Source: Ceratodon purpureus
Taxonomy: Eukaryota > Streptophyta > Bryopsida > Pseudoditrichales > Ditrichaceae
NCBI GenBank assembly: GCA_014871385.1
Contig: CM026423.1
Coordinates: forward strand, 23,049,067 to 23,113,066
Reading direction: 5' to 3'
DNA: 64,000 bases
Of the stretch, positions 1 to 64,000 are shown one piece after another. A program made the position numbers and the translations under genes. The notes under the pieces were generated by a model. The model worked only from the letters and a program-made list of their open reading frames with translations. It ran no database searches and was not told the origin of the DNA. Within the stretch, counting starts at the first letter, position 1; each line of letters opens with the position of its first letter.

Positions 1-228
1 GGTCACGAAGCCCAGCGACATGGGAGTGTCACGCCAGGTGATGCCCCACTCTGTTATCTTCGAATCAGCGAGGAATGTCACCCTCGGTTTCAAGCCCCGT
101 GCGAGTATTTCTACTTCAGGATCAACAACCTTGTCACAGAGCCACCGTAACCCATTTGGTTTTGCGGTGGAGTCGACCTTCGCCCTGCAAAATTAGAATC
201 ACAAGATTAGACCATCAGATTCTCACTC

Positions 229-581
229 CATCGGCGGACAGCCGACGGGGCGGATGGACACGCCCTCCCCATCGGCGGACAGCCGACGGGGGGAATAACC
301 CATGTGAGAGAATAGAAAAATGAAGGACTCAGAAAGGGGTGGCGTCGGCGGACAGCCGACGGGAGGGACAAACCCATGCGAGAAAACAGAAACATGAAGG
401 ACAAAAGAAGGAGTGGCGTCGGCGGACAGCCGACGGGAGGGACAAACCCATGCAATAAAACGGAAACATGAAGGACAAAAGAAGGGGTGGCGTCGGCGGA
501 CAGCCGACGGGAGGGACAAACCCATGCGAGAAAATGGAAACATGAAGGACTCAAGAAGGGGAGCGTCGGCGGACAGCCGAC
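229..581. repeat. 74-bp minisatellite, each unit carrying a GTCGGC palindrome
   Basis: Four copies of the palindromic core GTCGGCGGACAGCCGAC lie at 344, 418, 492 and 565, so the period is 73-74 bp. Two slightly diverged cores precede them at about 229-249 and 270-290. Between cores the unit is purine-rich (GGGAGGGACAAACCCATG, then AAACATGAAGGACAAAAGAAG). The core has 6-bp arms, GTCGGC and GCCGAC, around a 5-base centre. Open frames on both strands here are only translations of the repeat. The same core recurs singly through the following transposon gene, so the array probably belongs to that element's 5' side. Confidence 0.85.
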
Positions 582-1622
582 TGGACAACTTACCCACTCT
601 CGGAGGCTGCCATGGCGTCGGCGGATGGCCTTTCACCGTCGGCGGATGACCTTCGAACAGCAGCCGACGCGCGCAGGTGAAGGAGCCGACGCCCTCAACC
701 CTAGCAGCCGACGCAGAAAAACCTAGCAGCCGACGCGACCTCTGCGGAGCGCTGAGAAGAGGACAAAAGAGAGCTGAAAAAGAGAAGGCTGGAAATGAGG
801 AGGAAATGTCGGGAGTGGCGGGTGTATACCCTGCAGACCCCCACCTCCCGAGACTGAATCGTCACGCCCGATGGGTCATGACGTATGGCTATGTACATAC
901 CATCCATGCATGGATGGTCATCCCTAACATCCGTCCCATCACGCCACGTAGGATGATGATGGGACGTCTAATGACTTTTTTTCAATCCGTCACCAAGTCA
1001 TGATGGCGTGGGCATGTGATGTGACAGCTGCTCCAATCGCCACGTTCAAATTCGTAATAATGAACTAACATTGTTCTGTGACGGCGGGGGCATCTCGCCG
1101 CCATGATGGGATCTTGATCTGTCCAAGGCGCGCAAAATTGAATTCGATTCTGGCGCCAATTTGTACTCCTGGGAATTCATAACTAACCCCCCGTCAGATG
1201 CGCATACTTCATTCTATTTCTGTCATTGCACTTTCGATTCCCTCTGAGAGTGCTCCTGACGCACACGTTTCCTGAGAGGACCGTTATTATTCCCGCATGT
1301 GCTTAACTGTCCCGCACCTTCTGTTGCCGTTTCTGTTGTCTTCGTCTATCGTTTCTGATTGGACGGTTGAGAAGAGTCTCTGATTGGACAGGTTAGGGAC
1401 ATCATACTGCTTCTCAACTAAGGTCCCCTGCAATTTCTGTCGGCGGACGTGTCCGTCATCGTCGGCGGATGCTATTTCTGTGCACACTCCGAGTCGTACG
1501 ATCCGCGTCGGCTGCCCGCCGAGTCGTCTTCGTTGTCGGCGGATACATTTTACTCCGTCGGCGGGGACACTTCCCGTCAACCTTGTCGGCTGTCCGCCGA
1601 CGAGGTCTTCATCTTTTATCCA
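582..1622. other. non-coding 5' flank of the DUF7869 element with palindrome half-sites
   Basis: No convincing gene. GTCGGCGGA or GCCGAC half-sites recur at about 617, 638, 663, 685, 706, 730, 1440 and 1461. Complete 17-bp copies are at 1507-1523 and 1585-1601. A separate perfect 18-bp palindrome, CCATCCATGCATGGATGG, is at 900-917. A reading frame is open from 1449, but its first ATG is at 1623, so 1449-1622 is taken as 5' leader. Confidence 0.5.
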
Positions 1623-4600
1623 ATGGAAGTAGAGCCGATCCAGACGTTTCTAAGGAATGGCCGATCAGGGCGGTGGAAGGTTAAAAAGGGCGTTGTCGTG
1701 GCCCTTACTCATTCTGGGCTCTATTATGCAGGCAGGGCAGTGATCCAACGTGTTGTAGAATTTGATCCTATAGTGGTGGTGGTAAAAGTGATTGAGGTTT
1801 CAGACAGCATGGAAATGAATATACCATTTCCGGATGAGGGTGTGAAGTCCTTGAGCAACTGCTTAGGACAAATGATATTGTGGGAGGCGGCCGACCTCAG
1901 GCCTTTCGGAGAGGTGGAAGACGATGACATCAAGGCCGTCGGCTGCCCGCCGACAAATGTTGAAGAAGATGTCAAGCCCGTTCAAGAATTCCTGGACCTC
2001 GCAGAGCAGATGGAAGTTGCGCTCCTCGAGGAATCCGGAGGCTCAAAGCGTTGTGTAGCCGCTATAGTCATTATGGAGTGCTCTCCTAAAGGAACTTGGG
2101 AGGGGTTCTTGATTCCTCACAGCTTCTTTCTAATAGTGAGAGTGTCGTCCGTCAATCCAGAATTCTCTGAAACACCTGCTTTCTGCGAGTTACCGGATGT
2201 GTTAACGATCGGGTGTGCTGTGGGGCGATTGGTACTTTGGAGTGGATACAAGGTATGTCCACTTGTGAACGGCGCGTTGGCTGGCACATGTCCCGTCGGC
2301 TGCCCGCCGACGGAACCTCACTTGGGGAACGAAGATGAAGAAATTGATGAAAGCAACTCCACTCCGTCTGAGCAGGATCTGGGGACTAGGTCTCCAATGA
2401 ATATCAGCAGTGACGACGATGTGTCTAAACAAGAGGAATCCGACGTAGAAATAGATGATCATTGTTGGGGTCCGGATTCCGGGACCTCGGGTACTCCTTC
2501 CACTCCAGATGCTTCTTATCCTGACCGCCACCTCTGGAGAAATCGGTATGTCGAACTTCTTAATGATGATCTATCAGTCCGTGGTAGAGCAATGATTCAA
2601 GTATGTTTACCGGACGAGGCATGTGATGATGAAGTCCTAGGGGATACAGAGGTTGGGGTTCTCTTCGTCTCTGAAGACGATCATCTGCAGATGACAACTC
2701 TCAGATGGCGTCTGACTCACACTCGGTTAGAAGGGGGTCACCTTCTCTCTGATATAATTACTTACTGCTCCGAGAATTTAGCAGACGCCGACGCGGACGA
2801 TGGTCTGGATGGTGTCCCGAAGAATGCCTATCGATCGGTCAGGAGGAAAGTTCGCGAAAAAGATGACGTCTCTTCCACTAAGCTTCGTCGAATGGTTGTC
2901 CCTGCTGAATGCCGCTTAGTGAGCTCAAAGCGCTGTTGCAAGGACCGATGTTGCCAGACTTTTAGATGGGAAGATACTGTGAGTATTCGTCGTAAATTTT
3001 ACGCAACAACATTCGAGGCGAGGCGAGAGATGTCCTTCGCTGTGCAAGGGCACTTACATACTGTACCCGGCAAGCGGAAGCTCTATATTACTCTTGCGAA
3101 CGTTGACGTATGTGAAGTGGCGTGGTATATCATTCACGGAGTATCAAAATCCGCGTACTACAGCTACAAGGCTTCGGCTCGAGGTGGTCGTGTCAGTGGG
3201 AGTCACGGAAATTCCGGTGTACATCGTCCCCAGATTCACACAATCCAGGCCCGCGCGACGTTGACCACTATCGTTAATGAGAATGCCGACCAAATGCCCA
3301 ATGAGTTTCGGATGATTGGCAAGAAGAGAGTGGCCGCGCTCAAAGTACTTCCGTCTGCGATGAACTGGAATCACATGCGCGAAATGGCCAACGCCGTAAG
3401 TTCCTCCTCATCTTCTTTCACTTTGGATAGTTTACTGAATTGTAGTGATTACTATCGTCGGCTGCCCGCCGACTGGATGACGAACTTGCCAACTGATCGG
3501 CCTCACTCTGTGCTATTCAGGTCAATGAGCAGTGCAACGCGAAGCTGATTTCGCAGTCCTCCGTTAGTCGCATGAGGAAGGAGTACTTCCGCAACGTTGA
3601 GGTCAAGGCAGTAGGAAGTAATTTCTCCAAGTGCACTGAGTGTGACTTCCTCGTTGAACTCATTGCCAAGTATCCAAGAGGGTCGGACGAGTGGCAGAGC
3701 TTGACAGAGGATAGGACCAGGCATTTGAACTATCAGCGAGCTTGTCGCAACATTTATTACGGATGGACAACCCAATCTATACAGAGTCCTACTGAGTTCC
3801 TATGCATCATACATGATAAGATGGACACATCGAAAACAGCGATCCCCCGCATGCAACGTATCACGAAGGCTACGGCAGGGCTTGGTCAAATTCCAATTTC
3901 CTGTACTGGAATGCTGACTCACGGTCACGGAGATGGCGCCTACGCACACTATGCAACTGCCCTGTGGCCAGGAGACCCAAATTTCACAATCTCCTCGTTG
4001 TGCAGGGTATTCCGTGCCTTGGAGAGACTACCTGTCCGGGAGTCAAAAGCACTCTTCGAGGCACCGCCACAGAATGAATTCTTTGCAGCGCTAATGCATG
4101 GATCGTCACGTTGCATCCCCTCAATTCCACCTTCTAGAGATGAGCCACTCACTCCACCTCTGCCTGGTAGGCCTGCTGTTCCTTTGCCGAAGAAGTTGTA
4201 TCTCCAGCTTGACAATTCTGCGAAGGACAACAAGAACCGGTTTCTTCTAGCATTCTGCTCGTTGCTGACGGCGAGGCGAATATTCAAGGAAATTACAGTT
4301 GGTTTCCTGATTGTGGGACACACACATGAGGACATCGACGCCCACTTCAGTCACCTATCGAAACTCATTAAGCGAAAGAACACATACTGCCTTGCCGACC
4401 TTATGAAGGCATTCATGGATTCTCAGAAGACAGTTGCCTTTATTCCAGAGGTTGTTCAGGAAGTGGCAGACTTCAAAAGTTATGTTGCTGATTTTCATCA
4501 CGACGGAGGTAATGCGATAGAAGGTCACAGTGAAATGCATCTTTTTAAGTTCTATGTAGTGGAGGATGGGGAGGATGCGGGGTGGCCCGTGATGAGGTAC

Positions 4601-5533
4601 AAGAAGCGTGCAACTGATCCGTCATGGCTTCCACCTGGCAAACCCGTGAAAATGTGGAGGGCAGACAAAGAGGGTAAACCACGTTTGCCCGTCGGTGATC
4701 CCAAACCGGTTCCTCATAAGCACTTATGGGGTAGTGTTGAAGTCGATGAGGGCAAGAAGAACGCGGATAAAGAGGTGGCAAGGGCAGCGGAGTGTTCAGA
4801 GAAGAGAAATTTCATCAAAAGTGGATTATCTAAGTACATTGTGTACTGGAGAACTGGCATGGCTCGGGATAAGAAATACGCACAAGACATGTTACCATAT
4901 GTACTGAATTGGGAGCGAATTTTAAAGGAGGTCAACGAGCCACTGCCCCCCAATTCCGCCACCTTACAGGAAGGATTCTGGCCTATCTCAGACTGGAAGC
5001 GGGACCACGTCACCACATTCAATGCAGAGGACGAATATATACCGGATCCGGATATTTGTCCCGGTGACGAGGATGAGGTGGAGCCCTATCCTTTCTGTGG
5101 TCCGAAAAACTCTAGGCCGAAGTCTGTGTTAAACCCATATCGTGACGTTTTACGTGGCGATTAGGTTTTCTGTCGTCCGTGTAAGGAAGACCACCTACCC
5201 ATTTGGATGGGTAGGGCGATAGAGCTTGTTATAACAGAGCCTGGTCCTAATTACGGTAAGTTCAAGGTTGAATGGTGGACTCCGATGAAGGGCAAGAAGG
5301 AAGGTAAGAAGAAGGTTGCGAGAGAGTGCTGGACAAGACGGTGGGAAAGGGAGTTGACTCTTGCGGAGTGGGTGGAGTGTAAATCCGTTGTATACACTCA
5401 TAGGACCAAGAAAACTACGCATGAGGGGCCCCCAAAGTCCCATCTAATACCCGAAGATGTTGTGATCGCTGCCATGGCAAACTTCGAATCGCATGGAATC
5501 TCGATGAACTGGAATGACGAGGAGGAAGACTAG
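1623..5533 (+). CDS. DUF7869-type DNA transposase, two exons, C-terminus behind one in-frame stop
   Basis: Exon 1 is 1623-3395. A GTAAG...CAG intron (3396-3520) joins in frame to exon 2, which is open to a TAG at 5162. The same frame continues to 5533, and the residues across the stop (RGD, then VFCRP...PIWMGRA) read as one conserved segment, so the stop probably truncates a once longer protein. The N-terminal part holds about three repeated modules resembling the plant transposon domain DUF8039 (the first has GRAVIQRV...IPFPDEG...GQMILWE). A Cys-rich segment follows (KRCCKDRCCQTF). The C-terminal catalytic region has the DUF7869 signatures LQLDNSAKDNKNR and VGHTHEDIDAHF, a DDE-like fold. Two 17-bp palindromes lie in frame in exon 1, each encoding VGCPPT. 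I cannot place the element's ends. Confidence 0.75.
1938..1954 (+). repeat. palindrome inserted in coding frame (VGCPPT), copy 1
   Basis: GTCGGCTGCCCGCCGAC in phase 0 of the DUF7869 gene, residues about 106-111. It lies at the junction after the first DUF8039-like module. Confidence 0.85.
2295..2311 (+). repeat. palindrome inserted in coding frame (VGCPPT), copy 2
   Basis: Identical to the copy at 1938 and again in phase 0, residues about 225-230. It follows the second DUF8039-like module and precedes an acidic Ser/Asp-rich linker. Confidence 0.85.
3396..3520 (+). other. intron of the DUF7869 transposase gene, containing a palindrome copy
   Basis: It starts GTAAGTTCC and ends CTATTCAG. Removing it joins ATG GCC AAC GCC to GTC AAT GAG CAG, which keeps the frame of the downstream 530-codon exon. 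A complete GTCGGCTGCCCGCCGAC copy sits inside at 3457-3473, so the family is present in intron, exon and flank of one gene. Confidence 0.8.
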
Positions 5534-6183
5534 TCGGCTGCCCGCCGACGATTGTGATCTTAGCTGTAGAAGATGTAGCTAGTGATGGTTTCCTCTGTAA
5601 ACGTTATAGTTGAATATTGTAAACACTGTGATTCCTTCGAATAAGAATTGTATTCTACCGTAGACCCAATACTAGTCATGTATTACGCTTTGTCTTCTAT
5701 TTGTTGATCTGAGGCCTTACTTTTCCTTCTTCGGTGGTCGTCGGTTGTCCGCCGATGCCTCTAACCATGTTAGATAAGCATCATGAACGGTGACTTTGTG
5801 AGGCTGGTCTATATTGTATGGCCTGTGATTTTTACGGTGGACACTGTTACTCTAGTCGGCTGCCCGCCGACGCTTTCCACAAAATTGGTAGAACCACTAT
5901 GCGCTTTGATAAACTGATCAAAAATATTTATCCATTTCATTATATTCTTATCGGAGTACAACGGTAGTGTTCCGCCCTTTACATGTTACTTTGTATTGTG
6001 TATACATCAGAGATGCCACTACTCCTAAAGCCTCAGTAACAAATGCTAACCATGAATTCTACAACTATCCGAGTGTGTGAAGCAGCTCTATTGAAAACGA
6101 GCTGGACAATTCTAACACACACTAATTCACCCTAAAGCCAAAAAACCAAGAAGCTGCATATGGTCGCCAACGCCATGAAGCGA
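5534..6183. other. 3' flank of the DUF7869 gene with three more palindrome copies
   Basis: Complete or near-complete 17-bp copies begin at 5533 (overlapping the stop codon of the C-terminal frame), 5740 (two mismatches) and 5855. Otherwise AT-rich with no gene seen. Confidence 0.6.
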
Positions 6184-6705
6184 TCAGTCCTTCGCAGTAG
6201 ACTTGGCTCGGACAACACTACACCCAGTATCGACGGATGGATGCACGGATCCAAACGACGAATACGTGGACTGCGGGCTTGCGTTCCCTCCGCACCACTG
6301 ATCTTGGCCAGAGCACCGACTTCCAGCACCCTCCGAGATGTCGTAAGCTTCGTCAACAATGCGGAGCCACCCTGCAGTTGACATGGTTTGCGTTGACACT
6401 TCCCCTGTGTGGCTGAAGTGAACACTGCCAACACTCCCGGACTCCTCGGACTCCTCGGACTCCTCGAATGTCAGTGGGAAGGCGATGCCGGAAGCGTCAG
6501 AGATCTCCAACAATTCAATGGTGTGAGCAATACTCCAAAACCACTCCGCACCTGGCTGCAGAAGGCGTGTGATGTATTTGAAAGCTGGAATGGCGGTGTT
6601 GCGAGAACGGGCGACCACCGCCCTATACCATGGCCGGAGCTCCTCGAGGTCAGCCGGTGACTCCTGATAACCCAGTGGTCTCACATTGCTACCCCGCCTC
6701 ACCAT
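6184..6705 (-). CDS. hypothetical ORF, 173 codons, unrecognised
   Basis: An ATG-initiated frame encodes an N-terminal stretch with Trp and Arg (ELRPWYRAVVARSRN), then an acidic run of EESEESEE and a Ser/Gly-rich C-terminus. No domain is recognised and no splice partners were found. Part of the opposite strand is also open, so this may be chance or the relic of a transposon gene. Listed only because it is ATG-initiated, of moderate length and in mixed-composition DNA. Confidence 0.2.
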   Translation of the reverse strand: MVRRGSNVRPLGYQESPADLEELRPWYRAVVARSRNTAIPAFKYITRLLQPGAEWFWSIAHTIELLEISDASGIAFPLTFEESEESEESGSVGSVHFSHTGEVSTQTMSTAGWLRIVDEAYDISEGAGSRCSGQDQWCGGNASPQSTYSSFGSVHPSVDTGCSVVRAKSTAKD

Positions 6706-6880
6706 AACGACAAAATATTGGACAATATGCGACTAACTTCTACAGTATGCGACCTGCTTCTACAGTATGCGACCTTCTTCTACAGTGGACAGCCGACGAG
6801 TTCGTCTAGTAAACTGGTAAACGTTCTAGTAATCCACTTCTCTAGGGTTTTCTGGACGACTAATTGCCAACGTCGACCTA

Positions 6881-7180
6881 GTCTAGTAGCCCCTACTCCC
6901 CTACTCGGCTGGTAGCCGACTAGGACTAGCCTACTCATCATTTGCATTATTAGGACTAGGACTTATTTACTCATCATTAGGACTAGTAGCCCCTACTCTC
7001 CTACTCGGCTGGTAGCCGACTAGGACTACCTTACTCATCATTTGCATCATTGGGACTAGGACTTATTTACTCATCATTAGGACTAGTAGCCCCTACTCTC
7101 CTACTCGGCTGATAGCCGACTAGGACTAGCTTACTCATCATTTTTATCACTAGGACTAGGACTTATTTCCTCATCATTTT
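6881..7180. repeat. 100-bp tandem repeat, three copies, with TCGGCTGGTAGCCGA palindrome
   Basis: CTACTCGGCT begins at 6901, 7001 and 7101, exactly 100 bp apart. Each unit holds TCGGCTGRTAGCCGA and several TAGGACTAG/ACTCATCATT words. The palindrome arms share CGGC...GCCGA with the GTCGGC family upstream, although the rest of the unit differs. Confidence 0.85.
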
Positions 7181-7234
7181 TATATGTATTTCAGATTCCA
7201 GAGGTCGGTTCAGTGAGGAAGAGGTTGGCTCTCC

Positions 7235-7255
7235 TAGTCGGCGGCCAGCCGACTA
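7235..7255. repeat. 21-bp palindrome of the GTCGGC family
   Basis: The arms TAGTCGGCGG and CCGACTA-type complement pair around a single central base, and the core matches GTCGGC...GCCGAC. It is the last copy of the family seen, about 7 kb from the first. Confidence 0.7.
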
Positions 7256-7467
7256 CAAAGGACTTCCATTCGTTGTGACCGTGAATACTGTTCATTCTAA
7301 ACGACGACTCCGGAGTCCTCACAGACGGACACCCCAATGTGAGATGCCTGGCAGTCGTGTCCACTCAGCGGGTCGCCGACGATCTTCCCTTCACCCGCTT
7401 CACTTCACAGATCCACATTTTGCAGAGCAAGTATTTCCTTTTATTAGAACAGATAGATTTCTAAGGA

Positions 7468-7505
7468 TAGGGTTTCTAGGGTTTAGGGTTTCTAGGGTTT
7501 AGGGT
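7468..7505. repeat. interstitial plant-telomere-like TTTAGGG repeat
   Basis: Alternating TAGGGTTTC and TAGGGTTTAGGG words, about five units of the plant telomere heptamer or telo-box. Too short to be a telomere. Confidence 0.6.
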
Positions 7506-9168
7506 TCTCAGTCAGCCACTCGCCGAGAGATTCGGCCATGACAGTGGGACTGGGATGTCCTCTATTCAACATTATAAGAAATTCACTCAGATGATTTTAT
7601 CCCTTGTAAACGGAATGCATTTTTTCATAAATATTTGACATCTTTGTCTTTAAATTTGAGGGATAACACATGAATTGGACGTCTACTGATGATGCAAAGT
7701 AGTCCATAATTGAGCGTTTTGTCCATAATTACTTAAATACCCCTTTGACTTTAAGGATAACTCTAATTAACAATTGCAATCGAATAGATGATGAGTCTAG
7801 AGAAGAAGTTGAAAACAAGAAGCAACACCAATATCAAATAGGTTACGCAAGCATAGGAAAAAAAACCACACCAACTTGCAAAAAGAAGAAATCCAGTCTG
7901 AAGTGTTTTTGAATACCAAGAGAAAACAATTTGTAGCATAGGCATTTCTTTACGTTTCTAATAGTGAGTTGTCTTGCAATCTCTCATCAAGAGCTGTCAT
8001 TGCATCTTGCATTGACGTGAATAAAGTGGTTTTTATATCTTTAGTGACTTTTAGACTCACTATAATTGAAAACAATTCTTCCACATTTCTTCAAGGTACC
8101 ATTCCATCAATTCTTGTTTTGATTTCTCTACTAGTCTTTTAAAAGTGCAATACTAATTGTATTAGAACCTTCCCATTTCTCAATAATATCATCTTCTTGT
8201 GTACTGTTATGAGCATGAGACTCATCATGAGCATAGTCATCTATTAAAGCAATATACCATTTGCATTCCTTAGATCAATTACATCTTCATTTGGATTGCA
8301 TGATTTATCTTCTTTGTAAGCAATGTAAGTAGTTCCTCATTTTTTTCAACACTCTTGCGCACCTTTAGGAACATTGGAGCATATACTTACCAAATGAGCA
8401 TAAAGCCCTAATTAATTGTTAATTCCTACATTGAACTACAAAGGCCTTCCAACTATTTGAAGTAAAAAAAATAATACAATAAAGCAAAACTCATGGTACC
8501 TAAGTCAAATACCGGATGCCTTTACAAATAACTCTAATATGTATGGATTAAAAACATTGGGCTCATTATGTCACACATACCCACCCTTTGAGATTCAATT
8601 TAATCACTTTTTGCACTTGTGCCTAATAAACAACTTGAGTAAAAATTGGGAGACTATGATTAATTGTTGGCTGCCAAAATTGAGGGAAAATTCTTCTAAA
8701 TTCCATGCCTTACAAATCATAACTTCAAATACCTTGAAAATTCCACCATTAGAAAGATACCCCTCGAACTCCCCAGAACCCTTTTTTAGACTGTAGAACA
8801 CTATTCATGTTCTAGATGTAGAACCCTAAAATCACTATTCATGTTCTAGATGTAGAACCCTAAAATCACAAATTCAAGGTTCTAGAGTCTTTTTTTAGAA
8901 TTTGAACAAGATGTAAGACATTGTCCCAACTTGTCTGGTTGTATTTCACCAAAAACTATCTAAACATACAAAAGATGATACGCCAAAATTGAAGGCGTGT
9001 GTAGCTGATCCTGAGATTGGAACCAAGTTGATATTCATTCAGAGGTTACGAGATGCATTGAATCAGCAGCAATCACGCCACATTGACATGGAGCACCTAA
9101 ACCTTGCCTGTATGTATGATCCGCGCAGGTGTGTCGCGTCCAATACAAAAATACAAAGGGTCACCACT
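7506..9168. other. AT-rich intergenic DNA downstream of RPL40
   Basis: No supported gene. A 34-bp direct repeat (AATCACTATTCATGTTCTAG type) is near 8800-8870. From about 8989 to 9156 a plus-strand frame contains RLRDALNQQQSRHIDM, which vaguely resembles a hAT transposase segment but is too short to assign. It ends beside the RPL40 stop codon and may include that gene's 3' UTR in antisense. Confidence 0.4.
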
Positions 9169-9835
<667 letters not shown>

Positions 9836-10219
9836 TAGAAGGGCCTGGCACATGCGGCTTTCTGCTCACCCTGACTGCGCAGGGGTGCGCTGCGCAGCCA
9901 AGGGCGCAGTGCCATGTGTCAGGCACTGATTGGTGAATTAATATTTTGGGGTGCACCTTGGGGTATGGGCGCACATGGGGTGAGCAAGGGGTCTGCTCAC
10001 CCTTAGGCAAATTGACTCATTATTCTCAGGCCCTTCAGACTTAGTGCCCAAGCAGACCCCCCCTCCTGATTTTTAGTTCGTCTCTCCCATTTTGCCCAGG
10101 CCATTTGGAGAGCTGTTCTGTGTATTTAGTTGTTTTCAAGGGTGTGAGATGTTCTTAAGGTTGTGAGTAGTTCCCAAGGTTTTTTGGTGTTTTTTTTTTT
10201 GTTTCCAAATTTTCCCAAA

Positions 10220-11614
10220 ATGGATGCGGTGCTATGTTTAGCATTCTGGGTGGTTTATTTTGTGTGCACCCCTCCCTCTTATTCTCGTAGGTGGCAAGCA
10301 ATTGCCTCCTTGGATGAGCCATCGCTTATGCAAAGAATTTTGCCAATTCTTTGTGCTATTACTTATCAATATCCTATACTGGGGGGTAGATTGTGGCATG
10401 TAGAACCTCGTCAGACAACTTACTTAGGGATTGTGGAGAGTTTAGTTTGGTTTACAAACCCAGAGATGTTGGAGAGAAAATACCGTGAGAACTATCGGAT
10501 GAATTATTTAGCATTTCAGGGTTTATTACTAGAGTTGACACCTTATATTGTTTCAGATGCGGTAAATCGATGGGTTAGGCCACCTCTTGATCCTTCTACT
10601 GCGTTGAAAATTGTTTTGTTTAGATTAGCACATGGTCATTCACCTGAGAACATGTGCGACCGATTTAATGTAGGGGCCTCTACCATTAGAAAGTATACCA
10701 AGATCATTTGTAGTGCTCTTTCCCGTGATTTGTTTCCCAAATATATTCGTACACCTACACGACAACGTCTTCGTAGTATTACGGAGAAATTTAGGGATAT
10801 AACGGGGATGCAAAATATGGTAGGATGTATTGATGGATGCCACATTCCTTTGTTCGAGAAACCTGATAAACGGAAGACCCCATCAGCAGCCGATTTTTGG
10901 AATCGGAAGAGTTTTCATTCATTATTATTGCAGGCTGTTTGTGATTCTGATCGTATATTCTGGGATGTGTATTGTGGACAGCCCGGGGGTTGTGCTGATG
11001 GTGGCGCATTCAAACTCTCCAGTATATACCGTTCTCTCCGGCATAAGTTGATTTTGCAGGAGCCCGTTATTGATGTTCGGGGTGTGGAAGTTTTTCCATA
11101 CATTATTGCAGATTCTGCTTATCCTATCCGCTCATATCTGTTGAAGAACTTCAAGCCACGGAATGCAGCTTTGGAGAGGGACAAGATTCGATTCGATCGG
11201 TCGATGAACAAGGGGCGTGTTCTGATTGAGAACAGCTTTGGTATCTTGAAGAATCGTTGGCGGATTCTGAGGAGTTTGACTGCGAAGATAGACAATGGGC
11301 CACCCATTGTCATGGCATGTTGTGTCTTACACAACTATTGTCAGTTGATGGGTACGGAGATTCCATATTATGGTCGCATGGAGAGATTAGAAGATAGGAG
11401 GAACAGAGTGCGAGTGAATCGCATTCCATGTTATCGAGAGGGCGATGCTGCAAAGCTTGCCGGTGAGGGCATACGGGAGGCGATATTTCAGAGCTGGTTA
11501 GAGCGTCATCCAGCACCACCAGCACCAGCTCCTGCAGCACCAGCACGAGCGGCTCCCGCAGCAGCAGCAGCCCCTGCAGCCCCTGCAGCAGCAGCACCTC
11601 CTCCGGCCGTTTAG
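10220..11614 (+). CDS. PIF/Harbinger DDE transposase (DDE_Tnp_4)
   Basis: The first ATG of the open frame is at 10220. The frame is open further upstream, but only from a GTG. The product of about 464 residues has a central helix-turn-helix-like segment (MCDRFNVGASTIRKY) and the DDE_Tnp_4 triad contexts GCIDGCHIPLF (first Asp), IIADSAYP (second Asp) and RVLIENSFGILKNRW (Glu). These cut and join the element ends. The C-terminus is a low-complexity Ala/Pro tail (APAAPARAAPAAAAAP) coded by a GCA/GCC repeat, possibly expanded recently. No internal stop. Partner gene is at 12480-13373. In this superfamily the transposase and a Myb-like protein are both needed to bind the subterminal DNA. Confidence 0.92.
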   Translation: MDAVLCLAFWVVYFVCTPPSYSRRWQAIASLDEPSLMQRILPILCAITYQYPILGGRLWHVEPRQTTYLGIVESLVWFTNPEMLERKYRENYRMNYLAFQGLLLELTPYIVSDAVNRWVRPPLDPSTALKIVLFRLAHGHSPENMCDRFNVGASTIRKYTKIICSALSRDLFPKYIRTPTRQRLRSITEKFRDITGMQNMVGCIDGCHIPLFEKPDKRKTPSAADFWNRKSFHSLLLQAVCDSDRIFWDVYCGQPGGCADGGAFKLSSIYRSLRHKLILQEPVIDVRGVEVFPYIIADSAYPIRSYLLKNFKPRNAALERDKIRFDRSMNKGRVLIENSFGILKNRWRILRSLTAKIDNGPPIVMACCVLHNYCQLMGTEIPYYGRMERLEDRRNRVRVNRIPCYREGDAAKLAGEGIREAIFQSWLERHPAPPAPAPAAPARAAPAAAAAPAAPAAAAPPPAV

Positions 11615-12479
11615 TTATTTATGTAGCAATGCATATACTCATATAAATCTACATATTATTAGATCTTGTTTTTATGATTACACCTATTTTATTATGATTT
11701 TATTACATTTATGTGTCAAATTATGTTGATGGAGTGTGTTGCACATCTAAGCAATACGATTGTTCTTATTTTAAAAATTCTCAAAAAAACATAAATTAGT
11801 AATTTATCATGAAATAAATTGGAGCATTTAGCAAATCAAGTTGAGAATCCAACCACAAAATTTCACGTTATTTGGATGCAAGGTGTAAAAGTGGCAAAGG
11901 AAAATGTGATGGGGGGTTTAATGTGCCCAAATTTGCAAACTTACAGTTTGGGGGGCAGTTTTGAACAGCAGTTCCGGTACAGTGCTTCCCATTTGCTCAA
12001 TTTTGATTATTTTTTACTTTTGTAAAGTGGACCATCTGAAGGATGAGCATAGGCATGTATGGTAAAAATTTCGTATCATTTGAATGTAACATGAATTACT
12101 GACGTCCTTTAAAGCCAAGGGGGGTCTGAATTCTGAAATTTTCTTGTTTCAATAATCTGTAGTTTCTAGAAAAAAAACTCCCATTCTCTCAAACTTGTAT
12201 GTATTTGACTTTTACGAATTGGTGTAGTTTGAAGGCAAGATTAAGCACATGTACTAACAAATTTCAATGCATTTTAGTAAGGTGTGGAGAAATAAGAGAC
12301 CATGAAGCGGAACGGGGTCAAAATGAGTGATGTAGATTTAAATTGTGATTTTGTGTTTTGGTATTTGGGCCAAGCATACTAGTGTCTACAAACAGAAGGA
12401 GTCTTTAAAAGTCTTTATTATATATCGAGATGTATATGTATTACAATCCCTAAAGACTAAAACTCTACAAGCTATACAT
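11615..12479. other. AT-rich spacer between the convergent Harbinger genes
   Basis: Non-coding. Runs of AT and several ATTTT/AAAT words give likely polyadenylation regions for both converging genes. No gene seen. Confidence 0.5.
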
Positions 12480-13373
12480 CTAGCTTGTTGAAGGGCCAGA
12501 TCCATTGCCCTGTCGCATGGCACCAGCAAAAAGCTGAGCAATCTGCAGCTGACGCTCAGCATTGCGGTCGTCAAGCTCAATCATCTTCAAAGCTATCTCT
12601 TTGCTTGCCTCCATCTTCATGACTTCGATCTTTGAAGATGCCTCAGCAAACTTTCCAAGAGCAGCTGCAATGATGGTTGCCCCCTCAGTTGCAGCTTGAG
12701 TAGCAGTCTTCAGACGCTTGTTTGGTGCACCTCCCACCTCCTTGGAGGCGCACGATGTCGTTGGAGGTCGCGGATGCTCTCCAAATGCTGGAACTTGAGT
12801 AGCGGGTGAAGTAGGTTCAGCACCAGGAGCATTGTCATCATCCAGCTCTTGAGGATTGGCTCGTGTGCCAATATCCTCCCCCATGTCCATGCCTTGAGGT
12901 ACACCGTCAGCCTTAGCGGTTCCTGCAAGAATGTCATCCATTCGAACATACCAATGCCATGCAGAAGCTTGCGTACCTGTACCAAGTTCAGCTTTCTCTT
13001 TGTAGTACTGTGAACGCATCTTCTGCCACTTCGATTTCGTTTGCTCCCACGTACGAAGACTCTCACGTGGAAACTTCACTCGAATCCCCTCACACATTGC
13101 CACCCAATAGCCCTTCTTCATATTCCCCATCCCAATGGCCAAATACTTCTCCTTGTACAGATCTAGAAGGAGTTGTATTGCGCCAGAACTCCAAGCTTGG
13201 CCCTCCACAGGTTCATTGGCCCCCTTCCTCTTCTTTGTTGGTACGCGTTTTGGTGCCAAAACTTGTGATGGTGGTGGTGGAGTTGATGTGTGCACAACTA
13301 TCGATGTGGAAGAAGCTCCCCCTTCCCCATCTCTAAATAGCCCAAGTATCCCTGGAAGTCCATGCAAAGCCAT
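12480..13373 (-). CDS. Harbinger Myb/SANT-like DNA-binding protein
   Basis: A 297-residue frame starting MALHGLPG. A Pro/Lys linker (KRVPTKKRKG) precedes a Myb/SANT-like or trihelix-type domain at about 55-150: three spaced Trp/aromatic helices, seen as WSSGAIQLLLDLYKEKY, GYWVAMCEGIRVKFP and TWEQTKSKWQKMRSQY. The C-terminal 80 residues are a predicted coiled coil (KFAEASSKIEVMKMEASKE...DDRNAERQLQIAQLF). This is the usual second ORF of PIF/Harbinger elements and serves DNA binding and nuclear import of the transposase. It is intact and convergent with the transposase. Confidence 0.88.
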   Translation of the reverse strand: MALHGLPGILGLFRDGEGGASSTSIVVHTSTPPPPSQVLAPKRVPTKKRKGANEPVEGQAWSSGAIQLLLDLYKEKYLAIGMGNMKKGYWVAMCEGIRVKFPRESLRTWEQTKSKWQKMRSQYYKEKAELGTGTQASAWHWYVRMDDILAGTAKADGVPQGMDMGEDIGTRANPQELDDDNAPGAEPTSPATQVPAFGEHPRPPTTSCASKEVGGAPNKRLKTATQAATEGATIIAAALGKFAEASSKIEVMKMEASKEIALKMIELDDRNAERQLQIAQLFAGAMRQGNGSGPSTS

Positions 13374-13660
13374 TGCAAGTGAATGGAGAAGATGGAGAAG
13401 ATGGAGAAAATGGTATGTGTTTTGCCTTTGTATTAGTGTTTTAGTGCCCTAACTAGCCCCCAACATGGTGGCTGCAAAATAAAGGGTTAGGTTGATAACA
13501 TGGGAAGTTGGGTTTAATTTGGGTAAGTGAACAGGGGTGTGTCCTGGGGTGCAGTTCTGAGGTGATAGGTTTCTACGTGCTGGACCCTTTTGTGTTGGAG
13601 CCCTGGACCCCTGCGTTCTGGAGCCCAGGAAGCTTTCTCATCCATCGCAGCCCGGTCTCA

Positions 13661-14534
<874 letters not shown>

Positions 14535-15140
14535 ATGGCGGCCATGGCTCAAACTGCAGTGGGAATTCAAGCGCTCAGCTTCTCCGCCAATTGCAGCTCC
14601 GTGTCAAAGCTCAGTGATGGCTTGGTGCGAGACAAGAAGATGTGTCCTCCAGCCAGGAACCAGCAGTTGCAGGTGCGAGCTATGGCGCCCAAGAAGAAGG
14701 TGAACGCGTACGACGACGGATGGAGCAAGCAGTGGTTTGGAGCGGGAATCTTCGCGGAGAACACCGAGACGGAGCCTGTGAATATCGTGAAGAATCTGGA
14801 GAAGAAGAAGTTGCTGTCGCAAGTGGAGAAGGCGGGCCTCCTCAGCAAGGCCGAGAGCCTGGGCGTGAGTTTGTCGCAAATTGAGAAGCTGGGTCTGTTG
14901 TCTAAAGCGGAGGACCTCGGCTTGCTGAGCTTGGCGGAGAAATTTGCGACAGCCAGCCCCGCAGCGTTGGCCTCTCTCTCCCTCCCTCTCATTGTGTTGG
15001 CCATCGCCATTCCTGTTTTTGTACCTGACGATTCCACCGCCCTTGTTGTGGCGCAGAATGTCGTGAGTTTGTTGTGCTTGGCGACCGCCGGGGGTCTGTT
15101 CATAGGAAGTGTAGTATTGAGCGGCTTGCAAGAAGAGTAG
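14535..15140 (+). CDS. plastid DUF1118 thylakoid protein, RIQ1/RIQ2-like
   Basis: A single-exon 201-residue protein from ATG at 14535 (MAAMAQTAVGIQALSF). The N-terminal 50 residues are Ser/Ala/Lys-rich, with VRAMAPKKKVNAYDD as a plausible transit-peptide cleavage region. The centre has repeated leucine-rich pseudo-repeats of the type KAGLLSKAESLGVSLSQIEK and KLGLLSKAEDLGLLSLAEK, the hallmark of DUF1118. Two hydrophobic segments follow (LSLPLIVLAIAIPVFV and VVSLLCLATAGGLFIGSVVL). In Arabidopsis the DUF1118 proteins RIQ1 and RIQ2 are grana-located and tune grana stacking and non-photochemical quenching. Assignment to one or the other paralogue is not possible here. Confidence 0.82.
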   Translation: MAAMAQTAVGIQALSFSANCSSVSKLSDGLVRDKKMCPPARNQQLQVRAMAPKKKVNAYDDGWSKQWFGAGIFAENTETEPVNIVKNLEKKKLLSQVEKAGLLSKAESLGVSLSQIEKLGLLSKAEDLGLLSLAEKFATASPAALASLSLPLIVLAIAIPVFVPDDSTALVVAQNVVSLLCLATAGGLFIGSVVLSGLQEE

Positions 15141-16149
15141 CGTTTCTAGCCAAAGCCCTAGCCCTCGCCCCCTCATTCTATTGTTTAACAACACCATCTC
15201 GGATCTCATTGACACTCATGCGAGCATAATTCTTGAGCACAACTTTTTTTTGTACATGAAGTCCAGCTCCCGGATCATTGCTCTCCTGCCACTGCTCTGT
15301 CTACATTCCTGTCCTTCTCTAGTTTGCTCAGTATCAGCCTGAAATGCGGGATGCCCTCAGTGGCTAGTTAGTGTGCAAGGAGGATGTGTAATTTAGGAGA
15401 GTCGAGCAATGTTTATATCAGAATGTAGCACCTCTTGATTCATTTGAGTCAAGCTTTGCATCCATTATCATGACTACATAATGTTTTTGGAATTGGTACT
15501 TATGATCATGTATGTCACTCTCTATCCATGTGTGCTCATTGACAGAGCGAGCTTGGCAGTACAGTAATTTCATAATCACCACCTAGACTTTGCTGACTTC
15601 AGATCCATCAGTCAAGTTCCGATTTGGCCATGTTGGAATGGTGTGCGTCTTTGTAGATAGAGAGTTTTCAGATTGGTCGGTTGGGTGCCCGCGATACAGC
15701 GGCGGACCGCCAGATACCGAAATCTGTGCGACTCCGGCATTGGATGTTGCAAACGAATTGAGCTACAAATGCGCAAATGTTGCGCAAATGCCTAGTAGAG
15801 TTGCAGATTGTACCCACGAATCATGAGTATTTAGCCCGCCCTCTTCAGAGCATCCATCCTACGTCGGGGTTGGACTGAGCGCTGGTGGAATTGTGGTGCA
15901 GGTGGGACTTATGCTTGGTCCACGTCACAATCAGCTGCCGCACAGTTACACCTTACCCTTAAGAGTCTTTTTGAACTTCTCCCCCTTTAGAGTCGGGATT
16001 CTGTTCGCTGAACTTCGCTCCGGATTTGATTTCCTACATTACCTTGGTGGTGGTAAGCATGAAGTAGAGACAGCTGTACCGTACAGAAACCCCGCTTTCA
16101 AACGTCACACTAAAGCATTTATCACACTCACCACAATAAAATGTTGACC
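15141..16149. other. 3' flank and intergenic DNA
   Basis: Begins with the likely 3' UTR of the RIQ-like gene, with TGTACATG and AT-rich words near 15250-15480. No further gene is supported; short frames lack recognisable domains. Confidence 0.4.
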
Positions 16150-16491
16150 ATGAATTTTTGCATGTACAGGACCACCGCTTGGACATAAAGCATTTTTTGG
16201 CAAAACTTGGTATGTTAGAAATGAACGGTTTATGAAGTAGTGCTAATTTATTAACTTTTGGACATTTGTTAAAACAAAATCATATATGGTACTCAATAGT
16301 TGCCATGGACTCAAATTTTTGGTAGAAGGTAGAAGTTGTAATGAAGATCAATATGGTGATATAAAAAATAATGATATTCCTAGGTATTTTGTGTTCAGTT
16401 GCAATCCAAATTTTAGTTTACTTTACTGTATAATTAGACTAAAATTTAGCCTTTACTTTATGTCCAAGCGGTGGTACATGCAAAATTTCAT
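16150..16491. mobile_element. MITE-like fold-back element, about 340 bp
   Basis: The left end (ATGAATTTTTGCATGTAC, then ACCACCGCTTGGACATAAAG) is the inverted complement of the right end (CTTTATGTCCAAGCGGTGGT, then ACATGCAAAATTTCAT) over about 38 bp, with a 4-base indel and few mismatches. The AT-rich centre has no coding potential. No certain target duplication seen. Confidence 0.65.
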
Positions 16492-16695
16492 TGCCAGGGA
16501 CTGTACAATATGCCATCCTTACAAACCTAGATACTTGTTGACTGATGTATGACAAAATCTTGGGAATCAATTAGGTTGCATTACTGTTTTTTGCTGTTGT
16601 TAGGGCATCACCAACATTCCCCCCAACGGCCACGCCATCAAGGGGTGACCGGGGTGGATCCCGGTATAGCCGCTACCGCCCTTCGGTAACCCTAA

Positions 16696-17646
16696 ATGCA
16701 CTACCGGTCACGCCATCCTAGCTGCCTTGGACGGCAACTTGGTGTGCAATTTTTTCACCCTCTAAAACTTGACTTTTTTAGACTGACACTGTTGGAGGTT
16801 TTGTCAATAGCTAGTCAGAGGGAACGAGGTGGTGGAATAGGATCACCGGAAGGGGGGCCAACAAAAGTTGGTTGCAAAGGAAAGAATTTTATGAGGGTGG
16901 AAGAAGAGCTACTTTGCAGGAGTGTGATGCTAGTTTTGCAAGATTGTAAAGTGGAAAATCAACATAAGGCAGGTGTGTTTTGGGAGAGGATTACTAAATA
17001 CCACAATGCAAACCGACCAGATGGAGTGCGGCCATTGGGAAGTTTGGAGACAAAGTGGGGATTGATAAAACACAATGTATCAAAGTCCTGTGGCACTTAT
17101 AGTCAGATTCAGCACATGCACAAGAATGGCAGCAATGCTGCAGATACATTGAGAGATGCAAAGGAGTTGTATAGGCAGAAAAGTGCAAAAAAGACAGATT
17201 TTGTATTTGAGCATTGTTGGCTGTTGCTCAAAGACTGTTCCCGTTAAACTGACGGATGGGCGGAGTCACCTATGGCGAAGAAACGAGCAGTTCATGAGTG
17301 CGAGGAGAGCAACACACAAGATCAAGATGGTGGCATTTCAGAGGGTGGAACAAGGTCTCAAACTATGTATAATGAGCGGCCAGAGGGAATGAAAGCAGCA
17401 AAGCAAGACAACATGCAACAAAAAATAAGGGAAGGAGCAATGGTTGCTCAAGCTGAGGCAACAAGGAGTATGGCAGCAGTTCAAATGAAGAAAGTTGCTC
17501 TTATCAAAGACCAGAATATGTTAATCTTGATGACCATGCCAATTGAAGAGAGTGCAGGGGAGGATTCACGCGAATACCTGAAGCTTAGGAGTAGAGAAGA
17601 GCTAAAAAAACTGAAGAAAAGGTTGTGTGAAGAGGAATCTAGATAA
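16696..17646 (+). pseudogene. broken Myb/SANT-like gene with NAM-associated C-terminal domain
   Basis: The first open stretch (to 17247) holds the plant trihelix-like module: GKNFMRVEEELLCRSVMLV, FWERITKYHNANRP, SLETKWGLIKHNVSKSCG and DAKELYRQ...FVFEHCWLLLKD. After a TAA at 17245 the same frame goes on (MAKKRAVHECEE) into RPEGMKAAKQDN and a coiled coil (REYLKLRSREELKKLKKRL), the usual NAM-associated C-terminal region. It ends at a TAA at 17644, after which helical residues (ERRVAAAKAERADN) continue in frame. Two stops and no frameshift are seen. This domain pair is common in Harbinger-type second ORFs and in plant genes derived from them. Confidence 0.7.
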
Positions 17647-17779
17647 CAGGCAAAGGTGGAGAGGAGGGTTGCAGCGGCAAAGGCTGAGAGAGCCGACAAC
17701 CGCATGAAGACTCCCAGGTCATACATTAGGGAGGGGCATTGGACAGATAGAGAGGGCCGTCGAGGAGAAGGGGAGAGGC

Positions 17780-18000
17780 ATCGCAAAGAGGGGGGGGGGG
17801 GGGGGGGGGCGGCAGGGAGAGGGGGAGGGGTGGTAGGGAGAGGGGGAGGGACGGCAAGGAGAGGGGGAGGGTTGGCAGTGAGGGGCAAAGAAGTAGTGGA
17901 AGAAGGAAGGGTGTCGGGGAGATGGGAAGGGGTTTTGGAGAGGAGGGGGAGGGGAGTCGGAGAGAGGGGGAATGGCGTTGGAGAAGGAGTGGGATCCAGA
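17780..18000. repeat. G-rich low-complexity tract with a long poly-G run
   Basis: A run of 18 G is followed by GGCAGGGAGAGGGGGAGGGG-type units about 28 bp long. The strand asymmetry and repeated G-triplets give strong G-quadruplex potential. Proline-rich minus-strand frames here are artefacts of the repeat. Confidence 0.8.
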
Positions 18001-18055
18001 GTTCGAGCGGAGGGATTGCACTATACGAAAACCTCATTTTTGGTGATGCCTTCTG

Positions 18056-18985
18056 CAGACGTGGGGTCACTTCGGTGATGTCTTTAAGACAACACAGATG
18101 TCTAGCAAGATATGAGAGTATCTTCCGCATCTTTTGGGTATTGTAGCAAATTGGTTGGTATGAAGACAACTGTGTCTTTTAGAAGACACGAAGATGTTTG
18201 CGCAGACATGAATGTCTTTACAGATGTCTTCTTAGACATCCCCAAAGACGTTGAAGTGCCACGTTGGCAAGGAATTCTGGTTTGACCAAGGATAAATAAT
18301 AAAAAGGTATTAATATATAGGGTAAAATGCAGTCCGGATGTAAAAAAATGAACATAATGGGCAGCGGTTTGCATGAACAAAACAAAAAAAGGCTTCATTC
18401 TAAAAAATATTGTTTTGTTTTTTGTTCATTAAAAAAGTATTTTGTATTAATTAGAATTTAGAAACTTTAATTTTAAAATATTTATATTCTATTTTCAATA
18501 AGTCGCATTGGTCCATTTTATAAAATCATATTTATAATTAATATTAAAAATTTAAGATTATTAAATATATATTTTAGAATAAAATAATAATAAATATTAT
18601 TAGAATATTATATTTAAATAAATAAATTATTTATTATTAAATTTAAAAACTTAATAATATAAAAATTTATTAAATTATTAAAATAGAAATGCTGCAAAAA
18701 ATAACATTTTATAATAAAAATCAATTTTCTAATATTGAAAAATTGAATAAACAAGTGGACATATCGTTCAAATAATAATTTGCAGCTCCTTATCTACATG
18801 GCAAGGAAAACTCTACGTCGGACGAGCTAACACGTCATAAAATGTCTAGGCAGATGTCTATAGAAGCATCTGACTGACTTCTACTATAATAATAAAAGAA
18901 TGTCTCTGTAGACGTCTTGGAAGATGTCCATCAAGATGTTTAACGGGACATCTTTGTAGACGTTGACACAGACATTGCCCATTTA
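18056..18985. mobile_element. AT-rich inverted-repeat element with GATGTCT subterminal motifs
   Basis: Two arms of about 200 bp contain many AGATGTCT/AGACATCT words facing each other (left near 18078-18245, right near 18840-18985). They flank about 490 bp of extremely AT-rich sequence (18290-18780). The left arm has GATGTCTTCTTAGACATC and the right arm GGACATCTTTGTAGACGTTG, which are similar when inverted. Looks like a non-autonomous DNA transposon, family unknown, with no coding capacity. Confidence 0.4.
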
Positions 18986-20974
18986 GAACGCTAATCGGCG
19001 TACCAATAAGTAACTCTGTCACTGCTCGTCTTGGATTTCAGCATTGTTGACTGTGTTTGTTAGGGCTGTAACAAAGCACCCTCCCGGGACGCTAGTATTC
19101 AAATTGCCTATGTCTCCTAAATCTCTGGTTGTAAGCCTTAGAAGTCCGCATGGTCACCAATTGCAATTCTACTTGCCACTGGCTACCAATGTTTTATTGC
19201 TGTACGCCGACCTTGGACGTCTATTCGGCATACAATCTTCCATCTGCGATTATTGAGGTCATCCGAGAAGAAAACTTGCTGACAATGCAAACGGAATGCA
19301 AACGAATCCGGATGAACTCTGCCGCCCATGTGGTTGAAGTTTGCCGCACTAAATCTTTACTTGTCACGCTCAATGTTGAGCACTCGCACATCTTGTGAGG
19401 GTTTTATCCATTTGCAAAGCAACATCTTGATGTAGTGATTACGGAAATCCAATTCCAATATTTCCTAGATGTACCCTACATGCTCCGCAGTATGGTCAAT
19501 GGGCCTTCCATTCTAAATCCCTCAACGCAACTATTGTGTATAGGTTGCCACTATACAGGAGTCTCGAGTGACTAGGCCCCCCTCAAAAGTCTGAACCCGC
19601 AATTGCATCCCAAATGCGCTCATTTGACGATGTGAGGTTGCAAACCGCTCCTAGGGATATGAGTATTGTAGCACGTCCTCATCCAAATGTTCATCGGCCT
19701 CTTCTACATGCAACACCTAGCCTTAAGCCAATCTGCTAAGCATGGCTAGCGTTGGAACGTTTGAAAAGGCATGAATCATGACATCCAACTGTCAATGAAG
19801 ATGTCTGAGATGACGTCCATGAAGATGTCTGACATGACGTTCATGAAGATGTCTAAGATGATGTCCATTAAGATGTCTACGATGACATTCATAACCTTCA
19901 ACTAGGATGAATTTCATCAATTTCACTGGATGAACAGAGGCGGCTAGGGTTAGCTACAGCCGCCGTAGTTAGGTCATAGGACCTTTAAGTAGAATTTGAG
20001 GCTACACAAAGCTCACTTTGGCCTTGAGTTTTCCAAGTATTTAGAGTGTAGAATGTAGAGGTTAGACTTTTAGAGTGTATATTGAGTTTACAAGTTAAAA
20101 TGTTAGAATTTAGAGTGTAAAGGTTAGAGTTTTAAAATTTCAAAGTGTGGTTTTGATGTTAAAGTTTTAGAGTTTGAGAGTGCGAGAGTTTAGAATGTAG
20201 ATGTTAAAGTTTTGTAGTGTAGAGTTTAGAGGTTAGAAGTTAGACTTTGAGAATGTAGAGTTTAGAATTTAGAGGCAACAAAGAAAAAACTGATCGGTCA
20301 TGGACATTAGATTCCGTAATGTTCTGCATTTTGTACTTTAGAGCAGCTCAAATCTCATGCAAAGCAATATCTGTAACTTGCTCCTAGCAACTGACGCAGA
20401 ATATCCTAAACTTTTCTAATATTGAACAGATCCGCGCAACACCATCACCAATCAACAATGCAAGACGTCCGAATGAGATAGTTTACCAACCAAGCGTTTT
20501 GATGCTAAGAATCACTAAGAAAGTCCAACTACCTTTCAGGTGGTAGAAGCATATGCAATTCTAGTTTCAGCGACATTTAACATGCTCAGCTGCGCTCCGA
20601 CTGTCTTCGGCACCCTCGTCCAAATTCTGCAACGCAATATTGCTCACCAGCAGACTCATTGAATCATGATTAGGTTAACAGACATGCATCTTCGAGTCTT
20701 TCCCAAGTTTTGTGTGCAATGTAACAAACAAAATAATGCTATTGTCCACTTTTCTCCGAGATGACACGTCAATACTCAACTACAACGACGATCGGTGTCA
20801 AGTCTGAAATGCAACTTAACTCCAAGAGCATAATCCCAGCACACTTGTACAAGAAAATTCTAAACAGATCAACAGGGTTATGGATAAAATGCTGTACAAT
20901 TACTTTGATTTCCATTCCAAAAATTACAATACAATCTTAGCCACGGAGCTAAATTCACAACTGAGCCAAACTGT
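18986..20974. other. intergenic DNA with degenerate simple repeats
   Basis: No gene recognised. It contains a 24-bp tandem array (19797-19892) and, at about 20030-20280, a degenerate repeat of TAGAGTGTAGAATGTAGAGGTTAG words with an unusual shortage of C. Confidence 0.5.
19797..19892. repeat. 24-bp tandem repeat, four copies
   Basis: Units start at 19797, 19821, 19845 and 19869 with consensus GAAGATGTCTGAGATGACGT + CCAT. It shares the AGATGTCT word with the AT-rich element at 18.1-19.0 kb. Confidence 0.85.
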
Positions 20975-22260
20975 TCAACTACCTTTCTGCAAGTGTGGTA
21001 AGGCCGTGGTGCCCGCCTTCGAAAGCAGCTTCAGAGGCTCCTTAAACTGGAGCTCAAAGCTTGGAATAGATAGTCCATACAAAGCACCCATCGACGGCAG
21101 AAGAGACGCATCTACTCTGGGCTTCTCCGCCATGGCCGCAGGCTTCAACCACCCGGTGAGAGAGAGTGTGGTCTTGAGCAGATGCGGCGTGTCGTTTCTA
21201 TCCCATCCATCGAGCGGAAGCTGTATGAGCGGAACAAGGTTGAGAAAATCCACCGGCAGAAGCGGGACCTTGGTCCGAATCGGCACCGACACCGGAGAGT
21301 AACTGTCGTTGATAGCAGCGTCGAAGATCACATCGCCTCTGCGCCCGTTTTTGCTCGGATGCCGCACTGTAACACGACCTGCCTGTGACGACGAGGACTC
21401 CCGCCATTCGAACTCCCCGAATTCCTTCGGTATGCCCCAATTCGCGCGCGCATCTCGAACGCTTTTCTGCAATTTCCATGCACAACGAAACAAAGTAAGA
21501 TTTGTTACGCAATTCTTGTGCACTTTCTGTAAAACTGAAGGCAAATCCTGCCCTGAAATCCTGAACCCACGCTTGCAAACCCTAATTCGGTGTCTATGAC
21601 AATGAATGCTGAAGTCCTGGATTGGAAGAATAGCAGAGACTAGGATTAGGATGATGAGGGTTTAGTGCAGCTGGTGAGGACTTCATCGCCTACCTCATTG
21701 TCTACCCAGATTCGAGAAATGCCGTGCGCCTTCTTGAGCGCGCCGTCGTGGTACTGGTACCTTCCTGGGATGAACACCAACTCTTTGTATGGCCCCACAG
21801 GACTGTCCCAGTAATCCGAAAGCACAAACCCTCCGACACCTCCCACGAATTCCACTAACTCGTTCGGATCCTCCACATACGTCGAATGCGAGCTCGTGAT
21901 TTCCTTGGATAGCAAGAAGGGGAAGACGTATCCCCGACCGTGCAGGATCCATGGCGGTGTAGCTCTTTCTTCAGGAACATCACTCCTGCTCCTGCTCGGT
22001 GGACTGCTGCTTGCACCTTGACTTCCCCGGCTAGGTGACACGCCCATCTCTGTGCTGAAACCCGGATTCAATCTCTCCCTAGATTTCACTTCGGAAATTC
22101 TACTCGGAGCCCGTGACGTTGTCGAGGATGCACGACGAACTACTCGACCTCTTCTCTCGCATGCTAAAGGAAATTGCAGTTTCTGCAGATTACAGTGTGG
22201 CTCTTTGAAAGTTGTACACGAAGGTAGAAATACAGCCACTGCTCTGGTGCAACAATACAT
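20975..22260 (-). CDS. acetoacetate-decarboxylase-like plastid protein (NXD1-type superfamily), two exons
   Basis: Exon 1 runs 22260-21694 and exon 2 21466-20975. The 227-bp intron has GTAGGC and TTGCAG ends, and joining gives VDNEKSVRDAR in frame, 352 residues in all. The first 60 residues are rich in Ser/Arg with few acids, consistent with a transit peptide. The core has PPWILHGRGYVFPFLL, GGVGGFVLSDYWDSPVGPYK, ELVFIPGRY and RANWGIPKEFGEFEW, matching the acetoacetate decarboxylase-like fold. In plants that fold includes NEOXANTHIN-DEFICIENT 1, needed for neoxanthin formation. I infer membership of the superfamily and not the exact function. An in-frame ATG later in exon 1 (MGVSPSRGS) is an alternative start. 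Confidence 0.65.
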
Positions 22261-24632
22261 AACTCAGTCAAGAAAATTTTGCAGGAAGCTCTCCTCCAAT
22301 TACAATGTACAGCTATCAACCAGTGCACACATCTGATTCAAGTCTAAATGTGAAGTAGAATGATTGATAGATTGTGATGCAAACCGGTGTATCATATAGA
22401 TGAACTTCCTTTTTGCTTCTTGTGAGAGTGTATCCGATTGTATGCAACCTATCGGGTGTGAACAGTGGGCTGTACAGTTGTGACGTCGACGATGGCGGTG
22501 TGATATGGCAACAATGGGCGTGGCAGGTGCAGGCCCGAGGGTGGGGGAGGTACGTGTGGACCAAGTGCATGGCGTCGTTAACTGTGAACTGGCGATGGCT
22601 TACACGTGCTGCTAGGTCATGCACGTAAACCTTGGTTTGGGTTCGCTTTTCTGAAAGTTCGTCGGTCCCTCCAAATTGCGGTGTGCTTGCTGCCAAGGGA
22701 AAGTGCGGTTTATTTGGTTCTCATGCAGGCCGCCAACAGCACTAATACTAACTTAGCGTAGCGCTTCATCAACCTTGTCAACAAAGTTCTCAACCTCCTG
22801 ATCTTCAAGAAGTGTTTGTGAGTGAGATTATCCGGCTTTGAGAAAAGATGTGCCTTCCCTGGTCTGGGCAAATCGCCAGACCGTTCGTCTCTGTTCTGAG
22901 TTTGGCTGCAATTCATCCTTCTGAATATCGATGGCCATTGCAATATCAGCCTTGGAATCACCGTTAATTTCTCCGCATTAATCCCCAGCTATAATGCCAA
23001 CTATGTTGGCATGGCAAATGATGAGACAATAATGGAGTCAGCTCCGATATGGGCACATTATCTAACATACTGTATGTCGTGTATGATATTTCGAGAGTGT
23101 CTAAATTCCCCATCGGAAGCCAGGTTTCAGGGTGGGGGCAAATCTCTGCCCCTGTTATTATGCTTGAGTGGGGTCCTACTGAACTCAAGAGGACCACCAG
23201 AGACTAATTTGGGGTCTCCGGCTCCGAATTAAAAAAATAAAAAAGGACTCCGGGACCCCAAATTGGGGAGGGGCAGAAAAATGAACCCACCCAACCTGGC
23301 AACTGAGCCTTGCTTGGGAGAAATAAAGAGACCCACATATTTCGTGGAAGTTTTGAAGTATAATAACATTCGGGCTAGATAGGCGAGTCAATATACAGGC
23401 AAGGCGGACAGAGCGAATCAAGCTTGCAGAAACAAATTATGGTGAGATGCCGTCAAGTGGCCAGTTTCAGGACGATCACAATTCAATGGAATTGCAGAAC
23501 GTAGTGGAGTGCCACTCTCACGTACCCTTCAACAGACAGTTGATATAAACATATATGAAATTATTCCAAAGTTTCTTACATTGCAAATGCAACTCTGATC
23601 TCACAATATTGAATATGCCCAGTGGGTACTATACCTTCTTCGAATACAGACAGGATCAGCTATGTAGACAGACCACAAGTAACTGATTATGCCCCGACTC
23701 ATCAAGATCTAGGACAAATCGAAAGGGAATTTCAATGATAAAATTCAGAGTTTCCGGCTCACTTGTCACTCTCTAATAAAGTGATTGCTCAATGTCCTTT
23801 CGCAAGAGATTTGCTTCAAACAAATGTTCATGTCAAATTTTATTGCTCTCAATACGATGAGCCTTTGGAAGGGTCATTGGGAGTTTCCAAGAGCTTGATT
23901 GATTGATTTCTCACCCGTGCACATGTCACATCAATCACACCTGAGTACAAAATTCATTCAATCTAAGTTTGTAATATTAATGCAAGAGCCATCAGCAGCG
24001 AGATTCTTCACTATTTGAGATGATTATGGTAAGTTGCTCTATAATGGCTCAATTTTCAGCGTGGGAAATCTATAGCGAAATTAACACTGCAAATAATTTT
24101 CATGCATGGGGAAACTAAGTGAAAAGTTGGAGCAAGTGGAATCATCATTTTCGGATTCTTCTACAATTAGTTATGAATTTTTGAAGCTGGATTCATAGGT
24201 GTTTCTAAAATGGTGCCCTAAACTGGCACCCTATAATGTTTGCCGTCAATACATGGTACTGTTGGGTGGGGAAGCTATTATGTATCTCTGAGCTAAGATT
24301 TCTAGAGCTCCATTATCGGCACTGCGCCATTTTTGATCGTTCTACCATATCTTACTTCGATCGTGTCTACTGGGATGCTCTTAGAGGTCACTCTTTAATC
24401 GCCGGAAATAGAAAATTTCAAGCTCTCATCTTTCTATCTTCTTTCCACTACACTTGGGTTTGGATTTCTTTTGCAACTTATTAAAGAGTTTCACAACAAC
24501 CAAGTAAAGAAATCTTTTATAGGTCACCTTTAAGGGAGGACCAAAATTCCATTTAACCTGTAATTGTGATGTAACTGTCCGTCAAAGGCCCTTTAAAGGT
24601 TTACAGTAAGGGGACTACTGGGGATGCTCTAA
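22261..24632. other. intergenic DNA, no gene recognised
   Basis: Mixed-composition sequence with only short frames. Near 24540-24632 a segment ends ACTGGGGATGCTCTAA, which looks like the right end of a Harbinger MITE (GGGGATGCTC) whose left partner was not found. Confidence 0.4.
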
Positions 24633-25070
24633 GGGCATCCCCAATCGATTCACGTCAAGCAGCCCCTCCAACGGCGCTTGGCGTGACTACTTCGTGAAGC
24701 ACATCATTTTAGAGTGTGAAACGCCCCAATGGTTTAGCATGGAGGGTGTCCCGGGATCAAGTCCCGGTGCCGACGAGGAGGGTGCGCGTTGGCTGCGCAT
24801 CGCCAAGGGCGTGCGGGCCCGGTGGTGGACCCTTGGTGTCAGGGAGCCCCGGCCAATGCGTGGGCTGATGCAAGCATTTATTAGTTTGGCGTTTGCTTGG
24901 CGTGTCGAAATTATCTCCCGGCATATGGAGAAAATTTGATGTGACCGGGGCTGTATGGCGGGGTCGCGCTAGGATAGCGTGGACATTGGAGAGACTATTG
25001 GGGTCTTTTTTTTTTAGCGGCTCGGCATATTGCGTTAGCGTGGCTGTATGGTGCCCGATTGGGGATGCTC
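24633..25070. mobile_element. 438-bp Harbinger-type MITE with TAA duplication
   Basis: Starts GGGCATCCCCAATCG and ends CGATTGGGGATGCTC, 15-bp inverted repeats with one mismatch, flanked by TAA at 24630-24632 and 25071-25073. The internal GC-rich sequence has no gene. It is bordered on both sides by further GGGGATGCTCT ends (24620, 25230), so it seems nested in or next to relatives. Confidence 0.85.
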
Positions 25071-25073
25071 TAA

Positions 25074-25236
25074 TGGGCTGAAATTTAGAGATCAACGGCC
25101 TTATAGAGGTCGTAGCTTGGATGAGAAAGGTGTTTAGAGGTCACCACTGGGAGCTTAGAGGACCCTTAAGCCTTTAACCCCGATGAAGCGGGATGGAGGT
25201 TTAAGGGCTTAGGGGTCGACTGGGGATGCTCTGAGT
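25074..25236. mobile_element. fragment of a related GGGGATGCTC-end MITE
   Basis: Ends GTCGACTGGGGATGCTCTGAG. Inside are repeated TTAGAGGTC/TTAGAGGACC words typical of such elements. The matching left end may be the ACTGGGGATGCTCT copy at 24617-24630 or may be lost. Confidence 0.4.
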
Positions 25237-27453
25237 GCGGAAGGTTCGGTTTAGAGGAGAAAGTCGTGGTTTTAGAGAGTTTTTAGATTTTAGGTTGTTG
25301 AAATGTGTTCATGGGTTTTGATATGTCAGGAGGGATACGCAGCGTGGTTAGTGTGGAGAATGCAGTGAGTTGAGGATGTGGATCAATGTGGCGGGTTGAG
25401 TGTTTCCGGCAGCGAGAGGTTTGGGAGTTCATGGCATTTTTTGAGTTTATGGAATTGTTTGGTTTTGTTTTGTTAACTTGTTCTGAGGGTCGTAACAGAG
25501 ATTAAGTGCTGGGGAGTGGTTCACCGCGCGAGTGTCAGCCTGCGGCCTTTTCCACATCGCTTACCCTAGTGCCCATCTGGTCGCACTTGTTCAGGTAAGT
25601 TAAGTTCTCTAGTTGGAGTTTGATCAGGTTCTTTTGTTCGTGAGTTTGGGTTTTGACAATGGAGATACTTGAAGTCGTGAAGTTGTTATATGCTTGTGTC
25701 TAAGCTGGACCAAATGGCGGAGGTAGGGCTTTCGTATTTGATTTTTGTCTATTTGCTGATCCATGACCTGGTTCCTCAATGTTCACAGTTACAGGAGTTC
25801 ATCGTTGGGTTTTCTTGTTCCGAGAATGCAGCCATTGTCGTCGATGTGGTGTGTGGACTCGTCACATGCAACCTGGTCACTTTATGTATCACTTCTCCAA
25901 CAAACAACAGTACAATGGTACGTGTTTTGTAAAGAGTGGATGTTTGTTGTTCTCTGCTTGCTTGAAGAAGTGTGGACTCTTAAGGCTCTTGGGTATTTCA
26001 TTTAAACTTTGTTAGCTACATTAAACATTGGACTTACACTTTTGGTTTCTGTGGAATGCAACAGCTTATGTTCATCATAATACAACATATACAACTTTTG
26101 GAGTGCAAACAGTATGTGGGACACACTATTCCTGAAGTTAAGTGACTAGGCATCGCTCCTGCAGTAAACAAGAGTTTCAAAGGTACGTGTTTTGCATTAT
26201 GATTTACACCTGGATCCGCAAGGGGAGAAATGCTTTGCAGACGTCATCGCTATAACAAACTTTCGACATAACAAACTACCTCGTCTTTCCTGACGCAGAT
26301 AGAAACTGAACAAGGAGAAGCAATTGCTGGATCATAGGTCTGTTGCCTTGAACAGCCTGGAGCTGAAACAGACTTTAGCTAAACAGCAAGAGGAGCACCG
26401 CGGAAAAGAATTGCACTTGCGCTGGACGGTGATTTTCCTTCCCCTTATCTCGTTAACGTTACATACACCTGCACATTGTACACGGTGCAAGGATTATCAA
26501 ATGTATAATGAAGGCCTAAGTCAGCGTTAATTCTTTCTCACATCACTAAAATCATCTAATCTGAAACATTTCTCAGATCAATCGGTTGCGAGCAATGAAC
26601 GAGGATTTGACAAGGCAAGCGCTGGAGATGCAAGACGAGGAGATGCTGGATATAGCTCCATTCTCGCCTCCGGTGGCATATTACTGTGTCCTACATGGTT
26701 ACCTCGAATGTGTGTTCAAAAATTTACATATACTCACACAGCAACACCATAGACTAATCAAAACAGACGTTTTTAACTAAAAACTCAAAAAGATTTTAGC
26801 TAAGTTAAGAAAACAAACTTACAAAAAACAACCGTAACATACAGGAGAAACGCCGATGAGATATTGCTCGTCGCAAACACGAGCAGCCCCACCTTCCACC
26901 ACGGCAACAGAACTTTTCATCTAGTTTTCAAAACTGATTTTGAAATTTTGAAAATTTCAGAACCGGTCGCTCGTTGGCTGCTTGTTTACGCTGAGGGCGA
27001 ATATCATATGTGAGTTGACGGGTAACTCTCATCAAATGCAGTAACAAGGGATATGACCTGTTAAGGGAATTACAATCGTTCACACCATGCAGGCTAGAAT
27101 TGGGAAATCACAGTGTATGTACAGGCCTCAATGCATGTAACTGATGGCTTAGACCCTCACATTGAAACGGCGTAAACAAAGCCAATATTGTGAATTCACT
27201 TTTGTGCTTTATTCTGGTCGTCACGAATTTTACATTCCAATTACAAGCCATTATTCTCATCGCTTGGGCCGCGGAAAAGAATCTTTGCACAAAGCCTCCG
27301 TCAAACCCCCAAACTTCTAACAACCAGGTTATAGATGCCGTCAACTCTTTCTACAATCTCATCACCGCTAATTTCGACGAGAAAAAACGAAACAAACAAA
27401 ACAGAGCCTCTCTCGAGAGCTTCTTCTACCCTTCCACATCAGAGAAAGTCAAT
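25237..27453. other. intergenic DNA with possible unassigned plus-strand exons
   Basis: Three stretches look exon-like. About 25791-25917 has a CAG acceptor and GTACGT donor and encodes a Cys/His-rich segment (ECSHCRRCGVWTRHMQPGHF). About 26310-26429 encodes KLNKEKQLLDHRSVALN, coiled-coil-like, with a GTGATT donor. About 26578-26680 begins after CTCAG and encodes INRLRAMNEDLTRQALEMQD. I could not connect the first to the others in phase, so no gene is claimed. The rest shows nothing. Confidence 0.3.
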
Positions 27454-29165
27454 TTACATCATCAGCGCAGCGGCAAGAGCTCCAGACAGCGCGAAGGCCC
27501 ATGTTCCGATGGCAAGGCCGGATGCACCATTGGTACCAACACCTGCTCGAAACACACAATGATCAATGACCATTCTTGTCTGAAATACCATCCTCCTTTC
27601 GAACCAGAGACTAAGGTGACAAAGCTCAAGTTTATACCACAAATCTTTTGACGTACCTGGAGTAGGAGCGTTAGCATCGTAAACAGGGATGGCTGACAAG
27701 TTGGAACTTGGAAGCAACACATGGTTGACGATATGCACTATGGAGTTGCACACACGCACATCGGCCGTTACGACTGTTGCATTGGTGGCATTTCCAATAA
27801 ACGTCACTGAAGTCTGCATTTCCAATTTACAACTCTAATAAGAACAATGAATCTCCCATGTAAACAGAACCGACACAATAACAAACGGCCATCCACACTC
27901 AACTGTTGAGAAAAGGTTAGTTGTTACTGTGTTACATAACCGTTGCCAAGTTTGCATGCCTACCGTGGTGGGCGTGGGGTTGGTCTTGGAGACGGTCAAG
28001 TTGTATCCTTGAAGGCTGGTAGGCACGTTCTGTCCATTGGTGAGCTGCGCAGCCGTCACGGCGGCGAGAGGGATAATGTGGTACTCAAGAATGCTTCCAG
28101 CGCGGTTTTCACTGTTGCTAGCCCTAAAAGCATTAACATGCAAAAAAATCAACTCTAATCAAGGTAGAAAACAATCATTAGAAATAGCTTGCTTAAATCT
28201 TAGAGAAGTCTATATGTTATAACAGAAGGAGATCGGATCGATCTGACAGCAGTTGGGATGGGCATACAGGCAGTGACTTACTGTCCAGTAACCTGTTGCA
28301 AAGAGACGTTGTTGCGTTGAAGAAGTTCGTACAAGCCTCCCGTACCGTTAAAGGCCGCGTTGTTGGGGGCGAGAATGGTGACGTTGTCAGTCGTGTTGAG
28401 CTTATTAGCCAGGTTAGAGTTTTGAATGAGTTTTGCGAGCTCCGCCAAGTTCGGGTTTGCGGCCACGGCTTGAAGCAAAGTGGTGTTACACTGCAACAGG
28501 AACCAAACCGTAATGCCTAAATGTTAGAAACCATGTATTTCGTCCAATAAACATGCCTCATGATAGCACTGGAAAAAATTATAACCCAGCTCTTCACATG
28601 CACTATCCGTAGCTAACACTAATCCCTCAATAACCATGTAAGCATTTCTCAAATTCAACCAAAATTAATGCCCCAATTCCTTCAAACGAGAGACTACAAT
28701 AAGCCGGCAGTTTAATGATCTAGGATTCACTAACCGTTAGCGAAGATGGTTTTACAGATTTTTATCCCTGTTCCTACTGTTTGCAAATGGCCCACCGTAC
28801 TGCTGATTACTGAATGTGATATCCAAGAAATAACCTTCTCAGAAGGCTAAGGAAGCTAGTATTATTCACATTCAACTTAAAAATACTCCCAAAAATCACC
28901 ACAAACAGCCCAAACGTGATATTCATACTCCATTTCGAACGGTAGAGCGCATGCACTGCTCAAAATGATCTTCAGCATTTCGAAATCTACCGGTACATGC
29001 TCCTACCGCAATCATGTCAATGATTCCGTGTCCAACTAACTGAATGCACTTCAATGGTTACAAGTGCTAGTTTCCTGTTACCTGGGTTTGTGCATGAGCT
29101 GGAGCAACAACCAGCATCATTACTACGGCGAGGACACAGCTCCGGACTGCCAATGCGTACGCCAT
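27454..29165 (-). CDS. fasciclin-like (FAS1) secreted, probably GPI-anchored protein, five exons
   Basis: Exons on the minus strand: 29165-29082, 28490-28282, 28123-27964, 27813-27657, 27542-27454. All introns are GT-AG and phases agree, giving 232 residues. Residues 1-25 are a signal peptide (VLAVVMMLVVAPAHA). One FAS1 domain follows with the H1-like motif NVTILAPNNAAF, YHIIPLAAVTAAQL and the H2-like end NSIVHIVNHVLLP. N-glycosylation sequons are frequent (NTT, NVT, NGT, NAT). After a short Ala/Pro stretch (YDANAPTPG) comes a hydrophobic C-terminus (LAIGTWAFALSGALAAALMM), a good GPI-anchor signal. FAS1 proteins act in cell adhesion and wall structure at the plasma membrane. The Ala/Pro region is small for a classical arabinogalactan protein. 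Confidence 0.9.
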
Positions 29166-32100
29166 TGCAAATCTTTGAAGTAAGAAGTCTAGGGATAATG
29201 AGATGCGGAGGCTGGCAACTATGGTGGTGATGGATTACGCAGCAGACTGGGAATGCTTTTGAAGGCTGCTAGAAAGATGAGCGCTACAATGTGGAAATTA
29301 ATGGGATGACGTGGGAAGCGGCGATTTGCAGCATGAGGAATGGAGCTCCACTTGGCAGTGCTAGAATGGATCTGTGCTGGCTTATCCGAGTGATCAGTTT
29401 TCCTTACACCTCAAGTGAAACGCAAATGTATTCGAAAACAAGTTTTGCAGGAAAGACTTCCAAAGTTGCATCGAAATAGCAGGATCGGTTCGGAACGTTG
29501 TTACCACGATGGATGTAAATTTGCTCAAAGCATTGATCATGAAGATACTAAACTCATTTGGATGGTGGAAAATTTTATAAGTTTATTTGAAAATTTGTAC
29601 TCGGTTACAGCAGCTTCGGCACAGTAATTTAGACATCGGCTCAAAGGTACACGGGGTGAGCAAGATGCCAGATTGGATGCAACTTTCGTATATGTACATG
29701 AAAGTAATAAGATAGAGATCGTCTTTTGAGCCTGACTAGGTGGCTTCATCCCTCCCTGCCAGGCACGCATTGACTCACTCCCGAGGTGATAGTTGTTGGC
29801 ATTGTTAAGTCTATGTAATTTAAACATATCTTCCGACAATTGGGCATGGAGTTGCACCCACATTCAGATAAGAATGTCACGCAGTTCCATTATATTGCAG
29901 GCATTGCAGGCACCGACCATGACTGAGTCACCATTTTTGTCTTCAATATAAATTAACTAAAGAAATTACATGAAATCTTTTGGAATTGACAACATCGATC
30001 AGCCTGCAGTGATTCAGACGGGGCATTTACATCAGGCACTGGTGAACATTTTTCACACTGCCAGGCCAGGATCATGTGTCAGTCATCGGACAAGCGCAGG
30101 TATGGAATTGACGGGCTGGTGATGGCCCATTCCGGGAATGAACTGGTGTTTGGAGTGGCTCTCGGCACTGTGGTCATGTAGCCAGTCTGTGCGTCTCTGT
30201 AACGCCAACACTTGGAGCCCTGATATGTAAAGGGATGTGTGACGCCAAATTAAGGTGTGTTGGATAAGGAAGGGTGGCACTGGCATGCATCATCCACAAG
30301 CCTGTCCAGTGTCGAATGATCATGACCCATTCCTGAGTGCCATGTGGCACGCACTTGTGTGGAACATGATACTTGAGTCATAGAAAGTTTCCATTCGGAA
30401 CGGGACTCATTATTCGTACGCACAGCTTTTGGCACAAATTGCACATATTGTGACTCACCACACTGTACGTGCATCTAAATGTACCACTTTTATAGAGTAA
30501 ATTCCCATTATTGTGTAAGTCTCATGGTTGTGTTAAAAAGAATCATTATAAACCAATGCAAGTGAAAGTGTCAATTATGGAACAATATTGAATTACTTCG
30601 GAATTTTTATAATTTGATCTCCAACTTGATAAATATGGTTGTAAATTGCTTAGCCACTTCCAAATTAGGATTTAGAAAGTTCAGAAAGCTTAGAAAGGTT
30701 TAGGATTTTGAATTTACACTTGGTGGTTTGATTTCAAAGGTCAAGGAAGCATAAGATGAAGTAAAGTGACATTTTTTCCTAGATGACACTAAAAGTGTTA
30801 TAAATTTCTTTTTTCTAAAATTATAATTCAATACATTTCATTAAAGAGGCCTAGCTAAAATCATATAAAAGTTGTATTAATATTGATCGGATTCAAGAGG
30901 AATCAAAAATGTGAATTATCAACATCCACTACATGTACATGGAATAATTCAATAATTTCAAAATTCAAATATGTAAAAATAACTATAATCAAAGTTTTAA
31001 CACCTAAAAGACAATTGTCTTTTTTATGAACAATTAGAATTTTAGGTAGGTTCTTAACCCCTAAAGTTCTTTGAATATGTTTCCAAGAAATGAGTCAAGA
31101 ACTGCCATTTATATGTCATATGGTGTGTAGAAAATAAATGTAAATTTAAAGAATTTTAACCGTTAAATCTAAGAACAAAATATTATTTGGATGTGGAAAA
31201 AGAAATGAACATCTTTGACCGTACGGATTGCTAGATTTTTGCATTCAAAGTTTAAAAAATGTTTTTTTTGCTAGACCTTGCCCGAGGGGATCGTTTGACT
31301 GCTTGTGGTATGAGATTTTTACACCAAGAAGGTTGGAGTTTTTGGAAATTCAGATTGCCCTATACGTAAGGTACATGTGTACCAAAAATGAGACAATTAG
31401 CACAATTACAACCCATCGAAATAAATACTGCAATCACGACATGCTGTATGTTCTCCTACTACAAAGTTTTAGGTTTTTATTTTCTTGTGAAGTAAGATGT
31501 TCAGAAAAGAACTATCCAAATGGTGAAATAATAACAAAGACCGTTGCATTGCCAAAAAAAAAATTAAAAAAAAAAAAAAACCTAAAATGTGGTAAAAGAT
31601 CAATAAAAATCATATTTTTTCAGAAAAAAAACAACTAGGTAGGGAGTGAAGGGTCACGGTGCTGAGGCTGGGGGCGTCCTCAACAGTTGAGACCCGACAC
31701 CCCCTAATCCCGCCCAACAGACCCTCTGCTCCCGCCCATGGTCTATCCAACTCGGCCCCTCCTCTCTCCTCGACCCGGGCAGGCTCCCATGACCCGCTGC
31801 CGCTTAGCTCGCAGGTTTGTAGTCTCGCCCCGCTCTGGCCCTGCTGCCGCCACAAAATAGGTCTGACGACCCCCTTGGGTGGAAGTACACTAGAGGTAGT
31901 GCAATTTTGGCAAAACTCCACTGTACCATTCAGACCTTTTAGTACTAAAGTGTACAATAAGTACTCTAACTTACTCAAATCTGAGCCGTTGAAATTCCTT
32001 GAAAGAAGCGGGGTTAGGCGATTGGTATCAGCCAATGAGGATAGTCTATTCTGACACTAGGGATTCGCTTTGATTTAGATCCATATGGGCCAGCACATCT

Positions 32101-34853
32101 CGACATGACATGTGGCGGAATCCAAATACATGGAGTGGCGGGAGTTGATGTCCAGCCTCGGCGGCAGGATCTGCGATTCATTGAAGCATTTAGCATCCTA
32201 GCCTTAGACAAGGTTTCTGAGATTGGTCATTTGATTACAATCATCTTTTGAATGTGCAATCATCCTACTCCTAAAAACTGTATATTTGTTAAAGGCCTCA
32301 GAGTTATGGACTTGTCTCCACTTCAGGTTTTTTTTAGATGAACTTGGGATGAAGTCTAGTTCAGTCAAGTGATTGGTTGTTTGAAGCATTCCAGAATACT
32401 ATACAAGCTATTGAATTTAAATTATAGCATGGCTCTAATAAGATTTTCTTTTCAATATGTTGTTATAAAAAAAATATAAATTGAAAACCATGATTGTTGA
32501 TTATTTATACACTTGTTTTTTTAGAATTGTATATGGTTCCTAATTTAGCATCTTGAAAATAAACCTCCATACGTTGAATTGAGAGTTTTTTCTAGAATTC
32601 ATCATTTTATAAAAGAGAACCTGAGAAGTTGAGCTGTTAGCATGGTGGAAAAGGAGAATGCAAGAAAGTACTCTATATAGCATGTTCATTTTTGGGTTTT
32701 TGAATTTTTTTTGTGTATAGCTTTTTGAAGTCGTTTTAATAATAGAAAAATTTAAAAATTGAAATATGGACATCAATTCCTTCCCCCCGCCCCCTAAAAT
32801 TAAATATTAACTATTAAAATTAAAGAAGGAAAAAATTGAAAGGAAAAAAACTTAGAAGAAGTAAACAAAAATAATAGAAGGATAAATAAAGTAGAAACAA
32901 ATATGAAATATGGTGATAAAAGAACAAAGGGGAAAAAATTTAAAAAGAGAAGAAAAAATAAAATAAAATAGAAGGGTAAAAAAAAAGGTTGCAAATATGA
33001 AATACGGTACTATAAGACATCTGGAAGAAAAATAAATAAAAGTAGGACACAGAAAGATGTCTAAGAAAAAAGGGAATGAAATATTAAAATAAAAGAAGGT
33101 GAGAAAAAAAAAATGAACGATCTTATGAAGAAAAAAAAAGAAAAAAAATATTAAATAAGAGATGGTCAAAAAAGAAAAAAAGAAAAAGTTTAATTAAATT
33201 TAAAAAAATGAAAAAAATTAGTTGAAGGATGAAGGAATACCCTATTGAAGTGTGATGTAATAGAGAAATGAAACATTATTCATCAGAGTTATGGATGCCA
33301 GTGGATTCTTAACATAGCAATTTGAAAATAGAATATTCTAAAATGATGGTAGATTTGTTTATATGTAATTTTTTCTTAAAATAAGGCATGATGGAAAAAT
33401 TTAATGTGAAAAATTAACCTATGAGATAGTTAATATTTTCATTTAACATGTACAGCTACTTTAAGATATTTAATTGATAGGAAAATAAATTTAAAAAATA
33501 AATGAATGAACGTCATTTTCTGCGCCCCTTCTTAAGAGTTGATATGATATATTAAGAAAGAAGAATTAAAAACAAAATAGATCAAGATTGTTAGAGAAAA
33601 TTATAAAAAATAATAGATCAAGATTATTTCTTCCCCCCTTTAAATAAAATATGAAACATTAAAAGAAATAGAAGAATTGAAAGAAATGAAAAGGACATTT
33701 CTTCAAGGATGAAAGAACAAGATATTGTAGAAATTACTTTATATATGTTGTTCATTTTTTATTTTTTTATTTCATTGTAATCTATTTTAAGTTTTTTTGA
33801 TGATAAAAATTTAAAAAAAAACATCAATGGATGAACATTAAATAAGGTGGAAAACTAGAAAAGAAATAATTAAAAAAAATGAACGTTCCTTCAAGGAGAA
33901 TATGAGAAGGTATTGAAGTGTGGCATAATTGTGAATTCAAATTGAAGTAAAAGAATTTTAGTTGGTTTTCATTTACGGCTACTTCAAGTGATTTTAATTA
34001 AAAAGCAGTACACACCAAAATAACAATTTAGATACCTCAATCTTATTTTCTAAAAAAAGGAGAGAAATAAAAAATTGAAATGATGAATGAACAAATTCAT
34101 TTGAAATTGTTTTTTTTAAGGTATTAGACAAATTTAATTCTAAGATGAGATAATTCTTAGAGACATTTTTTCATGCATTCTAGTAGCGATATACTTATGA
34201 AATTGAAAATAAAGTGTAGTAAATATTTTGTTATTTTTGGACAACAAAACCATAGTGTATAATGTCATTGCGAAAACAAAGAACATTTATTTAAACATTC
34301 ACATGTACGTTAAAACATACAACAATTTCTAAGAGCACGTTTATAAATTCTTGGGGATTTTTTTGAAAATGGTGAGGTTTTAAACTAGTGAGGTTTAGGA
34401 TAGGAGAGAATTAAGTGTGGGAGTATAGTAGCAAAATGTCAATTAATGTTGACACGCAGGCTGGAGGCTAGAAAAATTAGAGGTGACGACTTAGAAACGG
34501 CGGGAATTCATTACTCGAATTGGTGACCGGCGGTCACCAGTTACTGCAGGTGGAGAGTGTACTGATGACCGGTGACTGGCGGTGTGGAGTGCTGGGTGAC
34601 CGGTGGTTGGGGGTGACCTTCGTCTTGCACCTTTGGAGCTGGGGTCGGGACTGATGTTGTTGTGGAGGGGGAAGAAGCTCCGAGCTCCGCCTGTGGAGGA
34701 TGCTGGTTGTGTCGAGAATTGCAATGTTGAGAGGGGAGGTTGGTTTAGGGAGATTGTGAGGGTCTTAGGGTTTAGGGTCTCAGGGTTTTGTGAGGAGAAG
34801 GGGTTTAGGGGGTGGCAGTGGGTGTAGCCAGACCTTTGGCAGGTGGGGTAGTG
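29166..34853. other. long AT-rich intergenic region, no gene seen
   Basis: From about 30500 the sequence is strongly AT-rich, with purine (A/G) strand bias at 32780-33250 and poly-A/T runs near 31550. A GC-rich island at 31660-31870 has no recognised gene. Open frames encode only Phe/Leu/Lys low complexity. The last 350 bp turn GC-rich and include TTAGGGTTTAGGG telo-box words at about 34766-34815, a possible promoter/5' UTR for the RING-like gene. Confidence 0.5.
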
Positions 34854-37045
34854 ATGGAGCGCAGCGGGAGTGCACGCTCCGGAGATAGGGACAGTGCGCG
34901 GAAGGGGCGGAGTGTTGGAGCGCGAGAGAGGAGGGGTCGAGGGGCAGAACGCGATGAAGACGACGCTAGGAGGGAGGGTCCGCGGAAGAAGGCACGCGGG
35001 TCATCTGCGCAGGAGCCTAAGGCTAAGGAGATCTGGAAGAAGTCAGCTGCAAACCGAGGAGACAGACGAGGCTGGGACGAGGTGGAAGAAGGAGCTGCAG
35101 CGCTGCCGCAGAAGAAGATGGGAGGAGCGACACGAGGTCGAGCACGAAGCCACGACGAGGACGATGGAGAAGAGCAGGCAGTGTCAAAGTCCACCGCGAA
35201 GAAGAAGGAGAAGGGGAATGTACGCTCCGAGAAGGCCTTCAATTGCGTTGAGGACGTCGACGAAGAGATTGAGAGGTTGAAGAAGCCCCCGCGGGAGTTG
35301 AAGAAGGCGGATTTTGCAGGAGAGTATGGACTCTCCAACGAGGGAGACAATCCCCACCACTTTCGTCGAGGCACAGTTTCAAGTGACACGTTGCGCAGGT
35401 TATTTGGAAAGCCATATGGAGATGGAGGCCGTAGTGGATTTTATTGGCAGGGCTGCGAAGTTCAGGAGGTGGTGGACAGGGTGAAATACTTGCACCCGAT
35501 TCTATACCAGCATGAAGAGGAGAAGAATCCGAACCTGATTACAATCAGGTTTGCCGAAGGGATTGCTCTGGAGTACGAGGAAGGAGGGGGTCGAGTGAAT
35601 TGGTGTGCATTCGGGGAGGAGACCAAGAAGCGCTAGAGGAGTAGATACAAGTTGGATAGGGGAAAGCTAGAGGAGCTGCGCAAGAGTATTGCGGAGTCCA
35701 CGGCTGAGGAGGGGAAGATGAAGGTGGACGTGAGAGGGAAGGAATGGCGCGGCATTAAGGTGGAGCCCGGCTGGGAAGGGAAGGTGGAGCAAGGGGACGC
35801 GATGAGGGTGAGGGGTCGTGGAGCACCGGGTGAGTCAAGGGGAGGACTTGAATCCGCCATGGCCTCGGGAGTCTGCTTGCAGGAGGATGCGGCGGCACGT
35901 GCTCCAAGTGGGAGGTTGGCGAAGGAGGCAGTGGAAGAGGGGCTGCAAGATGTGGAGGAGTTAATGCAGGCTATCTTTTTGGAGCAAAAGATTAAGCGGG
36001 AGCTGAAGAAGGAGGCAACAGAACGACTTGACTAAGCCATTTTGAAGAGCAAGCAGTCCGAATGGGGCATGGGACAACTGAGGAAGCAGGAGGAGCAGAA
36101 GACGGCGTTGATCAGAGCACTTGAAGAGGAAGGGGCTGATGTATACAAAGAGAAGATCAAGATGGAGGGAATTCAGGAGCAGCTGGATGAGGAGGAGAAG
36201 ATGGTCGCGGCCGCGAAGAAGGAGCTTGAGGCTGCCGAGGCTGAGATCCAGGTATTAACAAGGGAATTGGAGTCGGGTCAGCTTTAGTTTGATGCCCTTG
36301 CAGCCGAGAAGTTTCAGTTGAAGCAAGGGAGGAGTAGTCTAAACTTTACGCCAAGTCCAATGGTGTATGCGGCTGGGGATTCAATTCTGCCCAGGTTTGA
36401 TTCTTCTGATGAGGCCTCGTTGATCAGGATTACAGCTTGTTGCTTATGTTCCTTCCCATTCCCGTAGAATGACATGGTTGTTACCTCTTGTAGACATTTG
36501 TATCATCCGTTCTGTGCTTCAGTTGTCTTCGTTCGAAGCTGTAAGTGCGTGGCCACAGGGTGTTGGGAGATGTGTCACCCAGATTGGCACCGAAGTTTTG
36601 GTTGGGGAGAGCCACCTGCGGATTTGGTGGAGAAGGCCCGAATGCTTGGACTGGCCGAAGAAAGGAGGAGAGTGATGGAAGACAGAACAAACCAGGCTAA
36701 GGCAAAGGTGCCTTCGGATGGTAAGTTTAAGAGCACATAATTTTCAGACTCTTATTATGTGCTTTGCAATGAATAGTCACTATTGTGCTCTGTAGGGATT
36801 CAAGTGCTTATGTACTTCGAAGCTCACAGTGTAGTATGCCTTTGTTCCACTTCTGTTGAGTTCTAGAAGTTTGTTATAGTAAGGATAACCAGTTTAGTGT
36901 TGGCAAGCAAGGTTGTACACGGTATACTTGTTTAGGTTGCAGTCACTCATCTGATCGTGATCTTAGTTTCAGTTAAGCTTGCACAGTGTATAAGGAGTCC
37001 AATTTCACTAACGGCATGAGACTGAACGTGTATCTTAGTGTCGCA

Positions 37046-37420
37046 GTCTAAATGCAATATGTATACAAGAAGTTGCTTTGATGAATTCCATAGATTATTC
37101 TGTAATGCATAGTACTTGGTGATTTTTGTTAGGCGCTGGAAATGTCATGTTTGTATATTAGTGTCAAGTTCAGTAAATGCAACATGTGTACAAGAAGTTG
37201 CTTTGCAGAATGTGGAGGATTATTGTGTGTTGCATAGTACTTGGTGATTTTGGTTAGGCGCTGGAAATGTCATATTTGTATATTAGGCCTAAATTCAGTA
37301 AATGCAACATGTGTACAAGAAGTTGCTTCGCTGAATGTGGAGGACTATTGTGTATTGCATAGTACTTGGTGACTTTGGTTAGGCGCTGGAAATGTCATAT
37401 TTTTAAATTAGACCTAATCT
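37046..37420. repeat. 125-bp tandem repeat, three copies, in an intron
   Basis: ACAAGAAGTTGCTT recurs at 37065, 37190 and 37315, each followed by TGCATAGTACTTGGTGA and GGTTAGGCGCTGGAAATGTC-like words. It lies inside the likely intron of the RING-like gene. Confidence 0.85.
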
Positions 37421-38369
37421 TCAGGTACATGCGGCTACTTAGAGTAAGTATCTTATGTACTCCATGTGGCTGAAATGTACTTACGGTGCTGTACACAGAC
37501 GACATTATACTTGACGAAGCTACAACAGGTATTTCTTGTCTTTATTTAACTTGGCACTAGAAGTCCTACGTGGTAAACATAGATTGAGTCCTGGTCCTAC
37601 AGTACTTTCAGAATTGCGGACCTGTACAAATGGTCGAGCAGTTCAAATCCAATACATAGTGATAGTACTGGTTCATTTGTGGGGGTCGACTGAAATTACA
37701 TTATGTACTATTTGTATAGACTCTAATCTAGTGTGTCGTGGCAGGTTCTAGCCTCTGATTTGCATCACCAAAGAAGGCCTTCAAGAGCGCGGGACTAACA
37801 TTCGAAGGGGAGACAAGTCAGGCAGCATGCTCTGGAGGCGTGCCTCAGGAGTTTGGTGGAGTGCCGCACCGAATTCTGAGGGGCGACAGCATACGCTCAA
37901 GAGATGAACCAAGGTTGGAGAAGCCGGTGGAGAAGGTGGTCATGGAGGCTCTCGCGGAGTGCACTCACTTGAAGGGGTCTGAACCAGACCTGGAGTCGAG
38001 GGAGGATTCTTCAGATGACAAAGAGCCGACGGTCAAGATGTCCCCCCTACGTTCGAGCTCCGGCACTACCGTAGAGGGTTCGGGTTCGGATGGAAGCTTG
38101 TCTGATGATGAGTCGTCTGAAGAGGGGACAGAGGAGGGAGGAGACGACAACATCAGTGTGGAGGTGCGCCCTTCATAGCCAGCCCGAAGAAAAGGCAGCC
38201 TACAACAGCTAGCCAGGGAAGGGGATGTAGAAGAGCAGGTGGAAGAGCAGGATGATGTAGAAGTGATGAGTCCCCAGGAAGAAGGAGGGGGTCAGGGTGA
38301 TCGGGCTGTTGCTGTTGGTGTTGGTGTCAGTGGGAGCGGGAAGAAGGCGGATCAAGGTGCCGGCGTCGT

Positions 38370-38640
38370 GAAGAAGGGGCCGCAAGCAGTGAAGAAGGGA
38401 TTGCAGGCGCTGGAGAAGGGACCGCACACAGTGGAGAAGGGACCGCAGGGGGTGGAGAAGGGGCCGCAAGCAGTGGAGAAGGGGCCGTAGGGGGTGGAGA
38501 AGGGACCGCAGGCAGAGGAGAAGGGACCGCATGTAGAAGAGAAGGGACCGCGGGCAGTGGAGAAGGGATTGCAGGCACAGAAGGAACCGCATGTAAAAGA
38601 GAAGGGACCGCAGGGGGTGAAGGGGAAGGACACGCCGGAG
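38370..38640 (+). repeat. KGPQ coding repeat
   Basis: About twelve units of GAGAAGGGACCGCAG (EKGPQ), in 21-24-bp steps, with variable following residues (AV, GV, AE, HV). One unit reads CCG TAG GGG where its neighbours read CCG CAG GGG, a directly visible C to T change. Confidence 0.85.
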
Positions 38641-39324
38641 AAGCCTCAGAGGAAGGACATATCGCCCCCTAAGCCGGGGTCACAATGCCTACCGGGGCGC
38701 AAGGGAAGAGGGCTTTGGGGAGAACTTCCTCGGGAGGATGTAGGAGTCACGGCTGTGGGATTTGTGGAGACTTTGGTGTCGGTGGAGGCTGCTGCAAAGT
38801 TCATGGCGATACCAAGAAGGAAGGCCGAGGGTGCATCAAAGGAGAAGGAGCCGGAAGCAAAGGAGAAGGGCGGTGCAACGTTGCTTATAGAGGAGGAAGG
38901 CAGCCGCGGTGGATGAAGCGGATCTTGTGGAGGACTTGTCGTTGGGAGCATCGGAGGAAGAAGGAGCCGAGGTGTCAAAGTCTGTATCGCCCCGGTCTCC
39001 TTTCAAGCTGAGAGCAAAGAGGATGAAGGGGCCGAATGTGGAGGATGATGTTGGGCCGGGACATCAGACTGCGCCTGAGAATCTGTACTCAGCCGACAAG
39101 ACCACATAGAAGGAGCTGGCCGGGATTGTCGGAGTGAGTGGGAGTCTCGCTGCTGTCCCTGAAGTCAATGTGCGGACTAGGGCACGCACCGCCAAGGAGG
39201 CAGAGCAAGCGGCAGAGGAGTCTGCTGAGAAGACCAGGGCAAAGGGGAGAAAGAATGAGAAGGTTAAGGGCGGCAAGGTAGGTGGCGCAGCCTCACAGAA
39301 ACGGCAGAGAGGTGTTGCCACATA

Positions 39325-39650
39325 GAATACAGGCTTTAGCAATCTGTAGGATTGCTTGTAGTGTTTAATTTTTTTGTTTTTTGATCTATTGAGCTGCGGT
39401 AGAATGCTTGCATAGAATGGATTTGCAGGTATATTAATGTATCTTACCTCATCACCGAGGTCTTCCTAACAGGGAAGGTTCAAGGCTTGTATATTTTTTT
39501 CCCCATGCGGTTGTGCTATTTGCGGCCCATTTTTATTTTTCTTTGCATTTGTACTTTTTGTAGTTTTCCCCTGCAGTCCTAGAACCTATCTTTTCTATTT
39601 TTAAGAGAATGACGAGGGGAAGGTGGTCTGTTGGGATGTGATTCAACCAG
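39325..39650. other. spacer and likely intron end upstream of the SUVR exon
   Basis: AT-rich with no gene. It ends in ATTCAACCAG, taken as the splice acceptor for the exon starting at 39651. Upstream exons of the SUVR-like gene were not found; they may lie before the RING-like gene or have been lost. Confidence 0.4.
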
Positions 39651-39782
39651 GCTGAAGCTTGGTATGATGTAGCAGACCTGTCTAAGGGGCTCGAGAGGAT
39701 TCCTGTCCTTGTTGGTCAGTCTGAAATTGCTATGACATACTTTCAATATATGAATACGACTGTAGTCTTTGACCAAGCAGTC
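39651..39782 (+). CDS. SUVR-like histone methyltransferase, 5' part of an exon split by a transposon
   Basis: The exon begins after an ACCAG acceptor with GCT GAA GCT TGG and encodes AEAWYDVADLSKGLERIPVL...NTTVVFDQAV. Plant SUVR proteins have a comparable segment (a short acidic start, DLTKG-type motif, then IPLVN...) just before the pre-SET zinc cluster. The reading frame is cut after GTC at 39782. The next codon, GTG (of VATTLQSLRPGDFC), is at 54265, beyond the 14.5-kb element. The last eight bases, AAGCAGTC, are repeated at 54257-54264. Confidence 0.75.
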
Positions 39783-40567
39783 GGGGGAAAGTTCGTACGT
39801 GAGCGGAGAGCGTAGAGCGGAGAGCGGTGAGAGCAGAATGGAGAGCACAGAATTGACAATTAGGAAAATTTTCAAAAGCAAAGTAGACCCTATAACCGTG
39901 GAAAATTACTAAATTAAGGCTTAATTTTGACACTTTTTTTAGAAAAAGAGTATATTACCGTGGAAATTAGGGTTATCTCTGGTAAGAATTTATTACGTTT
40001 GTTCTCAAAGATACAAATTAGGGCTGATGTCATGATGACGTCATGCATACATTCCTTTAGATTTGTCATGGGTTTAGGCAAGATACAATGATCAGGCGTT
40101 GAGTTTTAGATCAAACAAATAATTCTTTCATAGGATTATGTAAATGCACAAGGAAATAAACAAATTTGAAAGAACGTAAAGGAGGCAAGGTTTGAAAACT
40201 TCCTGGAATATTTCAAAATTCGTGTATAATATCTTAACCGCTGAAACCAAGATATACCTTGTTAGAGTCCTTGTCTTCATCGAAGATTACTCTCTCTTCC
40301 TAGGCAGCAAAGCATCTTCATTTGAGTGATACAAGTAGGAGATTTTCATCATGAAACAACACTTGGTAAGCTGGATTCTTCATATTATATTTTGAGCATT
40401 ACAGTTGTGACATTTCATCCTTTACAAACACGGAGACAAATTGGATATGAGAATCATAACAAGTTTAGGTTTAGGATAGTAGAGTAGACGAAGGATTACC
40501 CAATGAACTCCAATTAAATCAAATCAAATCAAATGGAAACAACAATAGACCGAAGCCTCCTTCAAAC
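39783..40567. repeat. left terminal region of the large transposon
   Basis: The first about 85 bp resemble the inverse of the right end (GTGAGCGGAGAGC-rich). After that only short blocks match (ACCCTATAACCGTGG at 39888; AATTAGGG words). CCGTGGAAATTA occurs twice, at about 39897 and 39958. No gene. Confidence 0.7.
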
Positions 40568-43500
40568 TCACAACATGCTACAGTCGCTACTTTCACTCTC
40601 AGAACTAGATGACTCTGAATCTCCTTCTACCGCCTCGTCATCGACGAATAGAAGGGCCCTGGGATCAAAAGTAGTTGGCCGACTAGGAACATATGTGAGG
40701 GCTCCAGATTGAAACGCCTGTGCTAAGTCCTCTGCGTAGTCCGGAAGTATGAAAGGCTGAATCGGGCTGGAATGAAGACGCCACGATGGAGTGGACACTG
40801 ATGTTGGCCCACGTGGCGGTGTTGCTGAAACTACTCTGCAATAGAGAACGGACTGTGGTTACATCGAGTACGTAGAGCTCGAAAGACAAGTAACGCATGG
40901 ATAATTTGAACAAAGAATAGAAGACTTACACCACTTATCAGGTCTTGGTCTCTTTGGAGGCGCTTCGTCTGTTGCTGGCGGCCTTGGATGTTTAGGAGGG
41001 CCCATGGCGGATGGTCTAGCCATGCACGGTTTGAGAAGGGCGTTGAATATGGCTTCGTCCTCCTCAAAAGCGAGAATGTGACGACCAATAGCTTGGGAAG
41101 CCTTGATGGAGGCCCCTGAAACTCGGAGAGAAACAAAGAAATGAGAAAATGTGGTAAAAACGAGAAGAATAATTAAGCAGAGATATGCATGAATAGTTAC
41201 CTGTCCCAGCATTCCAATCAAGAACTATGTCACCGGGCTTTGACAGCTCCTCAATTATGCCCTGCATCATCTCAGGGGATTTCTCCCTTGGGCCTCTCCA
41301 CGGCACCTCCCCATTCATGAGCTGCGATTCCACATCGGTGAAGTTGAAAATGGCATCAATCTCGGTAATGTTGAGGAGCCCATGTATCAGCTCGGACTTC
41401 TTCGTCTGGAAGGAGAAAGTACTGCCACTACGAACGTAGACGCGAATCCAGAACCGCATAGTCTGCAGTCAAGCAAAACTAGTGAGTAAAATTAAGCGGA
41501 AGGGTTATCAGTAAGTAAAGAGAAGGGTATGTTTAGGGAAATTACCAAGTTCTCGGGGTTCGTAGGAGAAGTCAGGCCGAGGACATTGACGCCCCACCAG
41601 TCCTTGATAAGCACGTAGTCACCACCAGCAGCTTCTTCATCGATATCCTTAGCCAGCTTCTGATCAGTGTTGTAGATGAGGCAGATGGCACCATCTTTCT
41701 GCAGGAATTTATCTGCAAAACGGAAGATGTCGAACACATAATCCTTCTCGCGAGAGTTCCAAGGCGGAATACTCGTGGGGGGAACGGAAACGGATGGGAC
41801 GGGAGGATTCTCAGGGATGTCGGCAATGATCAAGTCGACTCCCAGATGGTCCTCTTGTTTGCACCGGTCCGGAACTCCGTTTTCGCGGCCTACTCCAAAC
41901 TTGAGGAAACAAGAAAGCAGAGTTAGTAACTACATAGCGAGTAGAGGTGGCAGAATCCATTAAATGTCCAAATATCGGAACATACCTTGCGAATGAAGTC
42001 TTGAGTCTTGATCCAATCCGGGTCGCCACCTTTTCTCTCCTGTCTCTTATTTCGCCGTAACATGGAATCCACAGATGAGTTGAAGACAGAAATATGTGTG
42101 GAAATTGAAGCTCCAGCGGAAGAAGTTGTTTGAGGATATAGTTTGGCCTTCCTCTGCTCGAGGAGCCCTCTGGTGACCTCGGAAGCACTGATCGAGGAAG
42201 GAGCCGGCGAAGAAGCTGGAGAAGGATTCGTAACGACAATACCCGGAGAGGGCTCTGGTGCCTTCTCAGCTGGCGCTGATGACTCCGCACCAGTTTGCTG
42301 TGATGCCTCTGACTGGGAACGCAGAGATTTCAGTCGCCTTCCTCTCCCTCTCTTCGGTGGTGGAGCAGAAGACTGATCCTGCTCTCCTTCACGACCTTCT
42401 GCATCATCCACGGAGTCCTCCGCCACGACCTCACCCCCATCGTGTAGAGTCTTGACGTCCGCCTCTGAGTCAATCGTGAAACCACGAGAGCAATCAAGAT
42501 ACCAGCATCCCTCAAGCAAGTGAGGAGCTTTGTACCTTTTCAACTGTTGGGGAGAATAGATACACTGGTCCGAGGTTTTCGACGTCCAAGCAAGGAAGTA
42601 GTTGGGGAGCTGCTGGACCGTGATGGCCCCCTTCAAAACAAGCTCTCGCTTGAAGTACCTAAGTAAACCAATATGTAGAAGGTTAGTATAAAAAAGATAA
42701 AGAGACCTCATTCTGGAATTTGAATCTGATTAAAAGGTATGTATCGTACCGATAAGTAACCGGCTTGACAACCTGAGCGGTTCCAGGAAATTTAGCAAAA
42801 ATGGACTTCTTGTCGAATGGCTTATCAGCATTCTTTCCAATGAACGTAGAGAAGGCCTTGTCCCACAACATAATACGTGCACTCTCCACATAATCGCCCG
42901 GCTCTTGGACATCAGGAAATGCCTTCCAATTAATATCGAGGTTCTCCGCCTTGCATATGTCCTGAAATTCGTTGATGACGGCTTCCTCCAACTGTAATTC
43001 AGAATTGAATTAATTAGCAGTGAGAGGGAATCGAGGAAGAGAAGAAAGAATCAAGACATTGAAAAGGTTTTCAAAAAACTATACCCCTGCCCAGAATGAA
43101 GCCTTGTTCAACCAAGGGTCGAAATCGGTATCCTTGAATTCAGGTGGTAGAAATCTGTACGACATTCGGGAACTCAGAGATGAGTTCCACCACCTCAACC
43201 AACGAGTCTTGTATTTGGCCTCCACGGCCGCTGGAACAATCTTCTGAAGCTTATCGAGGGACATCTCTGGTTTATTGTTCTCACTGAAATGCCGATTAAT
43301 CTGAAACAAGTACAGGAGTTTAAGAAAATATGAATACAAATCAATGTAGTCAAAGGAAATACTTAAGTGAACTAGGGTGAGGGTCTCACTTCGTTGAGGA
43401 AGTCGTCACCGTTCTTGGGATTTGCAATTGCCAAATACTTGGTGAAGTCCTTCCTCTTAATGAGTTCCACCATGTTGGTTGAAGCTGCATTCATGGCATC

Positions 43501-45300
43501 CCAAACACCAGTCGCGGTTTGGTCTTCAGTGGCTGTTTTCGTCTTGTAGACTCGGGCAGCTTCGTCAGAAGCAGCCGTGATTTCTCTCTGGAAAACAGAT
43601 TTATGAAATTGTAAGTTTAGAAACAAACACATATCATTTGTCGATATGGAAGTGTGAGGGGGGGGAGAAAGAAGTGCTTACACGATAAAGAAATGCGATG
43701 AAGACTTTGGTTGGCAAGGTAAACCAGGATGGATTAGCCGGTTTGTGGTTCAAACATAAATGATACTCCGCTGGTGTGAGGAGATCCTTGAATTCCTCCA
43801 ATTTCATCACACCAAAAGAGCGAATTCGGAAAAGTTTTGCCGGAATATTACTCTTTACATGATCATTTTCTGTAGACCTGTACGAATAGACAATGGTTAG
43901 TAGAATGCATGAAGAACGACGTCAAGCTGTGTGCAAGAGGAATGGACAAAATAGAGGGTTCAAATTCTCACCAGTTTATGTCGTGCATGGCATGTAGAAG
44001 GTTTCCCACATGACCGCGGGGGTCAAGAACAATGCAATGCACAGAAATGTGCCATGCTGGATCTTCGCTGTGATGTTTGTTGATATGTCTGTACCATGCG
44101 GCAAGGCGATGGTTACCTTCCCAGACATAGAACATCTTCCCAGAAAACTCCTTCAAATCCGAGTCGGCCAAGAGCTCATCTTCGAAAGCATCATTCGCTT
44201 TTTGCCAGCAAGGGCTCCACTCAGCCTTGGTCTCCTGCGTGACATCGGCTGTCTTCTCTTCATGGTCGTAGATGGAAATGTACATGACTCGGTCTCCATC
44301 TCTATATCCTTTGACAAACTCGCGCTCCAAATGCTGAACTCCCATTTTTCCTACAGGTCTCACTCTTGCCATAGAGATCATTCTGCAAAGGGGAACTAGG
44401 ATATGCGACTTCGACTTTGGAAGTATTCGGAGCTTGTTGATGACACCATTGGAGTCTTGCTTGTGTTGTACCCGATGTCCCAATTCACTGTCCACTACAT
44501 TCGTCAAATCAGGAGGACAAGATGGCGCTGGCAACATATCCTGTGTCTGAGTTACCTGCCAGAAGTCATACATTTTCAAATTTGATTCGAAGACAAGGAT
44601 GAGAATAAGTAAAACAATTATGAAGAAGAATAAACCAGTAGCTTATAGAACTGATACATCTCTTCTGGAAAACCAACTCTAAACACAAACAAAAGAAAGT
44701 AGTACATAGGCCACTATGTACGTGGAGCACGGCTATAATACTCCCTAGCCTGTCTACAGTTCCAATGACGGCGCCTCCTCCAAAAACGCCTGGTCTGCTG
44801 GACAGGGCAAGGCAGTATTGCCGGTAGAGCGAAGACAACATGGGCTGGCCTCCTCACTCTAATAGGCGAGGAAGGAGAAGGTGGAGACATTGGCGGCGTA
44901 CCAAGTCGTGGAGAAGTGGGCATATAGCCTGGGGATGTAGGCTCATAGACAGGAGATGTAGGCATGTACTGAGGAGAGTGGACCTCGACAGGTGCACTAC
45001 CTAAACCTACAGGGTTTCCTAAATCACACCTACATAAATGGGGCTGATCAAATGAATCCGAGAGGTCGGAAACATTGATCACTGTGATCGGAGAACTGAT
45101 GGACAAGGGTGCATCTGAGAATACCTACATACAGAGGAAAAAATACATTGTCAATTAACCAATTTAGGTTACAAAACTACTTAAAGAAGTTTAATCTACA
45201 TTGCAATATTCAATAAAAAAAGAAAATAAGATTAAATTACCTCAGTTTCTGCAGGAGTTGGACCATCAGCTTCAGTTGTAGTGAGTTGATCTGTGAACTC
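40568..45300 (-). CDS. transposon-borne ParB-like / N6-N4-type DNA methyltransferase-like protein, 12 exons
   Basis: Minus-strand exons with GT-AG borders and matching phases: 45300-45241, 45124-44858, 44555-43972, 43877-43682, 43587-43390, 43300-43085, 42991-42750, 42658-41986, 41899-41546, 41462-41201, 41115-40930, 40833-40568, about 1,170 residues. In order: an acidic segment; three Pol II CTD-like heptads (YMPTSPV, YEPTSPG, YMPTSPR); a module with YVWEGNHRLAAWYRH (44106-44120 region) that looks ParB/Srx-like; a helical middle; a Ser/Pro/Lys linker; then a beta-class methyltransferase fold with DLIIADIPEN (motif IV position), WWGVNVLGLT, PREKSPEMMQGIIEELSKPG, motif I VLDWNAGTGAS and AIGRHILAFEEDE. 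Motif IV is not the usual DPPY, so activity is uncertain. No internal stop seen. Earlier exons probably include those at 46732-47860. Confidence 0.7.
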
Positions 45301-45410
45301 CTACAACACAGACAACAAACTGATTATAAGATTCCAACAAACAGTTGCAATCCAACCAAATAATATCGTCATGAGATGTTAAACTATTCTGCCCCCCACC
45401 CCCAATCCCC

Positions 45411-46264
45411 ACATTCTGTACAGAATGTTAAACTATTCTTCCTCCCAAATTTCAACATTCTGTACAAAATGTACTCCCTTCCTCTTCGCGGCCATGGCAG
45501 TCGCGCCCCCCAACTCCTTGCACCCGCGGCCTCCCCCCATCTCCCCTTCCTCCGGAACTTGGACATTCTGTACAGAATGTACTCCCTGCATAGCCGCGGC
45601 CATGGCAATCGCGCCCCCCAACTCCTTGCACCCGCGGCCTCCCCCCCTCTCCCCTTCCTCCGAAACTTGGACATTCTGTACAGAATGTACAGAATGCATA
45701 GCCGCGGCCATGGCAGTCGCGCCCCCCAACTCCTTGGACCCGCGGCTTCCCCCCATCTCCCCTTCATCCCAATCAACCACATTCTGTACAGAATGTGGCA
45801 TCTTCCACCCCCAAGCCTTCGCGGTCGCGTCCCCCACCTTCGCGGTTGCCTCCTCCACCGTAAGCCTCCCTTGGATTTCCTTATGCGCTTCCTGCAAAGC
45901 CGCGGCCATGGCTGCCGCAATGGCAGGATCTTCCACCAGAGGGCTCGCGCCTTCGAGGTTCACCTCAATCAATCTCGCGATGTGCGCATCATTCTGCACC
46001 AGCAGGACCGCGAAGCCCCTCTCCTCCTTCGCTTCTTCGACCTAGCAAAGTGCTTCGAACTTGCCCCACCCCGACCCAACTCTCTCCATCTCCTTAGACC
46101 CACGGCCTCCACCCACCTCCCCTTCCTCCCAATCAACCACATTCTGTACAGAATGTGGTCTCCCCCGCCCCCGAGCCTTCGCGGTCGCGCCCCCCACCTC
46201 CACCCACCCGCCGCCTCCGCCCACCTCCCCTTCCTCCCAAACTTCGACATTCTGTACAGAATGT
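45411..46264. repeat. array of the 18-bp palindrome ACATTCTGTACAGAATGT at 108-bp spacing
   Basis: Copies at 45411, 45455 (one mismatch), 45563, 45671, 45779, 46139 and 46247. Steps are 44, 108, 108, 108, 360 and 108 bp. The unit between them is GC-rich (GCGGCCATGGCAGTCGCG and CTCCCCTTCCTCC-like words). 108 bp is 36 codons, so both strands stay open: minus reads HSVQNV...EEGE...KELGGATAMAA and plus reads DILYRM. On the minus strand this could be an exon of the methyltransferase gene, but I cannot fix its splice sites, and stops occur at 46042 (possibly an intron acceptor) and 45433. Confidence 0.85.
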
Positions 46265-46731
46265 CGAATTCTCCTCCCCGCGGCCATGGCGGTCGCGCGC
46301 CCCACCTCCATACACCCGCTGTCGAATCTCGCGGCGCTTGCTGCTAGAAGATTCGCAACCTCCACTTCATATATTGCGGTCGCAGCTCCTAATAGGATCG
46401 TAGCCTCCACCTCACAGTTCGTTGCAGAGTCCTTGGTAACCCCATCGACCTATCCTCTGGCGACTGTTGCGACAAGATTCGCAATTCAAATGATCCGTAT
46501 ATCCGCAATGGCTGCCCAGTTCGATGCAACCTCCAGCTTAAACATCGCGGCCACGGCTGCAGTGTGATGCGAATCCGCGACCTCGGCTCTTGCAGACTGA
46601 GCTGCAGAGAGATCTGCAAGTCGAATCTCTCACTCCGGGACCCTGCGTAACCCATTCCACGAATCCCCCACCTCACCCACTTCAACATTCAACAACCCCA
46701 CATCCCCAAAATCCCAAATTCGAACCCTTAC

Positions 46732-47860
46732 CTCCTCAGTGGCTGCGCCTCGATCCGTCTCTCCTCCCGCGCTCTCCATCTCCTCTGCCCCTCGGTCCTC
46801 TCCACGCGCGGCCATTCTCCCGTCAGCACAATCCACCCCCGATGCCGCAAGCTTCAGTTGCGAAGTGCCCTCACGTGACTCCTTCCTCCGACTACCTCGA
46901 CCTCTCCCTCTCCCTGGACCATCTATTCCTCTCCCTCGATCCGCAATCTCTATCTCTTGACATTCATTGTCATCAACGGGCCCCGCCATTCTACCGGGTG
47001 ATTGGTCCTCGTCTAGACTCATCAACGATGGACTTCCGGGGTCCCCTCGTCCCGCTCGTCTCGCAGCTATTGCTTCCCCACCTTCGCCCGCCTCCATAAT
47101 TTCTCGCCTTGCTCTACGAGCCACTCTTATCAATGTCTGAGGATCGGACTCCTCGCCCGCATCCACTTCTGGCGTCTTTTCCTCTAACACCTCTTGATCA
47201 ATCCTAAACCAATCGATAATCTGCACAAATATTTAAGACTATGACGAGTATTTATACTTCGGATATCTTATTGTAAACAACCATTCGGTTTGATGCGGCA
47301 TCATAACTCTAATTAGTAAAACAATAGAAATGCTAACACATTACATAAAAATGAAGGTAACTCTCAAAAATACATTATTTACAGTTAGCATGTTATAATG
47401 TATCGATTATGAAACTTACTGCATCTGTGTTAGAATGGTCGGCCGACTGTGAATTCGTCCCTCTTGTTGAACACTCCTTGATTCCAAACGAAGGTTGTGG
47501 TGTCTCCAAAGTCGGACTGGAATTGAACCCTAGGTCTTCCGTCATCTCTATGTGTTTTTCTCCGCTACTTCTTTCCTCATGCACCTGATGCTCAACTACG
47601 ATGTCCTCTAAAACCTCATCTTTCACCTCGACTATGGACTCTAAAATGAGTTTACGAATGCTACAAAATTTAATTGCCACAGGCAGCCCAGCTCCTCGAA
47701 CCTTCAGAGGTGCACTCAATAGGTTGCCTTTCGACTTTGACTTCCTACGTAATTCTCTCCTCTTCCTCGCTCTCCTATTTGTAAAATCTGTACCGTATGC
47801 CTTTCTTCTAGGTTTAGGAGTGACATAAGTGGAGGGAGCTGACCCTCCACTCTCCTTCAT
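46732..47860 (-). CDS. N-terminal exons of a transposon accessory gene (possibly of the methyltransferase)
   Basis: Exon 47860-47420 starts at an ATG (MKESGGSAPSTYVTPKPRRK) and ends at GTAAGT. Exon 47220-46732 starts after a TGCAG acceptor and ends at GTAAGG. Both are in phase 0 and give about 310 residues. The first is strongly basic (NRRARKRRELRRKSKSKG, a likely nuclear signal), then acidic. The second is rich in Arg/Gly/Glu (RGRGIDGPGRGRGRGSRRK). No known domain. Same strand as the methyltransferase exons with only the palindrome array between, so one long gene is plausible. The divergent transposase starts 1.04 kb away. Confidence 0.5.
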
Positions 47861-48904
47861 GTGTCTAACTAACGAGAGAACTCTCCTCACAATTCAGCTC
47901 TCCTTCTAACTGCCCTTCTTCTTATATATCCCAAACCTTCAACCCCTCGGTCTCAGTCCTGAATACTTTCCCTATGCCTAGACTATAAATAAATGCATTT
48001 CGAATTGAAGTTCATATGATAAATCTAAATTGGAAGAAAAAAAACATGTCCGCGAAATAATAATAGATTTCATTGTGCAATGGTATACTTGTATTAAATA
48101 TAGAAGGAACTCATGGCTCACTCTAATCTCACCTACCCACATATCAAATAGCCTCGGGTCCACGATTCAAACATTATATGCTTAGTTCTAAAAACTCCTA
48201 CCTCCTATACTTGGGCCTCCAAAAAGCAGCATTTAAATTAGTTAGCGCCGTCTCTCTTAAATCAAACATCAAATATGGACATTCCAACCTGAATATAATG
48301 ATCAACAGCGATGCATCATTCCTCTCACGTTGCCCTCACGATATCGCTTTGCTACTTCACTCACTCTTCTTGCTACTTACCTGAGTTACCTGCGAATATG
48401 GGGATGGTTTGTCTGTCCAACAATCTATTATGAAAATTGAGGAACCCTAACACAGAATAAAATATAGAATTTGAATAAATCATATGCTTGCATTAGTCTT
48501 ATATATATATAACTAATGCATGAATATGATTAATTCAAATTCTATATATTCATTGTTTTAAATGTAGGAGGAAAAGACGGCTCATTTTAATCTAATCACA
48601 CTCCATAAAAAATACAATCTGCTCCACGATTTAAACACTTAAAGCAATATTCTAAAAATCTTACCACATATTTATGGGCCTGCAGAAAGCAACATTCTAA
48701 TCAGTTAGCGCCGTCTCTCTTTAATCATACATTCGTTACGTAGCAGAATGAATCATTACCTAGTCGTCCACATGGACATTCCAATATGAATAAAATGATC
48801 AACAGCGATGCATCATTCCTCTCACTTTGCTCTCGCGATACTGCTTTGCTAGTACACTCCCTCTTCTCCGTTCTTCCTCTAGTATCTCTGAGTTGCCTGC
48901 GAAT
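47861..48904. promoter_or_regulatory. divergent promoter region with a tandemly duplicated transposase 5' end
   Basis: A segment of about 300 bp is present twice (about 48170-48410 and 48620-48915). Both hold AGTTAGCGCCGTCTCTCT, ACATTCCAA, GATCAACAGCGATGCATCAT and TGCGAATATGGGG, and so both include the transposase start codon (48398 and 48905). After the first ATG (MGMVCLSN) the frame is soon lost, while the second leads into the full gene. TATATATATA is at about 48501. Confidence 0.75.
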
Positions 48905-51900
48905 ATGGGGTTGGTCTGTCTCTACGCCCAAGGCATGGGCATCCCTCTTAGGTTTCGCGTAGATGACGATGGTCTAGCTACAGTTTCCTCTCTTCGGCTG
49001 AGTCTCAGATTCCATTTCCGTGAGGATTCTATCAGTATAGAGGAGGAGATCTTTGATGACGTTACTGCCGAGGTTACCCACACCCTCGGGCAACCTTCAG
49101 TGAGAGATGAGAACAATATGTTGCAGTGGAGACTTCTCCCTGGATCCTATAGGGTCTATGGTCTTACTGATTCTCTGATAGCTGCATCCACTGAGATCCT
49201 CACCCTCCGTCGCTCTTCTACTTGCACAATTCAGACTCTCTTACCTCGTGATGTCAAGGTCAAAGTCGAGCCTGGTACTGAAACTTCAGATGTAGAGAAA
49301 CCTCCCCCTCTGACAGTCATTTCTCTCTCCTCTGATGACGAAGTCAGTCCCGTCAAGTTGGTGCCCAAGGTCCACGCTGATGCTCCTTCTTCCAATGTCT
49401 CTCCTCCATTGTCCCAGGTCACAGTTAGCATTGTTACGCTCCTTAAAGAGATTGCTAAGACGCGTGGGTCCAAAAACATTTTGAAGAAGATAGACTATTC
49501 CACTATTAGACACGAGAGAGTAGAGTACTTGCCTGCGAAGTTTGATGGTCCGGTTCTTTTTGAGTTGCCCCCAGCTGCTGCAGGTTCCTCTAAGCTCGCC
49601 GCCAAGTCAATGCAGGGAATGGACAAACGATACGACGGACACTTGTGGACCAAGACCATCACAACAAACATCAAAAACGACTTCGGTCTGTCCTTTAGAA
49701 GTTCCACCTGCGTCGGATGGTTGCGTTGCACGAACGTGGAGTGTGACTTCCTCAAGCGTGTTCCCAAAATCTTCGAGGTTAACGAGACTGAGTTTGAAGG
49801 CTGTACCCTACAAGCTTTTGTCATGGATCAGCCTCCTCCATCTCACTCCACGCTAGTGTGTAAGGTATGTAAAGAACCTCCATCATGTGTAGCTACATGC
49901 GAGGCTAAGATTTATTACGTTGTGGGCAAACCGAATCAGACTAGAGCTTGTATTCACATAGGAACACATGATCATCCAGTGAAAGTTGGAGACTACAGAG
50001 ACTCTAAAGCAGAGATTAGTAGCTTAATAGAAGAGCAAGTAGAGATGAACAACAAAGCAACAAAGAGCGCCGTTGTCCTGGAGGCGAGCAAACTCCTCAT
50101 CGGGAGCTACCTTCTACAGCCCGAGGATGCACCACCGAGGAAGCTGACAATGGAGGAGCTGGTTCCTGTTCTGGATCGATGCAAGGACATGGCGTCACCA
50201 AACATCCGCAACAAAGTCGCCACCTTCAAAAAATTCAAAAGGTACGGAATCATGGACGGTATCACCAAGCTCCGTGGAAACAGTCTCTGGGCGTATGTCC
50301 AAGAGAATAGGTTTCCTGGTCAGGGATCTATGCATGACAAAGTCTTTGTCTTCAAGATGTCGGAGGTCGGGCCGGGAAGTGGTGTCGACTTGGTCAGCCG
50401 TATGCAAGCTGGTGGCGACTTGGAGAACGCATGGATCATGTTCGACCATGTAAAACGCGTCAAATACTGGTCGACGATGGCGTGCCATGTGTACAATGCC
50501 ACCTACTGCCGCGTGATGACAATCGCCACTTGCGACATGCAGTCCGAGGACACGGACGCCCAGCTCGTCTTCTGGAAAAACCTGAACCTGGTCATGGAGA
50601 TCAATGGCGTTGCAGCGCCGAACTTCAAGGGGTTCATGGCGGATAACGCACAGGCCAATTGGAATGCAGTGCGAATCCTTTACGGCAATGGCAACAAAGA
50701 GGACCCAATGGAGGACCGGGAGAGGTCGTGCTTGTTCCACTGGACTCAGAACATGGTGGCGTATACGCAGAAGCACTTCCCCGAAGAACTCTGGGAACAG
50801 CACAAGAAGATGTGCACTCAGTACAAGAATGCGACCAGCATGGCAGAGGCGGAAACTCTGTACCACGCGTTGCGAGCATGGTGGCATCCACCGGGGTCGT
50901 TGGCGAGAGCGGGCTCATCAAACTCGATCAGTGGCTGTCATTCTGGCACCACCGCTTCCGCCAGTGGGGGGGATTCATGACCGAGGTATTATCTCTGCGC
51001 TCTGTTTTCATGTTTTTGACTCTGGTTTCCTAGCCCTAATCTACAAAACTGTAATCGGTGAATCTAACGGCACCTACTGTCAAACCTGCAGAAATTCACG
51101 AAAGAAGAACTCACAGAGATGCCCACCTGTAACCTCGCCGAAACAGTTCACAACAAGTGGCTCCAAGCTTCTGGAAACAACGGGAACGACCTGTACGTTG
51201 CTACCGTGGACGATTTCGTTCGGGCATTTCTACAAGTTGTCAACTACTATTAGTTCCTCAAAGGTGACGTCGGCGGTACAGGACCGTCCAAGAAGGAACT
51301 CAGGCTCCGGATGGCTGAACGCAACGCTAAGAAATGGGGAAATCCTACACTGCTCGACAAGCCCATGCTCGATATGCCAGGCGCGGATGAGTTCTGCACC
51401 CGTCAGCCTATCATGCCTGGAGCGGAAGTCTTCGGTTCACAGAAGCGAAAAGCCGACATCCTTATCGGAGCTGACGAGGAGTCTCAACGCCCGGATAAGA
51501 CAAACTTCTCACGCCCAAGAGGCCCAAGACGTGCCGTCAGGGCTCGCCCTTTGCAAATGCCCGTAATTGTGGAAGACGACTCCGAACACGACACCGAGGT
51601 ACAATGTACCCAACCTCCTGCCCAGGAAGTTGATTCCCCTTTACCTTCACCTGTGAACAAGGGCGGTATTCGCCATGTCAACGCGGTTGAAGAAACTAAG
51701 GTGGACGTGAAGGAGTGGCACATTTCGAGACTTCACAAACTTTCTGCGAAGTGCTGCTGGGCCCAAAGAGCTGAAACGAAGAAGAAGTGCACTGAGAGAA
51801 TTGTCAGGGGGCCCCATTGCACAGCTGCCCCGACCTACACTGGGCTGTGGACTAAGTACAGCAGGAACACAGTCGAGAAGACAGAGTTCTTCTTCTGCTC

Positions 51901-52585
51901 TGATGATATTGAGCGCTGCGTGAAAGGCTCTAAGCGCAAGTGGGTAGCACACTACTCAAAGGACCAGGAATTCCCCTCCATCCCAGAGGTGTGGCCTGTG
52001 AAACTTGGTACTAACCTAAAACTCACTGAGATTCTTGCCCTCGAAGCAGCGGGCTTTCAACTTCCGCCGAAGAAACCGGTCTCCCCAAGACGCCTGTTCA
52101 CTTCTGCCCCGCCCCCTGCAAATCTCAGCTCGCTGCCAGTCCCTGCAGACGCTGACCGCTACCCAGGCAAGAGAGACGGCAAGATGGTGAAGCGCACTGC
52201 CACTCGTCCCAATCAAGCGCAGCGACTCTCCATGGGCTCCTCCGAATCTCTTAAAGCGCGCCTCCGTTCCGTCACCATGATACCTGAGCCGGGCCACGGT
52301 TGCATCATTGGGCTGGATTCGGGCGTCGCTCCACACATCACACGGTACCAGATTACCATCAGTTCTTACCCTGGTTGCACTTGCCCAGCATTCAAGAAGA
52401 CGATGACTACCTTCCGTGGCAAGACTCTGTTCACGTATTGTAAGCACCTATACTACATACTCTTGAAGGTCTGCAACCGTGATCCCGAAGCGGAGCTTTT
52501 CATCCATGCGCCTACCTGCAGCTTCAACGAGGTCAAGCTACTCTTAGAGAGTGGAATCTTGCGTCACCCCTTGGCGAAGAAGTAG
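48905..52585 (+). CDS. MULE-type transposase with WRKY/GCM1-like zinc finger and SWIM domain
   Basis: Exon 48905-50985 and exon 51092-52585 are joined across a GTATTA...TGCAG intron of 106 bp (TEKFTKEEL). N-terminal about 110 residues: unknown, beta-rich. Middle: a WRKY/GCM1-like Cys/His finger (CVGWLRCTNVECDFLKR ... HIGTHDHPV). DDE core: IMFDHVKRVKYWS with Asp 514 and FMADNAQANWN with Asp 580. C-terminal: NLAETVHNKWL, then a SWIM finger (GCTCPAF ... YCKHLYY). These proteins cut and move Mutator-like elements. Two breaks are visible: a frame change between about 50860 and 50900, before LDQWLSFWHHRFRQWGGF, and an in-frame TAG at 51251. The present copy is therefore probably inactive, though the element still has intact-looking ends. 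Confidence 0.85.
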
Positions 52586-52836
52586 GTAGCCCTCCTACTT
52601 TAGAACTGCCATTTCCACAATGGCCATTTGTCACGTAGTGAATGATTTTAGTAATATCCCATGTACTAAGTCCGCAATACGGAAGCTATATTGACTTTTT
52701 CATTATAAAGGCTTTGTTGTTCTCATTGATTGAACTCTATTTGAAAACATTCTATCTTGAACAAGTGCACTATATACTTCGTATCCCCTGACATGTATCT
52801 TTTATTACAGCAAACATATACTTGTTATTAGATGTC

Positions 52837-53289
52837 TCAATCTTCGAACCTAACACGTTTAGGGTTGCCCACTACACTATCAGCAGGACTGCCAGCCGCT
52901 GACTGTACTACAGGACAAACTACATTCGCATTCACTTTCGTTCCCACACTTGGAGCGTGTCCTTGGTATGAACGTTTCAGCAATGGCCCACCTCCCCGCC
53001 TCCGATTAACTGATTCCCTGGAATAGGTTCCCCTTGGGATCTTTCCAACCTTCGAGTATGCATGTGGTTGCAAAGGCACATCTGCGTCCTTCTCTAGCAC
53101 TCTGATTTCATCCGAATTTTCTGAACGTGGAGGGTCAGCTCTTACATCCGGTTGTACGTCAACATCCGTTGTCGAAGGACGCCCTTGGCTGTTGGCCATC
53201 ACCTCTTCTTCGTCCTCCACCTCAACATATGGTTGAAACGGACAAACATCGTCAGCAAGTGAAACAACAATATCTCTGACGTCTTCCAT
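52837..53289 (-). CDS. small accessory ORF of the large transposon, unrecognised
   Basis: 150 residues from ATG at 53289 (MEDVRDIVVSLADDVCPFQP), acidic in the first third and basic in the last (REGT..RRRGGGP...GNPKRVRFED). No known domain. It is convergent with the transposase (252 bp between ends). The start of the same ORF occurs in the second copy at 63978 with an identical first 23 bases, so the ORF is a regular part of the element. Confidence 0.6.
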   Translation of the reverse strand: MEDVRDIVVSLADDVCPFQPYVEVEDEEEVMANSQGRPSTTDVDVQPDVRADPPRSENSDEIRVLEKDADVPLQPHAYSKVGKIPRGTYSRESVNRRRGGGPLLKRSYQGHAPSVGTKVNANVVCPVVQSAAGSPADSVVGNPKRVRFED

Positions 53290-54256
53290 AGCTGCTGTCC
53301 CGCACTACGGAAAAGAGCTTCACATAACACCAACACAAAAGAGGCAGAGACATTCCCTACTCTTATCTTAAATATCCCTGAAGAAGATGCTTGGCACCCT
53401 TGAAAATCGGCTATTCATTCATTTAAAAGTTGTCATCCTTCTAAACCGAATTGAAAAAGATGAAGGTTTAGCAGAGGTCATTTAGCATTTAATTTAAAAA
53501 AAAAAAAATAAAGAATGCAAAAAAATTTAAAAAAAAAAAAAAACAAATTATATAAATTGAAATTAAAAAGATTAAAGTAAAGAATAGCAATATTTAAAAT
53601 GAAGGTTGAAAATAATATGAAGGAGATTAACAAATTGAATGTGAAAATAAAATGATTGTGAAAATAAAATGAAGGAGAGAATTAAATGAAAGGAGGCTTT
53701 TGACCCCTCTAACAAGATAGATAGAATAAAGAAAATTTTATAAAAAATACAAGACAAATATAAAAAAAAATAACAAAAAGGACAAAGGCATGTAGACTAT
53801 GATGGACGAATTCTAGCAATGTTAAGAAAATGTTACGAAATTAAATGTTACTTGATCCCTGTTCAGAGGTTCAATACCAGTACATTTTAAGTAGTAATTT
53901 GCATATAAATTTAAGGAGATAAGGGGAATTACTGTATGCCTGAACTAGTTAGAAGGAGCTGGAGCATAGTCCTAGGTGCACGTTAAATAATTAATCACCA
54001 AGAAAAGAGAATATGAACTACAAATTCAATGAAAATACTGTAATTAGTCCACGGTTATAGGGTCAATTAGATTACTAAAATTAGTAAATTTCTAAAAATA
54101 TACTAAGAATATTCGAATTTTCTAATTTTATAATTTATTTTTAGTAAAAAAAGTGCTATTTTAAGGTTCTGTCCCCCATTCTGTGCTCTCCGCTCTCCAA
54201 ATCTGCGCTCACCGCTCTCCGCTCTGCGCTCTGCGCTCACGTACAAGCTTCCCTCC
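53290..54256. repeat. right terminal region of the large transposon, shared with the second copy
   Basis: Nearly the whole stretch is found inverted at 62981-63977, with few substitutions and small A/T-run indels. The outer 90 bp are GCTCTCCGCTCTGCGCTC-type repeats, copy number differing between the two (six GCAGAGC units in the second copy). The inner part is AT-rich with no gene. Confidence 0.9.
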
Positions 54257-54264
54257 AAGCAGTC

Positions 54265-55196
54265 GTGGCTACCACCCTTCAAAGCCTCCGCCCCGGGGAC
54301 TTCTGTATATGTTCCTCGGAATGCTTGCGGGCGAATGGTACTTGTGCATGCCAATCTAGTCCACGGGGAGGCGTTGCATATAGTGAAGGAGGCCAAGTAG
54401 AGGACGCGTATCTAGAGCCCCGCAACGAAGAAGATGCACATTACTGTAAGAAGGATGCACGTTGTTTTAATGGAGATTCAGTGTGCCGGGGTCATGTAGG
54501 TGTTCTTTTCGTTAAGGAGTGCAATGTCAAGTGTAGGTGTCATCGTGATTGTGGCAATCGTGTTGTCCAGCAGGGGATGAAGTATCAAGTAGAGGTTTTT
54601 CCTACAGCCCATACGGGGTGGGGGATTCGGACGACTGAGCTAATTCCTAGAGGTGCGTTTGTTTTTGAGTTGACGGGAGAGATTTTAACAAATGCTGAGC
54701 AAATGGTTAGGAACTTGGAGGTAGTTGGGGGTCAGTCCTATAGCTTGCAACTTGATGCTGACTGGGCCACTGAGCGGAAACTGGACGACCACAGTGCACT
54801 ATGCTTGGACTCTTCTCGGTTTGGAAATGTGGCCAACTTTTTGAACCACATGTTCGAACTTGCGACCATATTCTATAACATTTGCGGTCTTTCTTCTCAC
54901 AATTTCAGTCTGGCTTGACGGTGGGCCTTTGTCAATACAGGTGTGACGATTCTAACCTAGTGGATAGATCTGTCTCGATAGAGAGTGTGGATCGCCGCTT
55001 CTATCATGTAGCATTTTTTGCAAATCGTATCATACGGCCTGGAGAGGAACTAACTTGGGACTATCGCACTAATTTTAACAATAATGATCCGGACCTACCT
55101 CGGTTTTCTTGTAAGTGTAAGAGTAAAATGTGTAGAGACAATGCCTTACCACTTGCCATCCGAAGGTCAACCAGGAAAGCACCTAGGAGAAGATGA
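54265..55196 (+). CDS. SUVR-like histone H3 lysine methyltransferase, 3' part (pre-SET, SET, post-SET)
   Basis: Exon 54265-54851 and exon 54941-55196. The 89-bp intron (GTTCGA...TACAG) joins NFLNHM to CDDSNLV in frame. Pre-SET Cys cluster: FCICSSECLRANGTCAC, YCKKDARC, CRCHRDCGNR. SET: GWGIRTTELIPRGAFVFELTGE, FGNVANFLNH, then FFANRIIRPGEELTWDY. Post-SET: FSCKCKSKMCRDN, ending RRR and TGA. This set defines SUV39/SUVR enzymes, which methylate H3K9 in chromatin. The conserved NHxC has Met where Arg or Ser is more usual. The frame has no start of its own, because its upstream exon is cut by the 14.5-kb transposon. Without the transposon and one AAGCAGTC it reads FDQAVVATTL. Confidence 0.88.
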
Positions 55197-56130
55197 CTTC
55201 ACATCTGTGTTGTGCTATTCTGAACAATATTTCTGCCCATGTACTGTTTGGACTACCGTATATAAATCTACAACATACTATTTGTACATTTTTGATATAC
55301 TACATGTACAAATAGGCGAAATGCAAAGATTTTGAAGAATGGTTCAGCCCATGTACTGTTTATAGTACCGTGTCTATTCAGAACATACTCTTTGTACATT
55401 TTTGGGAGCTTGAGGCATGTACAAGTTGGCCATAGGCAAGGATTTTTTTGACTCTTGGAACTTCAACTATTGTGTAGCAAACATAGAACAACTCGGATAA
55501 ATATACAACCATTCAAACTTTGGACCTGGAAGCCTGAAGTTGAGTTTATAAACTCACTTGTAAATTCTTAGAATCAATGTTTCGATGGCACTGTTTGAGT
55601 GGTCGTAGTTCTATGTTTCAATGCTACTGTTTGAGTAGTCTGAGTAGCTATCCTCAGATATGAGCTCTTGAGATACCGCTCTCCAGTGCTCCCTGTAGAA
55701 GGCCCAAAACAAAAAGGAAAAAAACTACAGTACCTAATATCCAGCAAAATGTAGAACCATGATAGTCCAGCCTGACTCGAAATGAAAAAAGATATATGGA
55801 TGGATGATACTACAGTGAAGAGGCATAGACGCAAAAGAGAGTGACATTAGAAGGTACAAAATGAAATTATAAAAAATAGGTAATAAAGAATAAAAAAAAG
55901 AAAGGGATTGCAGGTTCTCTTAATCACAGACTACTATGCCAGACAATAGATGACTGTAGCAAAAAAAAGGGGGAGCACTTGGATAGCGGGATATCTCTGG
56001 AGCTCACTTTTAGTTAGACAAATACCCAAGCATTTGTTTGACTTGTATCATCACGGGACCAATACTTCTAAATCCAACGTCGAATGAGAAACAATCCTGA
56101 AATCAATGTACAGAGTGGGCCAACTTGTAC
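55197..56130. other. intergenic DNA with GTAC-rich repeats
   Basis: GCCCATGTACTGTTT occurs at about 55236 and 55347, with TTTGTACATTTTTG following both, a degenerate tandem repeat of about 112 bp. TACTGTTTGAGT words repeat near 55585 and 55625. No gene. Confidence 0.6.
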
Positions 56131-59100
56131 TTAATCTTCATTGAACGCCCACCACTCTCGCAAGGCATCTTCACATATCCTCTGCGTTTCACTGGACATC
56201 GTGTATACAGGAGTACCTTTAACCATGTGAGGAGCTAGAACCATAGGGAATTTACAAGCTCTAACCAGATGGGCATCAACATGTGCATCAACTGCTTTGT
56301 CACAGAGTACATATGTCTTCTCACCACGTCCATACTTCTTGTAATACTTTGCTCTGATCACAACATCTCCAGCCCTAAATATCCCCCCCCAAGGGCAAGT
56401 CATAGGCTCTGCTAACACAAACTTCTTTGCTTCACACTAAAGAATGTAGAATTCCACCCCGTCTTTGTTCTCTTCTTCTGCTACAATCATGAAATTGTCG
56501 CCAATGTCCACCAAATCACCGACCTCCTCTAAAATGCCGTCATACACCCAGTTAGCCTCGTCGTCAACTTCTTCAATTTGCTGTGCTACGGCCTCTGCAC
56601 TCATCGGACAGAGCCTCTGTACAGTCCACTCCTGCACATGCGACAGGTTCTCACACTCAGTCCAATCACCATCAATACACGGGATACAAAAGCATGACAA
56701 CTCTCGAGTTCTAAGCATAGTAGGATCAGACATAGAAAAGCCCATAATAGAATATAGACTCTTTGAGCCCGGCAAAGTGTTATTCTTGATACTCTTATTA
56801 GTATGATCCACCTCTGTATATCCTATCAACCAAAATACACGTGAAAGAGGGGAAGTTTTAGCATGAGCATATGAGATGGCAACACGCTCTGTGTATTTTT
56901 TCTCCAGGAACGCCACCACTTGAGCGGCATTCTGTAAGGGCCTGAGTGGATTCTGGATGTGCTCAGCACCAAGCGCCCTCTTCACCACGGCACCAGCCCC
57001 ATCCCATTATCCTTTTCCATGAGCCGACTCGAAGTAGTTCCACCGCATCATGCAGCCCCCAGTGAGCACAGGGTAGCGTGCAACAAAGTACATCGCTGTT
57101 GCGCACTTAAACTGGGAACTGCACCCGTCACTGTAGACCCAATGTTCCTCCGGTGTCAACCCTCAATCACCCAGCCAATCCCAATGCAACGTCAGACAAT
57201 GTTGAACAAAAGCTGAATCGTGAGCCTTATCATCAGATATGTAGAAGTGAGTCTGCTTCATGGTCTGCTCTCCTTCTTTCCACATCGTAATATGCACCAG
57301 GATGGTCACACTAGTACTGAAGTAGTACAAGCTCTGGACCTCGTTTTGGATGGCAAAAGTGTAGTTCTCTGCATAGTCAATATGTGACACAACCACTCCC
57401 TCCGGAACGTTCTTCATCATCAATTGGCATTGCTCATCTTGCCATCGCGCCTTGAAGTTGTGCGTGATAAAGGTGGTCACTATTTTCTCCATATAAGATA
57501 GGAATTCGTGAGCAGCTGTTTCTCTGAAAGCCTCCCGAAGCCCTTTCTTCACTTTTCCAGAGTGAGCATCCACTCCCACCTGGTAGTACTCGAAACATTT
57601 CCATCTAACAAGAAAGGTGTTAGAACCAGACATCTCATGCGAACAAATAGGAAAGAGCTGAAAACCACAACTAGAATAGTTGCCCATGAGACATTCAAGT
57701 CTGTGCCACACATCAAATTCTCCTTTTGCACAAACACATGATTCCCACATCAGAGTTATTCGTTTGAAAGTATTCTCATGTGCACAACAAGTCCTTTCCT
57801 TATTGCCTGTGCACACTATACACGCACAATCATAGGTTGTATGCACATGGAGCCCCCTATCTTTGTCTCTGAGGTTGCACAATCCAACCTTCATCATGTC
57901 CATCTCCACGTGGTATATGCAACAACAAGTATTCCTCTCCTTCAGTTTTCGCACCTACCCGGCTTCAACCTCTCAAAAGCCCTCTGCCGCACAGTACATT
58001 CTGGGTGGACCTCTTCGAAGCGCAAGAAGAACGAGGTCTGCCAATCACGCACAAGTATACATCAGGTACAATTTAGGACCCTCATTTTGGAACCTCTTAC
58101 AAAACATACAACAATATGTACTAATTGTAGAAAACTGACACCCTTACTATACAAAAAACACAAAAAATCACAGTGGGTACTCCTCAGTACTTCTGACAAT
58201 TACGCAAGTATAAATTGTATACTAAGAATGTACAATACACCGCAACGCAACGTATCAACATGACTCCAAGTATTGAACTGTACTCTGAGTTATTGATAAG
58301 TGTTCAAAAGTAGCTGAAAAAATAGAAACAAGTCAACTGTGTACCAAAGGGAAATTCTCCTTGTACAATAAGTACAATGAAGAACCATCTTATGAACATT
58401 TATACCGCTACATCACAACTAGTGGAAGTTCCAAGTCAAAAAGTACATCACAACGTACGTCTAAAACTTACTATGAACGTAAAGTACGCATGGTACCACT
58501 TCTCCACTTCTAATCTGTAGTCCTCAGAAGTACTATATCATCTATTGACTCCAAATCACACAACCAGTACAGTTTAGACTTCACTCCAACAAGACCCTGC
58601 TAATAGTTTACATTACAAAGAGTACACACCCGAAATTGACTATGTATAGTAATGATTCTTGCAATGTTTTGATGCAAATTATGTACCATGGAATGCAACC
58701 TAGGCAAAACACGCTGTACAAAAATGACAAAGTAACTATTGTCGACTTCTCCAGAACCTTTAGATATCTTTTTTGTCCTATGAGATACCGAAAGTGTGAA
58801 GACTAAGTATTTGGACTCATCATATTATACAAACTCATATCAATAAGTTACAACTCACCTGAGGCTCGGACAAGTAATGTGTTGGATGAGGCTCGGCCCA
58901 GTCTTTTCGACCTACTCTGTGCTTGACGATGTCCTTCTTGTTCGGTGATACTTTTGTTTGACCATTCCACCATGCATGAATGCATTCTTTGACATACTCA
59001 GATAGCCCTGCTCTCTTCTTCCGATTTAAGCGAAGACTGCAAACCGTGTCTTGACTATCGGCGGCGTAAACCCTTCTGTTCAACGCAATATTGATGCTCT

Positions 59101-59656
59101 TCTATGTCGTAACCAAAACACGTGACAACGGCCTCACTCCTTCGATCCCCTGGCTAACTGCGGCATCTAACAAGGCACTCTTCCTTGCCAACAACTCGTT
59201 AGAGTTAGCCTGCTTCACTAATTGTAACTCGTTCTTGAAGTTCTCAATGAAAGAATGAATAACCTTTGCTTCCTGTGGTCGAGCATAGTAAACATGTAGC
59301 AAAAGGGAAATAGTGTTATGACGCATGACCCTCTCCATAACATCTCTCTTACTAGATGGACCGGGACAACTTCTCAACTCTTCGACTATGTACTGTGCTA
59401 TGCGAAGGGAGATTCGGTTCAACTCCCGCGCAGTTAGAGCATCTTCAACTTCATGATCCGGCGGCACAGAAGCTAACACCAATGTTTCCTCGTGTCTTTG
59501 TCTATCTCGTACTCTCTGAAGGGCCTTCCGTTCTCTTGCCCTCTCTGTAACTACTGCCCGTAACTCCTCCTGTAAGCAAGCTTCAGCAAGCCTCGCTGCT
59601 GGACCTGGGCGGCTGATACCCTGTCGCAAGCGTTGCCTCTTAGCGTTGTTACCCAT
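56131..59656 (-). pseudogene. decayed DDE-type DNA transposase gene of an unusual family
   Basis: Read from ATG 59656 (MGNNAKRQRLRQ). A helical N-terminal region leads, past a TAG at 59102 in the same frame, into LNRRVYAADS and WWNGQTKVSPNKKDIVKHRVG, ending at a GTGAGT donor (58858). After an intron of about 0.8 kb come FFLRFEEVHPEC and a Cys-rich segment (NTCCCIYHVEMD, CACIVCTG), with one frame change near 57960. Catalytic contexts: ARWQDEQ, VVVSHIDYAENYTFAIQNEVQS, HWVYSDGCSSQFKC and ESAHGKG. TGA at 57163 and TAA at 57007 break the frame. The C-terminus has GDVVIRAKYYKKYG. The Asp motifs suggest an RNase-H-like transposase found mostly in algae and invertebrates. I cannot name the superfamily with certainty. 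Confidence 0.6.
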
Positions 59657-61397
59657 CGCTAGAACCTAGGAAAATAATAGACGTAGAAAACAAAAAACAC
59701 ACATTAGTTATCAAAAACTGAATGAGAGTTCATGGTCGACGAGTTCAGGAAGAACAACAAGCTTATAGAAGAATAAGACAGAGTTACTCTTTCATGAGAC
59801 TGCAACCAAAACTCACCGTAGAATATCAATCTTCTCACTTCTTGAACGCAACAGATTCCGAAGAAGCAGTAGGAGACCCTACTGAAAGCCTTCCCTCAGA
59901 AAGAGAAGGTGTGTTGTCAAAGCTACTTCCACAATAACATAACGAAACTGGACTCATGAATAAAGACCGCCTAGAAGACTCATCTACGTTGTTGCACTTG
60001 CCTAGATAGAAGTCACAATTCCCTTGCTTTGACACTGGTGTTTCTTCAACATAACCCGAATCAGAAACCTCACAGAATGAATGGCAGCAAGAAGAACCGA
60101 ACTCAGTGATCACATCTACAGTCTAGTATGATGTTATCAGTTTCTGAACAAGAACAACTTGCCGCTGCGTGGAATTTGACTTTATTCACAGAGTGTAGCA
60201 CAATGTGGTATCCGTATTCCTCCGGAAGGCACTTAATTCACACTAAATACCCTCCAAAGTCAACAACTCCGTGTTCATTCCCACAAAGACCTATAGTTTT
60301 CTTCCTTTTAGATCCTAACGGAAATCACCACCGGTGTCCGACCGTATTCCGTCTTACAACCGGTTGGCCGAATCCGGTAGTTTTTGCCTCGTTCCTATTT
60401 TCCGGCTTTTTAGACTAGTGGCCGGTTCCCACTGATCCGTCTATCCTTTCAAGTGGCTGGATTTTCCACCGTCCTGTGACTTAAAGTGGCTCAACACCCC
60501 ACCGTTCCTATTTACCACTCAAGAAGTCGAGTAATAATCCTTCCGTACGACTAGGTACCGGTCCGGATAGATACTCAGTGCCGGTTGTGGATACGGAAAT
60601 CATACTACAATGACATCACCTTATGGCTGCACAGTATTCTACTATACTATCTCCCTTCCGGATTGGTTCGCAGTTGGACATCCGGCTTTTATCCCATCTA
60701 CAGGAAGCCACCGGTCTGTTTCCGGGTCCCGGTGTACACACGGCTCTCCGTGTCCTTGAGACTACCAGCCCGGCTGCAATACGTCTCTCCTTCCCTATAG
60801 ACTCCTTCCGGGACTAAAAACCGTCAACACTCGACGCTTGACACCTCCCCAGTCTCTCCGGGCGCTCTCCAGATTATCCTACCGTTCAACACTCCTCCGG
60901 AACACTACTGAAGACAATAGTACCAACAACCCATACGGCAACGGACCCGTCAGCAGCCGGTTGACACAACATATCCAAAAGTATATTCTCAATTGCAACA
61001 ACAAAACGGCGTACAAAACAAGGCCCCGGCCTTGGAAAAACGTCCAACTTAAATACTAAAACCTATCGATTCCTAAAGCGACCAAGTGGCCCATCGAGAT
61101 CCAGAAATTCCGGATCTTGGATCCGGGAATCCCGGACCGGTGGCCGCCTTCTATTCCTAGTTACTGCCGCTATCTATCCGGATTGGCAGCCGGGTGCACT
61201 GGAGCCCCATCGTTAGTCGCTGCCATTTTATCCGGTCCCTATCCTAACTTCTACTCCTTGTGCTTATCGAACCGGGGACTGTGCCGGGTTCCATCCATCC
61301 GTTCCTTCTTCTGTACCCTCTTCAGCTTCTTCAACGAGGGGCCTTCTTCCGGAGCATCAGATGCCGACGGTTCGCTGGACTTCCGGGATCGTCCTGC
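59657..61397. other. non-coding DNA, with a short minus-strand ORF and a CCGG-rich half
   Basis: A minus-strand frame at 59835-60113 (MITEFGSSCCHSFC...) ends at a GTGAGA donor-like site and may be an upstream exon of the 56-59.7 kb gene, but it could not be joined in phase. From about 60300 the sequence is very rich in CCGG and ACCGGT words (GACCGG, TTCCGG), unlike its surroundings, and continues so to 62960. No gene identified in 60120-61397. Confidence 0.4.
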
Positions 61398-62980
61398 TTA
61401 AACCGCCGGGGATGGAGATCGTGCCGCCACCGGAACTGCGCTGAGATCCACCTGGAGCTTTTCCGGAGATCCCTGTACCCGCATAAGGCCTTCCGGTGGT
61501 GGTCTTTGGTCCGGTTCCAAAGAGATGTTTCCGGGGTTAACAGTCTCGATTCCAGCCAAATTGGGCAGAGTGTGCAGACTGCTCAAGGTATCCGGGATAG
61601 GATCCTCTAGCGGATGTCCTACCTCCTGTTGGACTGACCGGATGGTCGACCGTATCGGAGAGGCTGGAGGTGGCACCGGCGCCGATTCCCTTGGTGAGAA
61701 CGGTGGTCTGGGCTCCTCCCGATCTGCCGGTGGCTCTGATGACGGACCGGCCTCTGCGGAACTGAGGATCTCCACCAGGTTCTTCATCTGCAACCAAGTG
61801 TCCCTCATCACCTGCGTCCGGTCGTGCATGAACCTTATAATCTTCTTGACAGTCGGATCCGGCTGACGGGTCAAGAAGGCTTGGTAAACGGCGCACTGAT
61901 TGGCCACATCCACCGGAAGGGCTAAAGTGGCCTTGATCTCGACGACCGACCGGATGGCCTAGCTGCCCGGTCACGGGCGTCACTGTAATCCTTCTGGGCA
62001 TCACGAACTTCCTCCTCGAGCTTCAGAATCCTCTCCCGGTACTTCTCTAGCCGGTCCATGTGCTTGTTCTGGAGACCGGCCAAGTCCCGGTTCTTGCGAA
62101 GAATATTCAGGCATTCCTCCAACCGGTCCGATCCCGTAAGGGCAATTACCTCCGTAGCCAACCGGCCCTCCGTCTGCCTAGTCGACTGTAGGAACCGAGC
62201 ATACGTCGTCATCTGTTCTGAAAGGTTAACTAAGTCCTGGCACGGGTCCCCGGTGTGCTCCGGTGGCCCGGTGGGCTTTTGGACTTCCGTGTTTAAGGTT
62301 CGCTTGGCCGGGGTGGGAGTCCGAGGTGATCCGGATGGCTGTCCCTTCTCCGGGCTGGGACGGGGTCTCTTAGCCGGTGTGGGGGAGACCTCGATAACAT
62401 CATCATCATCGTCCTGATCGGATACCTCTTCCGGTTCGGCGTACTGCTGTATGCTCTTGATTTCATCGTACTCCCGGATCTCCTTAGGGCTCAACAGCCC
62501 CTTGTGACGGTAGAGGTGAATGAGGAAAGACGGAAGGCAGGTGGTCTGCTTCTTGGTCTTCCGGAGATTGGCTACCTGCCGGTCGACTATCGTCTTCATC
62601 ATGAGGCCCCAGTCTACCGTGAATTCACCGATCATGGCCCCAATGAAAACGGACGCCCACTTGATGGTTATCCGTTTGGGCTTTTCCGGATGGAAAATAG
62701 GGTTCATAAACCCTACGACTCTCCGGGCCTCCGGATTCGTAATGTCTTCCAGCTCCCATCCATCCTTCCGGTCTCCGGGCCCCTTGATATACTCCCACAC
62801 AAACTCCCGGGTCTCCGGTGCTGAGATCTCTCCAGAGTTCTTGAAACCATACGTCTCCCTCCAGAGTTGTGCCGTCCACTTCTCCGGCTCTCCCCGGATG
62901 GTTCCTCGATTTTCGGGGTTCTTGACAAGGATCTCCTGGGCCGGAAGGGCATGTTTCCAACCCCATGCCTTGTCCAGTAG
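61398..62980 (-). CDS. coiled-coil, transposon-like gene fragment interrupted by the second large element
   Basis: The minus-strand coding sequence begins inside the window at 62980 (LLDKAWGWKHALPAQEIL), already cut by the element starting at 62981. It runs through NPEARRVVGFMNPIFHPEKP, a segment with FTVDWGLMMKTIVDRQVANL that resembles domains found in plant mobile-element proteins, an Asp run (DQDDDDDVIEV), Pro/Ser/Thr linkers and a long coiled coil (MDRLEKYRERILKLEEEV). A second open part lies at 61398-61913. The copy looks partly broken. Its family, and whether it is a host or element gene, is uncertain. CCGG richness marks the whole segment. Confidence 0.45.
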
Positions 62981-64000
62981 GGAGGGTAGCTTGTACGTGA
63001 GCGCAGAGCGCAGAGCGCAGAGCGCAGAGCGCAGAGCGCAGAGCGGTGAACGCAGATTTGGAGAGCGGAGAGCACAGAATGGGGGACAGAACCTAAAAAT
63101 AGCATTTTTTTACTAAAAATAAATTATAAAATTAGAAAATTCGAATATTCTTAAAATATTTTAAGAAATTTACTAATTTTAGTAATTTAATTGACCCTAT
63201 AACCGTGGACTAATTACAGTATTTTCATTGAATTTGTAGTTCATATTATCTTTTCTTGGTGATTAATTTTTTAACGTGCACCTAGTACTATGCTCCAGCT
63301 CCTTCTAACTAGTTCAGGCATACAGTAATTCCCCTTATCTCCTTAAATTTATATGCAAATTACTACTTAAAATGTATTGGTATTGAACCTCTGAACAGGG
63401 ATCAAGTAACATTTAATTTCGTAACATTTTCTTAACATTGCTAGAATTCATCCAACATAGTCTACATGCCTTTCTCCTTTTTTAAATTTTTTTTTTTTTT
63501 TTGATATTTGTCTTGTATTTTTTATAAAATTTTCTTTATTCTATCTATCTTGTTAGAGGGGTCAAAAGCCTCCTTTCATTTAATTCTCTCCTTCATTTTA
63601 TTTTCACAATCATTTTATTTTCACATTCTTTTTGTTAATCTCCTTCATATTATTTTCATCCTTCATTTTAAATATTGCTATTCTTTACTTTAATATTTTT
63701 AATTTCAATTTATATAATTTGTTTTTTTTTTGTTTTTTTAATTTTTTTTCATTCTTTATTTTTAAAACAAAAATTTAAATACAAAATGACCTCTGCTAAA
63801 CCTTCATCTTTTTCAATTTGGTATAGGAGGATGACAACTTTTAAATGAATGAATAGCCGATTTTCAAGGGTGCCAAGCATCTTCTTCAAGGATATTTAAG
63901 ATAAGAGTAGGGAATGTCTCTGCCTCTTTTGTGTTGGTGTTATGTGAAGCTCTTTTCCGTAGTGCGGGACAGCAGCTATGGAAGACGTCAGAGATATTGT
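62981..64000. mobile_element. second copy of the large transposon, left end only (runs off the window)
   Basis: Starts GGAGGGTAGCTTGTACG and repeats, in opposite orientation, the whole right end of the first copy (53290-54256) and the first codons of its accessory ORF. The outer repeat has six GCAGAGC-type units. The preceding eight bases, TCCAGTAG (62973-62980), should be its target duplication. High similarity to the first copy suggests recent activity of the family. Confidence 0.88.
63978..64000 (+). CDS. start of the accessory ORF in the second transposon copy (partial)
   Basis: ATG GAA GAC GTC AGA GAT ATT G (MEDVRDIV), identical to the start of the 150-residue ORF at 53289. Cut by the window end. 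Confidence 0.75.

Follow-up and report, generated by a model that had tools for sequence, protein, structure and literature searches.

The closest described counterpart of the locus reported here is Sola1-1 of the brown alga Ectocarpus, a transposon with a ParB-like/methyltransferase gene opposite to its transposase, for which self-marking has been proposed (Dinatale et al. 2025, PMC12477816). In the available part of that account, Sola1-1_Ec32 is a giant DNA transposon, and its accessory gene codes for one long protein that includes an N6/N4 methyltransferase domain. The same authors refer to similar proteins in green and red algal transposons (Iyer 2011; Petroll 2025). A second point of reference is VANDAL21 of Arabidopsis, a MULE in which an accessory gene, VANC, lies beside the transposase; within VANDAL21, VANC21 is found in introns, between genes and in the terminal non-coding parts, and the motifs that it binds are tandemly repeated (PMC5735166). 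The accessible text of that report neither terms VANC a methyltransferase relative nor describes its sites as palindromes. Phage ParB-methylases, such as a putative methylase of Wolbachia phage WO (404 aa, with an intact DPPY), join an N-terminal ParB-type domain to a beta-class methyltransferase, the architecture that a first-pass annotation had claimed for the present gene. Bdelloid N4CMT provides a permuted N6_N4 methyltransferase in a eukaryote, but as excerpted it belongs to the host, has SPPY together with a chromodomain, and helps to silence transposons instead of being carried by one (PMC8885841).

The window, the whole 64-kb stretch of Ceratodon DNA that was analysed, contains one large transposon of 14.5 kb (39783-54256) with precise ends. 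Inside these ends a methyltransferase-domain gene occupies the strand opposite to the transposase, as in Ectocarpus. The two elements are compared by description: the Ectocarpus element belongs to Sola1, is 21.5 kb long and comes from a brown alga, whereas the Ceratodon element is probably Mutator-like, is shorter and has green-lineage neighbours. A ParB domain is reported in the Ectocarpus protein; in the present protein there is only an EGNHR motif, and the profile tests are negative. The arrangement had been taken as undescribed, a view contradicted by the Sola1-1 gene (PMC12477816). What may be novel is the superfamily, probably Mutator-like rather than Sola1; a literature search that did not extend to Iyer 2011 or Petroll 2025 turned up no gene of this sort in a MULE. 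New here is an 18-bp palindrome present seven times in the second intron of the gene, an array that is a concrete candidate target for the protein and was not seen in the available description of the Ectocarpus case. If unrelated superfamilies (Sola1 and, probably, Mutator-like) carry the same bacterial-type methyltransferase gene, the gene would serve transposons, and its likeliest service would be the control of host silencing.

Table 1. Features of the element and its surroundings, in window coordinates
Feature	Position	Strand	Remarks
Target-site duplication, left copy	39775-39782	.	8 bp, AAGCAGTC; direct reading; exact match to 54257-54264
Left terminal inverted repeat	39783-39837	+	55 nt, 48/55 (87%) identical to right end
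Exon 15	40568-40833	-	Acidic/serine tail, stop; acceptor choice least certain of last ten exons
Exon 14	40930-41115	-	End of methyltransferase domain, AIGRHILAFEEDE
Exon 13	41201-41462	-	Motif I region, GDIVLDWNAGTG across splice; PF01555 match
Exon 12	41546-41899	-	Motif IV region; VDLIIADIPENPP where relatives have DPPY or DIPY
Exon 11	41986-42658	-	Low-complexity linker with basic stretch
Exons 7-10	43877-43682, 43587-43390, 43300-43085, 42991-42750	-	Middle region
Exon 6	43972-44555	-	Putative ParB/Srx-like region with KMFYVWEGNHRLAAW; motif only
Exons 4-5	45124-44742, 44678-44636	-	Splice model
Exon 3	45241-45300	-	Splice model, codon score
Seven 18-bp palindromes	45411-46264	.	ACATTCTGTACAGAATGT; in 108-bp repeats, inside intron 2 (46731-45301)
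Exons 1-2	47860-47420, 47220-46732	-	Basic, low-complexity N-terminus; start codon a choice
Intergenic diverged duplication	48191-48867	.	Families D6, D7; upstream of transposase start
Transposase exon 1	48905-50985	+	DDE-like core by eye (MFD, MADNAQANW, CLFHW); frame change near 50840-50880
Transposase exon 2	51092-52585	+	In-frame TAG 51251-51253; SWIM-type CxC-CxH ~52376-52447
Third reading frame	52837-53289	-	150 aa; no family match
Right terminal inverted repeat	54202-54256	-	55 nt, pairs with left end
Target-site duplication, right copy	54257-54264	.	8 bp, AAGCAGTC; exact match to left copy
Second copy of right end, inverted	62981-64000	-	Leaves window at 64000

Ends, insertion site and transposase

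The matched inverted ends and the exact 8-bp duplication of the first-pass annotation are both borne out (Table 1). When the element is excised with one copy of the duplication, the joined flanks form a continuous pre-SET/SET-type reading frame, so that the empty site is restored. The methyltransferase-like gene is cargo within the precise ends of one large transposon, as had been claimed. Nesting of unrelated insertions between these ends was considered and set aside, no inner inverted ends with duplications having been noticed in a partial look.

Two lesions, a frame change and an in-frame stop codon, disrupt the transposase in this copy. The earlier annotation was silent on this interruption.

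The element is probably Mutator-like, an assignment made by features (ends, duplication, motifs and a SWIM finger seen by eye) because the transposase has no family match above chance: the best E values were 0.12, 0.36 and 0.15 in Pfam, PHROGs and NCBIfam, respectively. In the portion of the review consulted (PMC6446971), MULEs are defined in part by 8-11 bp duplications; two groups are listed with 8 bp, and many groups with SWIM fingers. The 55-nt inverted ends, the 8-bp duplication and the restored empty site conform to that description. The earlier label of a MULE/SWIM transposase is borne by features, among them the SWIM-type finger seen by eye, and not by a family match. A structure model of the transposase core is too low in confidence to be read (pLDDT 39.5), and a scan of viral contigs seeded by six exact 8-residue patterns, which reaches close relatives only, returned no relatives of the transposase.

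It seems unlikely that the element is instead Zisupton/KDZ-like, hAT-like or of some other superfamily that leaves 8-bp duplications. Both Zisupton and hAT elements make duplications of this length, and no MULE family was listed for the transposase in Pfam at E values up to 10. The order of MFD, MADNAQANW and CLFHW, on the other hand, fits what we take to be the MULE core. KDZ, EnSpm and Sola-1 are the giant DNA transposons that the available text gives for Ectocarpus (PMC12477816), which would favour a non-MULE assignment; against it, the combination of an 8-bp duplication with a SWIM finger fits the published MULE description (PMC6446971).

The methyltransferase-like gene

Divergent from the transposase lies a gene that the splice model resolves into 15 exons (1530 codons) separated by 14 introns with GT-AG sites. 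A divergent spliced gene had been recognized before, but with 12 exons. All 15 exons are open in one joined frame, the last ten being the best defined. With codon usage trained on the transposase, the gene frame ranks first of the six frames in 15/15 exons, in a scoring that penalizes stops in the other frames and so favours the gene frame. The scores of exons 4 and 15 are negative (-4.7 and -13.1), yet still the best of six. Exon 4 contains three CTD-like heptads, YMPTSPV YEPTSPG YMPTSPR, at ~44906-44968. For exons 7-10 there is a sub-threshold DUF6037 match alone (E = 0.02), and a stretch of 560 residues running from exon 6 into exon 11 found no match in phage records. Stops in each of three frames rule out a coding function for the long intron that contains the minisatellite.

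The C-terminal part of the protein is, from its sequence, a relative of the permuted beta-class N6/N4 methyltransferases. A Pfam search with the 1058-residue core matches PF01555 at E = 1.7e-7, with 31.8 bits against a cut-off of 26.7 (35 bits for the domain alone), over the last third of the profile only. PHROGs methyltransferases match the domain with E values down to 1.8e-9 and PADLOC type II methyltransferases down to 2.1e-9; the NCBIfam match is weak (best 3.2e-4, below its cut-offs). By tblastn, 343 of 50,697 phage records give matches at E ≤ 1, the best at 1e-7. Profile comparison gives a probability of 90.8, at a score reached by 0/60 shuffles. The clear Pfam, PHROGs and PADLOC matches and the shuffles together rule out a chance resemblance. 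Comparison of the domain with PDB sequences returns six matches, all of them methyltransferases, at weak E values of 0.015 to 0.16, and a viral-contig scan seeded by six exact 8-residue patterns, suited to close relatives only, detected none.

Alignment with relatives places motif IV before motif I, the permuted beta-class order. The beta-class order of the first-pass annotation is upheld, as are the positions that it gave for motif I and the closing motif. The SAM-binding motif I has its GxG, and the motif that follows has its acidic residue; motif I reads DWNAGTG as against DPFxGxG. The motif IV region has no significant score of its own in the PDB-sequence comparison (domain 1 at -3.1 bits). 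Its catalytic tetrad is DIPE, which departs from the (D/N/S)PP(Y/F/W) type; in the four relatives aligned with it the tetrad is DPPY (L001, WO, SfV) or DIPY (L002). Because glutamate here replaces the aromatic residue, methyltransferase activity of the predicted protein is doubtful. The DIPE tetrad had gone unmentioned in the first reading of this DNA.

The ParB half of the proposed fusion is unsupported at the sequence level. The EGNHR motif that prompted the claim of a ParB/Srx-like module is present in exon 6 and is its sole ParB-like feature; the family and profile searches are negative. Exon 6 has no match in Pfam, PHROGs, NCBIfam or PADLOC. A ParB profile that does detect ParB, Noc and plant sulfiredoxin gives exon 6 a probability of 0.3, and 255 of 1000 shuffles score at least as well as the real motif segment against it; the whole exon does not come up as a match. 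By comparison, the ParB domain of the WO methylase is seen by Pfam, though below its cut-off (22.9 versus 26.3 bits), while exon 6 is undetectable as ParB. Four matches of exon 6 to PDB sequences (E = 0.15 to 0.83) include no ParB, and plasmids yield a single match at E = 2. The single-sequence structure model is too low in confidence for a fold to be read (pLDDT 35.8), and six exact 8-residue seed patterns, which reach only close relatives, recovered no relatives of exon 6 from viral contigs.

The palindromes and a proposed role of the protein

The seven palindromes, which the first-pass annotation does not mention, start at 45411, 45455, 45563, 45671, 45779, 46139 and 46247; 0.03 copies would be expected. 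The palindrome is the best-conserved stretch of its 108-bp repeat: across six units, 17 of its 18 columns are invariant as against 32 of the 90 others (Fisher p = 2.8e-6, in a test that treats the columns as independent, which they are not). In three copies the palindrome is longer, at 22, 24 and 26 bp, and the differing arms remain complementary. No palindrome pairs were found in viral and prokaryote genome contigs.

What ties the palindromes to the encoded protein is their position alone. Their conservation may stem from recent duplication or from RNA hairpins, as part of a tandem repeat. The chance that the array is a mere GC-rich minisatellite, or a set of hairpins in intron RNA, with no protein partner is placed only slightly short of even. 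Its situation in tandem 108-bp repeats is in keeping with this explanation, and the folding of the transcribed strand is much stronger than that of 20 shuffled versions (z -7.9), as has to be the case with palindromes. It accounts less readily for the much stronger conservation of the palindrome than of the remainder of the unit, and for flanking arms that vary between copies and are complementary still in three.

The leading reading, to which we give about an even chance, is that the gene specifies an accessory, sequence-specific DNA-binding protein of the element that counters host silencing. With its long N-terminal region followed by a beta-class methyltransferase-like domain, it would be an accessory gene of the kind lately described from giant transposons of algae. 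Against this reading, the element was seen in one complete copy, and no other copy shows the gene moving with it. The protein would recognize repeated sites inside the element, the best candidates being the seven intron-2 palindromes, and would keep the element out of host silencing, as VANC does for Arabidopsis VANDAL MULEs. The array is reminiscent of the repeated motifs to which the VANC anti-silencing proteins, themselves encoded by MULEs, bind (PMC5735166, in the part available); motif binding is demonstrated for VANC, whereas for the present protein it is a guess from the repeat layout. The methyltransferase-like domain may bind S-adenosylmethionine and DNA. Because its tetrad is DIPE, a domain that serves binding or is impaired seems likelier than one that marks DNA efficiently.

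Active self-marking, in which the protein would methylate the DNA of its own element as a functional N6-adenine or N4-cytosine enzyme, is the role that the first-pass annotation suggested, and it is improbable. The methyltransferase homology behind the suggestion holds, with a clear PF01555 relationship, the GxG of motif I and an acidic residue in the motif that follows; self-marking has been published as an idea for Ectocarpus (PMC12477816), and bdelloid N4CMT is an example of such an enzyme at work in a eukaryote. The suggestion is weakened by the glutamate of the tetrad, where three of the aligned relatives have DPPY and one has DIPY, and by DWNAGTG in place of DPFxGxG. In bdelloid N4CMT, as far as the accessible text relates, a change from SPPY to APPA abolished 4mC, though two residues were altered (PMC8885841).

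We likewise see little likelihood that the gene is a captured passenger, a host or foreign methyltransferase gene picked up and now decaying with no role for the element. Uptake of fragments of host genes is known for Mutator-like elements (PMC6446971; PMC6431247, both in part), the catalytic motif is altered, and the transposase of the same copy is broken. Decay sits poorly, however, with a long gene that is open in 15/15 exons while the transposase has two lesions, or with an orientation and domain type shared with the Ectocarpus element as described.

Also improbable is a Mutator-like transposon with a centromere-like site of its own, in which a ParB-like/methyltransferase-like protein loads on the seven palindromes, spreads, and marks or shields the element; if true, a eukaryote would have gained, from the logic of bacterial partition and modification, an anti-silencing system that resembles VANC by convergence.

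A tRNA scan of the 64-kb window returned none. The element is present within the window in a single complete copy, and the inverted second copy of its right end aligns with it in blocks of 92, 397, 250 and 229 nt that are 96-97% alike.

Ends, insertion site and transposase of the element

The 14.5-kb element is a real, mobile transposon, as the first-pass annotation had proposed from its inverted ends and 8-bp duplication. It is enclosed by 55-nt inverted repeats that match at 48 of 55 positions and is flanked by an exact 8-bp direct repeat, AAGCAGTC. When the element and one direct repeat are removed, the flanks form a single open frame (DLSKGLERIPVLVG...TTVVFDQAV / VATTLQSLRPGDFCICSSEC...), the right part of which matches Pfam SET at 7.1e-9 and Pre-SET at 0.0028, below the Pre-SET cut-off. 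The insertion has therefore split an exon, and the gene it belongs to is histone-methyltransferase-like. The interrupted gene is of the pre-SET/SET type and presumably SUVR/SUVH-like. An inverted second copy of the element's right end aligns in four blocks at 96–97% and leaves the window; it also contains the first codons of a 150-aa frame of the element that has no family match in Pfam.

Features of the element and its surroundings, in window positions
Feature	Position	Strand	Detail
Two long reading frames	1449-5164
DDE_Tnp_4 and Myb/SANT-like genes	10163-13373	opposite strands
Tandem array	38326-38598		21-bp units
Interrupted gene	39600-39782; 54265-54918
Direct repeats	39775-39782; 54257-54264		8 bp
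Element	39783-54256
Cargo gene	47860 to 40568	minus	15 exons, 1530 codons
DUF6037 match	43085-43587	minus	exons 8-9 of cargo gene
Heptads	44906-44968	minus	exon 4 of cargo gene
Duplicated sequence	48191-48370; 48654-48867		upstream of transposase start
Transposase exon 1	from ATG at 48905	plus
Frame switch in transposase	near 50840-50880
In-frame TAG in transposase	51251-51253
SWIM-type CxC-CxH	near 52376-52447		transposase
Transposase exon 2	ends 52585	plus
Third reading frame	52837-53289	minus	150 aa
Second copy of right end	from 62981		inverted

Assignment to the Mutator-like class (MULE) is based on features: duplication length, inverted ends and SWIM finger all agree with the definition and tabulated groups in the available part of PMC6446971. 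The DDE-like core and SWIM motif of the transposase were recognized by eye; no family scores above chance in Pfam, PHROGs or NCBIfam (best E 0.12, 0.36 and 0.15). The frame switch is seen in codon usage; unless it and the in-frame TAG are sequencing errors, the present copy probably makes no complete transposase. According to the available text of Dinatale et al. 2025 (PMC12477816), transposase genes of Ectocarpus-type giant elements are often predicted pseudogenes, and that of the present element is likewise broken. The duplicated sequences upstream of its start lie ~463–497 nt apart and are 81–89% alike.

The cargo gene and its product

Divergent from the transposase gene is a methyltransferase-like cargo gene, in which 14 of 14 introns are GT–AG with matching phases. 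Its last ten exons (the core, 1058 codons) were defined first; exons 1–5 are less certain, as is the choice of start codon and of last acceptor. Codon log-odds, with the transposase gene as training set, place the gene frame above the five other frames in 15 of 15 exons, under a penalty for stop codons that favors the gene frame; the score is just 1.2 for exon 2 and is negative for exons 4 (-4.7) and 15 (-13.1), in both of which the gene frame still ranks first. Exon 4 encodes three Y-x-P-T-S-P-x heptads, which we take to resemble the RNA polymerase II C-terminal domain. These units differ silently from one another, and three heptads occur in none of 200,000 shuffles of the exon 4 peptide. A sub-threshold DUF6037 match (E=0.02, 15.3 bits vs a cut-off of 28.8; core residues 297–357) is perhaps due to chance.

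Judged by sequence comparison, the gene encodes a real methyltransferase relative, in keeping with the initial assignment. The METHYLTRANSFERASE part matches PF01555 at core residues 877–934 of 1058 with 31.8 bits (cut-off 26.7), and the domain alone reaches 35 bits. PHROGs and PADLOC give clear support, NCBIfam matches are weak and below the NCBIfam cut-offs, and six methyltransferases in the PDB match the domain (E 0.015 to 0.16). Comparison with 32 viral ParB-methylases by hhalign gives probability 90.8 over 57 columns, equaled by 0 of 60 shuffles. Among 50,697 phage records searched with tblastn, 343 match the methyltransferase part at E<=1; the best match has E=1e-7, and no match covers >80% of the query. 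One uncultured-phage protein shares 26% identity over 186 residues.

Motif IV lies upstream of motif I, the order of the permuted class; taken separately, the motif IV half does not score significantly. Motif IV is VDLIIADIPENPP, aligned with VDLVLIDPPY, AQLVIADIPYN, ADITVCDPPYN and IDLIVTDPPY of four relatives; the catalytic tetrad is DIPE, without an aromatic residue. In bdelloid N4CMT, activity is abolished by SPPY to APPA (PMC8885841, available part). We regard catalysis by the cargo domain as doubtful, though possible.

The ParB/Srx-like module once proposed for exon 6 is unproven, because profile searches and shuffle tests give that exon no support. The sole ParB sign is KMFYVWEGNHRLAAW, aligned with DGHLRLKAA of ParB. 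Exon 6 matches none of four profile libraries, and neither it nor the core is among the 17 matches listed when all window frames are searched (hmmsearch) with a 36-sequence ParB profile. Its hhalign score against that profile, 16.1, is equaled by 5 of 60 shuffles and uses residues 23–39, not the motif; residues 61–195 alone do more poorly (47 of 60). The score of 20.1 against the full ParB-methylase profile (2 of 60) gives no ParB support, since the motif aligns to methyltransferase columns. A second profile, of 18 viral ParB domains with 32–72% identity to the first domain of the set, detects ParB, Noc and plant sulfiredoxin (6.6e-6) in the PDB and gives exon 6 a probability of 0.3. A 40-residue segment around the motif is equaled or bettered by 255 of 1000 shuffles, and whole exon 6 is not reported, whereas 675 of its 1000 shuffles are. 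The exon 6 structure model is of unusable quality.

The ParB label therefore leans on a published sister case. The available text of Dinatale et al. 2025 (PMC12477816) describes an Ectocarpus Sola1-1 gene, running opposite to the transposase, for a 1104-aa ParB-like and N4/N6 methyltransferase protein; it cites green and red algal cases and suggests self-marking. Given this description, the arrangement can no longer be called undescribed. A literature search, two cited sources aside, found no Mutator-like carrier of such a gene.

A palindrome array in intron 2

A conserved palindrome cluster sits within the cargo gene and is the lead to follow first. Intron 2 contains seven copies of ACATTCTGTACAGAATGT, six perfect and one with one change (0.03 expected), at spacings of 108 bp (four), 360 bp and 44 bp. 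Among six aligned 108-bp units, in which the first copy, with its 44-bp spacing, was not entered as its own unit, invariant columns make up 17/18 of the palindrome and 32/90 of the rest (Fisher p=2.8e-6, for columns that are not independent), and of all 18-column windows the palindrome is the most conserved. In three copies the palindrome is longer, at 22, 24 and 26 bp. The window contains 19 exact half-sites CATTCTGT (~3 expected by chance overall), 14 inside the array and five outside; one of the latter lies at the inner edge of the right-hand inverted repeat, and another occupies the same place in the second copy.

One rival reading is that the palindromes act as RNA hairpins, which they also form (z -7.9 vs 20 shuffles). 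In the main reading, the cargo protein would bind the element, the palindromes being candidate sites, and would shield it from silencing. The nearest working model for such a role is VANC of the VANDAL MULEs; in the available part of PMC5735166, VANC21 is located on intronic, intergenic and terminal non-coding sequence of VANDAL21, and the motifs of VANC21 have spread in the form of tandem repeats.

Other features of the window

The 21-bp tandem array precedes the insertion site by ~1.2 kb. A DUF1118 gene (profile match 1.8e-46), presumably of a plant chloroplast protein family, suggests a green-lineage host. The two long reading frames are probably another transposon; DUF7869 is matched by the second of them (3.7e-44). 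The DDE_Tnp_4 transposase (4.9e-27) and its Myb/SANT-like partner (4.8e-8) form a pair that we take to be PIF/Harbinger-type.
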